64,000 bases of DNA, taken from contig CP082230.1 of the NCBI GenBank assembly GCA_019856515.1, positions 124,001-188,000 on the forward strand, in the 5' to 3' direction. Below the pieces are notes generated by a model. It worked only from the letters and a program-made list of their open reading frames with translations, was not told the origin of the DNA and searched no databases. The position numbers and the translations under genes were made by a program. This document shows, in pieces, positions 1 through 64,000 of this stretch (positions are counted from its first letter, which is position 1; each line of letters opens with the position of its first letter). Source of the stretch: Prolixibacteraceae bacterium (GTDB lineage Bacteria > Bacteroidota > Bacteroidia > Bacteroidales > Prolixibacteraceae).

Positions 1-18
1 CTATAAGTCTGCCTAGTA

Positions 19-777
19 TTATAAGAATAGCATAATTGCAGAGATAAATGTTACAACAAGAATAAATGTTCTGTATACTTTCTCTGGGATGAATTTAATA
101 ATATATTTCCCGGTAAAACCACCTATCAAGAGGAATGGAAGCAATACAAAGTTTAATTTTAGTGTATCCCAAGATAAAGTATGCCAGTAAAATACATGGA
201 GTGGGATTTTGAGAGTATTTAATGTGAGATAGAAGCATGCTCCTGTAAATACAAAAGTTCTTTTGGGAAGCTTTAGCGTAATTAGGTAGAGGTTGAAAAT
301 AGGACCAGCGGCATTGCCTATCATTGTTGCAAAACCTCCTGCAATCCCAACTGCATAAGAAAAGATCCCTTTGTTGAGCTCTAATTTACTTTGTGGTCGA
401 AGCTCTTTCCATAAAACAAGACATAGACAAACTAATACAGCAATCCCCATGGTATATTTAAACTGGATGTCATTAATATGGTTGCCAAAAATTGCTGCTA
501 GAATGATTCCTAGTATAGCCCAAGGGAAGAAGTTCTTAATATAGTGCCAAGGGACTTTTTGTCGGTATGAAATGATTGCAAATAGATCTCCAAAGATGAG
601 AAATGGCATTAAGATTGCCACTGAGACTTTGGCTCCATAAAGAAATGCTAGAATTGGAATGGTGACCATTGCAAATCCTTTCAATCCACTTTTGCTTAAA
701 CCTGTGATAAAAGCACATAAAGCCGTAAGTGCCCATATAGTCCACGATGTGTTAAGAGGGTTCAATATATTTTCCAT
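19..777 (-). CDS. TSUP-family (TauE/SafE-like) membrane exporter
   Basis: Multi-pass inner-membrane protein of about 252 residues with strongly hydrophobic segments throughout. The glycine-rich start of the first helices (LCAFITGLSKSGLKGFAM) and the matching second-half motif (GGFATMIGNAAGPIF) are typical of the TSUP/TauE-SafE family (PF01925), whose members export sulfite, sulfoacetate or other organosulfur anions. The substrate cannot be read from sequence. I chose ATG at 777 (MENILNPLN): the 19-codon upstream extension runs through the terminator hairpin of the neighbouring gene. The stop (TAA) lies at 19-21, so the gene is complete. It reads away from the gene-free edge of the LTA-synthase-like gene and is probably monocistronic. 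Confidence 0.85.
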   Translation of the reverse strand: MENILNPLNTSWTIWALTALCAFITGLSKSGLKGFAMVTIPILAFLYGAKVSVAILMPFLIFGDLFAIISYRQKVPWHYIKNFFPWAILGIILAAIFGNHINDIQFKYTMGIAVLVCLCLVLWKELRPQSKLELNKGIFSYAVGIAGGFATMIGNAAGPIFNLYLITLKLPKRTFVFTGACFYLTLNTLKIPLHVFYWHTLSWDTLKLNFVLLPFLLIGGFTGKYIIKFIPEKVYRTFILVVTFISAIMLFL

Positions 778-814
778 GTGTGTGCAAAAGAACATAAAAT
801 AATATGTATTGCAA

Positions 815-852
815 AAAATAGGTTCTAATTTCAATGAATTAGAACCTATTTT
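815..852 (-). terminator. Intrinsic terminator of the LTA-synthase-like gene
   Basis: Perfect 16-bp inverted repeat (815-830 with 837-852, 6-nt loop). On the minus strand it is followed by a T-rich tract (TATTTTTTG). It begins 5 bp past the stop of the 858-2810 gene and precedes the chosen start of the TSUP gene. Confidence 0.85.
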
Positions 853-857
853 ATCTA

Positions 858-2810
858 CTAAAGATCTTGTTTCTTTAAGGTGTAGAGTCGGTTAGAGTAT
901 AGATACCAAGGTAAGAGGGCATATGCTAGACCATCTTTTTCCATTTCTGTATCAGAATCTATCAGTTCTAGTTTATTCTCTTTATAAAGATATGTCTTTG
1001 CTGGTAGGTTTGGTTGATGTATTACAACTTTATTACCAGTACGATAGGCATGGTTTTGTCCAAATTGCATGATTGCACGACCTTTATCTTTAGGTAGAGT
1101 CGTCAAGTCATTGCCAATCATTGGATGATTACTTTCAATTCCTGCGAGTGATAGAACCGTTGGAACAATATCTACTTGACTCGAAAGAGTGTTTAAACGT
1201 TCTTTTGGAACATCAGGCCCTAGTATAAGTGCTGGAATATGGAATTTATGAACAGGAACAATAGCATCTCCATACGTTCTTGTATTATGGTCTGCAATGA
1301 TCACAAAAATAGTGTTCTTAAAATATTCTTCCTTTTTTGCCATTTCAAAGAATTGACCTATAGCATGATCTGCATATTTCATTGCATTATGAACGGTTGC
1401 AGGATTCTCTTTGTCGTAAAGCTCAATGCTATTTTCAGGATATTCGAATGGTGCGTGATTAGAAGTACTAAGCATAAGTGCAAAGAATGGCTTATCCCCC
1501 TTTTGTTTAAATACTTCATTTGCTTTGATGACAAGATCTTCATCACAAACTCCCCACGCTCCTTTAAAAATAGGATTCTTAAAAGTAGGTTCGTCATATA
1601 CATTCTGGATGCCATTCCCTTTAAAGAATGTTTTCATGTCATCAAAATTACTCATTCCACCATATACGAAGTTCGTATCGTAGCCTAAGCTTTGAAGTAG
1701 AGCGGCAACAGTAAAGAAGTTATTTGTTGATTTACCTAGTTTAACCACACTTCTTCCAGGAGTTGGTAAAAATCCAGCGACAGTACCTTCAATTCCTCTA
1801 ACGGTACGAGTACCTGTTGAATATAAATTTGTCAATAACATTCCATCCTTACTTAAGCGATCAATATTAGGTGTTAGAGGTAGCCCTCCTAGACATCCAA
1901 CATATTCTGCTCCAAGACTCTCTTGTAAGAAAATAACAACGTTCTTAGGCTTATTTGACTTTATCGAAGGGGTTTGTTTATGAAAAAATGGAATTTCACT
2001 ATTAACCTCTTTGTCCCAATGTGCCTGACTAGTTCTTTCAATTCTTTTTATTACTTCAGCAATAGGCATTTGACCATATCTTCTAGAAGGATCTTTTTCA
2101 TCTTTCATCTTTAAGTAGGCACAAAAAACAGAGAAAGTTGAATTAAGACTCAACTCGTTTGCCATTTTACTGACGTTACTAAAATATGCGGTACTAATAT
2201 TGGCAGGGCGAGGAGAGAAGCTAGACCTTGCTCCTATAAACACTAGACCAGCCATCAAAGGGAAAGCAATAATACTTTTTTTGATAGTAAACTGGGTGTA
2301 GTTATTAATAACACTACTAAATATTTTTCTAGATAGAATGGCAACAACAGTCGTAAATATTATCGTGAAAAGTACACTCCATGGATTGTTACCTAGAACC
2401 GTTTGAGATACCTCTTTCATATGGTCAAGGTATTCAATGAAGATTCTGTCAGGGCGTAAATCGTACTGTTCAATAAAAGCATATGTTGACATCTCCATCA
2501 TAAAAACAATAGTCACAAAGAGCGTGAAATACAGTGTCCAGATGGTCTTCACTTTAAGTATAAACCTCTTTGGAACGAAGGTGAATACGAGTAGAGGTAT
2601 TAGAGAGAAATAAGATATTGGAATTAAGTCAATTCGTAGACCTAATATAAATATTTTCCATAATTCAGGTTCCATTGAAATTCGATCCCAATAGATTATC
2701 ATATATGCTAACCTAAATAGTGTCGTAATGACCAAGGTTAAAAAGCCCATTGTCAAAATTGGTGCTAGTGATTTTGACTTTAAAAGGATCTTTTCGATAC
2801 GTTTAAACAT
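858..2810 (-). CDS. LTA-synthase/MdoB-like membrane sulfatase-fold protein
   Basis: A 650-residue protein with about five N-terminal transmembrane segments (roughly residues 15-190) followed by a periplasmic alkaline-phosphatase-superfamily (sulfatase, PF00884) domain from about residue 290. The domain opens with NVVIFLQESLGAEYVG (metal site). It continues with a TRTVRGIE motif, where the nucleophilic threonine of LtaS/OpgB-type phosphoglycerol transferases is expected, and has VIIADHNTRT near residue 535 as the second metal site. Family members move phosphoglycerol or phosphoethanolamine onto envelope glycans or lipids; the substrate in Bacteroidota is generally unknown. Length and architecture match LtaS-like proteins. 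It ends at a strong terminator and is probably transcribed alone. Confidence 0.85.
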   Translation of the reverse strand: MFKRIEKILLKSKSLAPILTMGFLTLVITTLFRLAYMIIYWDRISMEPELWKIFILGLRIDLIPISYFSLIPLLVFTFVPKRFILKVKTIWTLYFTLFVTIVFMMEMSTYAFIEQYDLRPDRIFIEYLDHMKEVSQTVLGNNPWSVLFTIIFTTVVAILSRKIFSSVINNYTQFTIKKSIIAFPLMAGLVFIGARSSFSPRPANISTAYFSNVSKMANELSLNSTFSVFCAYLKMKDEKDPSRRYGQMPIAEVIKRIERTSQAHWDKEVNSEIPFFHKQTPSIKSNKPKNVVIFLQESLGAEYVGCLGGLPLTPNIDRLSKDGMLLTNLYSTGTRTVRGIEGTVAGFLPTPGRSVVKLGKSTNNFFTVAALLQSLGYDTNFVYGGMSNFDDMKTFFKGNGIQNVYDEPTFKNPIFKGAWGVCDEDLVIKANEVFKQKGDKPFFALMLSTSNHAPFEYPENSIELYDKENPATVHNAMKYADHAIGQFFEMAKKEEYFKNTIFVIIADHNTRTYGDAIVPVHKFHIPALILGPDVPKERLNTLSSQVDIVPTVLSLAGIESNHPMIGNDLTTLPKDKGRAIMQFGQNHAYRTGNKVVIHQPNLPAKTYLYKENKLELIDSDTEMEKDGLAYALLPWYLYSNRLYTLKKQDL

Positions 2811-2964
2811 GGTGTTTGCTTGTTTGTTAAATTTGATATGTAAAGATCATTATAATTTTTAAAAAAATATGACAACAATACTCTAAATTATAGTGCACAG
2901 TTAGGTTAAATGTTATGTTGTGTTAAAATTAATCAGAAGGGTTTCTTAATTTGATTAAATGTAA

Positions 2965-2972
2965 TATTTTTG
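2965..2972 (+). promoter_or_regulatory. -7 box (TATTTTTG) of the tetR-lol-like operon
   Basis: Matches the Bacteroidota -7 consensus TAnnTTTG 27 bp before the chosen tetR start. No good -33 TTG was found at the expected distance. The box overlaps the start of the palindrome at 2971-2988. Confidence 0.45.
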
Positions 2973-2988
2973 ACTGAACGTTTGGTCA
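2971..2988. promoter_or_regulatory. Probable TetR operator palindrome
   Basis: The 18-bp sequence TGACTGAACGTTTGGTCA is an imperfect dyad (TGACnnAACGTTnnGTCA; 7 of 9 pairs match). It overlaps the -7 box and the expected transcription start, 11 bp before the TetR start codon. This fits autorepression by the encoded TetR protein, which is inference. Confidence 0.55.
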
Positions 2989-2999
2989 AAATAAAAATA

Positions 3000-3584
3000 A
3001 TGCCAAGAACAGAAGAACAGAATAAGACAATAAGAGTCGAGAGAAAGCAGCAGATAATGGATGCTGCAATGAGGTTATTTTCAGAAAAGAATCCTACTGA
3101 AGTCTCAATTGCAACTATTGCAAAAGAGGCCGGTGTTTCGAAAGGTCTTATGTACTCATATTTTAAGAGCAAGGATGAATTAGAGTTGTCTATTATGAAT
3201 AGTACGATTGATGAGATAATGGAGATCTTTCTTGTATCAAATAAAGTGATTGAAGGACCTGATGATTTTACAAATCGCATTAATCGACTGTTCGATCATG
3301 TGATAAATAATGTCGCTACTTGGAAAATTTATACTCAGTTGATTTTGCAATCTAAGATGAAAGAATTCTTAATGTCTCCAAAAATACAAGATGTGATGGG
3401 GTGGTATCAGGAGCAGCTTTTTAATTATTTGCAAAAACAGGGGTTTGAAGATCCAGCAAAAGAAATAATTATTGTTGGAGCCTTGATAGATGGGATAAGT
3501 ATTCAATATGTTTCGGCCCCAGAATTTATAGATATAAATATAGTACGTAATCATATATTAGATGTGTATGCAAAGAAATGTTAA
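3000..3584 (+). CDS. TetR-family transcriptional regulator
   Basis: A 194-residue regulator starting MPRTEEQNK (ATG at 3000). The upstream in-frame extension would run through the operator palindrome. Residues about 18-65 form a TetR_N helix-turn-helix: IMDAAMRLFSEK, then VSIATIAKEAGVSKGLMYSYFKSKDEL. The C-terminal half is the ligand/dimer domain, whose ligand cannot be inferred. It is the first gene of a compact operon and its last 23 bases overlap the next gene, so it very likely controls the downstream LolA-like/ABC transport genes and itself through the dyad at 2971-2988. Confidence 0.9.
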   Translation: MPRTEEQNKTIRVERKQQIMDAAMRLFSEKNPTEVSIATIAKEAGVSKGLMYSYFKSKDELELSIMNSTIDEIMEIFLVSNKVIEGPDDFTNRINRLFDHVINNVATWKIYTQLILQSKMKEFLMSPKIQDVMGWYQEQLFNYLQKQGFEDPAKEIIIVGALIDGISIQYVSAPEFIDINIVRNHILDVYAKKC

Positions 3585-4323
3585 ATCAGTATTGCTGTTT
3601 TTAATAATAGCAATAGGATGTATGAAGGCTTCTGCACAAGATGCCCAAGCGATTGTCAAAAAATCTTATGATTTGATGAGAGGGACTTCCAGTTATAGTG
3701 AGGCAACGATGGCTATTATTCGTCCAAGATACACTAGAACACTTCAGTTTAAATCATGGTCAAAAGGAACTGACTATTCGTTGGTTTATGTAATGTCACC
3801 AGCCAAAGATAAAGGGCAAGTATCTTTGAAAAGAGATAATGAAATGTGGAATTGGATGCCGTCAATTAGGCGGATGATCAAGATTCCACCAAGTATGATG
3901 AATCAGTCATGGATGGGGTCAGATCTAACAAATGATGATATCGTTAAGGAGTCGTCTATTGTGGATGATTATGATCATAAAATTCTAGGTGAAGAGAGTG
4001 TTGGAGGCGAAGATTGTTGGGAAATAGAGTTGGTGCCACATGAGGATGCAGCTGTCGTTTGGGGTAAAATTGTTTCAATGATTAGTAAAAAGAATGGATA
4101 TACGCTTCAAAATAAGTATTATGATGAAGATGAGGAGTTAGTAAATACTGAGAGCATGTCGAAGGTGAAAAAAGTTGGAGACAGAACAATTCCTACCTTT
4201 TACGAAGTGATTCCTGCGGATAAGCCTGGTCAAAAGACCACCATGAGTATGGATATAATCCGATTTGGTGAGAAATTAAATGATAATTTCTTTAGTATTC
4301 AAAATGCCAAAAGAGTTAGGTAA
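3562..4323 (+). CDS. LolA-like outer-membrane lipoprotein-sorting protein
   Basis: About 253 residues with an N-terminal signal peptide (LLFLIIAIGCMKASA, cleavage expected near SAQ/DA). The mature part has the LolA-like fold pattern (PF17131): early YDLMRGTSSYSEATM, RTLQFKSWSKGTDYSLVYVMSPAKDKG, and WNWMPSIRRMIKIPPSMM. Proteins of this type next to FtsX permeases are thought to carry lipids or lipoproteins across the periplasm. The start overlaps the tetR 3' end by 23 bp; ATG at 3568 is equally possible. It is followed after 2 bp by the first permease, so translational coupling is likely. Confidence 0.85.
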   Translation: MCMQRNVKSVLLFLIIAIGCMKASAQDAQAIVKKSYDLMRGTSSYSEATMAIIRPRYTRTLQFKSWSKGTDYSLVYVMSPAKDKGQVSLKRDNEMWNWMPSIRRMIKIPPSMMNQSWMGSDLTNDDIVKESSIVDDYDHKILGEESVGGEDCWEIELVPHEDAAVVWGKIVSMISKKNGYTLQNKYYDEDEELVNTESMSKVKKVGDRTIPTFYEVIPADKPGQKTTMSMDIIRFGEKLNDNFFSIQNAKRVR

Positions 4324-4325
4324 TT

Positions 4326-5540
4326 ATGAGCAATGAAATAAGAATTGCATGGCGAAATCTTTGGCGTAATAAACGTCGAACATGGACCATGATTTCATCG
4401 ATGTTCTTCGGAGTATTGATCTGTAGCTTTATGACAGGAATGCAGGAAGGAATGTACTCCTCTATGATTAATAATACTGTGGATAAATATCTTGGTTATT
4501 ATCAAATACAAGAGGAGCATTATTGGGAAGACAAGACCATTAATAATTCGATGCCTTTTGATAATCAACTGCTTCAACGTTGGTCTGTGTCAGGAACAAC
4601 CTTTGTTCCGAAATTAGATACATATGCTCTAGTGGCATTTGAAGAAAAGTCTAGACCAGTCTTGGTGAAAGGGATAGATGTGATGAAAGAGATTCAGATG
4701 AGTCATTTTGATGCCCAACTGAAAGAAGGCGAGATGCTTAATGCTAAAGATCAATCTGTGATTATTGGATATGCACTTGCAAAGTATTTACATGTTTCTT
4801 TGGGAGATTCACTGGTTTTTTTAGGACAAGGATACCATGGGCAATCTGCTGCTGCACTCCTTCCAATAAAGGGAATTGTTAAAGACCCAATTCCTTCTGT
4901 AGACAAACGGTTGGTATATATGCCTATGGCTACAGCTCAAGAGTTTTTAAGTGTTACAAATCGAGTTTCATCAGTTGCGGTATTAAAGAAAGATAGCGTT
5001 GATGGTGTTCTTCTAAAGGATGAATTACGATCTAAAATTCCAAACTCACTTGTTGTGAAAAAATGGGATGAATTACAGCCTGAACTAATTCAACAAATTG
5101 AAGGTGATCGTGTTGGTGGTGATGTATTTAAAATTATTCTTTTTATTGTAATTGGTTTTGGTCTTTTAGGTACAGTAACTATGATGGTTGCGGAAAGAAA
5201 ACGTGAACTAGGCATTATGCTTGCTGTTGGTATGGCGAGAAAGAAACTTGCTCGTATATTAATATATGAAAGTTTTATAATGACATTCATTGGAGTCTCA
5301 ATAGGTACTTTCACTTCGTATATTATCCTCTCTTATTTTGTGCAAAATCCAATTCCACTTACTGGTGACATGCGTGTTATGCTATTAGAAATGGGATGGG
5401 AACCTGTAATGAATTTTTCTAATGATATCTTGATGTTAGTAAAGCAAGGAGTTGTTCTTGTTGTAATGATGGTATTTATTTCAATATATCCATGGATTAG
5501 TGTAATGAGATTGAAAGAACATTTGGCTGTACGTGAATAA
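4326..5540 (+). CDS. FtsX/LolCE-type ABC transporter permease (1)
   Basis: A 404-residue permease. The N-terminus IAWRNLWRNKRRTWTMISSMFFGVLIC is the characteristic cytoplasmic/TM1 start of MacB/LolC/LolE permeases. A large periplasmic domain of about 220 residues follows, then three C-terminal TM segments (about residues 270-295, 320-340, 370-390) with the FtsX signature VAERKRELGIMLAVGMARKKL. It should work with the next permease and the ATPase at 6799-7497 as a LolCDE-like extractor. Sequence alone does not say whether it moves lipoproteins, lipids or another envelope substrate. Confidence 0.9.
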   Translation: MSNEIRIAWRNLWRNKRRTWTMISSMFFGVLICSFMTGMQEGMYSSMINNTVDKYLGYYQIQEEHYWEDKTINNSMPFDNQLLQRWSVSGTTFVPKLDTYALVAFEEKSRPVLVKGIDVMKEIQMSHFDAQLKEGEMLNAKDQSVIIGYALAKYLHVSLGDSLVFLGQGYHGQSAAALLPIKGIVKDPIPSVDKRLVYMPMATAQEFLSVTNRVSSVAVLKKDSVDGVLLKDELRSKIPNSLVVKKWDELQPELIQQIEGDRVGGDVFKIILFIVIGFGLLGTVTMMVAERKRELGIMLAVGMARKKLARILIYESFIMTFIGVSIGTFTSYIILSYFVQNPIPLTGDMRVMLLEMGWEPVMNFSNDILMLVKQGVVLVVMMVFISIYPWISVMRLKEHLAVRE

Positions 5541-5550
5541 TAAGCAAGGA

Positions 5551-6789
5551 ATGATGAAAAAAAAGATTTCACAATTAATATCTATTTCGTGGCGCAATAT
5601 CTGGCGAAATAAGGTTCGTAGTGGAGTGGTAATTGCGGCAGTAGCTATTGGAATGTTTGCTGCAATATATGCATCAGCATTAGCCACAGGAATGATAAAA
5701 GATAAGGTTAAAGAAGGGATTGAAGTAGAAACTTCTTTTATTCAAATTCATGCACAGCAGTTTCGTGAAGATTTAGACCCGAGCTTGACCATGCATTGGA
5801 GTGATCAACGTCAAAAGCGTCTCTTTGATATTGATGGAGTGGACGGTGTGTCTCCTAGATATAAGATGACAGCTATGGCCTCTACAGCGGAGACTGGAAG
5901 AGGGGTTGAGATGTTGGCTGTTGATCCTGTCATGGAGTCTAATACTACCACGATTGCTTCTATGGTGTCAGATGGAACATGGCTTGATGGAAGTAAAAAA
6001 AGAAACAGAATTGTTATTGGAAAGAAATTGGCTGAGAAATTGAAGGTGAGACTAAAGTCAAAGGTGATTCTCTCTTTTCAAAACCAGAAAGGAGATATCG
6101 TTGGAGCTGCATTTCGTGTTGTAGGTATCTACAATACAACAGATAGTCGTTTCGAAGAACAATTTGTATATGTTAAGGATCTCGATATTCGACGGATTGC
6201 CTCATTAGATGCTAATAATATTCATGAGGTAGCAATTCATATTAACAATCCAGAGAAACTAGATGAAATTTCTTCTGTCGTGACCCAACTTTTTGCAAAA
6301 GAGGAGGTTTTAACTTGGAAGAAGATATCTCCTGAATTAGGGTATTCGATGGAAGTGTCATCGTTTTACATGCTCATTTTTGTTATTGTCGTATTAATCT
6401 CTTTGGGATTTGGAATCGTTAATACTATGATGATGGTTGTACTAGAACGCGTTCGTGAGTTTGGAATATTGATGGCTATCGGAATGCAGAGAGCAAAAAT
6501 ATTTTGGATGGTCATCTTAGAATCCGTATGGCTCTGTATTATTGGAGGTGTTACAGGAATCGTTTTATCTCTAGTTGCAATTTTAGCTTCGCAAGATGGT
6601 ATTGATATTTCATCTAAGGCGGAAGGTTTTGAAGCAATGGGATATAGTACAATATTAAGACCTTATATCGATATTTCTGAGTTGGGACTTATTGTTGTCT
6701 TAGTAATCCTTACAGGAATCTTCGCTGCAATTGTACCAGCAAAAAAAGCATTAAAGAATAATCCTTGTGAATCAATTCGAACTATTTAA
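5551..6789 (+). CDS. FtsX/LolCE-type ABC transporter permease (2)
   Basis: A 412-residue paralogue of the preceding permease: ISWRNIWRNKVRSGVVIAAVAIGMF at the N-terminus, a periplasmic domain, then three TM segments with VLERVREFGILMAIGMQRAKIFWMV and a C-terminus AAIVPAKKALKNNP typical of LolC/E. A GTG at 5533 overlaps the previous stop, but ATG at 5551, directly after AAGGA, is the more natural start. Two distinct permeases plus one ATPase point to a heterodimeric transporter. It ends 9 bp before the ATPase gene. Confidence 0.88.
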   Translation: MMKKKISQLISISWRNIWRNKVRSGVVIAAVAIGMFAAIYASALATGMIKDKVKEGIEVETSFIQIHAQQFREDLDPSLTMHWSDQRQKRLFDIDGVDGVSPRYKMTAMASTAETGRGVEMLAVDPVMESNTTTIASMVSDGTWLDGSKKRNRIVIGKKLAEKLKVRLKSKVILSFQNQKGDIVGAAFRVVGIYNTTDSRFEEQFVYVKDLDIRRIASLDANNIHEVAIHINNPEKLDEISSVVTQLFAKEEVLTWKKISPELGYSMEVSSFYMLIFVIVVLISLGFGIVNTMMMVVLERVREFGILMAIGMQRAKIFWMVILESVWLCIIGGVTGIVLSLVAILASQDGIDISSKAEGFEAMGYSTILRPYIDISELGLIVVLVILTGIFAAIVPAKKALKNNPCESIRTI

Positions 6790-6798
6790 TTTATCGTT

Positions 6799-7497
6799 AT
6801 GTCTGTAATTGAAACGAAAGAACTATATAAAATATATCATGACGGAGAGTCTGAAATTCGTGCCGTAGATGGGGTTAATATCTCAATCAACAAAGGCGAA
6901 TTTACTGCAATTGTTGGACCATCAGGATCGGGAAAGACAACACTCTTAAACCTTATTGGAGGATTAGATTATCCAACGAAAGGGGAGGTCCTAGTGAAGG
7001 ATAATGATCTTGGTAAGATGAGTGACAAAGAGCGTATAGATTTTCGATTGAACAATATTGGCTTTGTTTTTCAAGCGTATAATCTAATTCCTGTATTAAG
7101 TGCGGAAGAGAATGTCGGTTTTGTGATGGAGTTACAAGGTAAATCTGCAAAAGAAAGACATGAAAGGGCTGTCTCTCTTTTGAAAGAGGTCGGATTAGAA
7201 GGACGTGAGAATAATCGACCTAGTAAATTATCTGGTGGACAACAGCAAAGAGTGGCTGTGGCACGTGCTTTAGCATCCAAGCCATCGTTTGTTTTAGCCG
7301 ACGAGCCGACAGCAAATCTTGATTCTCATGCTACATCATCACTACTATCAACGATGGAAAAGTTAAATGAAAAGGAAGGTATGACCTTTGTGTTTTCGAC
7401 GCATGATCCACGAGTAATGAAACGAGCTAGACGTATTATTGAAATCGAAGATGGAAAAATTATCCGTGATTACACCAAAGAGGTAGAAGATCAATGA
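6799..7497 (+). CDS. LolD/MacB-type ABC transporter ATP-binding protein
   Basis: A 232-residue complete ABC ATPase: Walker A GPSGSGKT (40-47), Q-loop FVFQAYNLIP (89-98), signature LSGGQQQR (144-151), Walker B VLADEP (165-170) with the catalytic glutamate, D-loop NLD, and H-loop His202 in FSTHDP. The RVAVARALA stretch and overall length place it in the LolD/MacB/FtsE group. It powers the two preceding permeases. Its stop overlaps the start of the outer-membrane protein gene (ATGA at 7494-7497), showing that the latter belongs to the same operon. Confidence 0.93.
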   Translation: MSVIETKELYKIYHDGESEIRAVDGVNISINKGEFTAIVGPSGSGKTTLLNLIGGLDYPTKGEVLVKDNDLGKMSDKERIDFRLNNIGFVFQAYNLIPVLSAEENVGFVMELQGKSAKERHERAVSLLKEVGLEGRENNRPSKLSGGQQQRVAVARALASKPSFVLADEPTANLDSHATSSLLSTMEKLNEKEGMTFVFSTHDPRVMKRARRIIEIEDGKIIRDYTKEVEDQ

Positions 7498-8693
7498 TTC
7501 GATTACGTATGAATATAATAAAAAAAATATCCATGATCGGGATACTTATCTTGTGCCTTACTTCGGTGAGTGCGCAAGATAAGAAATATCAAGTGTCTGG
7601 TTATGTGAAAAATATGGAGGGGGTCTTCTTTCTTGGTTCCTCCATGGAGGAACAACTGGGGACTAATATGATGGACTATAACCTTACGCATCAAAGGCTT
7701 AACTTTGATTATTTTTTCACTTCAGATTTACTCTTTACAGTACAAATGAGGAATCGATTCTATGTAGGAAGTATGGTTCGAGATATTCCATTTTTTGCAG
7801 ATTATACCGCATATGATAATGGCAAGGTGGATATGTCATGGAATATAGCAACTGGAGATAATTGGTTTTTGAATACCAATATAGATCGTCTATATATCGA
7901 TTATACATATCAGTTATGGAATTTAACAGTTGGTAGGCAGAGAATCAATTGGGGGATAAATTTTGTTTGGAATCCTAATGATCTATTTAATACATACAAC
8001 TATCTCGATTTTGATTATGAAGAGAGACCTGGTGCTGATGCGGTAAAGTTAACTAGATACTTTGGTTATACAGCCTCTCTTGAGGTGGCGTATAAAATGG
8101 CTGATGAAATGATTGATAGAACTCTTGCAGCATCCTATCGTTTCAACCTGAAGGGGTATGATATCCAGATTATAGGAGGTTGGAAAGGTTATGATCTTGT
8201 GTTGGGGACTGGCTGGACTGGTAATATCAAAGGAGCCGGTTTTAGAGGAGAGATGTCATATTTCCATCCAATGACAGGATATAAAGATGATTCTAAGGAA
8301 GCTTTGGTCGCTTCTTTATCATTAGACTATACCTTTCCAAAAGGACTCTATCTTCAAACAAGTTTCCTGTTTAATAGCTTAGGTACAACAGGTGATATCG
8401 ACCAAGAAAATTTGTTGTATGTTGATGCGAATTTATCTGCAAAGAATTTGTCTTTAGGAAAATATGAGGGCTTTGTGCAAGCGAGCTATCAGCTGTCGCC
8501 AATAACCTATATTTCAGGTTCAGTCATTACAAACCTTTCTGACGGATCTGGATATTGTGGTCCCAGTGTTACTTTCTCTATTCTTGATAACCTTGACCTG
8601 ATGACAATGGGGCAAGTGTTCTGGGGAAAAAGCCTTTCGGAATATGGAAATCAGCCTAATAGTGCATATATCCGATTAAAATATAGCTTTTAA
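7494..8693 (+). CDS. Outer-membrane beta-barrel protein of the ABC operon
   Basis: A 399-residue protein with a signal peptide (ISMIGILILCLTSVSAQ) and a mature part rich in alternating aromatic/polar beta strands, ending in the aromatic-terminal strand SAYIRLKYSF seen in outer-membrane barrels. Motifs such as NLTVGRQRINWGINFVWNPNDLFN recall the DUF1302-like porin-type proteins that accompany LolA-like/FtsX operons. It is probably the outer-membrane partner of the transport system encoded upstream. It is translationally coupled to the ATPase by a 4-bp overlap. The family call is tentative; the barrel call is firm. Confidence 0.75.
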   Translation: MIRLRMNIIKKISMIGILILCLTSVSAQDKKYQVSGYVKNMEGVFFLGSSMEEQLGTNMMDYNLTHQRLNFDYFFTSDLLFTVQMRNRFYVGSMVRDIPFFADYTAYDNGKVDMSWNIATGDNWFLNTNIDRLYIDYTYQLWNLTVGRQRINWGINFVWNPNDLFNTYNYLDFDYEERPGADAVKLTRYFGYTASLEVAYKMADEMIDRTLAASYRFNLKGYDIQIIGGWKGYDLVLGTGWTGNIKGAGFRGEMSYFHPMTGYKDDSKEALVASLSLDYTFPKGLYLQTSFLFNSLGTTGDIDQENLLYVDANLSAKNLSLGKYEGFVQASYQLSPITYISGSVITNLSDGSGYCGPSVTFSILDNLDLMTMGQVFWGKSLSEYGNQPNSAYIRLKYSF

Positions 8694-8698
8694 ATAAA

Positions 8699-8727
8699 AA
8701 GAGGCCATCTCTATGAGATAGCCTCTT
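8699..8727 (-). terminator. Intrinsic terminator between the barrel gene and ferredoxin
   Basis: Hairpin with a 7-bp outer stem (8699-8705 with 8721-8727), one mismatch, a 5-bp inner stem and a TAT loop. On the minus strand it runs into TTTTTATTT, so it mainly serves the ferredoxin gene. It lies 5 bp after the barrel gene stop and may stop both transcripts. Confidence 0.75.
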
Positions 8728-8753
8728 ATGATAAGAATCCATAAGGATTTTTC

Positions 8754-8921
8754 TTATTCTGCTGAAATAGCTTCTACAGGACAAACCTCTGCACATGAAC
8801 CACAATCAGTACAAAGATCAGCATCAATTTTATAGATATCACCTTCAGCAATAGCTTCTACTGGACACTCATCGATACAAGTTCCACAAGCAATACATTC
8901 TTCAGAAATAACGTAAGCCAT
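8754..8921 (-). CDS. 2[4Fe-4S] ferredoxin
   Basis: A 55-residue bacterial-type ferredoxin, MAYVISEECIACGTCIDECP onward, with two complete CxxCxxCxxxCP clusters (CIACGTCIDECP and CTDCGSCAEVCP) that bind two [4Fe-4S] centres. It is a small cytosolic electron carrier for low-potential redox enzymes. ATG at 8921 gives the canonical N-terminus; the longer frame upstream would add 14 atypical residues. Confidence 0.95.
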   Translation of the reverse strand: MAYVISEECIACGTCIDECPVEAIAEGDIYKIDADLCTDCGSCAEVCPVEAISAE

Positions 8922-8960
8922 AATTTTAAAAATATTAGATTTTCTCAATAAAACGTAAAG

Positions 8961-8968
8961 CAAATTTA
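8961..8968 (-). promoter_or_regulatory. -7 box (TAAATTTG) of the ferredoxin gene
   Basis: Minus-strand match to TAnnTTTG, 40 bp before the ferredoxin start. No convincing -33 element was seen. Confidence 0.4.
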
Positions 8969-9485
8969 TGAAACATTTGGCTTCGTTCTACCTCTAGAGG
9001 TATAGTAAAATAGCTTATAATGCTTATTTGTATTCATTCAAATTTAGATTCACACCTTTGGGTCTTTTGTGTGGTGATCTATCTTTCTGTGAATGAGTAA
9101 AATTAGTGTTATTTTATCATTGAATAGATGACAACTCTTTTTATTGATGATCTTCGTTGACCTTGTTTGCCATAGATCTTCAATCCTAAACTAAAGAACG
9201 GATTTCTATATCCAAATGAAATATTAGGATATAGATACAATAGTGTAACGATTCATGTGCCTGAGTTTAGATCTTCATATTGAGTGTATTATGTAATAGC
9301 AATGTTTAGGGGTATCATTGTAATCTATTCATACTAGAACGAGTACGCGTGATTTTGACTGTAATGTTTACTTCATTTCTAGATATATTTATCTTATTGG
9401 ACAATGTTAAATGATGAAAACTAGTGTATTGTAATAGAATTTCTTTTTATCATTATCATAACGAACCAATAAAACTGCAAATACA
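8969..9485. other. Gene-free stretch between ferredoxin and aldose epimerase
   Basis: About 0.5 kb of AT-rich DNA between divergent genes. I see no convincing ORF, tRNA or strong hairpin. It must hold the promoter of the aldose epimerase gene, but no clear TAnnTTTG box was found. Confidence 0.5.
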
Positions 9486-10628
9486 ATGAGAAGGATAAGA
9501 GGGATGCTAATTTTGTTAATATACATTTGTTGCTGCTTTTTCTGTGAGGGGAGGTCTGAGGAACTAAGTTGCTCTAGGACACCTTTTGGAATAACTCCTG
9601 AAGGAGGTGAGGTGTATGCATATTGTCTCAAAAGTAAAAGTATGGAAGTTACGATAATAAATTATGGCGCTTCTGTGCAGCGAATAAGAGTCGATGATAG
9701 GTATGGGAAGAGACGGGATGTTGTTCTAGGTCATCGTAGCCTCGATGGATATCTATCTAAAAAAGGGTATTTTGGTTGTGTCGTTGGTCGTTATGCCAAT
9801 CGAATAGAAGGAGGTTCTTTTGTTTTAAATGGGAAAAATTATCAGCTTTCAAAGAATAACAGTGGAAATACTCTTCATGGAGGAAATCAGGGGTTGAGTC
9901 ATAAATTATGGAGAGGGACTATGTTTGAGACAAAAGATAGCATTGGAGTAATCCTTGAATTTACAAGCCCACATTTAGATGAAGGATTTCCAGGAGAGTT
10001 GAAATGTCAAGTTGTCTATTCATTAAAAAAGAAAAACTGTCTTTCGATAGCTTATCATGTTACTTCTGATAGACCTACTGTTGTAAATTTAACTAATCAC
10101 ACATATTTTAATCTATATGATGGAGGTCGTACGAATATATGGCAACACAAATTAAAAATATTTGCTTCCAAGTATACTCCTGTTGATGAAAATATGATAC
10201 CAACAGGGCATATAAAGAGTATTTATGAATCCCCATTTGATTTTAGTAAACTCTCGTTAATGGGTGAAATGTTTGACTTAACAAACCACCAAATAAAGAT
10301 CGCGAAAGGATATGATCATAATTTTGTTTTAAGTCGAGAAAAAGCCAAGCATGACAAACTAATGTTAGCAACAATTCTACAAGAGGATAGGTCTGGAATT
10401 ACTTTACAGGTATACACAACAGAACCTGGAGTACAAATATATACTGCAAACTATTTAGATGGTACGATTTCGAATTGGGATGGAGGTTATTATCCGCAAT
10501 ATGGAGGAGTAACCTTTGAAACGCAGCATTTTGCGAATAGTCCGAACATTCCTTCTTTTCCATCTACAACTATTACTCCAGATCAACCATTTAAGAGTGT
10601 TACTCAATGGCGGTTTTTTATGGACTAA
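9486..10628 (+). CDS. Secreted aldose 1-epimerase (mutarotase)
   Basis: A 380-residue galactose-mutarotase-fold protein that interconverts alpha and beta anomers of aldoses. A signal sequence (MLILLIYICCCFFCEG) suggests a periplasmic form. Family motifs are intact: FGCVVGRYANRIEGG, NTLHGGNQG (His131), NLTNHTYFNL with the catalytic His205, GYDHNF (Asp277, sugar binding) and TFETQHFANSPN with the catalytic base Glu345. It precedes the GH20 hexosaminidase gene by about 150 bp on the same strand, which fits a role in periplasmic processing of released sugars. The sugar it prefers is not readable. Confidence 0.92.
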   Translation: MRRIRGMLILLIYICCCFFCEGRSEELSCSRTPFGITPEGGEVYAYCLKSKSMEVTIINYGASVQRIRVDDRYGKRRDVVLGHRSLDGYLSKKGYFGCVVGRYANRIEGGSFVLNGKNYQLSKNNSGNTLHGGNQGLSHKLWRGTMFETKDSIGVILEFTSPHLDEGFPGELKCQVVYSLKKKNCLSIAYHVTSDRPTVVNLTNHTYFNLYDGGRTNIWQHKLKIFASKYTPVDENMIPTGHIKSIYESPFDFSKLSLMGEMFDLTNHQIKIAKGYDHNFVLSREKAKHDKLMLATILQEDRSGITLQVYTTEPGVQIYTANYLDGTISNWDGGYYPQYGGVTFETQHFANSPNIPSFPSTTITPDQPFKSVTQWRFFMD

Positions 10629-10780
10629 TTATGAATGTGTTTTTTTATATTCAATGGAATGAATATAAAAAAATTTCATATGTTTATGATTATGACTATA
10701 TTGAAACGATATTAACATAAAGAGACTTTAGTGTTATAGAAGTCTCTTTAATAATAACTGAATTTAAACACACATTGAGA

Positions 10781-13093
10781 ATGAAAAAAAGATGTATTAT
10801 TATCTGCACTTTACTCGTAGCAGTTTTTCTATCATCCTGTAGTGAAAATACTACTGTGAATGAGTATCCATTGATACCTTATCCAGAAAGTTTATCTCCC
10901 AAACAAGGACAATTTATTGTCGACACTTCTACTAAAATAGAATACAAAGGAGGAGATGATGCTGCTTTTGTAGCCTCTGAATTTGCTAATTTTATCACCA
11001 AAGCCACAGGGTATAAACTTAATGTCTCTAAACTTGACAAAGACAACAGTAATGTTGTACGATTTGTGGAGGATACTTCTTTACAAGGAGTAAAAGGGAG
11101 TTATCAATTGACAGTTAATGAGGATCAGGTTATAATTACCTCTAATACTCCAGTTGGTTTGTTTTATGGCTTCCAGTCTTTGCGCCAATTGTTACCTGTG
11201 GAGATAGAGTCTAAGCAGGTCGTTGCGAATAAAGAATGGACTGTTCCTTGTGTTGAAATTAAAGATGCACCATTATTGAAGTATCGAGGTTTAATGTTAG
11301 ATGTGGGTCGTCATTTCTTTCCTGTTTCATTTATAAAGAAGTATATCGACCTTCTTGCATATCATAAGTTGAATGTTTTTCATTGGCACTTGACCGAAGA
11401 TCAAGGGTGGCGTATTGAGATAAAAAAATATCCTCAATTGCAAAAGGTAGCAGCTTATCGAAATGGAACGATTGTTGGACATCAAAGAAGTGGGTCTAAT
11501 TATGACAATAAGAAATACGGTGGCTTTTATACACAAGAAGAGGCCAGAGAAGTGGTTGCTTATGCTGCCAAACGATTTGTAACAGTTATCCCTGAAATAG
11601 AACTTCCTGGTCACTCTCAGGCTGCACTTACTGCATATCCTTATTTAGGATGTACAGGAGGACCATATGAGGTGTCAAAGCGTTGGGGAGTCCTTAAAGA
11701 AGTTTATTGTGCCGGTAATGAGCAAACCTTTGAATTCTTACAAGATGTTCTAACAGAGGTGATGGATATTTTTCCATCTAAATATATTCATATTGGGGGA
11801 GATGAATGTCCCAAAGAGCGTTGGAGTCACTGTAAGAAGTGTCAGAAACGTATGAAGGCAGAGAACTGTAAAGACGAACATGAATTACAAAGTTATTTTA
11901 TCCAGCGTGTTGAGAAGTTCTTAAATGCTAATGGACGACAAATAATTGGTTGGGATGAAATTCTAGAAGGTGGTTTAGCTCCCAATGCTACTGTTATGTC
12001 ATGGAGAGGTGAAAAAGGTGGTATCGAAGCTGCAAAACAGGGGCATGATGTTGTTATGACTCCAGGTTCACACTGTTATTTAGATCATTATCAGAATACT
12101 GCGAGTGAAGAGCCTTTGGCAATTGGTGGTTTCCTTCCATTAAGTAAAGTATATAGTTATAATCCATTCCCTGCATCATTAACTCCTGATCAAAAGAAGC
12201 ACATAATTGGTGTTCAAGGAAATGTTTGGACCGAGTATATGCCTAATAGTGATCATGTTGAATATATGGTCTATCCGAGAGCTTGTGCATTGTCTGAAGT
12301 GGCATGGTTATCTTCTGACAAAAAGTCCTTCAGTCGATTTAAGAAGAATATGAAAGATCATAAGAAGCGTTTAGAGCTTTTGGGTGTGAATTTCTTTGAT
12401 AAAGTACTCGCTCCTAAACCATCAGTTATAAACCTTCGATTTGTGGATAAAGGTGAATTAGCTTTTGAAAATACCTCAATTGATGGAGATCTTTTTTATA
12501 CATTAGATGGATCCACTCCAACGAGTAAGTCGTTGAAATATAATGGTCCTATAACGATTACTAAACCTGGTGTGGTGAAATGTATAAACATCATTTCTCC
12601 AAAAGAGAAAAGTACTATTGTTTCTGTTCCTGTAGAACAGATCTCATATATCGAGGCCAATGTTTCAAAAGGAACGAAAAGTGGGTTGGATGGATACTTA
12701 ATAAAGAAGAAGGTCTCGTCATGTAGTCAGCTTAAGGTCGTGGATGGAAAACGTTTTACTGCGAAGCACGTGAAGATTGTAAAGAGTGCGCCAGAAGATC
12801 ATTTTGGTTTAATATTTAACGGGGTAATCACTGTCCCAGAAGACAATATTTACACGTTTAGTATTGGTTCTGATGATGGTTCTACTTTGTCAATTAATGA
12901 TAAGATGCTCGTTAATAATGATGGCGCCCATGGAATGCAGTGGAAATCAGATATCATAGCTCTAAAATCAGGCTCCTATCCTATTAGTATTCGTTATTTC
13001 GAAGGTACTGGTGGGAATACACTTAGACTTCGAGTAAAGGTTGGTAACAAAAAGCCGACATCTATTCCTGCGGAATGGCTAAGTCATAACTAG
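10781..13093 (+). CDS. GH20 beta-N-acetylhexosaminidase lipoprotein with PA14 domain
   Basis: A 770-residue lipoprotein (lipobox LSSC, Cys20). A GH20b N-terminal domain (about 25-155) precedes the GH20 catalytic barrel (about 160-510), which has HWHLTEDQGWRIEI and the catalytic pair Asp341-Glu342 in GGDECPKERW. A chitobiase-type C-terminal domain (YTLDGSTPTS) and a PA14-like carbohydrate-binding domain (about 640-770, YTFSIGSDDGSTLSIND) follow. It removes terminal beta-GlcNAc/GalNAc from glycans at the cell surface or in the periplasm. With the PL8 lyases and sulfatase downstream this fits glycosaminoglycan or host-glycan use. ATG at 10781 was chosen over the in-frame TTG two codons upstream. 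Confidence 0.93.
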   Translation: MKKRCIIICTLLVAVFLSSCSENTTVNEYPLIPYPESLSPKQGQFIVDTSTKIEYKGGDDAAFVASEFANFITKATGYKLNVSKLDKDNSNVVRFVEDTSLQGVKGSYQLTVNEDQVIITSNTPVGLFYGFQSLRQLLPVEIESKQVVANKEWTVPCVEIKDAPLLKYRGLMLDVGRHFFPVSFIKKYIDLLAYHKLNVFHWHLTEDQGWRIEIKKYPQLQKVAAYRNGTIVGHQRSGSNYDNKKYGGFYTQEEAREVVAYAAKRFVTVIPEIELPGHSQAALTAYPYLGCTGGPYEVSKRWGVLKEVYCAGNEQTFEFLQDVLTEVMDIFPSKYIHIGGDECPKERWSHCKKCQKRMKAENCKDEHELQSYFIQRVEKFLNANGRQIIGWDEILEGGLAPNATVMSWRGEKGGIEAAKQGHDVVMTPGSHCYLDHYQNTASEEPLAIGGFLPLSKVYSYNPFPASLTPDQKKHIIGVQGNVWTEYMPNSDHVEYMVYPRACALSEVAWLSSDKKSFSRFKKNMKDHKKRLELLGVNFFDKVLAPKPSVINLRFVDKGELAFENTSIDGDLFYTLDGSTPTSKSLKYNGPITITKPGVVKCINIISPKEKSTIVSVPVEQISYIEANVSKGTKSGLDGYLIKKKVSSCSQLKVVDGKRFTAKHVKIVKSAPEDHFGLIFNGVITVPEDNIYTFSIGSDDGSTLSINDKMLVNNDGAHGMQWKSDIIALKSGSYPISIRYFEGTGGNTLRLRVKVGNKKPTSIPAEWLSHN

Positions 13094-13113
13094 GGCTTTA
13101 ATATAAACCTTAT

Positions 13114-13148
13114 AAAAAAGACAACTCAATTATCGAGTTGTCTTTTTT
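13114..13148 (+). terminator. Intrinsic terminator after GH20
   Basis: Perfect 14-bp inverted repeat (13114-13127 with 13135-13148, 7-nt loop) with an A-run on the left and a T-run on the right, about 20 bp after the GH20 stop. Confidence 0.9.
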
Positions 13149-13238
13149 GTATTTTGAATGATGATATTGTTAATAACGTAATTTTGTAATAAGTAGATTT
13201 AAAGCCATTGGAAGAGTTCGACTACATCTTTACTTGGA

Positions 13239-15752
13239 CTATGATCTAATTTGCTCAATATCGACACTTTTAATATTAAATTGTGGTAAAATCTTTCCAA
13301 TAAAAGGAGAAATATCTCTACCTGTAAACGTAAGTGCTAATCGTTTTTTTGCACGTGTTATACCCACATATAAAAGTCTAGCAGATTCATCCTTTTCATC
13401 TCTATCAGCCATGGGGTGAGGGAAGTCTTTTGACGAGATGCTTGGTATAATTACATTATCAAACTCAAGACCTTTTGCTTTATGAATGGTGGAGATCAAG
13501 AGATCTTCCTTTCCAAAATATAGGTCTACTTCTTTACAGTTTTTGTAGTAAGGCACTAATTCTAGCATTCCTTCATAGGCCGATTCATATTCTTTCCCTT
13601 CTGTAAAATATTCGATATGATCTAACCACTTTTGGATATTTAGGTCTGTTTGGATCCACTTTTCCTGTTGTGTCGTTCCTATGATTCCATTGATAATTTG
13701 TATAAATGAGACTCTTTCTCGTATGATCTTTAAAAATGCATTATAACGAGGAAGAAAACTAGTCTGTAGAGCCTTTCGAATCTTCAGTGTCTCTTTAAGT
13801 GAAAAGAAGTTATTCTGACGATCGATCATCTCTTTTGCTTTATCTACAGTAAAATAGAGTAAATTACAAGTCGCTAAGACATCATCTAGTGCATTGTGAC
13901 TGTTTTTACCTTCAATCTTGAACCTTTCAAGTAAATACTCCAATCGATAAGATCTCTCTGTAGGGTAAAGCTTTCTGCTCATTACAAGGGTATCAATGAT
14001 CGGGTACTCTTTATAAATATTCTCACCAATATGCCTATCGATATTATTTTTGAGCATTTGGATGTCGAAGGGTGCATTGTGTGCTACAAGCTTAGTATCT
14101 TCTCCAATAAATTGAATAAAGTCTCTAAGTACAACTTCGGCTTCTTCTCCGTGTTTATCTAAATATTGTGGTGTAATATGGTGGATTTCTACCGTTTGAT
14201 CTAGTGCTTGATTGGTTCTAATATAACGATTGAAGGTAGCGATATTCTTGCCATCTTTCATTTTTACCGCAGCAATCTGAATGATATCGTTCTCTTTTGT
14301 ATCTCTACCTGTTGTCTCTGTATCAAACACAATTAATGTGTCGTCTTTGATAGAGTGATAGTATGAAACAATTGGAACTTCAGACGGATCTAAACTAAGT
14401 TCATTAGGAGTCATTCCACAGTCTTGCAGGTCTTTGATAAATCGTCTAGCCTGTTTTAATGTTAGACCACTAATATCTTTAGAAAGTATACGGCTCCAAG
14501 ACACATAGTCAATAGGATCAATGGAAATTGATAGCAGAGCCATTAGATCTTTAATCTCTCTACGAGAGAAAAAATCGGTACCTGATACCATAAAATATGG
14601 AATATCTTGCTCATTTAATATGGCATCTAACTCTGTTGCTTCTTTATTTGTACGAACAAGAATAGCTGTTTTGTTCTCTTCTTGTTTTAGATACCATGGT
14701 AGGATATGGTGAATGATGTAACATTTTTCATAATAACTATGATGCCCCGGTATATTTCGTATACATAAGGCCATCGCTGGAGGTACGGAGAAGACTTGAT
14801 GTGATGTTTGCTCTTTCCAATAGTCGTTGGAAATATTCTCTCTCTGATATAAATCAAACGTTCTCTGAAGATAGGATGGAGATCTGAAATTTACACTCAA
14901 CGTATGAATTGATGATGGGTCACTCTTCTGTGTAGCTGTAATCTTTCTTTTAAAAAGAGATGATTGCGCTCCAATAAAAGAGTAGATGGATTGTGATGGA
15001 TCTCCAAAAAATAGTCGTGTACTACCTTGAGAAATATAATCTATAATCTTCCATTGAATGGGATTTATATCCTGAACTTCATCAACTTCAACCCAAGAGA
15101 AGTTCGTGAGCTTATACTGTTCCGTGGTTCTATTATGAAGAAAATTATATGTTAGATTTAGGATGTCGTCAAAATCTAGAAGATGGTAATTGGTTTTTAT
15201 ATTCTCATATTTATCACAGACTGTAACCAGTTGCTTTTTATCTTTTACTCTTAAATATTGCTTTGTCTCATTATTACGAAGCGCTTCATTTATACCCAAA
15301 CGCTCTTGTTTGAACCATGAGTTTATTGCAATAAAATTACCTGCAGAAAGTCTTTTAAAAGAGTATCCTGTATTGTATAAGATATGATCCGTTTCATCAA
15401 GAATATCTTGAATAATTTGCTTTTGATCTTCTCCGTCTATAATTTGTTTGTGCCTAGAAATTAGATTGTTTTGGAAGAGGAACTGACTGCAAAAGTGGTG
15501 TACATTACCTACCAACACTTGAGAATCCAACTGATAACGTTCAATTCTCTCCTTCATGCTTAATGCTGCACGATTGGTGAAAGTCAAACAAATAATCTCT
15601 TTTGGCGTCTCTCCCTCTTCTAGTAATTGGTAAATCCACTGTGATAGTAGTTCTGTTTTCCCTGAACCAGGAGGAGCGATAATAAAGTGATTTCCTTCTC
15701 TGATTGATAGTATCTCCTGTTGTTCAGGTGTAAATTGAATTCTCTGGTCCAT
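13239..15752 (-). CDS. UvrD/Rep-type helicase with embedded DnaQ-like exonuclease
   Basis: An 837-residue SF1 DNA helicase fused to a DEDDh 3'-5' exonuclease. Helicase motifs: Walker A APPGSGKT (26-33), motif Ia LTFTNRAA, motif II VDEVQD (about 223-228), motif III GDPSQSIYSFIGA (about 250), motif V STIHKAKGLEFDNVIIP (about 755) and motif VI LLYVGITRAKKRL. Between motifs IV and V sits a complete exonuclease (about 470-640) with Asp477/Glu479 in FDTETTG, Asp563 in HNAPFD and His619/Asp624 in SHNALDDV. All catalytic residues of both enzymes are present. It is likely a DNA-repair or recombination enzyme. ATG at 15752 was chosen over an upstream TTG. It appears monocistronic. Confidence 0.88.
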   Translation of the reverse strand: MDQRIQFTPEQQEILSIREGNHFIIAPPGSGKTELLSQWIYQLLEEGETPKEIICLTFTNRAALSMKERIERYQLDSQVLVGNVHHFCSQFLFQNNLISRHKQIIDGEDQKQIIQDILDETDHILYNTGYSFKRLSAGNFIAINSWFKQERLGINEALRNNETKQYLRVKDKKQLVTVCDKYENIKTNYHLLDFDDILNLTYNFLHNRTTEQYKLTNFSWVEVDEVQDINPIQWKIIDYISQGSTRLFFGDPSQSIYSFIGAQSSLFKRKITATQKSDPSSIHTLSVNFRSPSYLQRTFDLYQRENISNDYWKEQTSHQVFSVPPAMALCIRNIPGHHSYYEKCYIIHHILPWYLKQEENKTAILVRTNKEATELDAILNEQDIPYFMVSGTDFFSRREIKDLMALLSISIDPIDYVSWSRILSKDISGLTLKQARRFIKDLQDCGMTPNELSLDPSEVPIVSYYHSIKDDTLIVFDTETTGRDTKENDIIQIAAVKMKDGKNIATFNRYIRTNQALDQTVEIHHITPQYLDKHGEEAEVVLRDFIQFIGEDTKLVAHNAPFDIQMLKNNIDRHIGENIYKEYPIIDTLVMSRKLYPTERSYRLEYLLERFKIEGKNSHNALDDVLATCNLLYFTVDKAKEMIDRQNNFFSLKETLKIRKALQTSFLPRYNAFLKIIRERVSFIQIINGIIGTTQQEKWIQTDLNIQKWLDHIEYFTEGKEYESAYEGMLELVPYYKNCKEVDLYFGKEDLLISTIHKAKGLEFDNVIIPSISSKDFPHPMADRDEKDESARLLYVGITRAKKRLALTFTGRDISPFIGKILPQFNIKSVDIEQIRS

Positions 15753-15824
15753 TCCCGTCACTTTAATATTAAGCAATTATTTGATATCTAAAGTTAAAAA
15801 AAACGATGATGGGAACAATGACGT

Positions 15825-15862
15825 ATTACATCTTATTTCCTATTTAGGAAATAAGATGTAAT
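15825..15862. repeat. Perfect 16-bp hairpin beside decayed element A
   Basis: Inverted repeat 15825-15840 with 15847-15862 around a 6-nt loop, no immediate T-run. It lies 73 bp upstream of the helicase start and ends 5 bp before the element's left terminal repeat. Its role is unknown; it may be a terminator-type stem left from the locus before the insertion. Confidence 0.5.
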
Positions 15863-16402
15863 TAAAAGGCTCTTTCCGAAACTTGGTGTGTAACCCATAT
15901 GGCATTACAACCAAATCATCAATGCAACGCGATATTTTCCAATTAAATTACGATAAACAGACCATCGTTTATTGTAGGTTTAAGCTTTTTGAACACGTTA
16001 CTATAATAATTTCATCAAAAACATCACGAACACATATCGTTATGGTTTCTTAACTCTTTTGCATCACCAAACCTATAGCATGACAATAGAATATTGATCT
16101 ATTAAACATTTTTGATGAAGCAACTATCAATGAAGTATCCTTGAAGTATCAATAAACTACAAAGGAAACCCTATCTAATATGTCTGTTATTTCCTATAAG
16201 TAGAAGCACTTTTCCGATCCTAGTTATCATAAGAATCATGAACAATCTTAATAGGGTAATTCATGGTCTTTATGCCCCCTCATAGGAACACGCCGCTCGA
16301 GCTCGGAAACAGAATCGATTGCAATCAGACTCCTGTATTCTCGATGCCATATATCGCCAAAATTAGTAACATAGAAGAGTTTAGATGTCTATTAAAGCAG
16401 TG

Positions 16403-16504
16403 CAATTATTGGACAACACATTCAAGATGGAAGAAGATCACGAATCATTGAAATATTATCCTAAAGAATACAACCTGCGAGATGATAACGTTTTAGATAA
16501 ATAG
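16403..16504 (+). pseudogene. C-terminal fossil of the element's protein (copy A)
   Basis: A 33-codon frame ending LKYYPKEYNLRDDNVLDK and TAG. Copy B carries the same frame with LKYYPKGYNLRDDDVLDK and the same stop. Shared frame and stop, with amino-acid-level similarity, argue that this was once coding, most likely the end of a transposase. Upstream the frame is broken by stops and shifts. Confidence 0.5.
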
Positions 16505-16625
16505 AGATTCATAAAGAACCCTTAAAGCCGCCATCACCTGACTAACATGCTACTAACACCTGCTTTTTCTTGGGTATCTTTCCAAGTATATTCGAAATTC
16601 CCTCACCCAAAAAGGGAAATCGATG

Positions 16626-16658
16626 AATGAACTTCGAGTGAACTTTGAATGAACTTCG
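16626..16658. repeat. 11-bp-period direct repeats in element A
   Basis: Three consecutive 11-bp units (AATGAACTTCG, AGTGAACTTTG, AATGAACTTCG). The same array occurs in copy B at 50936-50968. Confidence 0.7.
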
Positions 16659-16815
16659 AGCCATCTCAGGGGAAAAGCAGATGATAGTAGCTTGTTGGTC
16701 AGAGTAAGGTGATATTGATGTCATCGGATGTGATAATGGTGTATGAGCATTGTTCTATTTAATATGGTCACACACCAAGTCTCGGAAAGAGCCAATTACC
16801 AATTACAATTTAACA

Positions 16816-16849
16816 GACAGCACTCTAAGCTACGCTTGAAAGTGCTGTC
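16816..16849 (-). terminator. Terminator-like hairpin after PL8 lyase 1
   Basis: Nine-bp outer stem (GACAGCACT with AGTGCTGTC) plus an inner AAGC/GCTT pairing, 25 bp past the lyase stop on the minus strand. It is related in sequence to the hairpin after PL8 lyase 2 (20472-20505), as expected for a duplicated unit. The T-tract is weak. Confidence 0.6.
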
Positions 16850-16873
16850 GAATGATAAAATCAAAGCAGTCAA

Positions 16874-19609
16874 TTAAAGAATGACTTTCTTTGTTTCTGA
16901 TTTTCCATTTGAGTAATTAATTTTTACTATATAGATACCTTTCTGTGGTGCTTTTAGAATCACATCATTGCTATTGGGCTTTTGTTGCGATATAAGCACA
17001 CCATTGGGGTTAAATAATTCAATATTCATTATCTGTTTACTACTGCTAATATATGTGTTGTTTTTCCCATATATTACTTTAGATAGAGGGTGCTCAGAAT
17101 CTTTACTCAGGCTTGATGTAGAGTTATTGTTTTGATTCGTTTCCCCCGATTCAAGGATAGTGAATTTTACAGGTTTCCCTGCATCGTGATCTGTTGGAAG
17201 ATACACTTCAATGGTATTATTGTTAAAACTGTTATTCCATAGGTTTCCATTTAAGGTTAAGGTAATGGCACTTACTGAAGGGTCCATTGTTGGGTCATTA
17301 GCTGTGACTTGCACTAATCCATCTACCTCTTCAAGAAGTAGAACTACTTGTTTATTGGTCGAAATGGAGAAGTCTCCTGCATGTAATGTTTTAGTTGTTT
17401 TATGGAATACGACTCCCAGTGAATGAGATAAAGTGCTCTCTGCGGCTTGAATTTCAATACTGTTATCCAGAATGTTCACTGGCATTGTTTTGAAAGCCTC
17501 ATTTGCTGATTGATTCCCACTATAAACCATATATGCATAGGTTGCATTGGTCACATTACGTCCATGATTGATGTACATATGGAAGATGTTCTCTGTCGTA
17601 TTCATATCTTTACGGTTTCGATTCTTATAGTTGAGTTCCTTCCATTTTGTTGATCTGGACTCTGTTTTAAGAACAACTTCACCTGATGTCCATTCGGGGA
17701 CTACTGCATAAGCAAATTTTCCAGGTTGTGAAGCTCCATATAAAGTGGTGTTATTTGGATCAAAAGTGAATGTCTGAGAAGAGTTGTTGTTTTGTATCGC
17801 ATGGATATCATCCCACACTTGGTAGTCTCCTTCCCATGCTGTTTGCTCTATCGTAGTCCAAATATCTCCCTCTTTTGATGTTGTCATATTATCTATATTA
17901 GAGCCTAATGCAAGAAGATAGTCCCCAAAGATAAAGTATGATTTAAATGCTTTTACTCCGTATAAGAAAGTATTTGGATCGCTAGGACTATAGATAATAT
18001 CTTGAGATTTCACATTTGAATCCATCACCTCTAGTTCGTATCCTACAACCGCATTTTCACCACCATTAGTGGCCCCTCCAGAGTAGTTCATCTTGCTACA
18101 ATAACCGCTCCAATTTTTACGAGGCTTAATAGGATCAACATTTTGCCTAACAGTTGTTCCTGGTAGGGATGAATGATTCCATGCTCCCATCGAACGATAG
18201 TGTTCATTTCCATCTTTTAAGAAAAGTGTTACACCAAGGTCAGTATAAAAGTTGTATGCATCATCTTGATTCGGATCAGACTCTGTTCCGTCGGTTCGAT
18301 ATGATGCTGTATTTATAAAGATATAGTAGTCTTTGTTCTTTTTGACAAGATCATCATTATTGTAGAACCATCGAGTCCCTTCATATAACCCTTGATCTTT
18401 ATCACTCATATTGATCCGATTGTTTATCGCGGTGCTCTGAAATGATTTAAGCTCACTAAGTTCGTCTGGACTAAAACTGTCAGACCACTTGTTTATTAGC
18501 TTATCAACAATCTTCTTTGATTTGACAATACTTGGCTTGGTGTTGTTGTAGTTCATTCCATATCTGCCAATGCCTATGGGCAAGAACCCTTTGTAATAGA
18601 ACCAAGAACTGCCACGTATATAGTTTATTAATGCTTCTCTATTTGCGATTGACAACCCTTGCTGCCATGCTGTACCTAAGAAATATCCTAGAATATCAAT
18701 TGCTGCATTGGCTCCATCTATTGGGTAGCCCCATACAATATTTTGTCGTCCATGTCCCCATCCTGCGCCATCAGCTGTAAATCCTTCTGTCCAAAAGTCT
18801 GTCTTAATAGTGTTTTGAGAAACTGTAGAAAGTGCATTTTGAGCCACAGTGCATAATACGTCCATCATGGGTATCGATTTCATTGCAGCAGCAGTTGGTA
18901 GAAGTGATCGGTAAGCGAGGGCATTTCCTCCAACCCACCACACATGATTTCGGAAACGTTCTACACTTACAACATTTTTGTCTGTTTCATCATTTCTATA
19001 TGGTTGTGTCCACGATTGATAACTTAAGTCAACAAGTATTTTGTTTGCTTTGATAAGATTGACATCTGTATTGGTCCTGTTTTCTGCTGCCTCCATCAGG
19101 TCAAACAGACAGAAATAACTGTTAACAGCAGATGTTGGAATAGAAAAACAACTAATATGAAATCGTCCCTTTGAAATAGCCCCTCTTAAGATCTCTATAT
19201 CTCCATAAATGATGATTGTCTTGTATAGTTTGGGAAGTAAGATCTCTATCTCTTCTGATGAGATCTGTTTTTTTTGTATTGCTTCCGATAGACGCCATAC
19301 CCTTAGAAGTGCATCCCCCGTTAATTCACTAACTTCTTTTTGAGGTGTTGTCCACGATTTTGAATACTTTTTGTTTCGTATAATGTCATCTTCTAAACTG
19401 ATAAGGTCCGAGAACCTACCATCATCTTGTAGTTTAGATAAGCAGTATTCTAATGATTGAGCTTTTGCTAACTCATGTCTTCTGTAAGCATGAGTCGAGA
19501 AGTAAGTTCTTAAGTGATCTATCCCTTCCTCCTTGGTTTGACTGCTTGCTTCATGAGTAAACACCCCTACAAAGAGTAGAAGTGTGATTACAATGTAACG
19601 TAAATTCAT
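16874..19609 (-). CDS. Polysaccharide lyase family 8, T9SS-secreted (lyase 1)
   Basis: A 911-residue secreted lyase of the hyaluronate/chondroitin AC lyase family, which cleaves uronic-acid glycans by beta-elimination. A signal peptide (about 1-23) precedes the alpha/alpha-toroid domain, which holds candidate catalytic Asn229 (WWVGGNALAY), His286 and Tyr295 (GWGHGRQNIVWGY; the 9-residue His-Tyr spacing equals that of chondroitin AC lyase). Beta-sandwich domains follow. The last 80 residues are a T9SS type A sorting domain (MNIELFNPNGVLISQQ, GIYIVKINYSNGKSETKKVIL). It is a tandem paralogue of the gene at 20530-23262, nearly identical over long stretches. Substrate (chondroitin, dermatan, hyaluronan or xanthan) is not determined. 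Confidence 0.9.
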   Translation of the reverse strand: MNLRYIVITLLLFVGVFTHEASSQTKEEGIDHLRTYFSTHAYRRHELAKAQSLEYCLSKLQDDGRFSDLISLEDDIIRNKKYSKSWTTPQKEVSELTGDALLRVWRLSEAIQKKQISSEEIEILLPKLYKTIIIYGDIEILRGAISKGRFHISCFSIPTSAVNSYFCLFDLMEAAENRTNTDVNLIKANKILVDLSYQSWTQPYRNDETDKNVVSVERFRNHVWWVGGNALAYRSLLPTAAAMKSIPMMDVLCTVAQNALSTVSQNTIKTDFWTEGFTADGAGWGHGRQNIVWGYPIDGANAAIDILGYFLGTAWQQGLSIANREALINYIRGSSWFYYKGFLPIGIGRYGMNYNNTKPSIVKSKKIVDKLINKWSDSFSPDELSELKSFQSTAINNRINMSDKDQGLYEGTRWFYNNDDLVKKNKDYYIFINTASYRTDGTESDPNQDDAYNFYTDLGVTLFLKDGNEHYRSMGAWNHSSLPGTTVRQNVDPIKPRKNWSGYCSKMNYSGGATNGGENAVVGYELEVMDSNVKSQDIIYSPSDPNTFLYGVKAFKSYFIFGDYLLALGSNIDNMTTSKEGDIWTTIEQTAWEGDYQVWDDIHAIQNNNSSQTFTFDPNNTTLYGASQPGKFAYAVVPEWTSGEVVLKTESRSTKWKELNYKNRNRKDMNTTENIFHMYINHGRNVTNATYAYMVYSGNQSANEAFKTMPVNILDNSIEIQAAESTLSHSLGVVFHKTTKTLHAGDFSISTNKQVVLLLEEVDGLVQVTANDPTMDPSVSAITLTLNGNLWNNSFNNNTIEVYLPTDHDAGKPVKFTILESGETNQNNNSTSSLSKDSEHPLSKVIYGKNNTYISSSKQIMNIELFNPNGVLISQQKPNSNDVILKAPQKGIYIVKINYSNGKSETKKVIL

Positions 19610-20471
19610 TATTGTTCGTTTAATGGTTTATTCCTTACAAAGGAGGGAAATACCTATGTCATTTGATGAATAAATAGTACACTTTTATATACGTATCGTG
19701 TATGACGTTTTATTTTAGTGAACGCATAAGTTAATCTGATGCTGTAATGTGCTAAATTTTCTTTCCCTCCGAAGTTCGCCATCTCATCATATCTAGAGAT
19801 CTTTGTAAATATTATTGGACGAGTATATCAATAAATCAATACAGAGGGCTACTTCAGCCTCTTCGCATATTGTATATATCATGTAGAACCATCTATCTAT
19901 ATTCTCAGTGATTTGCTTTTCGTTCTAAATATTGGCAGTACTTCATGGATAATAACTAGGATACAGATAGCATATTTACAAGTACCTTCCCTATACTAAA
20001 CTTACCCTTAAGTTACCTTTAACTTACCCTTCCATTACCTCCACAGGACTTATAGGTAAGCTAAACGTAAGAGAAGTGTCTCTTAATTGTGATAAAAAAC
20101 GCTCGTAGTTATATTGTAATAAGCTGGTTGTTTTAGGTTTAAATAGGTGAGAGTCATTAGTCTATCATGGGTGTTTTATATGGGTTGGAAGTTTGAGAAG
20201 AGTGTACCAAATGAATACAGTCTTGTCTACTACTTTAAGAGATTTTGTCCGAGTTAATTCTACATTGCTCAGGGCAATGTTTAAATGCTTTGATATTAAA
20301 TCAAAAATAGAGATAGTGAGGTATTGCTATAAGATGGCTATTAATCCGACATCGATATATTACCATCAATTATTTTATGGTAGTTTGATTTTTAGTGCTT
20401 TACAAATATCTCAATGTCGTTATACTTCTGTCAGTTTAATAATGAAGCTCGTTATACTATCTACATTAAAG
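19610..20471. other. Gene-free spacer between the duplicated lyases
   Basis: About 0.86 kb without a convincing gene. It contains the lyase 1 promoter region (a CAAAGG -7-like motif about 38 bp before its start, also seen before lyase 2) and an 11-bp-period repeat (20001-20044). A 105-codon plus-strand frame at 20193-20510 ends inside the lyase 2 terminator and is treated as chance. Confidence 0.5.
20001..20044. repeat. 11-bp-period direct repeat, four units
   Basis: Units CTTACCCTTAA, GTTACCTTTAA, CTTACCCTTCC, ATTACCTCCAC share the core TTACC at an exact 11-bp spacing. Inverted matches to the core (GGTAAG) follow shortly after. The helical phasing would suit cooperative protein binding; no protein can be named. 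Confidence 0.6.
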
Positions 20472-20505
20472 AACAGCACCCTAAGCAAAGCTTTAAGGTG
20501 CTGTT
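20472..20505 (-). terminator. Terminator-like hairpin after PL8 lyase 2
   Basis: Stem AACAGCAC with GTGCTGTT, extended by CTAAGC/GCTTTAAG pairing with a bulge, 25 bp past the lyase stop on the minus strand. The following T-tract is short. Confidence 0.6.
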
Positions 20506-20529
20506 TGTGATATGAATATAAATAGTCAA

Positions 20530-23262
20530 TTAAAGATATACTTTCTTCATTGCTGATTCGCCGTTTGAGAGAACAATTCTTACAAAATATAATCCTTCTT
20601 GAGGTACTACTAAGGCAGTTTTATTGTTGTTCGGAATTTCTTGTGAAATAAGCATGCCACTTGTGTTAAAGATCTCTACTCGTGAGATTGTTTCTCCACT
20701 TGTTAAGTATGAAATGGTTCCTTCTTTTACTACTTTGATTGATGTTGATTTATGATCAATATTATCTGTATTCACCCCCTCTTTATCTTGGTTTGTTTCA
20801 CCTGATTCAAGGATCGTAAATTTTACTGGTTTTCCAGCATGGTGACCTGTCGGAAGATAGATATCGATGGTATTATTGTTAAAGCTGTTATTCCATAAGT
20901 TGCCATTTAGAGTTAAAGAGATGGAACTTATAGATGGGTCCATGGTAGGGTCATTTGCTGTAATTTGAATTAATCCATCTACCTCTTCAAGCAGTAGAAC
21001 TATTGGCTTGTTGGTTGAAATGGAAAGGTCTCCAGCTTGTAACGTTTTTGTCGTTTTATGAAATACGACCCCCATTGAACGAGATAAAGTGCTCTCAGCA
21101 GCTTGAATTTCAATACTGTTATCCAGAATGTTCACTGGCATTGTTTTGAAAGCCTCATTTGCTGATTGATTCCCACTATAAACCATATATGCATAGGTTG
21201 CATCAGTAACGTTACGTCCATGGTTGATGTACATATGGAATATATCTTCCGTAGTATTCATATCCCCACGATTTCGATTTTTATAGTTGAGCTCTTTCCA
21301 GTTTGTCGATCTTGTTTCCGTTTTAAGAATAACTTCACCCGAAGTCCATTCAGGTACTACTGCATAAGCAAATTTTCCTGGTTGTGAAGCACCATATAAA
21401 GTGGTGTTATTTGAATCAAAAGTGAATGTTTGAGAAGTCCTACTATCTTGTACTGTCGATATGTTATTCCATATTTGATAGTCTCCTTCCCAAACTGTTT
21501 GTTCAATTGTTGTCCATATATCTCCCTCTTTTGATGTTGTCATATTATCGATATTGGAGCCTAATGCCAAAAGATAGTCACCAAAGATAAAGTATGATTT
21601 GAAAGCCCTTACGCCATATATGAATGGATTTGGATCACTTGGATCAGATATAATACCTTCTGATTTCTTTTTGGCATCCATCACTTGCAACTCATATCCA
21701 GCAACAGCATTTTCACCCCCATTTGTAGCACCACCTGCATAATTCATTTTACTGCAATATCCACTCCAATTTGTGCGAGCTACCATAGGACTTACATTCT
21801 GTCTTACAGTAGTTCCAGGTATAGATGTAAGATCCCAGGCACCCATTGAACGATAGTGCTCATTTCCATCTTTCAAGAAAAGAGTCATCCCTAAGTCTGT
21901 GTAGAAGTTATATCGATCCCCCTCATCAGGAGCTGATTCTGTTCCGTCGGTTCTATAAGATGCGGTATTTATAAAAATGTAGTAGTTGCTATTTTTCTTT
22001 ACCAAATCATCATTGTTATAGAACCATCTGGTACCATCATATTCTCCTGGCTCAGCACTACTCATCTCGATAAGATTTGTCTTTGCTGTATTTTGAAATT
22101 GTTGAAGCTCTTTAAGTTCATCAGGATTAAAACTATCACTCCATTTAGATAGTAGTTTGTCTACAATTTTCGTAGACTTAATCGAGTTGGCTACAGTGTT
22201 GTTATAATCCATACCTCCACGTCCAAGTCCGATGGGTAAGAATCCTTTATAATAATACCAAGAGCTACCATGTAAGTAGTTAAAGATTGCATTTTTATTC
22301 GTTACAGAGAGACCTTGTTGCCATGAGGTTCCTAAAAAGTATCCCAATAGATCTAATGCAGCAATACTTCCATCGATTGGGTACCCCCAAACGATACTTT
22401 GGCGACCGTGTCCCCATCCTGCACCATCAGCAGTGAAACCTTCAGTCCAGAAATCTGTCTCAATAGTGTTTTGTGCAACTGTTGAAAGAGCATTTTGTGC
22501 AACTGTACACAGTACATCCATCATAGGGATCGATTTCATTGCAGCAGCAGTTGGAAGTAAAGATCTATATGCTAATGCATTTCCTCCAACCCACCATACG
22601 TGATTTCTGAATCGTTCCACACTGATTACATTGTTATCAGTATTATCGTTTCTAAAAGGTTGTGTCCATGATTGATAACTTAGAGATTTAAGCATTTGAT
22701 TTGCTTGAATAAGATCAGCATCTTTGTTGCTTCCTTTTTCAGCTTCTTCCATCAAATCAAACAGGCAAAAATAACTGTTAACAGCTGCCGTTGGGATTGC
22801 AAAACAACTTGTATGAAAACGCCCAGCAGTTACTGAGCCTCTTAACGTTTCAATGTTACCATATATAATTATCGCTTTGTATAATTTCGGTATAAGTAGG
22901 CTCTTCTCTTCGTTGCTTATTCGATTCTTTTGTATCGCCTCTGCAAGTCTCCAAATGCGAAGTAAGGCATCCCCCGTTAATGTGCTAACTGTCTTCTGAG
23001 GAGTAGTCCAAGGTTTTGAGTATTTCTTATTACTCATGATATCATTTTCTTGATCAATAAGATCTGAGAAGCGTCCATCATTTTGCAGTGTTGTTAGACA
23101 TTCGTCAAGAGGTTTTGCTTTAGCTAATTCGTGTCCTCTGTAAGAATGGTTGGAGAAATAGGTTCTAAAATAATCAATTCCTTCCTCTTTTGTCTGTCCA
23201 ATTGTATCATTGGCAAATATCCCGATAACGATCAGGAGTGTTAAAAGGTAACGTATATTCAT
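20530..23262 (-). CDS. Polysaccharide lyase family 8, T9SS-secreted (lyase 2)
   Basis: A 910-residue paralogue of lyase 1 with the same architecture: signal peptide (about 1-22), toroid with Asn228, His285 and Tyr294 (GWGHGRQSIVWGY), beta-sandwich domains and a T9SS type A tail (RVEIFNTSGMLISQE, GLYFVRIVLSNGESAMKKVYL). The catalytic and central regions are almost identical to lyase 1, while the linker before the sorting domain (about 815-840) differs in sequence and is slightly longer. This suggests duplication, then divergence of the linker. Both probably act outside the cell or on its surface; the sulfatase at 24064-25611 would act on the sulfated products. Confidence 0.9.
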   Translation of the reverse strand: MNIRYLLTLLIVIGIFANDTIGQTKEEGIDYFRTYFSNHSYRGHELAKAKPLDECLTTLQNDGRFSDLIDQENDIMSNKKYSKPWTTPQKTVSTLTGDALLRIWRLAEAIQKNRISNEEKSLLIPKLYKAIIIYGNIETLRGSVTAGRFHTSCFAIPTAAVNSYFCLFDLMEEAEKGSNKDADLIQANQMLKSLSYQSWTQPFRNDNTDNNVISVERFRNHVWWVGGNALAYRSLLPTAAAMKSIPMMDVLCTVAQNALSTVAQNTIETDFWTEGFTADGAGWGHGRQSIVWGYPIDGSIAALDLLGYFLGTSWQQGLSVTNKNAIFNYLHGSSWYYYKGFLPIGLGRGGMDYNNTVANSIKSTKIVDKLLSKWSDSFNPDELKELQQFQNTAKTNLIEMSSAEPGEYDGTRWFYNNDDLVKKNSNYYIFINTASYRTDGTESAPDEGDRYNFYTDLGMTLFLKDGNEHYRSMGAWDLTSIPGTTVRQNVSPMVARTNWSGYCSKMNYAGGATNGGENAVAGYELQVMDAKKKSEGIISDPSDPNPFIYGVRAFKSYFIFGDYLLALGSNIDNMTTSKEGDIWTTIEQTVWEGDYQIWNNISTVQDSRTSQTFTFDSNNTTLYGASQPGKFAYAVVPEWTSGEVILKTETRSTNWKELNYKNRNRGDMNTTEDIFHMYINHGRNVTDATYAYMVYSGNQSANEAFKTMPVNILDNSIEIQAAESTLSRSMGVVFHKTTKTLQAGDLSISTNKPIVLLLEEVDGLIQITANDPTMDPSISSISLTLNGNLWNNSFNNNTIDIYLPTGHHAGKPVKFTILESGETNQDKEGVNTDNIDHKSTSIKVVKEGTISYLTSGETISRVEIFNTSGMLISQEIPNNNKTALVVPQEGLYFVRIVLSNGESAMKKVYL

Positions 23263-23628
23263 ATAATAGTCGTTTTATGGTTTAATCATTGCAAAGGTTC
23301 TTAATAATTGTTTTACCATATGACCTTATTGTACGGTTTTGTGTCTACTATTGTGTGGTAGCAAATATTGAATTGTCTGTATATTGTTGTTATCTTGTTG
23401 TTAATTAGTTTAATAGGGTGGGTTGGTTCAAATGTGTTATAGAACACAATTGGTCTCTTTTGTTGTTTTTATATAATGAATGTCATTAAATAACTCATGT
23501 TATATGCGATATGTTATTGTGTAGGATAGCACTATTTCCTCCTTGTCATAAAGGCTTATTGAAGTGAGGGAATATTCTTGAGTCGGAATAAATTTGATGT
23601 TAAATTATCATCAAATAGGTGGTTAATG
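23263..23628. other. Gene-free stretch upstream of PL8 lyase 2
   Basis: AT-rich DNA between the divergent lyase 2 and the small Cys-rich protein gene. A CAAAGG (minus strand CCTTTG) about 30 bp before the lyase start resembles a degenerate -7 box. Nothing else is recognised. Confidence 0.4.
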
Positions 23629-23661
23629 TTGTAAAACAACTTCGTTCAATCAATATTTTTG
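23629..23661 (+). promoter_or_regulatory. Promoter of the small Cys-rich protein gene
   Basis: TTG at 23629-23631 as a -33 element and TATTTTTG at 23654-23661 as the -7 box (TAnnTTTG), spaced 22 bp. This predicts a leader of roughly 65 nt. Confidence 0.5.
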
Positions 23662-23732
23662 ATAAATATCATTCCTCTTCGTAATTAAAAGTTGTATTTT
23701 GAGATAGCTAAATAAATCAAATCAATTGAATT

Positions 23733-23936
23733 ATGAAGAGTTACTATATCAATAATCAGTATCAGAGCGAAGGGGTGCACGAGGTGCATACCGCAGACTG
23801 TCCGTTTCTTCCAGGTAGTATCGATCGTAGGTATATTGGAGCTTATAAGAATGTCGATATGGCTATTCATAATGCTCAGAGCGAATATTCTCATGTTGAG
23901 AGTTGTGCATACTGTTGTAAAAAAGATCGTAAATAG
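23733..23936 (+). CDS. Small conserved Cys/His protein
   Basis: A 67-residue protein with HEVHTADCPFLP near the start, a central YIGAYKNVDMAIHNAQ and a C-terminal CAYCCKK cluster. The pattern (HEVHxxxC, YxGxFxxCxxA, CxxCC) recurs in short unannotated Bacteroidota proteins as I remember them. The Cys/His spacing suggests a small metal-binding fold, though no function is known. It has its own promoter-like element and ends ahead of a bidirectional terminator. The opposing frame (23685-23894) has no such pattern and is taken as its shadow. Confidence 0.75.
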   Translation: MKSYYINNQYQSEGVHEVHTADCPFLPGSIDRRYIGAYKNVDMAIHNAQSEYSHVESCAYCCKKDRK

Positions 23937-24006
23937 GTTTCATCGGGGGGGTATGCATTATGCTTCCCACATTTTTTGTTCTTTTAATTCATTCTAGCGT
24001 ATTAAA

Positions 24007-24041
24007 AAAAAGCCTATCAACATATGATTGATAGGCTTTTT
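24007..24041. terminator. Bidirectional intrinsic terminator
   Basis: Perfect 14-bp inverted repeat (24007-24020 with 24028-24041, 7-nt loop), flanked by A-run and T-run. It sits between the convergent small-protein and sulfatase genes and works in both directions. Confidence 0.9.
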
Positions 24042-24063
24042 GTATTTGCTTTGAATTATATTC

Positions 24064-25611
24064 TTAAAGGGCTGTAATTTCTTGCGATAAATTATTTAGC
24101 TTCTTTAGTTGAGGCCATCCTTTAGAACCTTCTGAGTTTTGTTGTTTTGTCCCTACGGTACTTCGTCCATCATTGATACACTTCATAAGCGTCGTGTACA
24201 TTGTTTTGACTACCTCTGGATTATCTTGGAAAACATTATTGGTCTCTTGTGGGTCTTTTGCAATATTATAGAGTTGAATGTTTGGTAAGTTAAGCTCTTT
24301 GGCTTTTTTAGGTTTTGGAGCAGACCATCCACCTGATCCTGCACATAGCTCTAATTTCCAATCTCCTTGTCTAATTGCGAAGCTACCATTGATAGAGTGA
24401 TGTATTGTGTAATCACGAGTGTATTCTCCTGTATTTCCTTTTTGTAACATAGATAGCATGCTGTAACTATCTACTGCATCACGGTCTTCTAATGGTTGCT
24501 CAATGATTTCAGCAGCAGTAGCCATAAAGTCAGTTGTACAAGATGTTTTATCGATCTTTGTTCCTGCTTTAATACCTTTGGGCCAATGAACAATGAAAGG
24601 AACATGGTGTCCTCCTTCAAAGATATCTGCCTTATGCCCACGATAATTGGCACTCGGGTCATGTCCTTTTTCTTTTAAAACATCAAAACGAGCCATCGGT
24701 GAACATCCATTATCAGATGTAAAGACTACAATTGTATTTTTATCAATACCTTGCTTCTTCAATTCTGCCATTAAATCTCCTACATAATGGTCAATCATCA
24801 TTACAAAGTCACCATATGGATTCAATCCACTTTTTCCTTGCCACTCTTTCGTTGGAACAATTGGAGTGTGAGGTGATGGAATAGGAAGATATAAAAAGAA
24901 TGGTTTCTTATTCGTAACTTGTTCAGCAACATATTTCTTTGCACGTCTAAAGAAGTTTGGCGTTGCATCTTCAATCGTAAAGTCTGGAGCGATCCATCCT
25001 TTTCGATAAAACCCATATCCCGTTACTTTGTCTATCTTACGAGTAGGAATTGCAGTTGCTTTTCCATTTTCAACATATACATATGGTGGGATATCTAAAG
25101 AGGCAGCATGACCATAGGCATAATCAAAACCTACATCATTGGGATTATTTGTTACTGGTTTGCTGAAGTCAATACTTTTATCTTCTTTCATGGTCCAATC
25201 CCAACCAAGGTGCCATTTGCCAATAAAAGCTGTTTGGTATCCTTTTTTGTGAAATAGATCGGCAACGGTATTTCTCGAAGAGTCAATTAATGCTTTTGAA
25301 TCCCCCCACGTTACTCCATTTTTCAATGATGAACGCCAATTGTATCTTCCAGTTAAGATCCCATACCTTGTAGGTGTACATACTGCAGATGAGGTGTGCA
25401 TGTCAGTAAACATTGCACCTTCCTTAGCCAACTGGTTTAAGTGAGGGGTTTTGATTTTACATGATGAGTTAAATGCTTCGATATCTCCATAACCTAGATC
25501 ATCAGCTAGGATATATATAACATTAGGTTGTGTTGGTTGAGGGGCCTCTTTTGTTCCACAAGATGCTAAAAAAGCAGATAGAACAAGCCACCCATGTTTT
25601 AATGGTTTCAT
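24064..25611 (-). CDS. Sulfatase lipoprotein (arylsulfatase/GalNAc-6-sulfatase type)
   Basis: A 515-residue family S1 sulfatase with a lipobox (LASC, Cys18). The metal site begins at Asp37-Asp38 (YILADDLGYGD). The nucleophile is Cys78 in the signature CTPTR, which must be converted to formylglycine by a maturase not encoded in this window. Further active-site segments include KWHLG, SPHTPIVP and FTSDNGCSP. The layout resembles GalNAc-6-sulfatase and arylsulfatase A proteins. Next to two PL8 lyases it probably desulfates glycosaminoglycan fragments; regiospecificity is inference. Confidence 0.9.
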   Translation of the reverse strand: MKPLKHGWLVLSAFLASCGTKEAPQPTQPNVIYILADDLGYGDIEAFNSSCKIKTPHLNQLAKEGAMFTDMHTSSAVCTPTRYGILTGRYNWRSSLKNGVTWGDSKALIDSSRNTVADLFHKKGYQTAFIGKWHLGWDWTMKEDKSIDFSKPVTNNPNDVGFDYAYGHAASLDIPPYVYVENGKATAIPTRKIDKVTGYGFYRKGWIAPDFTIEDATPNFFRRAKKYVAEQVTNKKPFFLYLPIPSPHTPIVPTKEWQGKSGLNPYGDFVMMIDHYVGDLMAELKKQGIDKNTIVVFTSDNGCSPMARFDVLKEKGHDPSANYRGHKADIFEGGHHVPFIVHWPKGIKAGTKIDKTSCTTDFMATAAEIIEQPLEDRDAVDSYSMLSMLQKGNTGEYTRDYTIHHSINGSFAIRQGDWKLELCAGSGGWSAPKPKKAKELNLPNIQLYNIAKDPQETNNVFQDNPEVVKTMYTTLMKCINDGRSTVGTKQQNSEGSKGWPQLKKLNNLSQEITAL

Positions 25612-25640
25612 AAAGTTAGTCTAAAAATGATTTGATAGTT

Positions 25641-25648
25641 CAAATATA
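25641..25648 (-). promoter_or_regulatory. -7 box (TATATTTG) of the sulfatase gene
   Basis: Minus-strand TAnnTTTG match 30 bp before the sulfatase start. No good -33 at the expected spacing. Confidence 0.4.
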
Positions 25649-25989
25649 AAACATTATTTCAAATACGGAACCAGATGGCACCTTATTTAAATAATGTCTT
25701 TATTAATAGCTGACTATGGGGAAATAATTAAGCTTTAAAAGTTATATGTGAGGTTAATTCACACTTCTTGAGATCTTTATTATCACTTCTTATAAAGGCT
25801 TTTATCCTTTCTTGATAAATTTGGGGTTGCTACATTTATGTGCACATTATTATTTTCGTAGACATGAACGGTGAAGGTCTGGTAGAATTGTTATGTAAAA
25901 ATTATGCATAAGCAATTGGTTCTGTGGTAGCACTTATTGAAGTGGTATTTGTGATGATGTTTCTCGAGGTTAAATGTTTAATATAAAAA
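25649..25989. other. Gene-free stretch between sulfatase and PepSY-TM operon end
   Basis: About 0.34 kb of AT-rich DNA upstream of the sulfatase and downstream of the PepSY-TM gene. I see nothing recognisable in it. Confidence 0.4.
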
Positions 25990-26028
25990 AAAAGGTAGAT
26001 TACTATAATGATCTGTAATCTACCTTTT
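25990..26028 (-). terminator. Terminator of the eight-gene TonB/ABC operon
   Basis: Perfect 14-bp inverted repeat (25990-26003 with 26015-26028, 11-nt loop) followed on the minus strand by a long T-run, 5 bp past the PepSY-TM gene stop. Confidence 0.9.
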
Positions 26029-26033
26029 AATAC

Positions 26034-26576
26034 TTAAATATTTAGAATCACATAAATGATTGGTATGAGTATACCGATGAGTATATACCATTTCCCACGA
26101 CCTTTGATCCCTCTTTTCCCAGGCACCATCCATATGCCGGATATTGCAAGAAATATTAGAGAGAAGGCAAAGAAATCACCCATCCAAGACCATCCATTTA
26201 GTTTATTGTAATGGAGTTTATTTATCCAAAAGATAAGAGGTCTCTTATTACTCGTTTGGTATTCTAGTTCTCCTGTTTTTCCATTATAGACTCCTATACC
26301 TCCCTGTAGATAAAGTCGGATCATTTCGTCATCTATCTGAGTGGTTTTTCTTAATGAAGGGTAAGAGTCATCAGCATTCCAAAAAGCTTCTAATTGGGAT
26401 CTGTTCATCTGTTTGGTTACCACCAACTGTTCTGCAATTTGTTCGTATGCAGGATCTTTCCCGTTCATATGGTTTAATAAAAAACCTGAAAGGGCATATA
26501 CAACGGTAATTCCAACCATTAAGAAACCTAGATCTCTATGGATGACACGCATCCAATGCTTCATGTTTATTTTCAT
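26034..26576 (-). CDS. PepSY-associated TM helix protein
   Basis: A 180-residue membrane protein. It opens KHWMRVIHRDLGFLMVGITVVYALSGFLLNH, the PepSY_TM first helix with conserved histidines. A periplasmic PepSY-like loop follows (GIGVYNGKTGELEYQ), then WINKLHYNKLNGWSWMGDFFAFSLIFLAISGIWMVPG and a last TM helix. Proteins of this family accompany TonB-dependent iron or siderophore uptake and are often suspected inner-membrane reductases. It is the last gene of the minus-strand operon beginning with the TonB receptor at 35630, 9 bp after the Cys-rich lipoprotein gene. This supports a metal or metallophore role for the whole cluster (inference). Confidence 0.85.
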   Translation of the reverse strand: MKINMKHWMRVIHRDLGFLMVGITVVYALSGFLLNHMNGKDPAYEQIAEQLVVTKQMNRSQLEAFWNADDSYPSLRKTTQIDDEMIRLYLQGGIGVYNGKTGELEYQTSNKRPLIFWINKLHYNKLNGWSWMGDFFAFSLIFLAISGIWMVPGKRGIKGRGKWYILIGILIPIIYVILNI

Positions 26577-26585
26577 TTATAAGGA

Positions 26586-27200
26586 CTATTGTACCGTTTC
26601 GTAATCTTCTCCTTGAATGAAGTAGATCGCATAGTAATCTTTGTTATGCTCTTTCATCCAACTACGCATTTTTGTAAGGTTGTTGTTTTCTGCAGCACAA
26701 GACTCGGCTGAACCATCTTCTTTATGTTGCTTTTCTTTAAGTTCATGCTCGTATTGCTCGATATACTCTTTAGTTAGTCTACGCTCTTTCATCATACCTG
26801 TAACAATAATCTCAGATCCCACCAACTCTTGGTTAAACCCTTTGATTTTGCCTCCTGCTTCTACACGAATACTAACTTTTTCATCATCTCCTGCCAAGAA
26901 ACATCTTCTACCTGAGTGTTTACAAGTATGTAGTACATTTCCTTTTACTTGCACTTGTTTATTAACTAGAGATTCGGCATTTGACATTAATGATTCTAGT
27001 GTATATACTTCGCTGCTTACACTCTTTTTCTTATCACAGCAGCTATCTTTCTTTTTCTCCTTCTCTTTATCACAGCAAGATTTTTTTGCCTCAGCACATT
27101 TTTCTGTTTTATCACAACCGTTACAATTTTTTTTAGATGTATTGTTACATGCAAAGGCCAAGAAAGCCACAAGAACTAGGGAAAATAATTTCATTCTCAT
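26586..27200 (-). CDS. Cys/Lys-rich lipoprotein with OB-fold-like domain
   Basis: A 204-residue lipoprotein (lipobox AFAC, Cys18). Residues about 19-60 are a low-complexity Cys/Lys stretch with CNGC, repeated SCCDKE/SCCDKK and EKCAE pairs that could bind metal or form a thiol cluster. Residues about 68-135 (VNKQVQVKGNVLHTCKHSGRRCFLAGDDEKVSIRV, then GSEIIVTGMM) resemble an OB-fold/tRNA_anti-like domain found in small Bacteroidota lipoproteins. Its position between DUF4857 and PepSY-TM genes links it to the putative metal uptake operon. The function is not known. Confidence 0.75.
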   Translation of the reverse strand: MRMKLFSLVLVAFLAFACNNTSKKNCNGCDKTEKCAEAKKSCCDKEKEKKKDSCCDKKKSVSSEVYTLESLMSNAESLVNKQVQVKGNVLHTCKHSGRRCFLAGDDEKVSIRVEAGGKIKGFNQELVGSEIIVTGMMKERRLTKEYIEQYEHELKEKQHKEDGSAESCAAENNNLTKMRSWMKEHNKDYYAIYFIQGEDYETVQ

Positions 27201-27277
27201 AATTATTATATTTGAAATGTTGATAAAATATATTTAGCTAATCAATAGCTGAAATGTTTCGTGTACAATGAATTTTA

Positions 27278-28492
27278 TTAATGTTTCTTAAGTAAAAATA
27301 GTGAAATAAATCCAGCAAAACCTGTCAGAATAATCCAAATGAATGAACACCAATTACTTTTTCTTCTATTGGTAATAAATAGTATTAATGCAAGTGCAAT
27401 ACCAATCACGATAGAGAAGAGATTTCCTTTATATATACGTGGATATACATACCCCGAATTATATTTCTCAAACGTTATACGTATTGGGAAGAGGTATGGA
27501 TTAATTTTTTCCCATAAATCGATCGTTTGACTTTGTGTTATCTCTCTAATAATCTTTAATGAATGTGCATCTACAGCATAATATTGACGTCCATCTTTAT
27601 TCGTAATTTGAACAGTCCAATAAACAGGATTTGCCATAATCAACAACTTCTCTGTATAGGGGTCAATTTTAAAAGGTAGCTTCTTTAGTTTATAATTATC
27701 CGTAGTAAGGAGATAGACATTATGCTCTTTATCAAATATAAATCCATAGAAGTTTCTATTTCCAATTTCATACATTTTAAAGTAGACAAATGGAATGTCT
27801 CTAACTTCTTTTACTTCACGAATAAATGGTTTACTGTTAACCATTTTCATATGAAACAGATGGTTTTCTGCATCTTGAATAAAATAGCCTTCATCATACG
27901 ATTTACGTGCCGTAGGATTACCATAACACCCCTTTACGGGATATTGTAGACCTACTTTATCTAATGCATGACTAAAATAATTGCTTTTCTCATTATTGAC
28001 TTTGTTATTACTAACATTAATGAATTCAATACCATTTTTAATACGGAAAACATCCTCTGGCATTTCTAATTTTACCCTCCCTGTATAGGCTTCGAATAGG
28101 GGGTAAAGAGGAATCTCTGGAGAGTCCGTTTCATTCGGGCTAAATCGCAAGTAGAATCCGTCGGTACGTATACTTCTAAGAGAGATCGGGTAGCCGTTAA
28201 TAGAGTCGGGCATCTTTCCCTTTGAGAGCATTTGGCGATAAAAGAAGAGAGGCATAATTGTGTCAAAGCCTTCTGCAGTGTAACTGTTGCCTGATTCATC
28301 CTTACGCAGTACATTATTTTTTGAAATAGTATTTGTTGTACAGAACTCTTTCCTTACTGAGCTATAATACGTGAAGGGATATGCTTCTTTCTCTTCTAAT
28401 GCTTTTTGTACTGTTTCTGGAATAATCCATAACAATAACAGGGTTATTAATAATACCCAACTATATCTGATAATTTTCTTAAAACAATTCAT
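27278..28492 (-). CDS. DUF4857 membrane-anchored protein
   Basis: A 404-residue protein with an N-terminal TM helix (about 10-25), a large extracytoplasmic domain and two C-terminal TM helices (about 355-372, 382-400). The layout and its place directly after an ABC-2 permease match the DUF4857 family of Bacteroidota. In the extracytoplasmic part GNPTARKSYDEGYFIQDAENHLFHMKMV and the repeated YYAVDAHSL/VYLLTTDN segments suggest a beta-propeller-like fold. It starts 37 bp after the permease stop. The biochemical function is unknown; it is probably part of the ABC transporter complex. Confidence 0.75.
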   Translation of the reverse strand: MNCFKKIIRYSWVLLITLLLLWIIPETVQKALEEKEAYPFTYYSSVRKEFCTTNTISKNNVLRKDESGNSYTAEGFDTIMPLFFYRQMLSKGKMPDSINGYPISLRSIRTDGFYLRFSPNETDSPEIPLYPLFEAYTGRVKLEMPEDVFRIKNGIEFINVSNNKVNNEKSNYFSHALDKVGLQYPVKGCYGNPTARKSYDEGYFIQDAENHLFHMKMVNSKPFIREVKEVRDIPFVYFKMYEIGNRNFYGFIFDKEHNVYLLTTDNYKLKKLPFKIDPYTEKLLIMANPVYWTVQITNKDGRQYYAVDAHSLKIIREITQSQTIDLWEKINPYLFPIRITFEKYNSGYVYPRIYKGNLFSIVIGIALALILFITNRRKSNWCSFIWIILTGFAGFISLFLLKKH

Positions 28493-28529
28493 AGTGTCGT
28501 GTGCTAAATGTATTCAACGATACAAATAT

Positions 28530-29201
28530 TTATACCTGTTTACCTTCTTTAAAACGCATGGTGGCATAGAAGACTGTGGTTGCAACTAGTAGAATAATGG
28601 CCACAAAGTATGGGAACATAAATATTACCCCCTGTGAATAGCCACTCCATAGAAATAGAGACACAAATAACCCCCATATTATAAGTGTCACACTTCTCAT
28701 TCTCCATGTTGGTTCGATACAGATCCATGACATCATTAAGTATGTGAGATATCCTGCACCTAACCATGGTAGTAGTGCTAAAGCCCATGCCGACATGATT
28801 TCGGAAGAGAAATAGAATGAAAGAATTGTCATCGCAACTCCAATTGAAACTATAAATATTGTAGTTAAAACCATTACACCATAACCCATCATCATCCCAA
28901 TCATTTTATGTCTTGGTATGGGAAGGTGTAGTGTCAGCTTTAGTCGTTTATGTTGAAGCTCTGGAACCATTTGGAATAATCCTAATAGTGCTCCTACTAT
29001 AATTGGCGCATATTTAAATGAAGAGACCATGATATAGTCTTTGTGAATAATCATATCCCACAACATAACTTGTCCGTTATATCTTATGGAATGAAAGATA
29101 TTCATCATCACATAAGTTGCTAGCCCCAACATGCCAATCAATATAATATAGACAATAAGTTTTGTTTTTATCCACTCTTTAAATAGTATCGATTGTATCA
29201 T
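28530..29201 (-). CDS. ABC-2 type transporter permease
   Basis: A 223-residue membrane protein with six hydrophobic segments spread over its length, starting SILFKEWIKTKLIVYIILIGMLGLATYVM. The length and the short loops fit an ABC-2 permease half-transporter. It starts 5 bp after the ATPase stop, so the two form a transporter pair. The direction of transport is not readable. Confidence 0.8.
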   Translation of the reverse strand: MIQSILFKEWIKTKLIVYIILIGMLGLATYVMMNIFHSIRYNGQVMLWDMIIHKDYIMVSSFKYAPIIVGALLGLFQMVPELQHKRLKLTLHLPIPRHKMIGMMMGYGVMVLTTIFIVSIGVAMTILSFYFSSEIMSAWALALLPWLGAGYLTYLMMSWICIEPTWRMRSVTLIIWGLFVSLFLWSGYSQGVIFMFPYFVAIILLVATTVFYATMRFKEGKQV

Positions 29202-29206
29202 TTGAT

Positions 29207-30091
29207 TTAATATTTTCCTGTTAGTCCTATAAAAGCATCTTCTAAAGAGAGCAATTCTGATTTAAACTCTAAGTTCTTTCCCGCTTCTTTGTAGATCAGC
29301 TGACTTGTCTCTTCTATAGATAAGAAACTATAGGTCTCAATGTGTGTCTGTTTCTCTTCTGTAGAATAGAACTGACCTTCTGAAAAAAGAGAAATTGGTA
29401 CCTCTTTAGGAATTGTGTAGCGTCTAAACCCTTCGATAATATCTTTGGTTGGTTTATGAAGGAGTAGTCCTCCATAATCCATGATCATACAGTCATCGAT
29501 CAGATGCTCCATATCTTGAATGATATGAGAGGTTAAGAAAATGGTTTTATTTTCACTCTGTGCATATTCCTTTAGAAACTCCACAAACAGACGACGATAT
29601 CCGGGATCTAGCCCCATTGAGAAATCATCTAAAATAAGTAACTCAGGATCCTGTGCTAACAGAAGGCCTAGTGCCACTTGTGAGCGTTGACCGCATGACA
29701 TCGTGCTTATCTTCTGTTTTGGTCCAACTTTGAGGTGTTGCATCAAATTCCAATAAGCTTTAGGCTTCCAATTATTAAAAAAGCGTGAATAGTATTTCTC
29801 TATCTGATGAATATTAAAAAAGTCGTGTTGTATGTGTCCCTCTAGAAGAAGACCAATATTCGAGATGTTTTTCGTTGACATGTTCTGCATAGATTCTCCA
29901 AAAATCTTACATGTTCCAGAGGTCGGTTTTAAATACCCTGTAAGGATATTAATGATAGTTGTTTTTCCAGTTCCATTCTTGCCTAGTAAACCTAATATCT
30001 TTCCTTTCTCCACTTGAAAGTTGATATCTCGATATATTAATCGTTCTCCATAGTAGTGGGTTATATTATTACATTCGATGATCGGTTGCAT
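29207..30091 (-). CDS. ABC transporter ATP-binding protein with variant motifs
   Basis: A 294-residue ABC ATPase of the CcmA/ABC-2 class. Walker A is GKNGTGKT (37-44). The signature is altered: MSCGQRSQVALG in place of LSGGQ. Walker B reads LLILDDFS, with Asp where the catalytic Glu is usual. The H-loop (FLTSHIIQDMEHL) is intact, followed by a C-terminal extension of about 80 residues. Whether the Asp form hydrolyses ATP slowly is a matter for testing. It pairs with the permease at 28530-29201 and is followed by DUF4857. Confidence 0.88.
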   Translation of the reverse strand: MQPIIECNNITHYYGERLIYRDINFQVEKGKILGLLGKNGTGKTTIINILTGYLKPTSGTCKIFGESMQNMSTKNISNIGLLLEGHIQHDFFNIHQIEKYYSRFFNNWKPKAYWNLMQHLKVGPKQKISTMSCGQRSQVALGLLLAQDPELLILDDFSMGLDPGYRRLFVEFLKEYAQSENKTIFLTSHIIQDMEHLIDDCMIMDYGGLLLHKPTKDIIEGFRRYTIPKEVPISLFSEGQFYSTEEKQTHIETYSFLSIEETSQLIYKEAGKNLEFKSELLSLEDAFIGLTGKY

Positions 30092-30104
30092 GATATCTAT
30101 TGTT

Positions 30105-31601
30105 TTATAGTTTTAATCCTAAAATAATTTGTGCTGAGTAGTAGTTCTTCTTCGTTTGCCATACAAATCCATTCGTGTTTATATAGACTTGTTTATTCTT
30201 AGGTAAAGAATAAGACCAAGTCATTCTCAAATGGTATTTTGAATACGCTGTTTCTAATTTATGTTGAAGTCCTTCAGCATAGTGTGGAACTTTATGAAGT
30301 TTACTATCTATTTTATTATCTTTCTGAATAAATAGTTTTCTTTCCCCTCCTATATTCCAGCCTAGTTTAAAACGTCCGATAAACAGCGATTGTGTTAAAC
30401 TTAAAGAGGGGATAATATATTGTTGTTTAAAATATTCGTTAGGACTTAGGTTTTGTATTGTATGATCATAAGCACCTATATTGACTTTAAACCAACTGTG
30501 TAATTTCCTCTTTTTATATGATATAATATTTTGCCATTGAAGGTCATAGTATTGCTCTTTGTACTTCTCTAACTCTGTAATAAGAATATAATCGGTTATG
30601 TATGCCTCTTTATCAAGAAGAATCTCCTTATAACGTCTTTCTAATCCTGTGTTATGATGAAATGAAGCCGTTGCCATACTTTGCCATTCCCATGCACTCT
30701 TTTTATAGGTGTGTCCAACCTCTAATTGATACAAATGTGGAGTATACTGATATGGTCTCTGTTTATTTAGGTTAATACGTTGTTCAATATTCTCTACTTT
30801 GACCAAGATATTTCCTCTCCATGAAGACTTTTGTCCAAGAGTATGAAAGAATAGAGCTCCACTCCAGAAATAACCTTGATAGTCAATGCTGAAAGCACCG
30901 TCATTATCCGTGTAACTTTCAGATATATTTCCGATGCCCTGAGTCAAAAAGATATAATCTTTTCTGTTCGGAATATAATTACGTGTCTGGTTCTTTTGTT
31001 TATACACATTATATCTTCCTGTGATCCCTAGCATTATATTTCCTATTTTGTAGCCTGAAGAGAGAGCAATCATAACATCAGATGTATTATTCCTGGGACG
31101 TGGATCAGTTCTTCTATAACTTTGTGAGAAGTTATAGCCTCCTTCGAGTCCAAGTTCCAGATTCTGTATTGTTTTTGAAACTCCTCCTTTTAGGTTGTAT
31201 GTCTCCAGTGTTTGATTTCCTCCAATAGTATCGGTGACTTGATAGGGGCCAAGTCGCCATGGTTCTGTTAGTATGGAGCCATATTTTCCATAGCGTTTGT
31301 CATACTGATAAGTTGCGTTTCCCCAATAGGTCCAGTTTTTTTCATGAATAATCTGTTCCGTTTGAAAACTGACCCTGGAAATTTTATTTCCACTTTGAAA
31401 CTGTAGTTCTTCTGGAATAGAACTGTTTTGATAACCAAATCGTACATCTCCTACACCCACCAATGGGTGAAGCTGTTTCGCTACGGGGTGTTGGTAGGTA
31501 TTACCTAAAATCACGGAATCTTCCACCGACGACAGTTGTCCATAGGTTGAAAAGGATCCTAGAAATAATAGAAGAGTGATAATATTTACCTTAGAGTACA
31601 T
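30105..31601 (-). CDS. DUF6850-like outer-membrane beta-barrel protein
   Basis: A 498-residue protein with a signal peptide (IITLLLFLGSFSTYGQ) and alternating aromatic strands throughout, ending in YYSAQIILGLKL. The RFGYQNSSIPEELQFQSGN start and the placement between a DUF4876 lipoprotein and an ABC transporter match the DUF6850 outer-membrane family. It would sit in the outer membrane beside the TonB receptor of the same operon. No ligand can be inferred. Confidence 0.75.
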   Translation of the reverse strand: MYSKVNIITLLLFLGSFSTYGQLSSVEDSVILGNTYQHPVAKQLHPLVGVGDVRFGYQNSSIPEELQFQSGNKISRVSFQTEQIIHEKNWTYWGNATYQYDKRYGKYGSILTEPWRLGPYQVTDTIGGNQTLETYNLKGGVSKTIQNLELGLEGGYNFSQSYRRTDPRPRNNTSDVMIALSSGYKIGNIMLGITGRYNVYKQKNQTRNYIPNRKDYIFLTQGIGNISESYTDNDGAFSIDYQGYFWSGALFFHTLGQKSSWRGNILVKVENIEQRINLNKQRPYQYTPHLYQLEVGHTYKKSAWEWQSMATASFHHNTGLERRYKEILLDKEAYITDYILITELEKYKEQYYDLQWQNIISYKKRKLHSWFKVNIGAYDHTIQNLSPNEYFKQQYIIPSLSLTQSLFIGRFKLGWNIGGERKLFIQKDNKIDSKLHKVPHYAEGLQHKLETAYSKYHLRMTWSYSLPKNKQVYINTNGFVWQTKKNYYSAQIILGLKL

Positions 31602-31634
31602 TGGTTCAACTATTTGGTTTATTGTAAATCATAC

Positions 31635-31663
31635 AAGAGTAGGGATCGAATCACCCTACTCTT
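31635..31663 (-). repeat. Intra-operon 10-bp hairpin
   Basis: Perfect inverted repeat (31635-31644 with 31654-31663, 9-nt loop) in the 120-bp gap between the DUF4876 and DUF6850 genes. There is no T-run after it on the minus strand, so it is more likely an RNA-processing or stability element than a full terminator. Confidence 0.5.
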
Positions 31664-31721
31664 TTGAAATGAACATTATTCCTTCGATTCAAAAATGGAA
31701 TATCTATAATCGATGGTTATT

Positions 31722-32906
31722 TTATTTTGTTGCTTGTATAAATGGTGTTGGTTTATCCATTACTTCGAAATCGTCTTTTGAGTTATTCGTATCTTGATAT
31801 ACCGTTCTTCCACTTACTACTTCTTTTACTTTTCTTCGTAAAGATTTTCCTCTTGTTACTCCACCTGTGATCATTGCATATGAGAAGTCTAATGATACAT
31901 CTAGCACTTTAGCAACAAATTTGTTTTCTCTTGCTAGTTCAACTGCATCTAGAATATATTTGTTTTCCACTTTCACTCCTTTTGATCTTGTAGACCCTGG
32001 TTTATTCTCAATATGTGAGATGATATAGTTATTGATGTCTGGTGCATTAAAAATGACAAATGATCGATTAAGTTGTGTTGTAGCAACCCAAATGAATGCA
32101 GAGTAAGAGAAGTTCTTGATTAAATTATCGACTTCAGGAACATCAACATCTCTTGAACCATCATACCACTCAAAATTAGCATTAGAAAGGTCAATTGAGT
32201 TTGGATTGTCTTTCGTGTGGTCAATACCTCTTGAGGCAATAACAATACTTCCTCCTGGAGCGACCATATAATCTTTGTCTGTTGGTATCGAATAAGCTGT
32301 TTGAAGTACCGTATATTCGTCAATATGTCCCCAAGCATTGATGTTGTTGGGTCCTGAATGTTGGTCTGTCTCTCCAATACTAAGACCTTTTGCATTTAAA
32401 GTCTTATCACTGTTGTTATAGATCTCAAAGAATTGGTCATAGTAATACATCCTTTTTGAGTTAGGAACGTCGCTTGCGGAAATAAAAATCTCTTTGATCA
32501 CCCAATCGCTAGTTGCAGAAGAGCGTGTAAGTGGTAACTCCACTTGAAGTTTTGCCCCAATTACACTTACATCTTGATTAGATGCAGCAAATGATATTTT
32601 ACTTTTATCAACGGTCGTTTGGTCTAAAATAACTTCTTTAGAAGTATTGACATTAAAAGAATATATCCCTTCTTCAATATTGAATTTTACTATACCATTC
32701 ACATCACTCGTCGCTTTCGTTTTTGCACTACTATTTCTGTTGGTTGCAGTAACTTTAAATCCGTCTAACGCTAGATCCATCATGTCTTTAGGTGCTTCTA
32801 GTTGAAGAGTTACTTCTGTGAATGGAAGAACTTTATCTTGCTTACAGGAAATAACCATCCCGATAAATAGTGTTATTAATAGTAGTTGAGGTAATAATTT
32901 TCTCAT
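31722..32906 (-). CDS. DUF4876 surface lipoprotein
   Basis: A 394-residue lipoprotein (IGMVISC, Cys21) with an early carboxypeptidase-like or Ig-like beta domain (about 30-125, VNGIVKFNIEEGIYSFNV). A long domain with WVIKEIFISASDVPNSKRMYYYDQFFEIYNNSD and ISHIENKPGSTRSKG segments follows. The family (DUF4876) is found directly beside TonB-dependent receptors in Bacteroidota and probably serves as the surface ligand-binding partner, like SusD for SusC. It starts 6 bp after the receptor stop. The ligand is unknown. Confidence 0.8.
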   Translation of the reverse strand: MRKLLPQLLLITLFIGMVISCKQDKVLPFTEVTLQLEAPKDMMDLALDGFKVTATNRNSSAKTKATSDVNGIVKFNIEEGIYSFNVNTSKEVILDQTTVDKSKISFAASNQDVSVIGAKLQVELPLTRSSATSDWVIKEIFISASDVPNSKRMYYYDQFFEIYNNSDKTLNAKGLSIGETDQHSGPNNINAWGHIDEYTVLQTAYSIPTDKDYMVAPGGSIVIASRGIDHTKDNPNSIDLSNANFEWYDGSRDVDVPEVDNLIKNFSYSAFIWVATTQLNRSFVIFNAPDINNYIISHIENKPGSTRSKGVKVENKYILDAVELARENKFVAKVLDVSLDFSYAMITGGVTRGKSLRRKVKEVVSGRTVYQDTNNSKDDFEVMDKPTPFIQATK

Positions 32907-32912
32907 GATAGT

Positions 32913-35630
32913 TTAAAATTTATATTTAATTTCCGCACCAAAGTATGGCGTGCTATTTCTTGAGATAACTTGACCATGGTAGTTGGTGTAGTTATTCTCT
33001 ATGTTGAATATATTGTTGGCATAGAACGAACAGGTCATGTGTCGTCCAATCTCTTTTGTCATTCTTAAGTGTATGTGACTTTCCCAAGGCACTTCCCTTT
33101 TCATAAAGTTATAATCACTGTAGTTGTGTACTAATTCTTTTAAAACGAGTTGTGTGCTATGTTCATCTTTGTAAAGGTTTGTGTCTCCATTTACATCAAC
33201 ATAGTAATCTGGAAGTCCATCATGATAAAGTGTTTGGGTCATACTATAGATTCTATTATCGATGGTTGTACTAATGATCATCCCAAATTTAGGAATATGA
33301 GTATGAAACCTTAATTGACTATTCAACGATTGGATGATTCTGTTCTCGCTATTATAAAATATTCCATAAATATGATTTGTATGTGTTTCATGGATAATCC
33401 CGTAACTCTTAATGTCAGAGTTATAATTATCATAGTGGGTTTTAAACCATGCCCCACTCCATCTTATACTGGTGTTAAGAGTGTTAAGCTTAGGAAGCGA
33501 AACATTCCACTCCACCCCTTGTTTTACTTTTCTTTCGTTATTGTTATAATTGCTAATTAGGTAGTTGGAGGAGATGTTCTGTGTCGAAAACTGCTCCAAG
33601 GAAGGTTTCTTATTTGTGGAGATCGGTGCATTATCCTTATCTTCGACGTAGATCTGTACTTTTTGGTTATAAGGGATTGTATGCACACTAAACTCACTGT
33701 TGTTTTTTTCATAGAAAGTGGTAATCTGAAAGGTTGTTTTTCCTATTCGTCCCTGCACTCCAATCTCTGCTTTTTTGTTTACCGAAGGTTTAATTTCATA
33801 ATTTGTAGGATCAATCGCTTGATTCCAAAAATCAGTTCTTCTGGCTTGTTCATTTTGAGAATAAAAGTTAAGGGTTTGATATTGAAAGTAGATCGTGTTT
33901 GGATACAAATGTGCCATAGTTGGAAGTTTGCTCATTATACCTAGCCCTCCCAATAACTTTAGAGAAGATCGTTTTCCTAAAATATCTCCTTTATATATCT
34001 CTGCTGTCATATTCCATCGAGGATCTACTATCCACGAATTACTCATACTATATTTATCCGATAGACCTAATATTACACCTCCTCTAATTCCTATTTGATG
34101 TTTGATCTTCATCCCTGCTATTTCATGGGTGAGGTCGTCTGTTAAATAGAATGACAAAGTCTGATACATGGGAATGTCTTTAAGAATTCGAGGGTATGTC
34201 ACTGTTCTTTGAGAATTATTAGGGACATTCATAGGTCTACTTAAATTGTAATTTTCCCCTTCTCCGGTATTTTTTTGTCCTTTCCATCTCCCTCCAATTT
34301 GAATCCGATGTATCATGCCAAAACTCTTCTTATAGAAGTTTGCATTGACACTTGCATTCAATTGTAATGGGTTGTCATTAATGGTCTGATAGGCATCGTA
34401 AATAGCAGGTAGATATACTCCTTCAGAAGGACCATCTTCCTTGCTTATACTAACGGCAGTAGCACCAGAGACTAACGATTTTAACTCTTCTCTATAATTA
34501 TTGGTATAACGGCTATTTATATTCCACGTAAATGTTCGTAGGAACCCTCTTTTTTTCTCAATTTTATGAGTAATAGCAAACGATATATTGGTATAACGAC
34601 TCTTTATATAGTTTTGTGTGCCATCTATAATCTCCGCATCCGATTTCACATTGTCTACTGACTGATTTAAACTCAAGTCAATAAAAAATGATTTTAATGT
34701 TTCGCTTGTTAACTTCTTATAGTTCCACTTATTTTTTTGAGATAATCTAGTATAACCATTGAGTGTCGTTCTTGGGTCATTAAGACTATTAAGATAGCCA
34801 CCAGAGATATTCCAACTCCAGTGATTCGACAGTTGTATCCCCTTGTTAATGGAAACTAACTTACTAGACGGTTCTGTTTTCAAACGAACACTTAAAGGGG
34901 TTTCACCCCTTTTCTCAGTTATAATTACTTTACCATTGGTAATATCTCCGTGCTTGGCTGATGCAATTCCCGTAATAATTTCTACCGATTCGATTTCGTC
35001 TGTAGTAATGTTTCGCATATCCACACCTGCATTGGTATTAGTGAAAAAGCTTGCATCATTGGATTGAGATACTCCGTCCACTTCAAAGTCTACTCCTAAA
35101 GAGCTGTTGGTATCATATCCTGCTTCCCTTAAACGAATAAAATTAGGTTCACTTAAGTTTGGTTTAGTTGTTAAATTTCCTGGTTGCATTTGCAGTATAT
35201 CGGAAAAACTTGAAGCTTGAATATGGTCTATTGCCATCGATTTAATGATCGTTGCTGACCCCATATCATCTATCTCAGCTGAAACTTGAACCTCTTTTAG
35301 TCTAAAGCTTAATGGTGAAAGATATATCTTAATGGGGCCAACTGATCGGTTATCTATGAGTGTGTCTTTTGTTGCATATCCCATACAACGAACTATAATT
35401 CGAGTGAATTGTTCTCGAGATTTCGTGTACGTAAATTGTCCTTTGTCATTAGTGAAAATATGTTGGTGCTCTTTACCAACATATATCTCTCCAAAAATGA
35501 TAGGCTTTTTTGTGTCTTGATGAATAAGAATCCCTTGTGCTTCTCTATTTATTGCACAAACCTGATCAATTATGCCTAGATATAGGACTGTCAAGAAGAT
35601 TAGGTTAGAAATCCTTGAATTGAATCTCAT
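32913..35630 (-). CDS. TonB-dependent outer-membrane receptor
   Basis: A 905-residue receptor: signal peptide, carboxypeptidase-like regulatory domain (about 30-115, GILIHQDTKKPIIFGEIYVG), plug (about 130-245, with IIKSMAIDHIQASSFSDILQMQPG and ESVEIITGIASAKHGDITNGKVII), then a long 22-strand-type barrel ending FGAEIKYKF. It imports a large ligand into the periplasm using TonB energy. It lacks the SusC signature block and is not paired with a SusD gene, but with a DUF4876 lipoprotein. It is the first gene of the minus-strand operon ending at 26034. PepSY-TM and Cys-rich proteins downstream hint at a metal chelate as ligand (inference). Confidence 0.88.
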   Translation of the reverse strand: MRFNSRISNLIFLTVLYLGIIDQVCAINREAQGILIHQDTKKPIIFGEIYVGKEHQHIFTNDKGQFTYTKSREQFTRIIVRCMGYATKDTLIDNRSVGPIKIYLSPLSFRLKEVQVSAEIDDMGSATIIKSMAIDHIQASSFSDILQMQPGNLTTKPNLSEPNFIRLREAGYDTNSSLGVDFEVDGVSQSNDASFFTNTNAGVDMRNITTDEIESVEIITGIASAKHGDITNGKVIITEKRGETPLSVRLKTEPSSKLVSINKGIQLSNHWSWNISGGYLNSLNDPRTTLNGYTRLSQKNKWNYKKLTSETLKSFFIDLSLNQSVDNVKSDAEIIDGTQNYIKSRYTNISFAITHKIEKKRGFLRTFTWNINSRYTNNYREELKSLVSGATAVSISKEDGPSEGVYLPAIYDAYQTINDNPLQLNASVNANFYKKSFGMIHRIQIGGRWKGQKNTGEGENYNLSRPMNVPNNSQRTVTYPRILKDIPMYQTLSFYLTDDLTHEIAGMKIKHQIGIRGGVILGLSDKYSMSNSWIVDPRWNMTAEIYKGDILGKRSSLKLLGGLGIMSKLPTMAHLYPNTIYFQYQTLNFYSQNEQARRTDFWNQAIDPTNYEIKPSVNKKAEIGVQGRIGKTTFQITTFYEKNNSEFSVHTIPYNQKVQIYVEDKDNAPISTNKKPSLEQFSTQNISSNYLISNYNNNERKVKQGVEWNVSLPKLNTLNTSIRWSGAWFKTHYDNYNSDIKSYGIIHETHTNHIYGIFYNSENRIIQSLNSQLRFHTHIPKFGMIISTTIDNRIYSMTQTLYHDGLPDYYVDVNGDTNLYKDEHSTQLVLKELVHNYSDYNFMKREVPWESHIHLRMTKEIGRHMTCSFYANNIFNIENNYTNYHGQVISRNSTPYFGAEIKYKF

Positions 35631-35663
35631 CGCTATTTTGGTTATTTTAATTTTTATATGCTA

Positions 35664-35671
35664 CAAAGCTA
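35664..35671 (-). promoter_or_regulatory. -7 box (TAGCTTTG) of the TonB/ABC operon
   Basis: Minus-strand TAnnTTTG match 34 bp before the receptor start. No obvious -33 element or Fur-like palindrome was seen beside it. Confidence 0.4.
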
Positions 35672-35922
35672 CGGGGGATAGCAGAATAAGTAAATCCCTA
35701 AAAGTTGGGATTCTATAAAATAGCGAATGAGAGGATGTTTTATAGTGGCAAATAAGTGTTGTTTAGAATCGTTCTGCCCACAAAGAGAAATGTTAATGAC
35801 TGTTTTGTGCTGTTATATAGTGTATAGTAAGATGAGGGGGGAGGGAGGAGTGGAGGTCTATTCTAAATAAACAAAAAGTGGAGGGGGAAGGTGATCGGAA
35901 GAATTAAGGATAAGCTAACATA
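35672..35922. other. Gene-free stretch upstream of the TonB operon
   Basis: About 250 bp with G-rich plus-strand runs (around 35835-35890). Nothing recognisable beyond the promoter on one side and the purL terminator on the other. Confidence 0.4.
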
Positions 35923-35930
35923 AAAAGAAT

Positions 35931-35960
35931 AATGCTATCCCCATAAAAGAGGATAGCATT
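35931..35960 (-). terminator. purL terminator
   Basis: Perfect 10-bp stem (35931-35940 with 35951-35960, 10-nt loop), then ATTCTTTTTATG on the minus strand, 7 bp after the purL stop. Confidence 0.8.
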
Positions 35961-35966
35961 GCCCTT

Positions 35967-38900
35967 TTAGATTTGTTTCTGAATCCATTGTCGAGCATTT
36001 ACAAAGGCTTCCAACCATGGAGTGATCGTATCATTATTGCGATCAGAAGGGAAATGTCCCCACTGCCATGGATAGACTGATCTTTCTAAGTGTGGCATCA
36101 TTGCCAAATGACGACCATCTTTAGAAACGATTGCTGCAGTATCAAAATCCGATCCATTCGGATTGGCAGGATATGCATGGTAATTATATTTCATTGCAAT
36201 GCCAGATGGTTGTTCTTTGCTAGAGAAGACAAATTTACCCTCCCCATGTGCAATCCAAACTCCAAGAGACATTCCTTGTAAACTTTTAAGCATAATAGAG
36301 TCTGTATCTGATGGAATGGTGACCCCAACAAAGTTAGATTCAAATTTATGAGAATCATTATGCTCCATTTTGACGTCTAAGTTGACATCATTAGATGATA
36401 TTAAATCTAAAGCAACCATCAATTGACATCCATTACAAACACCTAAACTCATTGTATTTTGACGTGCATAGAAGCGTTGTAATGCTTGTTGGGCTTTCGG
36501 ATTATATTTAAAAGCACCTGCCCACCCTTTGGCTGAACCAAGTACATCTGAATTGGAGAATCCACCACAGAAAACAATAAAGTGGATGTCTTCCAAAGTC
36601 TCTCTTCCTGAGATAAGGTCTGTCATATGAACATCTTTCACATCAAAACCTGCAAGATGTAAACTCCAAGCCATCTCTCTCTCTCCATTAACTCCTTTTT
36701 CACGTATAATAGCCGCTTTAAGACCACTTCTCTCTCTTCGACTAGGTGTAATGCCTAATTTAGATAAAGATGCGTTAAACGTTTTGAAATCAAAGGCAAG
36801 AGGCTGTTCAGCATAGTTTCCAAATCGAGCGGTTGCAAGTGTTTCGCCACTCTGCATTTTATCTAGTTCATAAGATGGGCGATACCAAACATCTCTCAAA
36901 TAGTCAATATCTAAAGTCAGTTGTTCCTCTTTATGTGATAGAGTGAGCATTCTCTCTTTGGAAGGAGATCCTAAAGATGTATATTTTAGACCCAAAGCTT
37001 TAGCACGTGTTTCAAAAACATTGGTGTCATTCGCTTGAACCACTGCTGCTGGGTTCTCCGAAAATAGAATATGAGCCCAATCTTTATCGCTAATGCCGTC
37101 TAACGATAAGTTTAGTCCTCCCTTTGTGTTGGCAAAGCAAAGTTCCAATAGACTTGTGATTAATCCACCAGATCCAACATCGTGTCCTGCGGCAACCAAT
37201 CCTTCTAGAATAAGTTGTTGTAACGACTCAAACTGTTTGGCAAAGAACGATGCATCACTTACTGTTGGTACATCTACGCCTAGTTTGCTGTTAATCTGAG
37301 CAAAGGCTGAACCACCTAGAGCCAATTCACTGTTTGAAAAGTCGACATAGTAAATCGCCTTACACTCATCGTTAACGACAACAGGTTCAACAATTTTCTT
37401 TACATCTTTTACTTCACCTGATGCTGAGATGATTACTGTGCCAGGAGCGTATACCACATCATCTTTGTACTTCTGTGTCATCGATAGCGAATCTTTTCCT
37501 GTTGGAATATTGATCCCTAATCCACAAGCAAATTCACTAGCTGCTTCCACTGCTTCATATAGACGAGCATTCTCTCCTCTGTTTTTTGCAGGCCACATCC
37601 AGTTTGCACTCAACGAAACACCTTTAATACCATGAGTCATTGGTGCCCATACCAAATTGGTCAGAGACTCTGCAATAGAGAGAATTGATCCCTTGGCAGC
37701 ATCAATAAGTGCTGCACTCGATGCATGCCCTAATGATGTTGCAATCCCTCTCTCTCCTTGAAAATCTTGTGCGATAGCCCCAAGGTTATTTAATGGAAGC
37801 TGGATCTCACCAGCACATTGTTGTTTGGCAATCTTTCCTGTAACTGAACGGTCTACTTTATTGGTCAACCAATCTTTACAAGCAACACTCTCTAGGGATA
37901 ATACCTCCTCTATATAGCTTGTGATCTCTTTATTGTCGTATGTCACTGGCGCAAATTTACGCTGCGATGTTTTATCCGTCAATACGGTTTTAGGAGAGCT
38001 TCCAAAGAAGTGTTTTAATGCCAGATCAATTGGTGCTTTTCCTGCTTTTTTACTCTCAAAGACAAAACGATCATCTCCAGTTGTCTCTCCAATTTCATAA
38101 AGTGGTGTGCGTTCTCTTTTAGCAATACGTTCAATCTTCTCTAGATTCTCTTTTGAAGTAACAAAGCCAATACGTTCTTGCGACTCATTACCACAGATCT
38201 CTTTTAGCGAAAGGGTAGGGTCTCCAACAGGAAGGTTGTCCATGTCGATACGTCCTCCAGTCTCTTCTACTAATTCTGAAAGACAGTTTAAATGTCCTCC
38301 AGCACCATGATCATGCACTGTCGAGATCGGATTGTTCTCCTCCTCTGCCAAAGCTCGGATCGTATTATAAGTACGTTTCTGCATCTCTGGGTTGGCTCTC
38401 TGAACGGCATTCAATTCGATCGACGAAGAGAAATTACCTGTATCTACAGACGAGACTGCGCCACCGCCCATACCTATACGATAGTTGTCTCCTCCGATTA
38501 ACACGACTGCATCTCCTTTGTTAGGAGTATCTTTCAATGCATCTTTCTTGTTGGCCAATCCGATTCCTCCAGCGAGCATAATTACCTTATCGTAACCAAA
38601 CTTCTGATCTTGCTCGAAATGCTCGAAAGTCATTAAAGACCCATTAATCAGAGGTTGTCCAAATTTATTACCAAAATCACTAGCTCCATTGGAGGCTTTG
38701 ATTAGTATCTCCTCTGGTGTTTGATATAACCATGGGCGAGGAGCTTTATCTTCTTCCCATCGTTTCCCTTCACTGTTGCGTGGATAGGAAGTCATATAAA
38801 CGGCTGTTCCTGCAATGGGTAGTGAACCTTTACCTCCTGCAATACGGTCTCGAATCTCTCCTCCCGTTCCTGTTGCAGCTCCATTAAAAGGCTCAACAGT

Positions 38901-39656
38901 TGTTGGGAAGTTATGCGTCTCTGCTTTCAATGAAAGTACCGTGTCGATATCTCTAATCTGATAATAATCTGGACCATCATGTGTAATCGGTGCAAACTGT
39001 TCAACTTGGCTACCTTCGGTAAAAGAACAGTTATCTTTATATGCCGATACAATTGTATTTGGATGTTCTTTCGAAGTCTTTTTAATCAGTTGAAATAGGG
39101 TAGAAGGCTTCTCTTCTCCATCAATAATAAACGTCCCATTAAATATTTTATGACGACAGTGTTCCGAATTCACTTGAGCAAAACCGTAAACCTCACTATC
39201 GGTAAGTGGACGCTCAATCTCTTTGGAAAGCCCTCTTAAATATTCTATCTCTTCTGAACTAAGAGCCAATCCCTCTTTTTCGTTATATGCTTCAATATCT
39301 TCAATATATTGAATGGGATCAGGTGTTTTGTCTATGGTGAACAGTTGCTGGTCAAGTTGGGTGTACTTTCTCTGCAACATAGGGTCAAATGTGGGGTCAC
39401 TGTTCTCTACTTGAAAGAACTCCTCTACTCGACGAATCCCATTGATCCCCATATTTTGGGTAATTTCCACCGCATTCGTACTCCAAGGTGTGATCATCTC
39501 TTTTCTGGGACCAATAAAAGTCCCTTTCATGGTGGCTTCTTTTAGAAGTTGGGCGTCTCCAAAAAGCCAAGTGAGTTTTTCAATCGTATCAGACGTTAGC
39601 TGTTGGAAACTGTCCACTGCTAAGATACTCTGACTTCCTTCGAAAAATAGAATCAT
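35967..39656 (-). CDS. purL: Phosphoribosylformylglycinamidine synthase
   Basis: A 1229-residue single-chain FGAM synthase, the fourth step of de novo purine synthesis, converting FGAR, ATP and glutamine to FGAM in the cytosol. An N-terminal PurS-like region is followed by two AIRS-type halves: YGFAQVNSEHCRHKIFNG, LKAETHNFPTTVEPFNGAATGTGGEIRD, DHGAGGHLNCLSEL. The C-terminal PurQ-like glutaminase carries the nucleophile in SLGVCNGCQLM and later WIAHGEGKF. The length equals the large-type PurL of Proteobacteria and Bacteroidetes. It is flanked by its own terminator and appears monocistronic. Confidence 0.97.
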   Translation of the reverse strand: MILFFEGSQSILAVDSFQQLTSDTIEKLTWLFGDAQLLKEATMKGTFIGPRKEMITPWSTNAVEITQNMGINGIRRVEEFFQVENSDPTFDPMLQRKYTQLDQQLFTIDKTPDPIQYIEDIEAYNEKEGLALSSEEIEYLRGLSKEIERPLTDSEVYGFAQVNSEHCRHKIFNGTFIIDGEEKPSTLFQLIKKTSKEHPNTIVSAYKDNCSFTEGSQVEQFAPITHDGPDYYQIRDIDTVLSLKAETHNFPTTVEPFNGAATGTGGEIRDRIAGGKGSLPIAGTAVYMTSYPRNSEGKRWEEDKAPRPWLYQTPEEILIKASNGASDFGNKFGQPLINGSLMTFEHFEQDQKFGYDKVIMLAGGIGLANKKDALKDTPNKGDAVVLIGGDNYRIGMGGGAVSSVDTGNFSSSIELNAVQRANPEMQKRTYNTIRALAEEENNPISTVHDHGAGGHLNCLSELVEETGGRIDMDNLPVGDPTLSLKEICGNESQERIGFVTSKENLEKIERIAKRERTPLYEIGETTGDDRFVFESKKAGKAPIDLALKHFFGSSPKTVLTDKTSQRKFAPVTYDNKEITSYIEEVLSLESVACKDWLTNKVDRSVTGKIAKQQCAGEIQLPLNNLGAIAQDFQGERGIATSLGHASSAALIDAAKGSILSIAESLTNLVWAPMTHGIKGVSLSANWMWPAKNRGENARLYEAVEAASEFACGLGINIPTGKDSLSMTQKYKDDVVYAPGTVIISASGEVKDVKKIVEPVVVNDECKAIYYVDFSNSELALGGSAFAQINSKLGVDVPTVSDASFFAKQFESLQQLILEGLVAAGHDVGSGGLITSLLELCFANTKGGLNLSLDGISDKDWAHILFSENPAAVVQANDTNVFETRAKALGLKYTSLGSPSKERMLTLSHKEEQLTLDIDYLRDVWYRPSYELDKMQSGETLATARFGNYAEQPLAFDFKTFNASLSKLGITPSRRERSGLKAAIIREKGVNGEREMAWSLHLAGFDVKDVHMTDLISGRETLEDIHFIVFCGGFSNSDVLGSAKGWAGAFKYNPKAQQALQRFYARQNTMSLGVCNGCQLMVALDLISSNDVNLDVKMEHNDSHKFESNFVGVTIPSDTDSIMLKSLQGMSLGVWIAHGEGKFVFSSKEQPSGIAMKYNYHAYPANPNGSDFDTAAIVSKDGRHLAMMPHLERSVYPWQWGHFPSDRNNDTITPWLEAFVNARQWIQKQI

Positions 39657-39767
39657 TTTTGGGTCAATTTTTATATTGTAATTAGAAACTTACATATGGT
39701 AAAAATGCTCCTTCGTCATCTTTTAATTAAAGATACGAAGATTTTATGGTAATGGTTTTGATAGGTG

Positions 39768-39775
39768 CAAATATA
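39768..39775 (-). promoter_or_regulatory. -7 box (TATATTTG) of purL
   Basis: Minus-strand TAnnTTTG match 112 bp before the purL start. A TTTG at 39799-39802 could be the -33 element, though the 23-bp spacer is longer than usual. This leaves a leader of about 100 nt with no recognised riboswitch. Confidence 0.4.
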
Positions 39776-39802
39776 TGATTCTGTTTTTCTCAGAAATCCA
39801 AA

Positions 39803-40307
39803 AACCTCCTTACCATACAGGAAAACTGTAGTTGATAATATATACTTAATAATCGCATAGAGTAAAGTGTCGAAACATGACTTTTCTCAATAAATATTGA
39901 AGTAAGCTTGTTCGATATCGATGTTGAGATGGACTTAAATTTAGACTCTGCTATAAAATTCCATTTATCTATATCAAGAGTTTTGTTCGATGGGATGAAA
40001 TATATGAAAGATCAAAGGTTGTTAGGCGGTCTATTTAATTAACACATATTTAATGTTTTAAAATGGGTGATTATGATAAATATCTGTTATTGTTGTACGT
40101 TTGATTCTTTCCTCTTAGAAGTCGATGTTTAATACTTATTGTTTTCTAATTCTGACTTAAAGTAACGTATGTTATTTAATGACATGAGTGTTGTTAATTG
40201 AAAGACATATCTATTCAATCCATATTATTATTAATGAACTCATCATAATCATAATGGGTTGAATTTTATTGTTGGGATTATTAGTCTTAAATATATAAAT
40301 CAAGAGT
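39803..40307. other. Gene-free stretch upstream of the BspA-like gene
   Basis: About 0.5 kb of very AT-rich DNA between divergent genes. I see no ORF, tRNA or strong hairpin. Confidence 0.4.
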
Positions 40308-41726
40308 ATGAAACAACTATTTTTATTTATTGCCTTATTTCTCTCCTTGCAGAGTAAAAGTCAGGATCTCCTGAATTTACCTGCATCACAATCTTTATGG
40401 GATATTAGTGAGGTGACCATTGATGGTGTGAAAGGGATTAGTTTAAACAGATATCTGGGGGATGCTTCTGTTAATGGTTTGAAAATCACTATTCCTTCAT
40501 CTATCGGTAGCAAAAGTGTAATCGCATTATGCTACATTAAGCCTGAGGATGAAAGTAAATGGATTCCATTAATTGGTAATGTAAAAGGACTACATGGGCT
40601 TTTTAATCAATATTTTGATGCCCCAAATAGAACTCTTGTCGAAGTAAATGCTGAAAACACACCGCTGTTATATGTTGGTCCATTGGCTTTAGCTCATTGT
40701 GTGCATGAAGATATCTCAATAACTTTGCCTCATAGTATGAAATATATTCGATTTAATGCATTTGAAAGAGCTGGCTTTAAGGAGTTTATATTTCCTATAT
40801 CACTTGTCTATTTAGGGAAGAATGCATTTACATCGTCGTCTTTAAAACAGACCACAAGCCTACCTATTGCTGTAACAAATATTTTTGCTGAAACATTCTC
40901 TTCTTCTATTGAAGGAGATATAGAGAAATATGTTCATTCAAAAGTTTCGTATATTGGACCTTTTGCCTTTTCTGATTGTGATAAGTTAACTGGACATTTG
41001 AGCTTATCTGACGAGATGAATGTAATCGAAGAGTTCGCTTTTTCAAGTTGTAGTAGTATAGAACAAGGAACGGATATGCCATCAAATCTTACAATAATCA
41101 AAAGAAATGCTTTTGCTAATAGCTCTGCATATAAAAAAGATTTGGTCTTTTCAGAGGGACTTGTTGAAATACAAGAAAATGCATTTGGTGAGCATCCATT
41201 TATGGGATTTATATATAATGGAAAGCAGATTGAGTCGATCACATTACCAAAATCTATAACAACCATTGGGGTGGATGCCTTTAAAAGGTCTACTTCAACT
41301 ACTAAATTCATTCGTGTACTCTCTTCAACTCCACCAACGGTTGGTAATAAACGAGCATTTGATGCTGCTGCTTATGAAAATACACAACTGTTAGTTCCTG
41401 TTGGGGCGCTGAATAACTATAAATCTGCTGCTATCTGGAAAGAGTTCAAGAGTATCTCGGAAGATGATGGCACGATTAAGCTTTCAAGTAATTCGAAAAA
41501 GAGAGATGAAGTCTATAATATTACGAACTATGGGAGAATCATCAATTTCAAACAACCTTTTAATGTAAAATCGGTGCTGCTATACGATATTAAAGGAACA
41601 ATGCTGTCTAAGTTAAATCATATTGATTCTCAATGGGAGTTGCCTTTAAGTATCCATGGTGTTGTTATGATGACCGTTGAAATGGTTGATGGGTCGATAT
41701 TAAAGGAGAAGATTATGTTGAAATAA
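40308..41726 (+). CDS. BspA-like leucine-rich-repeat protein with sorting-type tail
   Basis: A 472-residue secreted protein: signal peptide (LFLFIALFLSLQSKSQ), then irregular BspA-type (LRR_5) repeats of about 23 residues across roughly 100-350 (SMKYIRFNAFERAGFKEF, YLGKNAFTSSSL, SYIGPFAFSDCDKL, VIEEFAFSSCSSI, IIKRNAFANSSA, EIQENAFGEH, TIGVDAFKRS). The C-terminal 65 residues (VKSVLLYDIKGTMLSKL, GVVMMTVEMVDGSILKEKIMLK) look like a T9SS type A sorting domain. BspA-like proteins serve in surface adhesion in other Bacteroidota; the ligand here is unknown. It stands alone. Confidence 0.85.
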   Translation: MKQLFLFIALFLSLQSKSQDLLNLPASQSLWDISEVTIDGVKGISLNRYLGDASVNGLKITIPSSIGSKSVIALCYIKPEDESKWIPLIGNVKGLHGLFNQYFDAPNRTLVEVNAENTPLLYVGPLALAHCVHEDISITLPHSMKYIRFNAFERAGFKEFIFPISLVYLGKNAFTSSSLKQTTSLPIAVTNIFAETFSSSIEGDIEKYVHSKVSYIGPFAFSDCDKLTGHLSLSDEMNVIEEFAFSSCSSIEQGTDMPSNLTIIKRNAFANSSAYKKDLVFSEGLVEIQENAFGEHPFMGFIYNGKQIESITLPKSITTIGVDAFKRSTSTTKFIRVLSSTPPTVGNKRAFDAAAYENTQLLVPVGALNNYKSAAIWKEFKSISEDDGTIKLSSNSKKRDEVYNITNYGRIINFKQPFNVKSVLLYDIKGTMLSKLNHIDSQWELPLSIHGVVMMTVEMVDGSILKEKIMLK

Positions 41727-42031
41727 AGAATTTTATCATCCAATATCTGCTTGCAGATTGTGATGTTTAAGGGTGCTGTGTGTGAAAGCTCATAAGTGCC
41801 CTTTTTTATATTATGGGTAGAAGGAAATCCGTTGTGGAGTCTTGTTTCTTGTCAACGAGTAAACAAGATGAGATTTGTAATATGGTTGTAATTGTGCGAT
41901 CAGTGACATCGTGTACTTTCCATTTTTCTATTGACTTTTTACGAAAATAGTGGTGTAAGTGGATCATTTTTTAATGAAAATACTTACTTTACACTATAAA
42001 CTAATGAATCGGATGAAAATTAGATAAACTT
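41727..42031. other. Gene-free stretch before the DUF2157 gene
   Basis: About 0.3 kb. A weak hairpin (AAGGG at 41769-41773 with CCCTT from 41799, then a T-run to about 41807) may terminate the BspA-like gene. The rest is AT-rich without recognised signals. Confidence 0.4.
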
Positions 42032-43318
42032 ATGATTACAACCAAACAACTGAAAGAGTTGATCGAAGCGGAGGTCATCGATGATGTCACCGCAATGAAA
42101 ATCACCGCTTTCTATAAAGAGAAATCAGGCGGGGCTAACCGTCGTCTTGCGGTGATATTTAGCATTCTTGGTGCCCTGCTTATTGGTTTAGGTGTTATCG
42201 AAATTATTGCCCATAACTGGGATTCCTTTAGTCGTTTAACTAAAGGGATATTCTCGATGTCACCGTTGATTATTGGTCAATTTATCTGTGGAATAACCCT
42301 ATTCCAAAAGAAAAAATTATCCATATGGCATGAAGCGGCAGCCTCTTTTCTCGTGATGGCTATAGGAGCAAGTATTTCATTGATCAGTCAAACATATCAT
42401 ATGGATGGAGAGATGTCCTCCTTTATGATCTCATGGATCATTCCAATCTTACCTGTAATCTATCTTATGCGATCTTCAATGGCAACTGCCTTCTATGTAA
42501 TAGGTGCTGCCATCTATGCAGGATCGTTAGGCCCTAAAAGTGATCCACTTCTATTCTTATTAAGTTATGGTGGACTGCTTTTACCTATGTTACCTTATTA
42601 TATATCATTGATAAAAAGAGCTCCCAGTGGTGCTATGACCACACTTCTTCATTGGGTTGTAGTCTTAACAACTTCTTTGGTTGTTCTAACTGCATTTAAA
42701 GATGCAGAGGTGGTTTGGATAGTACCTCTATACTTATCCGTTTTCATTACCTTATATCTCATTGGAATAGGAGGCTTTGCCAAAACATTAAGTGCCAAAT
42801 ATTCCGCATATAGTATGGTTGGTTCGTTGGGAGCACTATCAGTTCTCTTTACACTCTCGAATGACCATTATTGGCGTAAATTATCTAGTGCATCCTTCTC
42901 ATTAAGTGATATGATTATGCAGCCGTCTATTTGGTGCACAATCGTATGTGTTGTGGTATCTGCCGTACTTCTTTATCGTGTTATCAAGTTACAGAAACGC
43001 AGGTGGTCATTATCACCTTTGGTTTACAGTATATTATTATATATTCCCGTTTTTCTGATAAGTGTTTATCTGCCAGTCGGAAAGTTGTTTACAAATATAT
43101 TGCTTTTGTTTATTGGCATCTACTATATCTTGGATGGCTATAAAAAGAATCTATGGCAATCTACTAATTTAGGTCTTCTTATTCTTTTTGTGTGGACCCA
43201 ATTTCGACTATTTGACATGAAAATGGACTTCGTCGTAAAAGGCATCCTCTTTATCTTGCTTGGGGGCTGTTTTATAGGTGCAAACATTTGGATATTAATG
43301 CGTAAAAGAGTCAAGTAG
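42032..43318 (+). CDS. DUF2157 membrane protein
   Basis: A 428-residue protein with a short cytosolic N-terminus (LKELIEAEVIDDVTAMKITAFYKEK) then about 12 hydrophobic segments. The start and the first membrane pair (LAVIFSILGALLIGLGVIEIIAHNW) are characteristic of DUF2157 (PF09925). The next gene, 2 bp downstream, encodes a GDYXXLXY protein, which is the usual partner of this family. No function is established for the pair; an envelope role is likely. Confidence 0.85.
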   Translation: MITTKQLKELIEAEVIDDVTAMKITAFYKEKSGGANRRLAVIFSILGALLIGLGVIEIIAHNWDSFSRLTKGIFSMSPLIIGQFICGITLFQKKKLSIWHEAAASFLVMAIGASISLISQTYHMDGEMSSFMISWIIPILPVIYLMRSSMATAFYVIGAAIYAGSLGPKSDPLLFLLSYGGLLLPMLPYYISLIKRAPSGAMTTLLHWVVVLTTSLVVLTAFKDAEVVWIVPLYLSVFITLYLIGIGGFAKTLSAKYSAYSMVGSLGALSVLFTLSNDHYWRKLSSASFSLSDMIMQPSIWCTIVCVVVSAVLLYRVIKLQKRRWSLSPLVYSILLYIPVFLISVYLPVGKLFTNILLLFIGIYYILDGYKKNLWQSTNLGLLILFVWTQFRLFDMKMDFVVKGILFILLGGCFIGANIWILMRKRVK

Positions 43319-43320
43319 TT

Positions 43321-43893
43321 ATGAAAAATATAAAATATATCTTCCCACTGTTTATCGTAATGGTCCTGATTCAATGGTTTATTCCAATGAAAATGGTCTG
43401 GGATAATGAAGCCATTTTACGAAATGGAAATGTATATAAGTTTAAGACGGCTCCTGTTGATCCAACGGATATCTTTAGAGGTAAATATGTTCACCTCTCA
43501 TTTGATGTCGAAACATTAAAGGTACAAAATGCAAAGGCATTCAGATATGGAGATAAGGTGTTCCTTACGATTGTAAAGAATCAAAACGGTTATGCTTCCA
43601 TAAAAAGAGTTTCAACTGATGTTCCCAATGACGATTATGACTACATAAAAGCAGAGATCAACTATGTAAAAGCAGAAAAGCAGCAGATTGTGGTGAGATT
43701 CCCTTTTGAACGTTTTTATATGGAAGAGTCATTGGCGTTACCTGCAGAAAAAGCACACCGTAAGTCGATGAAACGTTCCAATAGTAAAACGTATGCGATC
43801 GTAAAAGTTCTTGATGGAAATAGTTTGGTTGAAGAGGTTATGATCGATGATAAGCCCATTCGTGATGTTGCGCTGGAGAGTGTCGAGAAATAA
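43321..43893 (+). CDS. GDYXXLXY-family membrane-anchored protein
   Basis: A 190-residue protein with one N-terminal TM helix (YIFPLFIVMVLIQWFIPM) and an extracytoplasmic domain. It contains DPTDIFRGKYVHLSFDVE, the family's GDYxxLxY motif in the variant form GKYVHLSF (PF14345), and RFPFERFYMEESLALPAEKAHR. It is encoded 2 bp after the DUF2157 gene and almost certainly cotranscribed. Function unknown. Confidence 0.85.
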   Translation: MKNIKYIFPLFIVMVLIQWFIPMKMVWDNEAILRNGNVYKFKTAPVDPTDIFRGKYVHLSFDVETLKVQNAKAFRYGDKVFLTIVKNQNGYASIKRVSTDVPNDDYDYIKAEINYVKAEKQQIVVRFPFERFYMEESLALPAEKAHRKSMKRSNSKTYAIVKVLDGNSLVEEVMIDDKPIRDVALESVEK

Positions 43894-43937
43894 TAAATCT
43901 TATTATAATGGACCAATGAAGGCAATGACCAACATGT

Positions 43938-43976
43938 AATCAAGCAGATAATAACCAAGTTTTTATCTGCTTGATT
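43938..43976. terminator. Terminator-like hairpin between convergent genes
   Basis: Perfect 14-bp inverted repeat (43938-43951 with 43963-43976, 11-nt loop) between the GDYXXLXY gene and the convergent gene at 44024. T-tracts are short on both sides. Confidence 0.65.
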
Positions 43977-44023
43977 TGTAATGGACAATGGATTTAAATG
44001 TGTTGAATCACAATAAAGTGAAA

Positions 44024-45313
44024 TTATTCCACACGAATATTATTTATTTTATTGATGTTAATATCGTCTAATGTTCCTGTTAAGGAGTTTGGTTCTCCTT
44101 TTAAATCATATTTCTTATTCCCAATCGTAACGAGAATACCAATTTCCTTATTTCCCAAAACATCAAATCTTTCATAGACTTGATAAATAATATCTCCATT
44201 ATAAAAAGTTAGAGTTTCATGGTCTTGATTTATTTCGAATTCAATATTGTCAGAATCAACGTGATACGGATATGAAAACTCCACCAATCTATTTGGTTTT
44301 AAGAATGTGTAGATTAAATTGGAATTATATTCGATGAGTTTTACCTCTTTCTGATTCTTCGAAATTTTGAAAGACATAATCTCTGAAATATTTTTATTAT
44401 TGCTAATAACCTTTGAAAGAGACCCATCAACTTGTTCAAAGTTCGATCCATTGAAAACGAAACTATATCTACAAGTGTAATTAAAAATAGAACCATTAGA
44501 TTCAGTCCATCCGGGTTTTGTCTTTTTGTTCTTATAGCAATGACAACTTGAATCCATGTCGTCAAGATGATAACTTACGTCAATCTCTTTTGTTTCAGGG
44601 TTATATGAGACACCTCCTTCCCAGGATCTACTCTCTTTTGAGTGAATAAACTCCTCTTTAAATATGCCATCTTGGTATGAAATTAATCTTGCTGATGTAC
44701 TAAAACACATCGAACAAAAACGAACCATATTGGTTAATACATATTTCACTCCCTCTTTTGTGTTTAGTGTGTAGATATCAGAGTATCCATCAGAACAGAA
44801 AAAGGATTGAAACTTCTCTTCTTGAACTGGATTGGCAGCTTTAAAGTCTGTGTAATACATAATGGATAGCCTCGAACGATATGATCCTCCGGTTTTTTCA
44901 TCGATAGAAAAATTGAAAAGTTTTTTGTCATCAGAGATGACAATTGAAATCTCGTCAGAAGTTAATAGCTTACGAATATTACTATGAAGAAAATCAGAAT
45001 GATGTGTTATCTGTTTTATTCGTTTTACTATCTTTCTTTGAATAAATCCGATAACATACCAATTGCTAATTGAATCATTGTTCTCAGATAAATCAATGCT
45101 GTTATTTTTGCTAGCAGATGAAATTAAGTCATTTTCTTCCTTTTGCGTTAGCTCTAAATCTGAAATATTCAGAAGTTCATTGTTAAAGGGATAGAGATCA
45201 GTGTAAATATATAAAAGATGATTGGTTTCATTAATCAGTTTTGAATATGATTCTTCACCTTGTCCTCTTGTTAATAATGGGAGTAATAATAAAATAAATA
45301 ATGCTCTCTTCAT
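44024..45313 (-). CDS. Secreted protein of unknown function
   Basis: A 429-residue protein that I do not recognise. It has a signal peptide (LFILLLLPLLTRGQ). The mature part is mixed alpha/beta with a Cys-containing middle (FCSMCFSTSARL about 205, SSCHCYKNKKTKPGW about 270, YTCRYSFVFNGS) that could form disulfides in the periplasm. The later part has repeated short strands (LIYTFLKPNRLVEFSYP, YKLTG-like turns). It has its own -7 box and lies between convergent and same-strand neighbours without clear functional linkage. Confidence 0.75.
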   Translation of the reverse strand: MKRALFILLLLPLLTRGQGEESYSKLINETNHLLYIYTDLYPFNNELLNISDLELTQKEENDLISSASKNNSIDLSENNDSISNWYVIGFIQRKIVKRIKQITHHSDFLHSNIRKLLTSDEISIVISDDKKLFNFSIDEKTGGSYRSRLSIMYYTDFKAANPVQEEKFQSFFCSDGYSDIYTLNTKEGVKYVLTNMVRFCSMCFSTSARLISYQDGIFKEEFIHSKESRSWEGGVSYNPETKEIDVSYHLDDMDSSCHCYKNKKTKPGWTESNGSIFNYTCRYSFVFNGSNFEQVDGSLSKVISNNKNISEIMSFKISKNQKEVKLIEYNSNLIYTFLKPNRLVEFSYPYHVDSDNIEFEINQDHETLTFYNGDIIYQVYERFDVLGNKEIGILVTIGNKKYDLKGEPNSLTGTLDDININKINNIRVE

Positions 45314-45335
45314 GTGATGATACCTTTTACCTTTT

Positions 45336-45343
45336 CAAATTTA
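45336..45343 (-). promoter_or_regulatory. -7 box (TAAATTTG) of the 44024-45313 gene
   Basis: Minus-strand TAnnTTTG match 23 bp before the start codon. Confidence 0.4.
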
Positions 45344-45407
45344 TTAATCATCGAATATCCCTCATAGACTTGTGTTGAGGTTCAAAATATTACGCTTGTT
45401 CTCGATA

Positions 45408-46520
45408 TTAGCCGTTATAGTATCTAATTACAAATATGATGGCTGTTATTATTGATACAATTGCTAATACTGTCAAGGCTATTTTAATCCAACTATATGG
45501 TCTTCGACCTTGTACCTCACCAGTTCTCCCATTAACGAGAAATTGATATAACTCGCCTTTAAATCGATAAGCACATACAAATACTGGTAATAATAAATGT
45601 TTAAATGCAATGTCGTTATAGTCTGTTTCCATCGACGTAATTCGTTGCTCATCACCACCTATGTCAGTTCTTATCATATCTCTGATCTCTGACTCAGCAG
45701 TCTCTTGTGCCATCTTAAATCCTTCCGTTATCTCGATTTGGTATTTCTCAGTGATGTATCCACTCAAATAACTTTTATCAAACGGAACTAAATTTTCTAG
45801 ATCCCATGGCTCAAGTTTGTTAATATACTTCTCAGGTAACGATGTGGTTGCGACTGTTAAAATGTCATCAAAAAAACTATGGATATTTCCAGTAACAGTA
45901 CTCCATCTCGTTTTTTGGACTTCACGTGTTTCAGTGACCGTCTTGCCATCTTCTGTTTTTGTGTACTCCTCTGTTACATAATAATGCACACCTCGTTGTC
46001 CAATGTATGGAGTGTGGGTGTCCATGTCAAAAGTCCAATATGGAATGTAAACTCCTTTAAAATGGTCAAAACTTAATGCCGCTTTTTTTAAAGCATTTGG
46101 AGCAAACCATAACTTATTAATCCATTTTTTGAATTCGTCTGATGCAGCATCTTTGTCTAATTTAAAAGGCAATAATGATTCTGGTAAAAGAATCCTTTCA
46201 TTTCTAGTCTGCTCAACAATCAATGGTGTTGTACAGTATGGACATAATGTTGATGTAATATTGGGCGAAATCGTAGATGAGGCTCCGCAAGATTCACATT
46301 TTACAAAACTTTCATCAAAAACTTCCTTCTGTTCTGATTCATTTGCTAGAAATTTGAGGTAATCGTGCTCTTCAATTTTAGATTCACTCTTAGGAATTTC
46401 ATTTAAAGCCCCACAATAATCACAAGATAGATGATCTGTTCCAGCTTTGTATTTTAAATCGGCTCCACAATTGGTACAAGCAAAAGTGTTTATATTTAAT
46501 TCTTCTTGAATTTCTTCCAT
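45408..46520 (-). CDS. TFIIB-type zinc-ribbon membrane protein (YdjG-like)
   Basis: A 370-residue protein starting MEEIQEELN (ATG at 46520; the longer frame adds 31 atypical residues over a -7 box). It carries two zinc ribbons, CTNCGADLKYKAGTDHLSCDYCG (about 15-37) and CESCGASSTISPNITSTLCPYC (about 73-94). A soluble domain (YIPYWTFDMDTHTPYIGQRG) and a C-terminal TM helix (about 345-365) follow. This is the architecture of B. subtilis YdjG, whose operon also encodes the SPFH protein YdjI and a PspA paralogue. The SPFH gene is next upstream on the same strand, so the two probably form one membrane complex. Confidence 0.8.
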   Translation of the reverse strand: MEEIQEELNINTFACTNCGADLKYKAGTDHLSCDYCGALNEIPKSESKIEEHDYLKFLANESEQKEVFDESFVKCESCGASSTISPNITSTLCPYCTTPLIVEQTRNERILLPESLLPFKLDKDAASDEFKKWINKLWFAPNALKKAALSFDHFKGVYIPYWTFDMDTHTPYIGQRGVHYYVTEEYTKTEDGKTVTETREVQKTRWSTVTGNIHSFFDDILTVATTSLPEKYINKLEPWDLENLVPFDKSYLSGYITEKYQIEITEGFKMAQETAESEIRDMIRTDIGGDEQRITSMETDYNDIAFKHLLLPVFVCAYRFKGELYQFLVNGRTGEVQGRRPYSWIKIALTVLAIVSIITAIIFVIRYYNG

Positions 46521-46569
46521 AATGAATAGGTTAGCCAAATTATATTTAAGAAATAGATTTAAATTATTG

Positions 46570-46577
46570 CAAATATA
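46570..46577 (-). promoter_or_regulatory. -7 box (TATATTTG) of the zinc-ribbon gene
   Basis: Minus-strand TAnnTTTG match 50 bp before ATG 46520. It supports the shorter start, because the longer frame would include it. Confidence 0.4.
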
Positions 46578-46615
46578 TATTGCATTTGTAGATGTAAGGA
46601 GTGGAGTCATCACCT

Positions 46616-46660
46616 TAGATCCTATTTTATTACTTTAAAAGTGTAATAAAGTAGGATCTA
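46616..46660 (-). terminator. Long hairpin after the SPFH gene
   Basis: Inverted repeat of 18 bp with one G-T pair (46616-46633 with 46643-46660, 9-nt loop), 32 bp past the SPFH stop. No T-run follows on the minus strand, so termination may be partial. Confidence 0.55.
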
Positions 46661-46692
46661 TAAATAACGATGATCTTTATATCTTAGTGGTA

Positions 46693-47802
46693 TTAAAGTC
46701 CAGGAATTGGAGGTGGTATACTACTAAATATATTCATTAGTTCTGCTACTTCATTTGCAGCAGTCCAATTGCTCATTCCTTCTCGCCATACCAATACATC
46801 TCGGGTAAATTGATTTTGCATAGCCATTTGTTTTAATGTAGTTAGATCAAATGGTCCATTTTGTTGTCCATTAATAACAATGAAGAAAGATAAAGATGGA
46901 GGTATTGGTGGTGGTGAAGCCTGATGGGGTTGAGTAGTGGTTTGTTGCTCACCTGAAAAAGCTTGCCCCATTTGATTCGCCATTGCGAATCCCATTCCCA
47001 TACCCATTCCGGCACCTGCTGTTCCACTGCTGTTCTCTGCTGCTTTCTCCATTGCTTTAGCAGCTTTCATCTGTGCTAATTTATTTAGATCAACAGCATT
47101 TAAACGGCTCAATTCAAATATCTCTTTCTTAATTTCGTCTGGCATGGAAACATTTTCTACTAAGAATGTTGTAATCTCAATACCATACTTCTCAAATTCG
47201 GGTGCTAATACCTGTTGTACATAGTCGGACAGCTCATTTAGGTTACTAGCAAACGCTTCGATAGGAATATTTGCTTCAGCTGCTGCATCGGAAAATCTAG
47301 TGACAATTAAACTTTTAAGTTGTTCTGCAATTTCAGCGGTTGTAAAGTGCCCATCTGTACCTACAATTTCTCTAATAAAGATAGATGCATCTTTTACGCG
47401 CACGGTGTATGTGCCAAAGGATCTAATCTCTAGCATGCCAAAGCGAGAATCACTTAAAATCATAGGGTTTTTTGTTCCCCACTTTTGTGCCGTTATATTA
47501 CGGGTATTTACAAAGTATATTTCAGCTTTAAAGGGGCTGTTAAAACCATATTTCCATCCCTTTAAAGTGGAAAGAATTGGCATATTGGACGTTGTCAATT
47601 GATACATTCCAGGTTGAAATACATCCGCCAACTGTCCTTCGTTTATAAGTACAGCCACCTGTCCTTCACGAACTGTAAGTTTAGCTCCGTTCTTAATCTC
47701 GTTTTGATAACGCTCAAATCGATAAACCATTGTATCGTTAGAATCATCAAGCCATTCGATGATATCGACAAATTCACCACGTATTTTATCAAAAATTCCC
47801 AT
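46693..47802 (-). CDS. SPFH-domain protein with GYF_2 domain (YdjI-like)
   Basis: A 369-residue protein with an SPFH/virion-core-like domain (about 35-245, KLTVREGQVAVLINEGQLADVFQPGMYQL) and a coiled segment. A Gly/Met-rich and Pro-rich linker follows (about 265-300). The C-terminal GYF_2/DUF4339 domain is at about 305-360 (GQQNGPFDLTTLKQMAMQNQFTRDVLVWREGMSNW). SPFH proteins scaffold membrane microdomains; the B. subtilis relative YdjI positions a PspA homologue with YdjG. A YdjG-like gene follows here, but no PspA gene is in the window. Cytosolic face of the inner membrane is the expected location. Confidence 0.85.
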   Translation of the reverse strand: MGIFDKIRGEFVDIIEWLDDSNDTMVYRFERYQNEIKNGAKLTVREGQVAVLINEGQLADVFQPGMYQLTTSNMPILSTLKGWKYGFNSPFKAEIYFVNTRNITAQKWGTKNPMILSDSRFGMLEIRSFGTYTVRVKDASIFIREIVGTDGHFTTAEIAEQLKSLIVTRFSDAAAEANIPIEAFASNLNELSDYVQQVLAPEFEKYGIEITTFLVENVSMPDEIKKEIFELSRLNAVDLNKLAQMKAAKAMEKAAENSSGTAGAGMGMGMGFAMANQMGQAFSGEQQTTTQPHQASPPPIPPSLSFFIVINGQQNGPFDLTTLKQMAMQNQFTRDVLVWREGMSNWTAANEVAELMNIFSSIPPPIPGL

Positions 47803-48037
47803 TGTTAATCTATATGTTAGGGTTAGTTATTGTGTTATTAATTTTCACTATTGATTTTAATAAGTAATTGACAAGTTACTTATTAAAAATGAAATCATGT
47901 GATGTAAAACTAAGATATTATATTGTAAATAACTATGTTAAATTATAATCTTTATAATAACTACTGCACTTGTTATCAAAGGTTCTTAGTAGAGTAAGAT
48001 AGATTAAATAAGGATCATATATCATGTGGAATGTTGT

Positions 48038-49648
48038 TTAAGGTAGATTCTCTAGTGCTTTGTCAAATTGATCATATATCTTCTTGGATTCCACTCCCAT
48101 TGCCATTAAGGTCTGTTTAACTGAAGGATTTACTCCTGTTACTATATAGCTTATTTTCTTGGCATTCAGTTCATCTAGTGAATCTTTTAGGTGATGTGCT
48201 CCGGTAGCATCAATAAAGGGTACATGTCGCATTCTAAGAATAAGAACCTTCGTCTCAGGAAGGACCTCTTTTAATATATTACAGTAGTTTCTAGCCGAAC
48301 CAAAAAAGAAAGGTCCACTAATTTCATAAGCTTTAATTCCTTTAGGCAGTGTCTCATCATTGTCTAGAACATCTTGATCTACCTCCTCTTGTAGGCCTAC
48401 ATGATCTGCCATCCTTTTCATGAAAAGTAGTGCTGCCAAAACCATTCCAACCTCAATGGCAACGGTTAAATCAACCAAAACGGTTAAGAAAAAAGTAGCT
48501 AATAGTACCACTATATCAAAAAAGGATGTACTTAAAATCCCCTTAAATGATCGCCATTCGCTCATATTATAAGAGACAACAATTAATATGCCTGCCAATG
48601 ATGACATTGGGATCCACTTGACCCATGGACCAAAGAATAGCATAATCAGAAGTAGGGTGAATGCATGGGCAATTCCAGCAATCGGAGTACGTCCTCCATT
48701 TTTAACATTGGTTGCGGTTCTAGCAATTGCTCCCGTGGCAGGTATTCCACCAAAGAAAGGAGTAATAATATTCGCAATTCCTTGTCCAATAAGCTCTGTG
48801 TTTGAGCGGTGGTTACCTCCAATCATTCCATCAGAAACGACTGCAGAGAGCAAGGATTCTATTGCTCCAAGAAGTGCGATTGTAATAGCTGGCTCGATAT
48901 AGTGAGGAAGTGCACTCCAGCTGAAAGAGGGGATGTGCATCTCAATAGTGCTTGGGATGGAGCCATAAACTGTCTCGATGGTTGTCACAGGAAGGCTTAA
49001 TGTTTTTACTGCGATTGTCGATAAAATAATTGCAATAAATGAACCTGGTACCTTGGGAATCCACTTTGAACTATAAATGGTGATTAGAATGGTAAATAGA
49101 GTAATACCTATGGCATAAAAGTTGGCTGTATCAAGATGTGAAAAATAGAATCCCCATTTCGAAATAAAATCAGATGGTATCCCGTCCACTGTTAGCCCTA
49201 GAGCATCTTTAATTTGTGTGGAAAAGATAACCAAAGCAATCCCACTGGTGAACCCTACAACCAAAGGATGTGGAATAAACTTAAGTAATGTTCCAAGTCG
49301 GAAAACTCCAAAAAGAATAAGGAATACCCCTGCCATGATGGTTGAGATCATTAACCCTTCGATTCCATACTTCTGAATAATTCCAACTACAATTACAATA
49401 AAGGCTCCTGTAGGCCCACCTATTTGTACACGACTGCCTCCAAAAAAAGAGATCATTAAACCTGCTACAACCGCTGTAATTAATCCCTTTTCAGGCGATA
49501 CACCTGAAGCAACTGCAAATGCAATGGACAAAGGGAGGGCTACTATACCCACAATAACTCCCGCAAGAATATCTTGCGTAAGTGCTTTCTTGTCATATCC
49601 CAAACGAAGCGTACTCCATAATTTAGGATAAAAAATATGACTTTTCAT
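48038..49648 (-). CDS. SulP-family anion transporter with STAS domain
   Basis: A 536-residue SLC26/SulP transporter. The membrane domain (about 1-400, some 14 segments) includes DILAGVIVGIVALPLSIAFAVASG, IGGPTGAFIVIV and GIPATGAIARTATNVKNGGRTPIAGIAHA, all typical. A cytosolic STAS domain (about 430-530, VLILRMRHVPFIDATGAHHLKD) closes it. Relatives carry sulfate, bicarbonate or C4-dicarboxylates with sodium or protons; the substrate is not decided. It appears monocistronic. Confidence 0.92.
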   Translation of the reverse strand: MKSHIFYPKLWSTLRLGYDKKALTQDILAGVIVGIVALPLSIAFAVASGVSPEKGLITAVVAGLMISFFGGSRVQIGGPTGAFIVIVVGIIQKYGIEGLMISTIMAGVFLILFGVFRLGTLLKFIPHPLVVGFTSGIALVIFSTQIKDALGLTVDGIPSDFISKWGFYFSHLDTANFYAIGITLFTILITIYSSKWIPKVPGSFIAIILSTIAVKTLSLPVTTIETVYGSIPSTIEMHIPSFSWSALPHYIEPAITIALLGAIESLLSAVVSDGMIGGNHRSNTELIGQGIANIITPFFGGIPATGAIARTATNVKNGGRTPIAGIAHAFTLLLIMLFFGPWVKWIPMSSLAGILIVVSYNMSEWRSFKGILSTSFFDIVVLLATFFLTVLVDLTVAIEVGMVLAALLFMKRMADHVGLQEEVDQDVLDNDETLPKGIKAYEISGPFFFGSARNYCNILKEVLPETKVLILRMRHVPFIDATGAHHLKDSLDELNAKKISYIVTGVNPSVKQTLMAMGVESKKIYDQFDKALENLP

Positions 49649-50480
49649 ATTCGAATGATGTATTTGATATTAGGAATGTTTTTGGTAATGCATATAACAC
49701 ATCTGCAACCCTCATGTCGTGAAAGTCGGTGTGAAAAAATGGTGTAGTAATAATATCAAGAAGAAAATAGAAGATGTTGCTCCTTCTTTATGTATAAATG
49801 ACTGCTCATGATAATTTTTCTAAAAGCTACGCAAAGGTATATCTTTTAAAATTGTTAAAAAAGATGTGCTGCCAAATAAAAATACTCTACTGATGGTCAT
49901 CTCTGCCGATACTATTGATCTATTGTTTGTTTCTATCTGTTTTTAACTATTCTAAATTATTAAGATAGTGATTCTGACGAATGTCTATAAAATCCTAAAA
50001 AGAAGAATAAATTAATGAGTACAACCTTAAGTAATTTCTCTGAAATGTTTGAAATTATAATTCAAATGTCACAATTTGTATTATTATGATAATAAATCAT
50101 ACTGATTATAGTGGAAAAATAAAAAAAAGGTATATGTTTGTATCCATCTTATCCTAGAGGGGTTTTTGGGGTAAGAGACGCATGTAAATAAACACCATAT
50201 TATACTGAGACTTTTGGCATATCTGTATGGTGTAATATTTCTATTATCACTTTTCTTTAGACATAGGCATCTATTTTCATCGAGATTATCGGTGGTTTCT
50301 TATGATGATCTATATTTAAGTTCATACAAATTTTATTCTCATATATTTTAAGACCATATTTTAATGGCAACTAGGGGATAGTTATGTCATTTTATAAGGA
50401 TCAAGAGACAAAGAAAATTGTGCATTAAGCACAAAACGAAAAAATACGCTCGTCGTAGTTTTATACATAGATTTTAGGAT
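49649..50480. other. Gene-free stretch upstream of SulP
   Basis: About 0.83 kb without a credible ORF. A minus-strand TACCTTTG (49832-49839) could be the SulP -7 box, leaving a long leader. A plus-strand TATGTTTG (50133-50140) fits TAnnTTTG and could start a short transcript ending at the orphan terminator 50481-50507. Confidence 0.4.
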
Positions 50481-50507
50481 GGAGAGCTTCGGCTCTCCTC
50501 TTTTTTT
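50481..50507 (+). terminator. Orphan intrinsic terminator with TTCG loop
   Basis: Seven-bp GC-rich stem (GGAGAGC with GCTCTCC) closed by a TTCG tetraloop, then TCTTTTTTT. It is a textbook plus-strand terminator, but no plus-strand gene precedes it in the previous 6.5 kb, so it may end a small RNA. Confidence 0.75.
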
Positions 50508-50935
50508 ATACCTCAGTTTGTTTGTGCAAGTTGTAAGAGTAAAGGTCATTTAATTTTAACAGGATAACTTTATTCAGCAACGACTACCTATTCTGAGTTC
50601 TTAAAAAAAATACTACTATTGATCTAAGAAATCATTGACTGGATTCATCTTTAAAATAACAAATAGATACGACAACAACCCTCTTTGAAATATATAATAT
50701 TTTAATGCTACCATCCTGCAAAAGGTATTCATTGAATTCTGATATAATATTATCCTTCTAACATTCTAGATGTATAAAATTTCAGTCAGGTATATGTGAT
50801 AATTTTTGTGTTATGCTTACTGCTATCGTGATATACAAAGAGATCTCTATTATATCATTATCGCATCCGATGACATCGATACCACCTTACTCTGACCAAC
50901 ATGCTACTTGCTCCTGCCTTTCTCCTGAGATGGCT

Positions 50936-50968
50936 CGAAGTTCATTCCAAGTTCACTCGAAGTTCATT
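50936..50968. repeat. 11-bp-period direct repeats in element B
   Basis: Three units (CGAAGTTCATT, CCAAGTTCACT, CGAAGTTCATT), the counterpart of 16626-16658. Confidence 0.7.
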
Positions 50969-51090
50969 CATCGATTTTCCATTTTGGGTGAGAGAATTTC
51001 GAGTAAACTTGGAATAATACCCAAGAAAAAGCAGGTGATGGTAGCATGTTAGTCAGGAGAGACTGGCAGTAAAGAGTTCTTTATGAATCT

Positions 51091-51186
51091 CTATTTATCT
51101 AAGACGTCATCATCTCGCAGGTTGTATCCTTTAGGATAATATTTCAATGGTTCGTTATCTACTTTAATCTTGAATGTGTTGTCCAA
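51091..51186 (-). pseudogene. C-terminal fossil of the element's protein (copy B)
   Basis: A 31-codon minus-strand frame ending LKYYPKGYNLRDDDVLDK and TAG, aligned codon by codon with the fossil in copy A at 16403-16504. Confidence 0.5.
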
Positions 51187-51595
51187 TCATAGCACTGTTT
51201 TAATGGGCATCTAATCTCTTCTATGTTGCTAGTTTTGGTGAAGGCGATATGTGGCATTGAGAATACAGGAATATCGAGAATGCAAGCGTGTGATTGCAAT
51301 AGATTCTGTTGCCCAGCTAGAGCTATGTTTTCCTAAGAGGATACATAAAGACCATGAATTACCCCATTAAGGTCGTTCACGGTTCTTATGATAAATTGGA
51401 TCGGAAAAGTGCTTCTACTTTAGGAAAAAACCGACATCTTAGATAGGGTTTCCTTCGTAGTTTATTGATACTTCAAGGATACTTCATTGATAGTTGCTTC
51501 ATCAAAAATGTTAAATAGATGAATATTCTATTGTCATGCTATTGGTTTGGAGATGCAAAAGTGTTATGAAACCATAACGATATGTGTTCGTGATA

Positions 51596-51631
51596 TTTTT
51601 GAACCCGTTATTATAATAACGGGTTCAAAAA
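51596..51631. repeat. Perfect 36-bp palindrome in element B
   Basis: A fully self-complementary run centred between 51613 and 51614, core GAACCCGTTATTATAATAAC, with five T and five A at its ends. In copy A the same site (around 15985-16020) has lost several pairs. It can act as a terminator in both directions and would sit beyond the end of the defence operon. Confidence 0.75.
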
Positions 51632-51749
51632 GCTTTGACCTACAATAAACGATGTTCTGTTTATCTTAATTTGATTTGAGAATATAGCGTTGCATTGATG
51701 ATTTGGTTGCAACGCTATATGGTTACTCACTAAGTTTTGGAAAGTCTCA

Positions 51750-52412
51750 TCAATTTGAACGGATATCAAAATGTTGGAGTACTTGGTTTTCTGTGTTCTG
51801 TTGTATCAGTTGTTTGATTTTCTGATTGAAGTAGCCATACTGTTTCTTTGACATGCCTTCAGTATACTCTTTCTTGTTCTCTAAGCTATACATATTCTCA
51901 AGAGAGAAGAGGGTACGTGGATAGTCTGTGATACGTATTTTATCTCCTAATAGTTCTGCTCTAAACCAGAAGGCATCTTTATCCTTTATGCTTTGTACTT
52001 GAACACGATATAGCTTGCGTTCATTGTATTTTTTTGCTGTCTGTTGTAATTTGGTTTTGTTTTCGGGTAGAATGATTTGTACTTCAATATTGTCTAATAG
52101 ATAGTATTGGTCTTCTGATTTTCCATCGATGTTTACGGTGAAATGGTTCTTCTGATCTAGCAGTAGATTATTTGAGAACTTAAGAATAAAGTTCATAAAA
52201 TAACCGTATGCTAGCGTTTCTGCAATGGCTTTCTCTCTTTTCTCTTTGTTGCTTCTGTATTGTATAAATAATACAACCATTAAAATGATGATAGAGCAAC
52301 AGACCACCGTAGTGGTGGACTGTTTAAACCCTAATGATGTAATAGAGGTGACCGCAACTGTAAGAATCGCAGTGAAGATCTCTTTTAGTGGTAATATTTT
52401 GGCAATATTCAT
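51750..52412 (-). CDS. Two-TM protein with STING-like domain (putative TM-STING), RADAR operon
   Basis: A 220-residue protein with two N-terminal TM helices (about 12-29 and 34-51), a charged junction and a cytosolic domain (62-220). Read against animal and bacterial STING from memory: AETLAYGYFMNFI (64-76) matches the first dimer/ligand helix (HGLAWSYYIGYL in human), IEVQIILPEN (109-118) matches the RLYILLPLD strand, the arginine/lysine-rich turn NERKLYRVQV lies at the lid strand, and ITDYPRTLFSLENMYS (161-176) matches EYATPLQTLFAMSQYS in the cyclic-dinucleotide pocket. The order and spacing agree. There is no TIR domain. Its start overlaps the rdrB stop by 4 bp (ATGA). The alternative is a SLATT-type RADAR accessory (RdrD), which also has two TM helices. 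Confidence 0.7.
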   Translation of the reverse strand: MNIAKILPLKEIFTAILTVAVTSITSLGFKQSTTTVVCCSIIILMVVLFIQYRSNKEKREKAIAETLAYGYFMNFILKFSNNLLLDQKNHFTVNIDGKSEDQYYLLDNIEVQIILPENKTKLQQTAKKYNERKLYRVQVQSIKDKDAFWFRAELLGDKIRITDYPRTLFSLENMYSLENKKEYTEGMSKKQYGYFNQKIKQLIQQNTENQVLQHFDIRSN

Positions 52413-55297
52413 CTTTTCTCTTTGTTATGGTTTCTAAAACTCATCTGTAATCCCATGGTACGGACATGTTCCAGCCAATGATAGATCTGCGACTCTTTGT
52501 AGATTCGATTTCCTTCTTTGTCTGTCACCTTCTCTAAGGCTCCTGCCATTAGTGCATATTCGTTCTCCAAGGTGGTACTAAACACCCCTTGGTCATCCGT
52601 ATTGATAGAGACGCATAGTTGGGCACATTCATTGAGCTTCTCTTGATCGTATACCAGTCCCGTATTGAAAAATTCCTTAATGGGATGGTTGTCGTAGCGT
52701 CGGAAAGTTCCGATAAGCACATTGGACGATGGATTACACTCAATGGCAATATGTCGACTGGCGATCTCTCTTTGCATTGCTTTTTGGACTGCCGTAATAA
52801 GCTGCTTGTAGGTGTGTGATACTTTAAACTGTTTGACCTCTTCACCTCTGCTTCTTACCTGATAGTTAAAGTGGTAGGCGTGGTAGAGGGCATTGACCAA
52901 ACGGGAGCTACGTTTTACGCCTCCTGTGGGATACATACAGTTCTCTCCCGCTTCATCCCATAGCGAATACATTCGTTTGCGTTGGAAATAGCCTGTGGAG
53001 GTGTAGTAATAAGGGTTGTCTCCTCGTAACTTCCACGCTTCAAAATAGAGCGTTGGTGTGATATGGGTCATATGAAATGGTCCATCTTCTTCGGATGCAA
53101 CAAATTCGTTGTAGTCATTGATCTGATTCTGAAGATTCTCACCTTGTATGCCATTTGCTCCTTTGTGCTGATGCTCGTTGAGAAAATCACCATAGATATC
53201 CTGAAAGAGTACATCAAATTCTCGTTCTAGGGAGCCACAGTAGGCTGAAAATTGGGTGAGGTTATACTTGTGGATACGAGAAATTAGCCAAGAATAGTTG
53301 TCCAATAGCCAGTGTCGAGGAAGCATAATCACACTGTGTTTACATCGATAGTAGGCTTCGGCATCGATCCCTAAGGCGAGCGCATGACCTATACGATCCC
53401 CATTGTCTAGGTTAAGGAATTTGATCGATTCGTCGATGGCTCTTAGCCCATCCGCTATATCATAGAAGTCTTCTCCTGCATGAAATGTGGCAGGGAGTTT
53501 CTCTGGAAGCTCCTCAAGAAGGTTGTCGTCGTTGTGTGAAGAGCGGCAGAATTTCAGATAGCGAAAGGTTTGGGCAAAGACTTCAGGACGTGCACTAAAC
53601 TCTGAAGAGGCGGCATCGATTCCCTGTATCCTTTTTCCCTCCTTTCTGGTACTCCACTTGGTATTCATAAGGGAAAGAGCTTGTACTTTAAGAGTTTTTC
53701 TCAATTGGTCATGGCGGCATAAGGCGATATGGGTTGCCGTTTCATATATCGTCTTGGATATTTCTTTCCCTAGTTTTTTAATTGAGCTGTCGGGCTTTTT
53801 TATAAAGTGAATATTGTAGAACAACGGACTTTCGTTTTTGTCTTTGAGGTAAGGCAGGTCTTGGTCCAAGCCATTTTTTGCCATAAAATGTTCTACCTCA
53901 TTGAACTTCTCTAAACAGAGCCGGTCGTTTTTTCGGATGTTAGCACACATTTCGTCAGGGGTGTCTTCTGGTGTTATACGGGCCTCTAAAGATTGGATGG
54001 TTTGATTTAAAAGCGTGGTCGAGACAGCCATACTGCATAGTGCAGAACCAAACAGAGGGTAACCATCTAAGAAGTGCCATTTCCTATTTTGATAGGCGGA
54101 GAAATTGGCAAACCCGACTTGTTTGTTTTGTTGAATAATTTCGTCTCTGAATTGTTGTTTGATCAATAGATACAGGTAGAGTAGGTCTTCATAGGGTGCA
54201 AATGCTGGGGTTTCTGCAGCAACCTTTCGAAAACAGCGATAGAGGAACCACCGTTCCCCTGTCAGTAGTTCGTTGGCACCTCTGTTTTTTGCGACAATCT
54301 GATGTCCATAGCAGTAGTCTGGTGTACCAGTAGTATCAGCAATGGTATAGGCGGTGCCATATTGCATTTTCAATGCATCGATCTTTACTTGCAGTTGGGA
54401 GAGGCGAGATCGAATTTCCTTTTTGCCTGCCTCCATCCAACTCTGTTCCGTCTGTTTTGAGAAGAGTTCATCTAAGGTCGTTGCTTTTTTATTTTCACTA
54501 CTCTCTTTTTCGTTTCCGTCTATCTTTTCTGTTTTCGTTTCTCTACATGGATCTCCAGCTGCATCGATAATATCTAGCTCTTTAATCTTATTGAAAAGCA
54601 TACAGCGAATATAAGCCGCTTTCCAGACCAGTAGTTCTAAATCATTTTTAGAGGTAAAACGTTCGTTTCTAGATTTATGTGTTTTAAATTTATTAAAGGC
54701 TTTTGATCTGCCTTCGATATTATTCATCAGGTTGATCCAGCTTAAATCATAATGGTTGGAAGAACCAAAAAGATGGAAGTGGTTCTCTGCAATTCCCTTA
54801 TTTAAAAGGTTTTTAAGACGTAAGTTATTGGTACTAATGATAGGCGCCCAGTCAAAGTAGTTGCGCTGGTGACGATATCTTAGATCTTCATATGCCGTAA
54901 ACAGGCATGTAAAGAGATCTTCGCCAAGAAGGAGACTAAGCTCCCTCCAGCGCAACATATGATCAAACTGTATCGTCGGTTTGTTATGTTCTAATGTTAG
55001 TACATGGGTACAGAAGCGATATATCAAACCAAATATATGTGCCCTACGTCCTTCATTGCGATCCGACTTGGCCCAATCTTCTTGTACTTTCTGTAGCATT
55101 CTTTCCGAATCGTCCATCGAATAACCCGAGATCTCTTCGAACCCTCGATGCGTTATATCTTCATCATAAAGTATCTCTTCAATCAGACGTAATGCTTTCC
55201 TATGCGTAATACTATTACTACTATATCGTTTTTTTATTAAGTCTGAAATATCTACTTGCCGAAAGAATAACTGTATGGATGCTCTAAGTGTTTTCAT
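52409..55297 (-). CDS. rdrB: RADAR adenosine deaminase RdrB
   Basis: A 962-residue divergent adenosine deaminase. The metal and catalytic residues of the ADA barrel are all present: His173/His175 in AENHFHLFGS, His606 and Glu609 in FHAGEDFYD, His638 in GDRIGHALALG, IECNPSSNVLIG (852-863) and Asp901-Asp902 in NTDDQGVFST. A large insertion (about 185-600) between the first and second zinc motifs makes it far longer than housekeeping deaminases and is typical of RdrB. In RADAR phage defence RdrB forms large shells with RdrA and deaminates adenosine in RNA and/or nucleotides upon infection. It starts 36 bp after the second RdrA-type gene and overlaps the STING-like gene. Confidence 0.88.
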   Translation of the reverse strand: MKTLRASIQLFFRQVDISDLIKKRYSSNSITHRKALRLIEEILYDEDITHRGFEEISGYSMDDSERMLQKVQEDWAKSDRNEGRRAHIFGLIYRFCTHVLTLEHNKPTIQFDHMLRWRELSLLLGEDLFTCLFTAYEDLRYRHQRNYFDWAPIISTNNLRLKNLLNKGIAENHFHLFGSSNHYDLSWINLMNNIEGRSKAFNKFKTHKSRNERFTSKNDLELLVWKAAYIRCMLFNKIKELDIIDAAGDPCRETKTEKIDGNEKESSENKKATTLDELFSKQTEQSWMEAGKKEIRSRLSQLQVKIDALKMQYGTAYTIADTTGTPDYCYGHQIVAKNRGANELLTGERWFLYRCFRKVAAETPAFAPYEDLLYLYLLIKQQFRDEIIQQNKQVGFANFSAYQNRKWHFLDGYPLFGSALCSMAVSTTLLNQTIQSLEARITPEDTPDEMCANIRKNDRLCLEKFNEVEHFMAKNGLDQDLPYLKDKNESPLFYNIHFIKKPDSSIKKLGKEISKTIYETATHIALCRHDQLRKTLKVQALSLMNTKWSTRKEGKRIQGIDAASSEFSARPEVFAQTFRYLKFCRSSHNDDNLLEELPEKLPATFHAGEDFYDIADGLRAIDESIKFLNLDNGDRIGHALALGIDAEAYYRCKHSVIMLPRHWLLDNYSWLISRIHKYNLTQFSAYCGSLEREFDVLFQDIYGDFLNEHQHKGANGIQGENLQNQINDYNEFVASEEDGPFHMTHITPTLYFEAWKLRGDNPYYYTSTGYFQRKRMYSLWDEAGENCMYPTGGVKRSSRLVNALYHAYHFNYQVRSRGEEVKQFKVSHTYKQLITAVQKAMQREIASRHIAIECNPSSNVLIGTFRRYDNHPIKEFFNTGLVYDQEKLNECAQLCVSINTDDQGVFSTTLENEYALMAGALEKVTDKEGNRIYKESQIYHWLEHVRTMGLQMSFRNHNKEKR

Positions 55298-55333
55298 ATT
55301 GATTATTTATCGTCTAAAACTTGTCACATTCTA

Positions 55334-58138
55334 TTAACGGATTGCAGTTTCCTTAATTTTTGCAGCTCTTCCTGCTTCTATCTTTGCGATATAATTATAT
55401 TTACTGATGTTAAAAAAATCAATAAAGTTATGTTCGTTAAAGGATCTTATACTAGATTTCTTTGTTAACTGTTGATCCTTATCTAATTCTTTTGTTGCCT
55501 CTATATGTTTAATAAAATCCTCTGTAATCCATCCAATTATCTCTTTTGTAGTAGCATCGAGATTGCTTACTCCTTTTAATTTATATAAATATTTATCCTT
55601 ATTAGAGTCATCTCTAAGAAGTTCTTCAAATCTATTTAATGGGATAATTAGAGAGTTAAAGTGTTTAAGAGGATTACTTTCTTTTTCTGTTTGGCTACGA
55701 AGAAGGTGATTTTGCAAGTTGTTAAACGAAGTTAAAATGTTATTTTTTAGATTGGCATTTAAATTTAAATTTTTCAGGTCATTAAGCACTTGAGTTATTA
55801 ATGATTGGAATGTGTCAAAATCAGACTTGCCTGTTAGAATATTTATTTCTTTGCTAAAAATAGACTCAATTAGGTCGATACTATGGAAAAATATGTTTAT
55901 GAATTTATTGTCTTTGGTTTGAAGAAGAGGTTTCCATAGGTCAAATAATAGAATAAAAGTATCTGGAGTTATTTGTTTTTGTACATCTTGTAAGGCATAA
56001 TTTTGAGTGAATGATCTACGATTTTGGGGTCTTGAATTTGATTTTTCTGTGATGCTGTAATTTGGAGGATAGTAGGTGAGAAACGGTTGTAGCTCTTTAG
56101 GAATAATTATACTCTTGTCTTCGTTAGAATTAATTTTGAAGTTTGTTGAAGATAAAATATCTACAAGGAATACTGACGAATTATCTCCATTATGATTTTC
56201 ATCCATCTCTTTTATTAATGGTACAATGCTTTCACCAATCATGGTTTGTGCATCACAAAGCGTATCTTCGTTTATCATCTGTCCGTATAATTCTATGCTG
56301 TAGATTAGCTTGATAGCTTGAATCATCTGTTTGGCATGATCAATATAGATGCAGTTTTCCAGTGTATTGATAAAATATAGTACGTCTCTTAAAGAGATAT
56401 TATCTGATTTATTGTCAGTGTTTAATATCTGCATTAGAAGATCATAATGGCTGTTTTGTCTCTTGTTTTCCTTGATGAACAATATATCTTGAAGGAAATA
56501 AGCGCACATATCTCCTTCTATTTTATTCTTTTTACCTGCTGTGTCAATTAAGTAGTTGCGTATATTCTGAATTAAGTGTTTGTTCTTGCATTTTGGGGTG
56601 GTGTTAATAAAATTTTCTACTATGTTAACTTGATTTATATGAAGGATTTCAGGAAGATAATTGATTAAAACGTACTCCTTAAACCTTGAAAGGTTTTGAT
56701 CTGATTCATGGTTTGGTAGGATTCCTGTTAATTGTATTTCAGACAATTGAGGATCTTTGATGACTACTTTTGACAAATTATCTAAGGCACATCGGTATGA
56801 TTCCAACTCCTTGTCATTGATCTGAATATTCTCCTTCTTTAAGTTCTCTATAATTAATGCTTCTATGTTGCGTTGGGGAACTTCAACTACATTAATTGAA
56901 TCTGACTTAGAGGCGAGGCTATTTAATAAATAGAGCATTCCTCTCAATCTTCTTAAGGTCTTTGGTATAAGAAAATGTGGTTCTTGGGGAGGAGCAATAA
57001 AGATTAATCCCGTGAGTTGGTAAATGGTTTGAAGAATAAATTCTTCGATGCTTATTTCTGTTGAACCATCATCGTCTTTGGGGTTCTTTGGAAGTGGTTC
57101 GTGTTTCCAATTAATCAACTGAAGGGCTGTCGTTTTAACAAAAAGTTCGGTTGCATTGAGATGGATTCGACGGTTGTGAGGAATGAGTTTTATTAGATAG
57201 TTTACAGCAAACTCTTTTGGATCTTCATATAATCGTTTGGCATCGATCATTGTTTTAAAGCTCGTACGAATATCTTGTTCCTTGACATTGGTCAACTGCT
57301 CCATATTGACTGCCATTAGAATGACTACATTGGGAATCATTAGATATTTACGGATCTGTTCTCCCATATCAGTTGCAGCTTTGGTGTTAAGATCGAAATC
57401 ATCGATAGGAATAACTAATATATCTTGGTGTTTCAATGGATCTCGACTACAACTATTTTTTTTATGGTAGGTGAGGTATTCTTTTACCAACTTTTTAAAA
57501 TCATCTCTTAAATTTGCCCCCGAAGATAGTTTAGAAAGAGTTTCGAGTGCTTCTCCTTCATAACGTTTGTCTTCTTTGGTGTGGATGGCAGCCAATGATT
57601 TATAGACCTTGGAGTAGGCTTCCAAAAGTTTTCTTTTACCCTCTTTTTCGAGGTGTTCATTTTCATGCCTGCCTTGTATTTTTTCTATAGTTTTGGCAAA
57701 CATCTTTGCTAAAACCACTTCAAAGAGGTTCTCATTGTTCTCAAAAAGAGAGGGGTCGATGGTATCGGTAATATGGAAATGATGTTGCTGTAAAGATCTT
57801 GAGTGATGCTGAAATACTTCTTTATCATCTTTATGGATATGCTCTAAGTAAGCTGCAAAGCTTAGCATAGCAGAGGTCTTTCCTGTTCCTCGTTCTCCAC
57901 AAAATGCGATAATATTATTAAAGTCTTGTTCTTGATAACGGAGATAACTAGGGTATTTCTCTCCACAAGGATTGATGGCTTTGCATTGTTTTTGAATAAT
58001 CTCTACAGTACAACCTGCTGCAATTCGATATTTGTCGTAGAATATGGATTTGTTTAGTTGTTCCCAACATTCTACTTTGGCATTAAATTGCTCATGAAGG
58101 TCTACGACCAATGTATTTTTAAAATTTTGTGTAGTCAT
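55334..58138 (-). CDS. rdrA: RADAR ATPase RdrA (second copy)
   Basis: A 934-residue AAA+/STAND-like NTPase. Walker A is GERGTGKT (81-88) in NNIIAFCGERGTGKTSAML. Walker B is LVIPIDDFDLN with Asp246-Asp247, followed by sensor-1 VVILMAVNMEQLTN and RLYEDPKEFAVNYLIKLIP. The last 550 residues are helical and poorly conserved. Architecture and place before rdrB identify it as RdrA, which assembles into a ring that activates RdrB. It is a paralogue of the gene at 58153-60927: the first 350 residues correspond closely, the rest has drifted. Start 14 bp after the first copy's stop, so both are in one operon. Confidence 0.85.
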   Translation of the reverse strand: MTTQNFKNTLVVDLHEQFNAKVECWEQLNKSIFYDKYRIAAGCTVEIIQKQCKAINPCGEKYPSYLRYQEQDFNNIIAFCGERGTGKTSAMLSFAAYLEHIHKDDKEVFQHHSRSLQQHHFHITDTIDPSLFENNENLFEVVLAKMFAKTIEKIQGRHENEHLEKEGKRKLLEAYSKVYKSLAAIHTKEDKRYEGEALETLSKLSSGANLRDDFKKLVKEYLTYHKKNSCSRDPLKHQDILVIPIDDFDLNTKAATDMGEQIRKYLMIPNVVILMAVNMEQLTNVKEQDIRTSFKTMIDAKRLYEDPKEFAVNYLIKLIPHNRRIHLNATELFVKTTALQLINWKHEPLPKNPKDDDGSTEISIEEFILQTIYQLTGLIFIAPPQEPHFLIPKTLRRLRGMLYLLNSLASKSDSINVVEVPQRNIEALIIENLKKENIQINDKELESYRCALDNLSKVVIKDPQLSEIQLTGILPNHESDQNLSRFKEYVLINYLPEILHINQVNIVENFINTTPKCKNKHLIQNIRNYLIDTAGKKNKIEGDMCAYFLQDILFIKENKRQNSHYDLLMQILNTDNKSDNISLRDVLYFINTLENCIYIDHAKQMIQAIKLIYSIELYGQMINEDTLCDAQTMIGESIVPLIKEMDENHNGDNSSVFLVDILSSTNFKINSNEDKSIIIPKELQPFLTYYPPNYSITEKSNSRPQNRRSFTQNYALQDVQKQITPDTFILLFDLWKPLLQTKDNKFINIFFHSIDLIESIFSKEINILTGKSDFDTFQSLITQVLNDLKNLNLNANLKNNILTSFNNLQNHLLRSQTEKESNPLKHFNSLIIPLNRFEELLRDDSNKDKYLYKLKGVSNLDATTKEIIGWITEDFIKHIEATKELDKDQQLTKKSSIRSFNEHNFIDFFNISKYNYIAKIEAGRAAKIKETAIR

Positions 58139-58152
58139 AATCGGTGTCGGTT

Positions 58153-60927
58153 TTAGAACATATTTGTGAAAACGAGAATGTCATGAATTTGCTCTTCTGT
58201 GCTTTTCTTGATATATTCTTGATTCTGATATCTTTTTTTTAGGCTTTTGAGTAAGCTTGGATTGTACCCTTCAAAAATGTCAGGGTACATTTCGAGTAAT
58301 TTGTCAAGAACAATTACATCTGTTAGCTGAGAGTATTGGGATCGTAAAATAGATTCGATAACTTTCGGTGAATACATTTTATGATCTTTAATCCTAGTTC
58401 TTAGTTCATCGATGTCATCCTTTAGACTATAAATATTCTGTTCATACTTCCGTCTCTCTCTGTCTCGAGTGACTTTATCTCGTCTATTTATTTCTTCAAT
58501 TGTGTAATATTTTTGGTGTTCTGTTTCGACATTGTATACGTAAAGGTATTTTGTGATATTTGTAAACAATGAAATAAGGTTCTTGCTACTAAAACTATGA
58601 ATAGAGTGTCGTCTAAGAATAGTATTGCTATTCATTGTATCTTCTATTTTCTGAAAAAAATCATGAATGAGCGGTAAAGTATTATTGTTTATCACCTCAT
58701 CAATATCATTACTTGATGTAGGGTATGGGTTTTCGTATATTGTAGGAATTTCGCTGATCCCCATGAATAATTGGTCTATTACATCAAGACTCAATAACCA
58801 TGGTTTCTTTTTGACTTCTTTTAGCGCGATGTATTCGTTGAAAACATTAAGATGAATTCCAATTCTTTCATTAATGAAATACGGATCACTATCAGATTTA
58901 ATAACCCTTGCTGTGAGCTCTGTCGTAGAAGATGTTTTTCTGCGATCTAAGTAATTATGAATTACATATAGATTACTTCCTTCATCTTGTGCAACTACAT
59001 AATTGTTTTGTTGAAATATGTTTAGTTCGTCTATGATTTCTTTATATCTCTCATGGTCTTTATATTTATCTACTGGTCTAAGTTTTAAGAATGTGTCGTC
59101 TAGATTAATTCGAATATTATAAGATGAATTTATTTGATGCCAAGTTTGTAATTCAACGGTTTTTTTGAAAAATGGTAAGATACTCTCTCCGCAAAGAACT
59201 TCAAAATCTAGTGTCTTATTATCGATAATTGCTTTTGAAAAGAGTTCAAGATAAATTACAACTCGTATTGTTTCTATTAATGTATAGTTGTTATCAATAT
59301 CTGCTACATTCGATAATTTAGATAGAATATACCTTACATCTCTTAGAGATATATTGTGGGATAAATTATCTGAATTGTATATATCTCGAAGAAGTTGATC
59401 TGGAGTGTCGGCTGAATTGACTTTTGAGAATAGGCTCTCTACTTGTATGGGTTGATTTGTTCCAATACGTTTTCTAAACCTTTTATCAAGAAGTCTATAG
59501 ATTCCATCGATCGTTATTTTATTTTGATATTGAGCATCTGCGGCAATAATAGATTCGACAAGTTCTTTTGAGTCTTTATCAAGGTTGTCATTAATTATTT
59601 GCTTGTATATATATTTCTTGAATTGTTTAAAGTTTTGTTTCTGTATCTCACTAATTGGTTGTTCTTTGCATTTTCCAAGTGTAGGAGAAAGTTTACCTAA
59701 TTGGTAGACTAAAGTCCTAAATTTCCTTAATGTTTTGGGGATTAGGAAGTGTGTTCCAAGGTTGTTTGGGATAAAAAGTAATCCCGTTAATTCATAAAGA
59801 ATATTGAGAGTAAATTCTTCAATATTCTCAATAGACCTGCCTTTATTTGTTTGAGGTTCTCGATGCCTCCATTGCTTTAATTGAAGTGTAGTGTCTTTTG
59901 CAAAATCATCTAGAAAACAGAGTTGTATTCTTCTTGAGTATGGAATAAGTTTTACCAAATAGTTTACGGCAAACTCCTTGGGATCCTCATAAAGACGGTC
60001 TGCCTTAATTAGAGTTTCAAATTTTTTGCGAACGGCTTGTTCTTTGACATTTGTTAGTTGATCCATATTAACCGCCATCAGAATTACTACTTGAGGAATC
60101 ATCAGATATTTGCGTATCTGTTCGCCCATTTCTGTTGCGGCTTCCGTGTTAAGGTCAAAATCATCGATGGGGATTAATAACACCCCAGGTTTGTTGGTGT
60201 AATGGTCATGGTTATGGAATCGCAAGTACGTTTTAACTAGCTTCTTGAAATTGTCTCTAAGGTTGGAACCGCATGCCAAGCGACTTAAGGTTTCGAGTGC
60301 TTCGCCTTTGTAGCGATCCTCTTCTTTTTGGTGGATGGCTCCCAGATCTTTATAGACGGTAGAGAAGAGTTCGAGAAGTTGTCGTTTGCCTTCTTTCTCT
60401 TGATGTTCGTTGGGATGACTTCTTTGAATTTTTTGAATGGTCTTGGAGAACATTTTTGCTAAGACCAGCTCAAATAGGTTTTCGTTGTTTTCGAATGCCG
60501 AAGGGTCAATCACATCCGTGACATGGTATTCGTAGTGGTGTAAGTGTTTTGATGTGTTCTCTTTGTCATTATAGATGGGATGGTCTGTTCCCCAAAAAGT
60601 CTTTTCGCTCTCTTTGTTTGACTCGACAAGGAATTGGGCGTAGCTGATCATGGTGGAGGTTTTTCCAGTACCTCTCTCACCACAAAAAGCGATAATGTTA
60701 TTAAAATCCTGTTCTTTGTACTTGTCTAAAGGGTTGAGGTGGTTACAACCTCTTTTTTTACAAGCATCTTCGACCAACCTGTCGCTTTGTTCTAAGATTT
60801 CGAGGGTGCATTTCCCAGCTTCTTGATACTGTTTGCGATAGATGGATGCTTCCATCGCATGTACATCTTCGATGATGGCATTGAATTGATCGTTCATATC
60901 AATGACCAATGTCTGTGTTTTTTTCAT
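58153..60927 (-). CDS. rdrA: RADAR ATPase RdrA (first copy)
   Basis: A 924-residue AAA+ ATPase and the first gene of the defence operon. Walker A is GERGTGKT (83-90). Walker B is LLIPIDDFDLN with Asp255-Asp256, then VVILMAVNMDQLTN and RLYEDPKEFAVNYLVKLIP. The C-terminal part contains charged helical segments (about 800-860, RDKVTRDRERRKYEQNIYSLKDDIDELRTRIKDH) that may coil. All ATPase residues are intact in both copies, so neither looks dead. Two different RdrA subunits could form a mixed ring or recognise different triggers; this is inference. Confidence 0.85.
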   Translation of the reverse strand: MKKTQTLVIDMNDQFNAIIEDVHAMEASIYRKQYQEAGKCTLEILEQSDRLVEDACKKRGCNHLNPLDKYKEQDFNNIIAFCGERGTGKTSTMISYAQFLVESNKESEKTFWGTDHPIYNDKENTSKHLHHYEYHVTDVIDPSAFENNENLFELVLAKMFSKTIQKIQRSHPNEHQEKEGKRQLLELFSTVYKDLGAIHQKEEDRYKGEALETLSRLACGSNLRDNFKKLVKTYLRFHNHDHYTNKPGVLLIPIDDFDLNTEAATEMGEQIRKYLMIPQVVILMAVNMDQLTNVKEQAVRKKFETLIKADRLYEDPKEFAVNYLVKLIPYSRRIQLCFLDDFAKDTTLQLKQWRHREPQTNKGRSIENIEEFTLNILYELTGLLFIPNNLGTHFLIPKTLRKFRTLVYQLGKLSPTLGKCKEQPISEIQKQNFKQFKKYIYKQIINDNLDKDSKELVESIIAADAQYQNKITIDGIYRLLDKRFRKRIGTNQPIQVESLFSKVNSADTPDQLLRDIYNSDNLSHNISLRDVRYILSKLSNVADIDNNYTLIETIRVVIYLELFSKAIIDNKTLDFEVLCGESILPFFKKTVELQTWHQINSSYNIRINLDDTFLKLRPVDKYKDHERYKEIIDELNIFQQNNYVVAQDEGSNLYVIHNYLDRRKTSSTTELTARVIKSDSDPYFINERIGIHLNVFNEYIALKEVKKKPWLLSLDVIDQLFMGISEIPTIYENPYPTSSNDIDEVINNNTLPLIHDFFQKIEDTMNSNTILRRHSIHSFSSKNLISLFTNITKYLYVYNVETEHQKYYTIEEINRRDKVTRDRERRKYEQNIYSLKDDIDELRTRIKDHKMYSPKVIESILRSQYSQLTDVIVLDKLLEMYPDIFEGYNPSLLKSLKKRYQNQEYIKKSTEEQIHDILVFTNMF

Positions 60928-61910
60928 ACGTTATCGTGTTGTTGTCCTTAATGCAGTTTGTACTACAAAGGAGCATGTGTAAAGAGGTTATCGTCGCTCT
61001 GAGTTGTTGCTTAGTTTCAGAGGTCCGCATAACAATAATGTAATGACTAGGGATATATAATGGGTTTTTATATTGGTTGATAAATGTATATAAAATATAT
61101 TTATGTTATACTGTTTTGTTCTGATTTTTAGTTGAAGTTATCTCTTTGTTAATCATGATTGTATCGTTGTTATGAGGGTTAATTGAGTTTGATAATAGTT
61201 GTTTTTATTAATTATCATTAAGCTGTAGTAATTGGGTCCAAGAAGGAAGTTCATCATTTTATTGTGTGGAATAGGGATTGGTTATTTAAGATCTAACAAC
61301 GTTGTTTTGTCTAAAGGTTTTTGCATTCTGATTACTTGAAATTGAATAGGGGGTAGATACAATGCACTTCATCTATTTGCTATGCTAATAAGGAGTCAGA
61401 TGCAGTGTATTGTTCTAGTCGGTATCTGTTGTCTGTTTGTGAACATCTTTCATTCTGAGTGTAGTGGGATGATTACTTTCTCAATGAGCATTGAGATGTG
61501 ATGAATTTCTTTGAAATTGTTTGTTTAAATTAACTTTTAGTTTGTGGTTGTTGTAAAACAGGAGGTTTGTTTAATGATCTATAAGATTATTTGTTAAATT
61601 TAGTTTATGCAAAGAGGTTCGTAATGGATCTAGACATTGTCCTGATGTTAAAGTGGATTGTAATGTTGGTTGGCTAATTTTTTTTGGTGCATTAAAACGA
61701 TCATTGATCGTTTGTCGCATGGGGGGATCTTAATATGTTGGATTTCTTGTAACCAATATTGTATCTCATTTTTAATTGAAACAAACTATCTACTGGGGTT
61801 GGTCTATGTTTTTCTCTTCGTATTAACCATCGTTTTTGAAACTATCTTATCTCTATATGATTTATTAATGATATAGGGGTTAACTATCTATAATCAATAA
61901 TATAACCTAG
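60928..61910. other. Gene-free divergent region between the RADAR operon and the SusC-type receptor
   Basis: About 0.98 kb of very AT-rich DNA. CAAAGG at 60966-60971 (minus strand CCTTTG, 39 bp before the first rdrA) resembles the degenerate -7 motif seen before the PL8 genes. No CD-NTase, small ORF with family features, tRNA or repeat array is visible. A 68-codon hydrophobic frame (61670-61876) is treated as chance. Confidence 0.5.
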
Positions 61911-64000
61911 ATGAAAATTAGAAGTATTTGTTTTTTCCTAATGTTGATAGGGGCATTGTATACCCCTATGCTTAATGGGCATGTTATGGCTTCTCCTAAG
62001 GAGATGGTGGCACAACATCAAAAAGTGGTAAAAGGTGTTGTAAAAGATCGAGATGGGCAGCTTGTGGTGGGTGCGAGTGTCTTCTTGAAAGGTAGTTCTG
62101 TAGGAACAGTAACTGATATTGATGGGAAGTATGTGCTTAAGCTACCATCAAAAGAGGGTATTTTGGTGGCTTCTTATATTGGTTATAAAAGCCAAGAGAT
62201 GGATCTCAATGGGCAGACCGTTGTTGATTTTGTACTGATTCCAAGCACTGAGATGATTGATGAACTTGTGGTGGTGGGGTATTCGACGGTGTCAAAGGGT
62301 GAATTGACTGGTTCTGTTGCTTCTATTGATCAAGAGTCATTGGTAGATGTGACGTCTCCAAGGGTTGAATCAGCACTGCAAGGGAAGGCTTCTGGTGTTT
62401 TTGTATCTAATGCAGGTGGACAACCCGGAAGCCCTGCTAAAATTCGTATCCGAGGGAAAGGATCATTGAGTTCTAATGTCGATCCCCTGTGGGTTGTCGA
62501 TGGTGTCGTAGGGGCAGATGGAAGTGTTCTGAGCCCAAATGAAATTGAGAGTGTATCAATACTCAAGGATGCTTCTGCGACTGCTTTATATGGATCAAGA
62601 GGAGCCAATGGTGTCATTGTGTTGACCACTAAGAAAGGTAAAGTTGGCGTTAACCAAATTCATGTAAATGGAACTTTCGGGGTGTCGAAACTAAATATGG
62701 GGAACTTTGAGCTGATGAATAGTCATGAATTATATGACTATCATAAACAGTGGAATACAAACCCTTGGTTTACTGAAGGCCTTAAAGAGCGTAATTATGA
62801 TTGGTTTGACCAAGCAGTAGAAGTGGGAGAGGTTAGAAATATTAATGTTGCCTTTCAAGGAGCTGGTGAGAAATCAAGTACTTATGTTCTCGGGGATTAT
62901 TATAGTGAAGATGGTGCGATTAAGGGCTATTCTTACACTAAGTATTCAGCAAGGTTGAACAACGAATATCAATTTAGTGATCGTTTTCGTTTAAAAACGA
63001 AAGTGTCTGCTTCGTACAAAGATGTGTCGGATCGTCAACATTCTCTTTACTCTATGTATCGATATTTACCATGGGACCAGCCTTATAATAGCAAAGGGGA
63101 GATGTTGAGAGGAGATGAGGGAACTACTGTTAACGATCATGGTGATTATTGGTTAGGTCGTGATCAAAGTAACTATCTGTATGATTTGCAATGGAACTAT
63201 TTGAATGGTGTTACTTATAATGGTTCTTTGAATGTAGGTTTTGATTTTAGGATTGCGGAAGGGGTCACCTTTGAGTCGATAAATAGTGCCTCATATAATC
63301 ATTATGTGTCGAAAACGTATACAGACCCTCGTTCGACATCAGGAAAAGCAGATAAAGGGGTTTTGAGTGATTACCACTATACGGATGTGCAGAAATTTAC
63401 CAATCAATTGCTACGCTTTAGCCACTCTTTTGAGAATGTACATCACGTGAGAGCATTGTTTGCTTATGAGTATTCTGACTTTGAATATTCGACAACTAAG
63501 GCGAATGGTAAAGGTGTTCCTGTAGGTGCTGAGATACTCGATTTGGCTTCCAAGCCTCAAGAAGTAGAGGGACGGAAACAAGAAGATGCGATACAGTCCT
63601 ATATCTTTAATCTGAACTATATGTATGATGTGAAATATATGTTACAGTTTTCGGCAAGAAGAGATGGTGCATCTAGATTTGGGAAAGAGAAGCAGTATGG
63701 AAACTTTGCAACGATAAGTGGGGCATGGTCGCTTCATGAAGAGGAATTTATGAAGTCCTTGTCATGGGTGGATTTCTTTAAATTAAGAGGGAGTTATGGA
63801 TCGGTTGGTAATATGCCTACTTCCTATTATGGTTCATTGGGTTTATACTCTAATTCTTATAGCTATAATGGGGAGCCTGGTGCTTTCCCCTCACAATTGA
63901 AAAATGATGAGCTTACTTGGGAGAAATCGTATATGACAGATATTGCAATAGAGCTAAGTCTGTGGGATTGTCTTGACTTCTCGATGGATTTGTATAGTAA
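61911..64000 (+). CDS. SusC/RagA-family TonB-linked outer-membrane protein (3' end outside the window)
   Basis: Open from ATG 61911 to the window edge (696 codons, no stop). Signal peptide, then the carboxypeptidase-like domain (about 42-118, VVKGVVKDRDGQLVVGASVFLKG). A TonB-box-like DELVVVGYSTVSKGELTG, then the plug with the SusC signature LWVVDGVVG, NEIESVSILKDASATALYGSRGANGVIVLTTKKG. The barrel begins after that. SusC-type receptors import oligosaccharides or other large nutrients with a SusD lipoprotein, which would be expected downstream, outside the window. It is divergent from the RADAR operon. Confidence 0.93.
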   Translation, partial: MKIRSICFFLMLIGALYTPMLNGHVMASPKEMVAQHQKVVKGVVKDRDGQLVVGASVFLKGSSVGTVTDIDGKYVLKLPSKEGILVASYIGYKSQEMDLNGQTVVDFVLIPSTEMIDELVVVGYSTVSKGELTGSVASIDQESLVDVTSPRVESALQGKASGVFVSNAGGQPGSPAKIRIRGKGSLSSNVDPLWVVDGVVGADGSVLSPNEIESVSILKDASATALYGSRGANGVIVLTTKKGKVGVNQIHVNGTFGVSKLNMGNFELMNSHELYDYHKQWNTNPWFTEGLKERNYDWFDQAVEVGEVRNINVAFQGAGEKSSTYVLGDYYSEDGAIKGYSYTKYSARLNNEYQFSDRFRLKTKVSASYKDVSDRQHSLYSMYRYLPWDQPYNSKGEMLRGDEGTTVNDHGDYWLGRDQSNYLYDLQWNYLNGVTYNGSLNVGFDFRIAEGVTFESINSASYNHYVSKTYTDPRSTSGKADKGVLSDYHYTDVQKFTNQLLRFSHSFENVHHVRALFAYEYSDFEYSTTKANGKGVPVGAEILDLASKPQEVEGRKQEDAIQSYIFNLNYMYDVKYMLQFSARRDGASRFGKEKQYGNFATISGAWSLHEEEFMKSLSWVDFFKLRGSYGSVGNMPTSYYGSLGLYSNSYSYNGEPGAFPSQLKNDELTWEKSYMTDIAIELSLWDCLDFSMDLYS

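Follow-up and report, generated by a model that had tools for sequence, protein, structure and literature searches.

A divergent RADAR-type operon with a STING-domain membrane protein as its fourth gene

A RADAR-type operon in the stretch of DNA analysed here (64,000 nucleotides; hereafter the window) ends in a gene for a STING-domain membrane protein. Its four minus-strand open reading frames are arranged in the order rdrA1, rdrA2, rdrB and TM-STING (Table 1), with gaps of 14 bp between rdrA1 and rdrA2 and 36 bp between rdrA2 and rdrB, and with a 4-bp ATGA overlap between the rdrB stop and the TM-STING start, as given in the original prediction. The pairing of RADAR genes with a fourth gene for such a protein, which it had also put forward, holds and is kept in a congener (locus L003). 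RADAR is known for destroying ATP, and Csx27- and SLATT-associated subtypes exist. A plausible but tentative reading is that STING replaces the SLATT- or Csx27-type partner in this anti-phage operon and serves as a membrane arm of the same abortive response. In the literature, as far as found, bacterial STING is a CBASS effector that is switched on by an adjoining cyclase. Here, STING is retained in another defence system, and its family, which lacks the lid that reads c-di-GMP, was seen only in the absence of such cyclases. This makes two questions testable, namely the signals of non-CBASS STINGs and the role of RADAR's membrane partners.

Table 1 Features of the operon and of the TM-STING gene, in positions of the window
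Feature	Position	Strand	Description or basis
rdrA1	58153..60927	-	first gene; RdrA-type AAA+ ATPase, 924 aa
rdrA2	55334..58138	-	second RdrA-type AAA+ ATPase, 934 aa
rdrB	52409..55297	-	adenosine deaminase of RdrB type with intact ADA motifs, 962 aa
TM-STING	51750..52412	-	fourth and last gene; 220-aa membrane-anchored prok_STING protein
N-terminal membrane hairpin (likely), about residues 9-55	52248..52388	-	AlphaFold helices
STING domain, residues 64-201	51810..52223	-	
Altered lid, residues 144-152, DKDAFWFRA	51957..51983	-	alignments; profile alignment to solved STINGs

The operon resembles RADAR in that AAA+ ATPase and ADA-type deaminase genes stand in tandem, both in the window and in L003, with their active-site motifs present, and differs from it by a second RdrA gene and by a membrane protein with a STING domain. 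The two GERGTGKT ATPases recognised earlier indeed carry this Walker A motif, and both also contain the Walker B motif PIDDFD. Likewise, the deaminase contains all of its expected ADA zinc and catalytic motifs (HFH173, HAGED606, IGHA636 and TDD900). Against the NCBIfam models, rdrA1 (1.1e-19, 70.5 bits) and rdrA2 (1.9e-26, 92.8 bits) score below the RdrA cut-off of 600, and RdrB (9.7e-51, 173 bits, residues 166-957) scores below the curated cut-off of 800. Because these scores lie below the cut-offs for curated RADAR proteins, the operon is, judged by sequence, a divergent RADAR branch. In profile comparisons, an alignment that includes rdrA1 (A6) matches the solved RADAR RdrA 8hr7 at 7.7e-11, and alignment A1 matches the solved RADAR deaminase 8fnv/8fnw at 1.5e-39. 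PADLOC matches rdrA2 to RdrA at 3e-18 and gives no match for rdrA1, which is 47% identical to the RdrA of L003. Among other RADAR systems, RdrB has been described to turn ATP and dATP into inosine nucleotides, and conversion of ATP to ITP and a giant RdrA-RdrB complex are established (PMC9994260).

The two ATPases are 44% identical across their N-terminal two thirds, and their C-terminal parts are hardly alignable; this divergence could reflect either decay or different partners. An RdrA-like open reading frame is present in 75 of 80 related RdrB loci, and a second complete one was found in none of the 80, 65 of which extend at least 6.2 kb upstream. Because phage sensing has been proposed for the C-terminal part of RdrA (PMC9994260), the double RdrA provides a natural test of this role. 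Relatives on plasmids were not detected by tblastn, and viral contigs contain 2 relatives of RdrB and 0 of TM-STING. A promoter scan showed no excess (49 sites; shuffled sequences averaged 46.7), and terminator-like sites numbered 11 versus 6.8.

The fourth gene encodes a prok_STING protein both by score and by fold. It reaches 56.7 bits against Pfam PF20300, above the cut-off of 27.1, and is found at 8.6e-15 by a local profile built from 15 STINGs outside its own family, of which L115 and L116 are members; L117 was left out of the STING profiles as well. Its AlphaFold model (mean pLDDT 87.6) has STINGs as its best fold matches, so that the structural comparison by which the original prediction could have failed did not refute it. 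A single-sequence phmmer search of the PDB gave no STING match, and the family profile did match STINGs. A SLATT identity was rejected: the match to the PADLOC RT-associated SLATT model is weak (0.0095), and Pfam and fold both indicate STING rather than a SLATT- or Csx27-type partner. Two transmembrane segments, as claimed at the outset, are likely from the model, which places N-terminal helices at residues 9-26 and from residue 33 into a long helix, although at lower confidence; a hydropathy scan of the L003 homologue called only one segment. The N-terminal membrane part is shared with bacterial TM-STING, and the prok_STING fold and the dimer-pocket residues of the first helix are shared with the CBASS TM-STING and TIR-STING proteins (Cap12). 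Unlike these, TM-STING has no CD-NTase partner and lacks the lid motif Rx(Y/F) or RxR.

In the proposed mechanism, two RdrA rings with a common AAA+ part and different C-terminal parts would work on a single RdrB shell, which converts ATP to ITP. TM-STING would be made by coupled translation after RdrB, reside in the inner membrane and change its oligomeric state once a nucleotide fills its dimer pocket, thereby forming a second, membrane-directed arm of the same abortive response. By analogy with CARF and ADA in Cad1, STING might instead anchor RADAR and regulate it in a nucleotide-gated manner rather than act as an effector, tethering RdrA and RdrB at the inner membrane and releasing or activating them on ligand binding, but this is unlikely. 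Cad1, a CARF-fused adenosine deaminase of type III CRISPR, is described as an ADA-type ATP deaminase switched on by cyclic oligoadenylates (PMC12669630), and thus provides a precedent for an enzyme of this type governed by a nucleotide sensor. The RdrB of the window also matches the PADLOC CARF-ADA model at 2.3e-8, and the ATGA start overlap of rdrB and the STING gene is in keeping with such regulation as well. However, RADAR as described consists of two proteins, RdrA and RdrB (PMC9994260). The operon resembles Cad1 in linking a nucleotide sensor domain to an ADA enzyme that deaminates ATP; the CARF domain of Cad1 is part of the same protein as ADA, whereas STING here is a separate membrane protein.

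Returning to the membrane arm, the pairing of rdrB with the STING gene is, on sequence grounds, not due to chance, because L003 has this gene behind rdrB as well and keeps it under purifying selection. The two STING proteins are 72% identical, and their codons differ by 9% at second and 58% at third positions, which indicates such selection; RdrB differs by 16% at second positions. A STING remnant with syntenic flanks in G855 also speaks for retention. Co-function of STING with RADAR is probable, and a role as a membrane arm is somewhat more likely than not. Whether related RADAR loci carry the gene had been named as a check, and the outcome did not refute the prediction: the gene is present in the closest locus and was not found in 79 of the 80 RdrB loci (2 of these with less than 250 bp after rdrB). 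A metagenomic protein, available as the protein alone, is nearly identical to the L003 STING. As in RADAR subtypes whose operon ends in an additional membrane gene, a 2-TM gene overlaps the rdrB stop in the slot of TM-STING in L059, L061 and L070; it scores above the DUF4231 cut-off in L070 only and below it in L059 and L061. That TM-STING came to stand behind rdrB by happenstance and shares no function with it is improbable. Intact pairing is known from two genomes of one genus, no RADAR was found at the 12 other family loci read, and the STING remnant of G855 has no RADAR beside it, all as hitchhiking would predict. Against this, the genes overlap in the window and are 2 bp apart in L003, gene order is shared by two genomes whose RdrB and STING differ by about 30%, and constraint on STING is at least as strong as that on rdrB.

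TM-STING belongs to a family of short TM-STINGs whose sole annotation is 'STING domain-containing protein', with members in Confluentibacter, Rhodohalobacter and Muriicola, for example. They have the same length, the same lid (FWxRA ... [DE]xPRTLFSL) and the same side of the tree, where a branch with 99/94 support splits them from the CBASS STINGs. Unlike the 12 other loci, the members in the window and in L003 lie inside a RADAR operon. A profile of 9 STING-type CD-NTases, which recovers 9/9 in leave-one-out and is blind to DncV-type NTases, found none in the window, in L003, in the adjoining G000 DNA or near the 12 non-RADAR TM-STINGs. The remaining operon genes are RdrA, RdrA and RdrB, and a CBASS remnant was rejected because this profile found no STING-type CD-NTase around. 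In place of the lid motif, TM-STING has D144-x-D146. None of the 101 family rows shows the motif at the corresponding place: Y, F and R never occur at its second position, and Arg stands at its first in 3 rows (P0215, P0219 and P0220), as against 9 of 9 TIR-STINGs. TM-STING is thus not of the CBASS type, and its group appears to operate apart from the standard STING pathway. It is quite improbable that STING answers in trans a CBASS-type signal, c-di-GMP or cGAMP, from a CD-NTase elsewhere in the genome. The host does have a DncV-like CBASS CD-NTase with E2-like and SAVED genes, and a STING-type enzyme could be hidden, since PF18144 (SMODS) matches only 1 of 7 CD-NTases adjoining STINGs, so that its result of 4 of 16 is hardly informative and was not used as evidence of absence; however, the host CBASS already comes with a SAVED effector, the lid motif is lost and the profile search, with its 9/9 controls, was negative.

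Because the family lacks the lid motif and is seen only without STING-type CD-NTases, c-di-GMP and 3'3'-cGAMP are disfavoured on sequence evidence as ligands, and c-di-GMP in particular is probably not read, although the three family rows with the first lid Arg count somewhat against this. The residues by which ElSTING holds c-di-AMP (PMC10739871) align with Y71, N74, F75, D163 and T167 of TM-STING, in alignment only; four of these positions are invariant or nearly so across the family, and the remaining one is either D or E. Against c-di-AMP as ligand, the phosphate contact T254 of ElSTING corresponds to R166, and ElTIR-STING is described to bind c-di-AMP, yet is not activated by it (PMC10739871). 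Family members without nearby RADAR keep the same pocket, and the pocket is therefore not shaped by a product of RdrB. Hence, although RdrB makes inosine nucleotides and the pocket retains stacking aromatics and an acidic residue at the place of D163, it is very improbable that STING detects ITP or a cyclic dinucleotide containing inosine and thereby passes RADAR activity on to the membrane, and we know of no cyclase for inosine.

For the membrane arm, the ligand would probably not be c-di-GMP and might be a c-di-AMP-like adenine nucleotide, so that STING may read the adenylate pool drained by RdrB and would join nucleotide-pool destruction to nucleotide sensing within one operon. That TM-STING itself reads c-di-AMP or an adenylate can be suggested only with reserve. 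GGDEF is found in 0 of 16 genomes and DAC in all 16; DAC also matched in 11 of 14 control genomes, and its presence is thus weak support. More speculatively, and with the odds against it, the short TM-STINGs may be a third STING class, independent of CBASS, whose housekeeping signal in Bacteroidota and their relatives is c-di-AMP or the adenylate pool. RADAR would have captured one of them, so that this STING would itself read the destruction of ATP by RdrB and turn it into a membrane response without a dedicated cyclase.

A RADAR variant that carries a STING gene is real, recurrent and rare, and its STING comes from a family seen in this analysis only outside CBASS. Gene prediction in the window reproduces the four-gene layout of the original prediction, with intergenic gaps of 14 and 36 bp followed by an ATGA overlap of rdrB with the small gene. 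The rdrB product matches NCBIfam RdrB at 9.7e-51 (173 bits, cut-off 800), and the two RdrA products match NCBIfam RdrA at 1.9e-26 and 1.1e-19 (92.8 and 70.5 bits, cut-off 600). All three matches lie below the cut-offs, which places the genes in a divergent branch of RADAR type. PADLOC recognizes rdrB and rdrA2 and gives no match for rdrA1; all three proteins carry active-site motifs. The deaminase alignment profile finds the solved structure 8fnv/8fnw (1.5e-39) and the ATPase profile finds 8hr7 (7.7e-11), labeled adenosine deaminase and archaeal ATPase in the structure table, which we take to be RADAR proteins. The identity of the operon genes is nearly certain, and the STING is likely to function together with RADAR.

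Coordinates of the features discussed (the window is G000:C1:124001-188000 of the 5.19-Mb host genome G000; L-numbers are contig stretches read)
Stretch	Positions	Feature
Window	58153-60927, minus	rdrA1
Window	55334-58138, minus	rdrA2
Window	52409-55297, minus	rdrB
Window	51750-52412, minus	TM-STING gene, 220 aa
Window	52116-42136	counterpart of the right flank of the L133 STING remnant
Window	16874-19609 and 20530-23262	adjacent ~910-aa paralogues, secreted polysaccharide lyase-like (by eye)
Window	24064-25611	sulfatase-like gene near these paralogues (by eye)
L003	13580-15367	595-aa membrane protein gene 3' of the RADAR-STING operon; Pfam match below cut-off only, no PADLOC match
L133	1-7512	left flank of the STING remnant
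L120 (G682)	7297-9763	TIR-STING a few bases after a CDA-type deaminase gene (PF00383), 2-TM gene ahead
L121	9188-9778	standalone ~196-aa STING-like protein, PF20300 match; no membrane segment (hydropathy)
L134	5759-6346	standalone ~196-aa STING-like protein, weak profile match; no membrane segment (by eye)
L115	8436-9596	TM-STING immediately 3' of a DUF4440/SnoaL-like gene
L116	9173-10389	arrangement resembling L115 (by eye)
L155	5470-6634	non-RADAR TM-STING beside an mscL-like gene (by eye)
L087	9059-11853 (G000:C1 ~1994-1997 kb)	host CBASS: E2-like, DncV-like NTase, SAVED effector

Genome contigs were scanned with 32 RdrB sequences, and the best 80 of 272 loci were kept. With STING profiles over the ORFs of these 80, a STING gene follows rdrB at L003 only (1/80), so that the predicted neighborhood of rdrB and a STING-like gene recurs there and was not found at the other 79; 3' sequence after rdrB is shorter than 1 kb in five of the 80 and shorter than 250 bp in two of these five. 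L003 belongs to a Prolixibacteraceae MAG and lies at coordinates shared with G854, which is a member of the same genus as the window. The order is rdrA-rdrB-STING with 2 bp between the last two, and identity to the window over aligned codons is 72% for STING, 69% for RdrB and 49% for RdrA1. The differences at codon positions 1/2/3 are 27/9/58% for STING and 28/16/54% for RdrB. The metagenomic cluster P0002, comprising 12 sequences and 6 contigs, is near-identical to the L003 STING protein. The membrane protein gene 3' of the L003 operon may be a further defense gene.

Known RADAR subtypes are rdrAB, Csx27-associated and SLATT-associated (PMC7699616, citing Gao et al. 2020), and a RADAR-STING pairing was not found in the excerpted literature on RADAR, RdrA/RdrB and prok_STING. 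The function of bacterial TM-STINGs is noted as unclear (PMC10732462). According to PMC10739871, Burroughs and Aravind 2020 described STINGs that lack the lid motifs as well as a linkage of STING genes to DisA; neither non-canonical STINGs nor a c-di-AMP idea is therefore new, and that study might report more.

RdrA1 and RdrA2 are 44% identical across the N-terminal two thirds, and the remainder is hardly alignable. The single RdrA of L003 is somewhat nearer RdrA1 (47%) than RdrA2 (44%). Two complete RdrA ORFs occur at none of the best 80 of 272 RdrB loci (at 65 of these, sequence 5' of rdrB extends for 6.2 kb or more); one locus, L063, has one RdrA split in two. RdrB docks in the RdrA crown, and the C-terminal part is suggested to sense phage (PMC9994260). 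The window operon would naturally be read as two RdrA sensors supplying one RdrB deaminase.

A STING match is present in 7 of 140 genomes of the window's family. Besides G000 and G854 these are G887 and G909, with TM-STINGs outside RADAR; G796, where a weak match is a TM-STING adjoining a CD-NTase; G795, with a weak match to a short STING-like protein; and G855. The genus has a fourth genome, G335, in which no STING match is present. In G855 (window's genus, 77% complete), residues 94-219 of the window STING are retained at 75% identity on the 16.8-kb contig L133, which has no RADAR genes. Sequence to the right of this remnant matches the window and that to the left matches G000 DNA outside it. 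The simplest reading of these matches is that RADAR-STING formerly stood at this site and was then mostly lost. The reverse order, in which RADAR came in beside a resident STING, is less probable, because the pairing is also found in L003.

Searching 5.8 billion proteins with a profile yielded 101 family proteins, all annotated PF20300 and mostly 216-223 aa. A maximum-likelihood tree (59 rows, with long branches) sets 51 TM-STING-family rows, including both RADAR-linked ones, apart from TIR-STINGs and CBASS TM-STINGs by a 99/94 branch; the place of the RADAR-linked pair within the family is not firm. Twelve non-RADAR family loci were read: two from the window's family, two including a protein named Rhodohalobacter, and eight from one Bacteroidia family (397 genomes, with these eight strong matches and four weak ones). 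Neither an RdrA/RdrB match nor a STING-type CD-NTase is present in these 12 stretches, which span 7 to 20 kb, so that remoter partners would escape; the CD-NTase profile, built from nine such enzymes, recovers 9/9 in leave-one-out. In contrast, a CD-NTase adjoins 10 of 11 other-type STINGs (nine TIR-STINGs and the TM-STINGs of L119 and L135), with none noted at L114. Non-family STINGs without a nearby STING-type CD-NTase also exist (L118, L120-L123), and L120 is another case of a STING adjoining a deaminase, whose fold differs from that of RdrB. Three flavobacterial family copies share neighbors, including a carB-like gene (by eye), which suggests vertical inheritance. The DUF4440/SnoaL-like gene and TM-STING of L115 and L116 possibly form a two-gene unit, and the mscL-like neighbor in L155 fits an osmotic or c-di-AMP theme.

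The CBASS STING lid is Rx(Y/F) or RxR, and guanine is read by the first Arg (PMC8748872, PMC9402430), which is present in 9/9 TIR-STINGs. Across the 101 family rows, the second lid position is occupied by E, T, S, D, G or Q, and no row has Y, F or R there. At the first position the window and L003 proteins carry Asp, and three rows (P0215, P0219 and P0220, lid RxE or RxD) carry Arg; the ligand of these three might differ from that of other members. Profile alignment to solved STINGs agrees in register, most clearly with 8hwi and unsurely with 6wt4. The c-di-AMP contacts of ElSTING include Y165, N168, F169, D251, T254, T255 and lid P233/L234, and its lid R230/F232 point away (PMC10739871). These contacts map by alignment position to Y71 (101/101), N74 (101/101), F75 (100/101), D163 (E in 72, D in 28), R166, T167, A147 (P in 88/101) and F148 (F or Y in 93/101). 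W149 (101/101), R166 (100/101) and R151 (93/101) are new near-invariants. The mapping suggests that c-di-AMP requirements are mostly kept and c-di-GMP requirements mostly lost. As a counterpoint, ElTIR-STING bound c-di-AMP without activation (PMC10739871).

The search for signal sources covered 16 genomes, namely that of the window, three congeners (with an intact STING, a STING remnant and no STING, respectively) and the twelve that have a TM-STING outside RADAR, so that 14 of the 16 hold an intact family member. GGDEF is found in 0/16 (8/14 control genomes), and DAC, the diadenylate cyclase domain, in 16/16 (11/14 controls). SMODS is found in 4/16, a count that cannot show absence because the model misses 6/7 CD-NTases beside STINGs. 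The host has a CBASS locus ~1.8 Mb off, whose SAVED gene has an HNH-like N-terminus and which is surrounded by type I restriction-like genes (both by eye).
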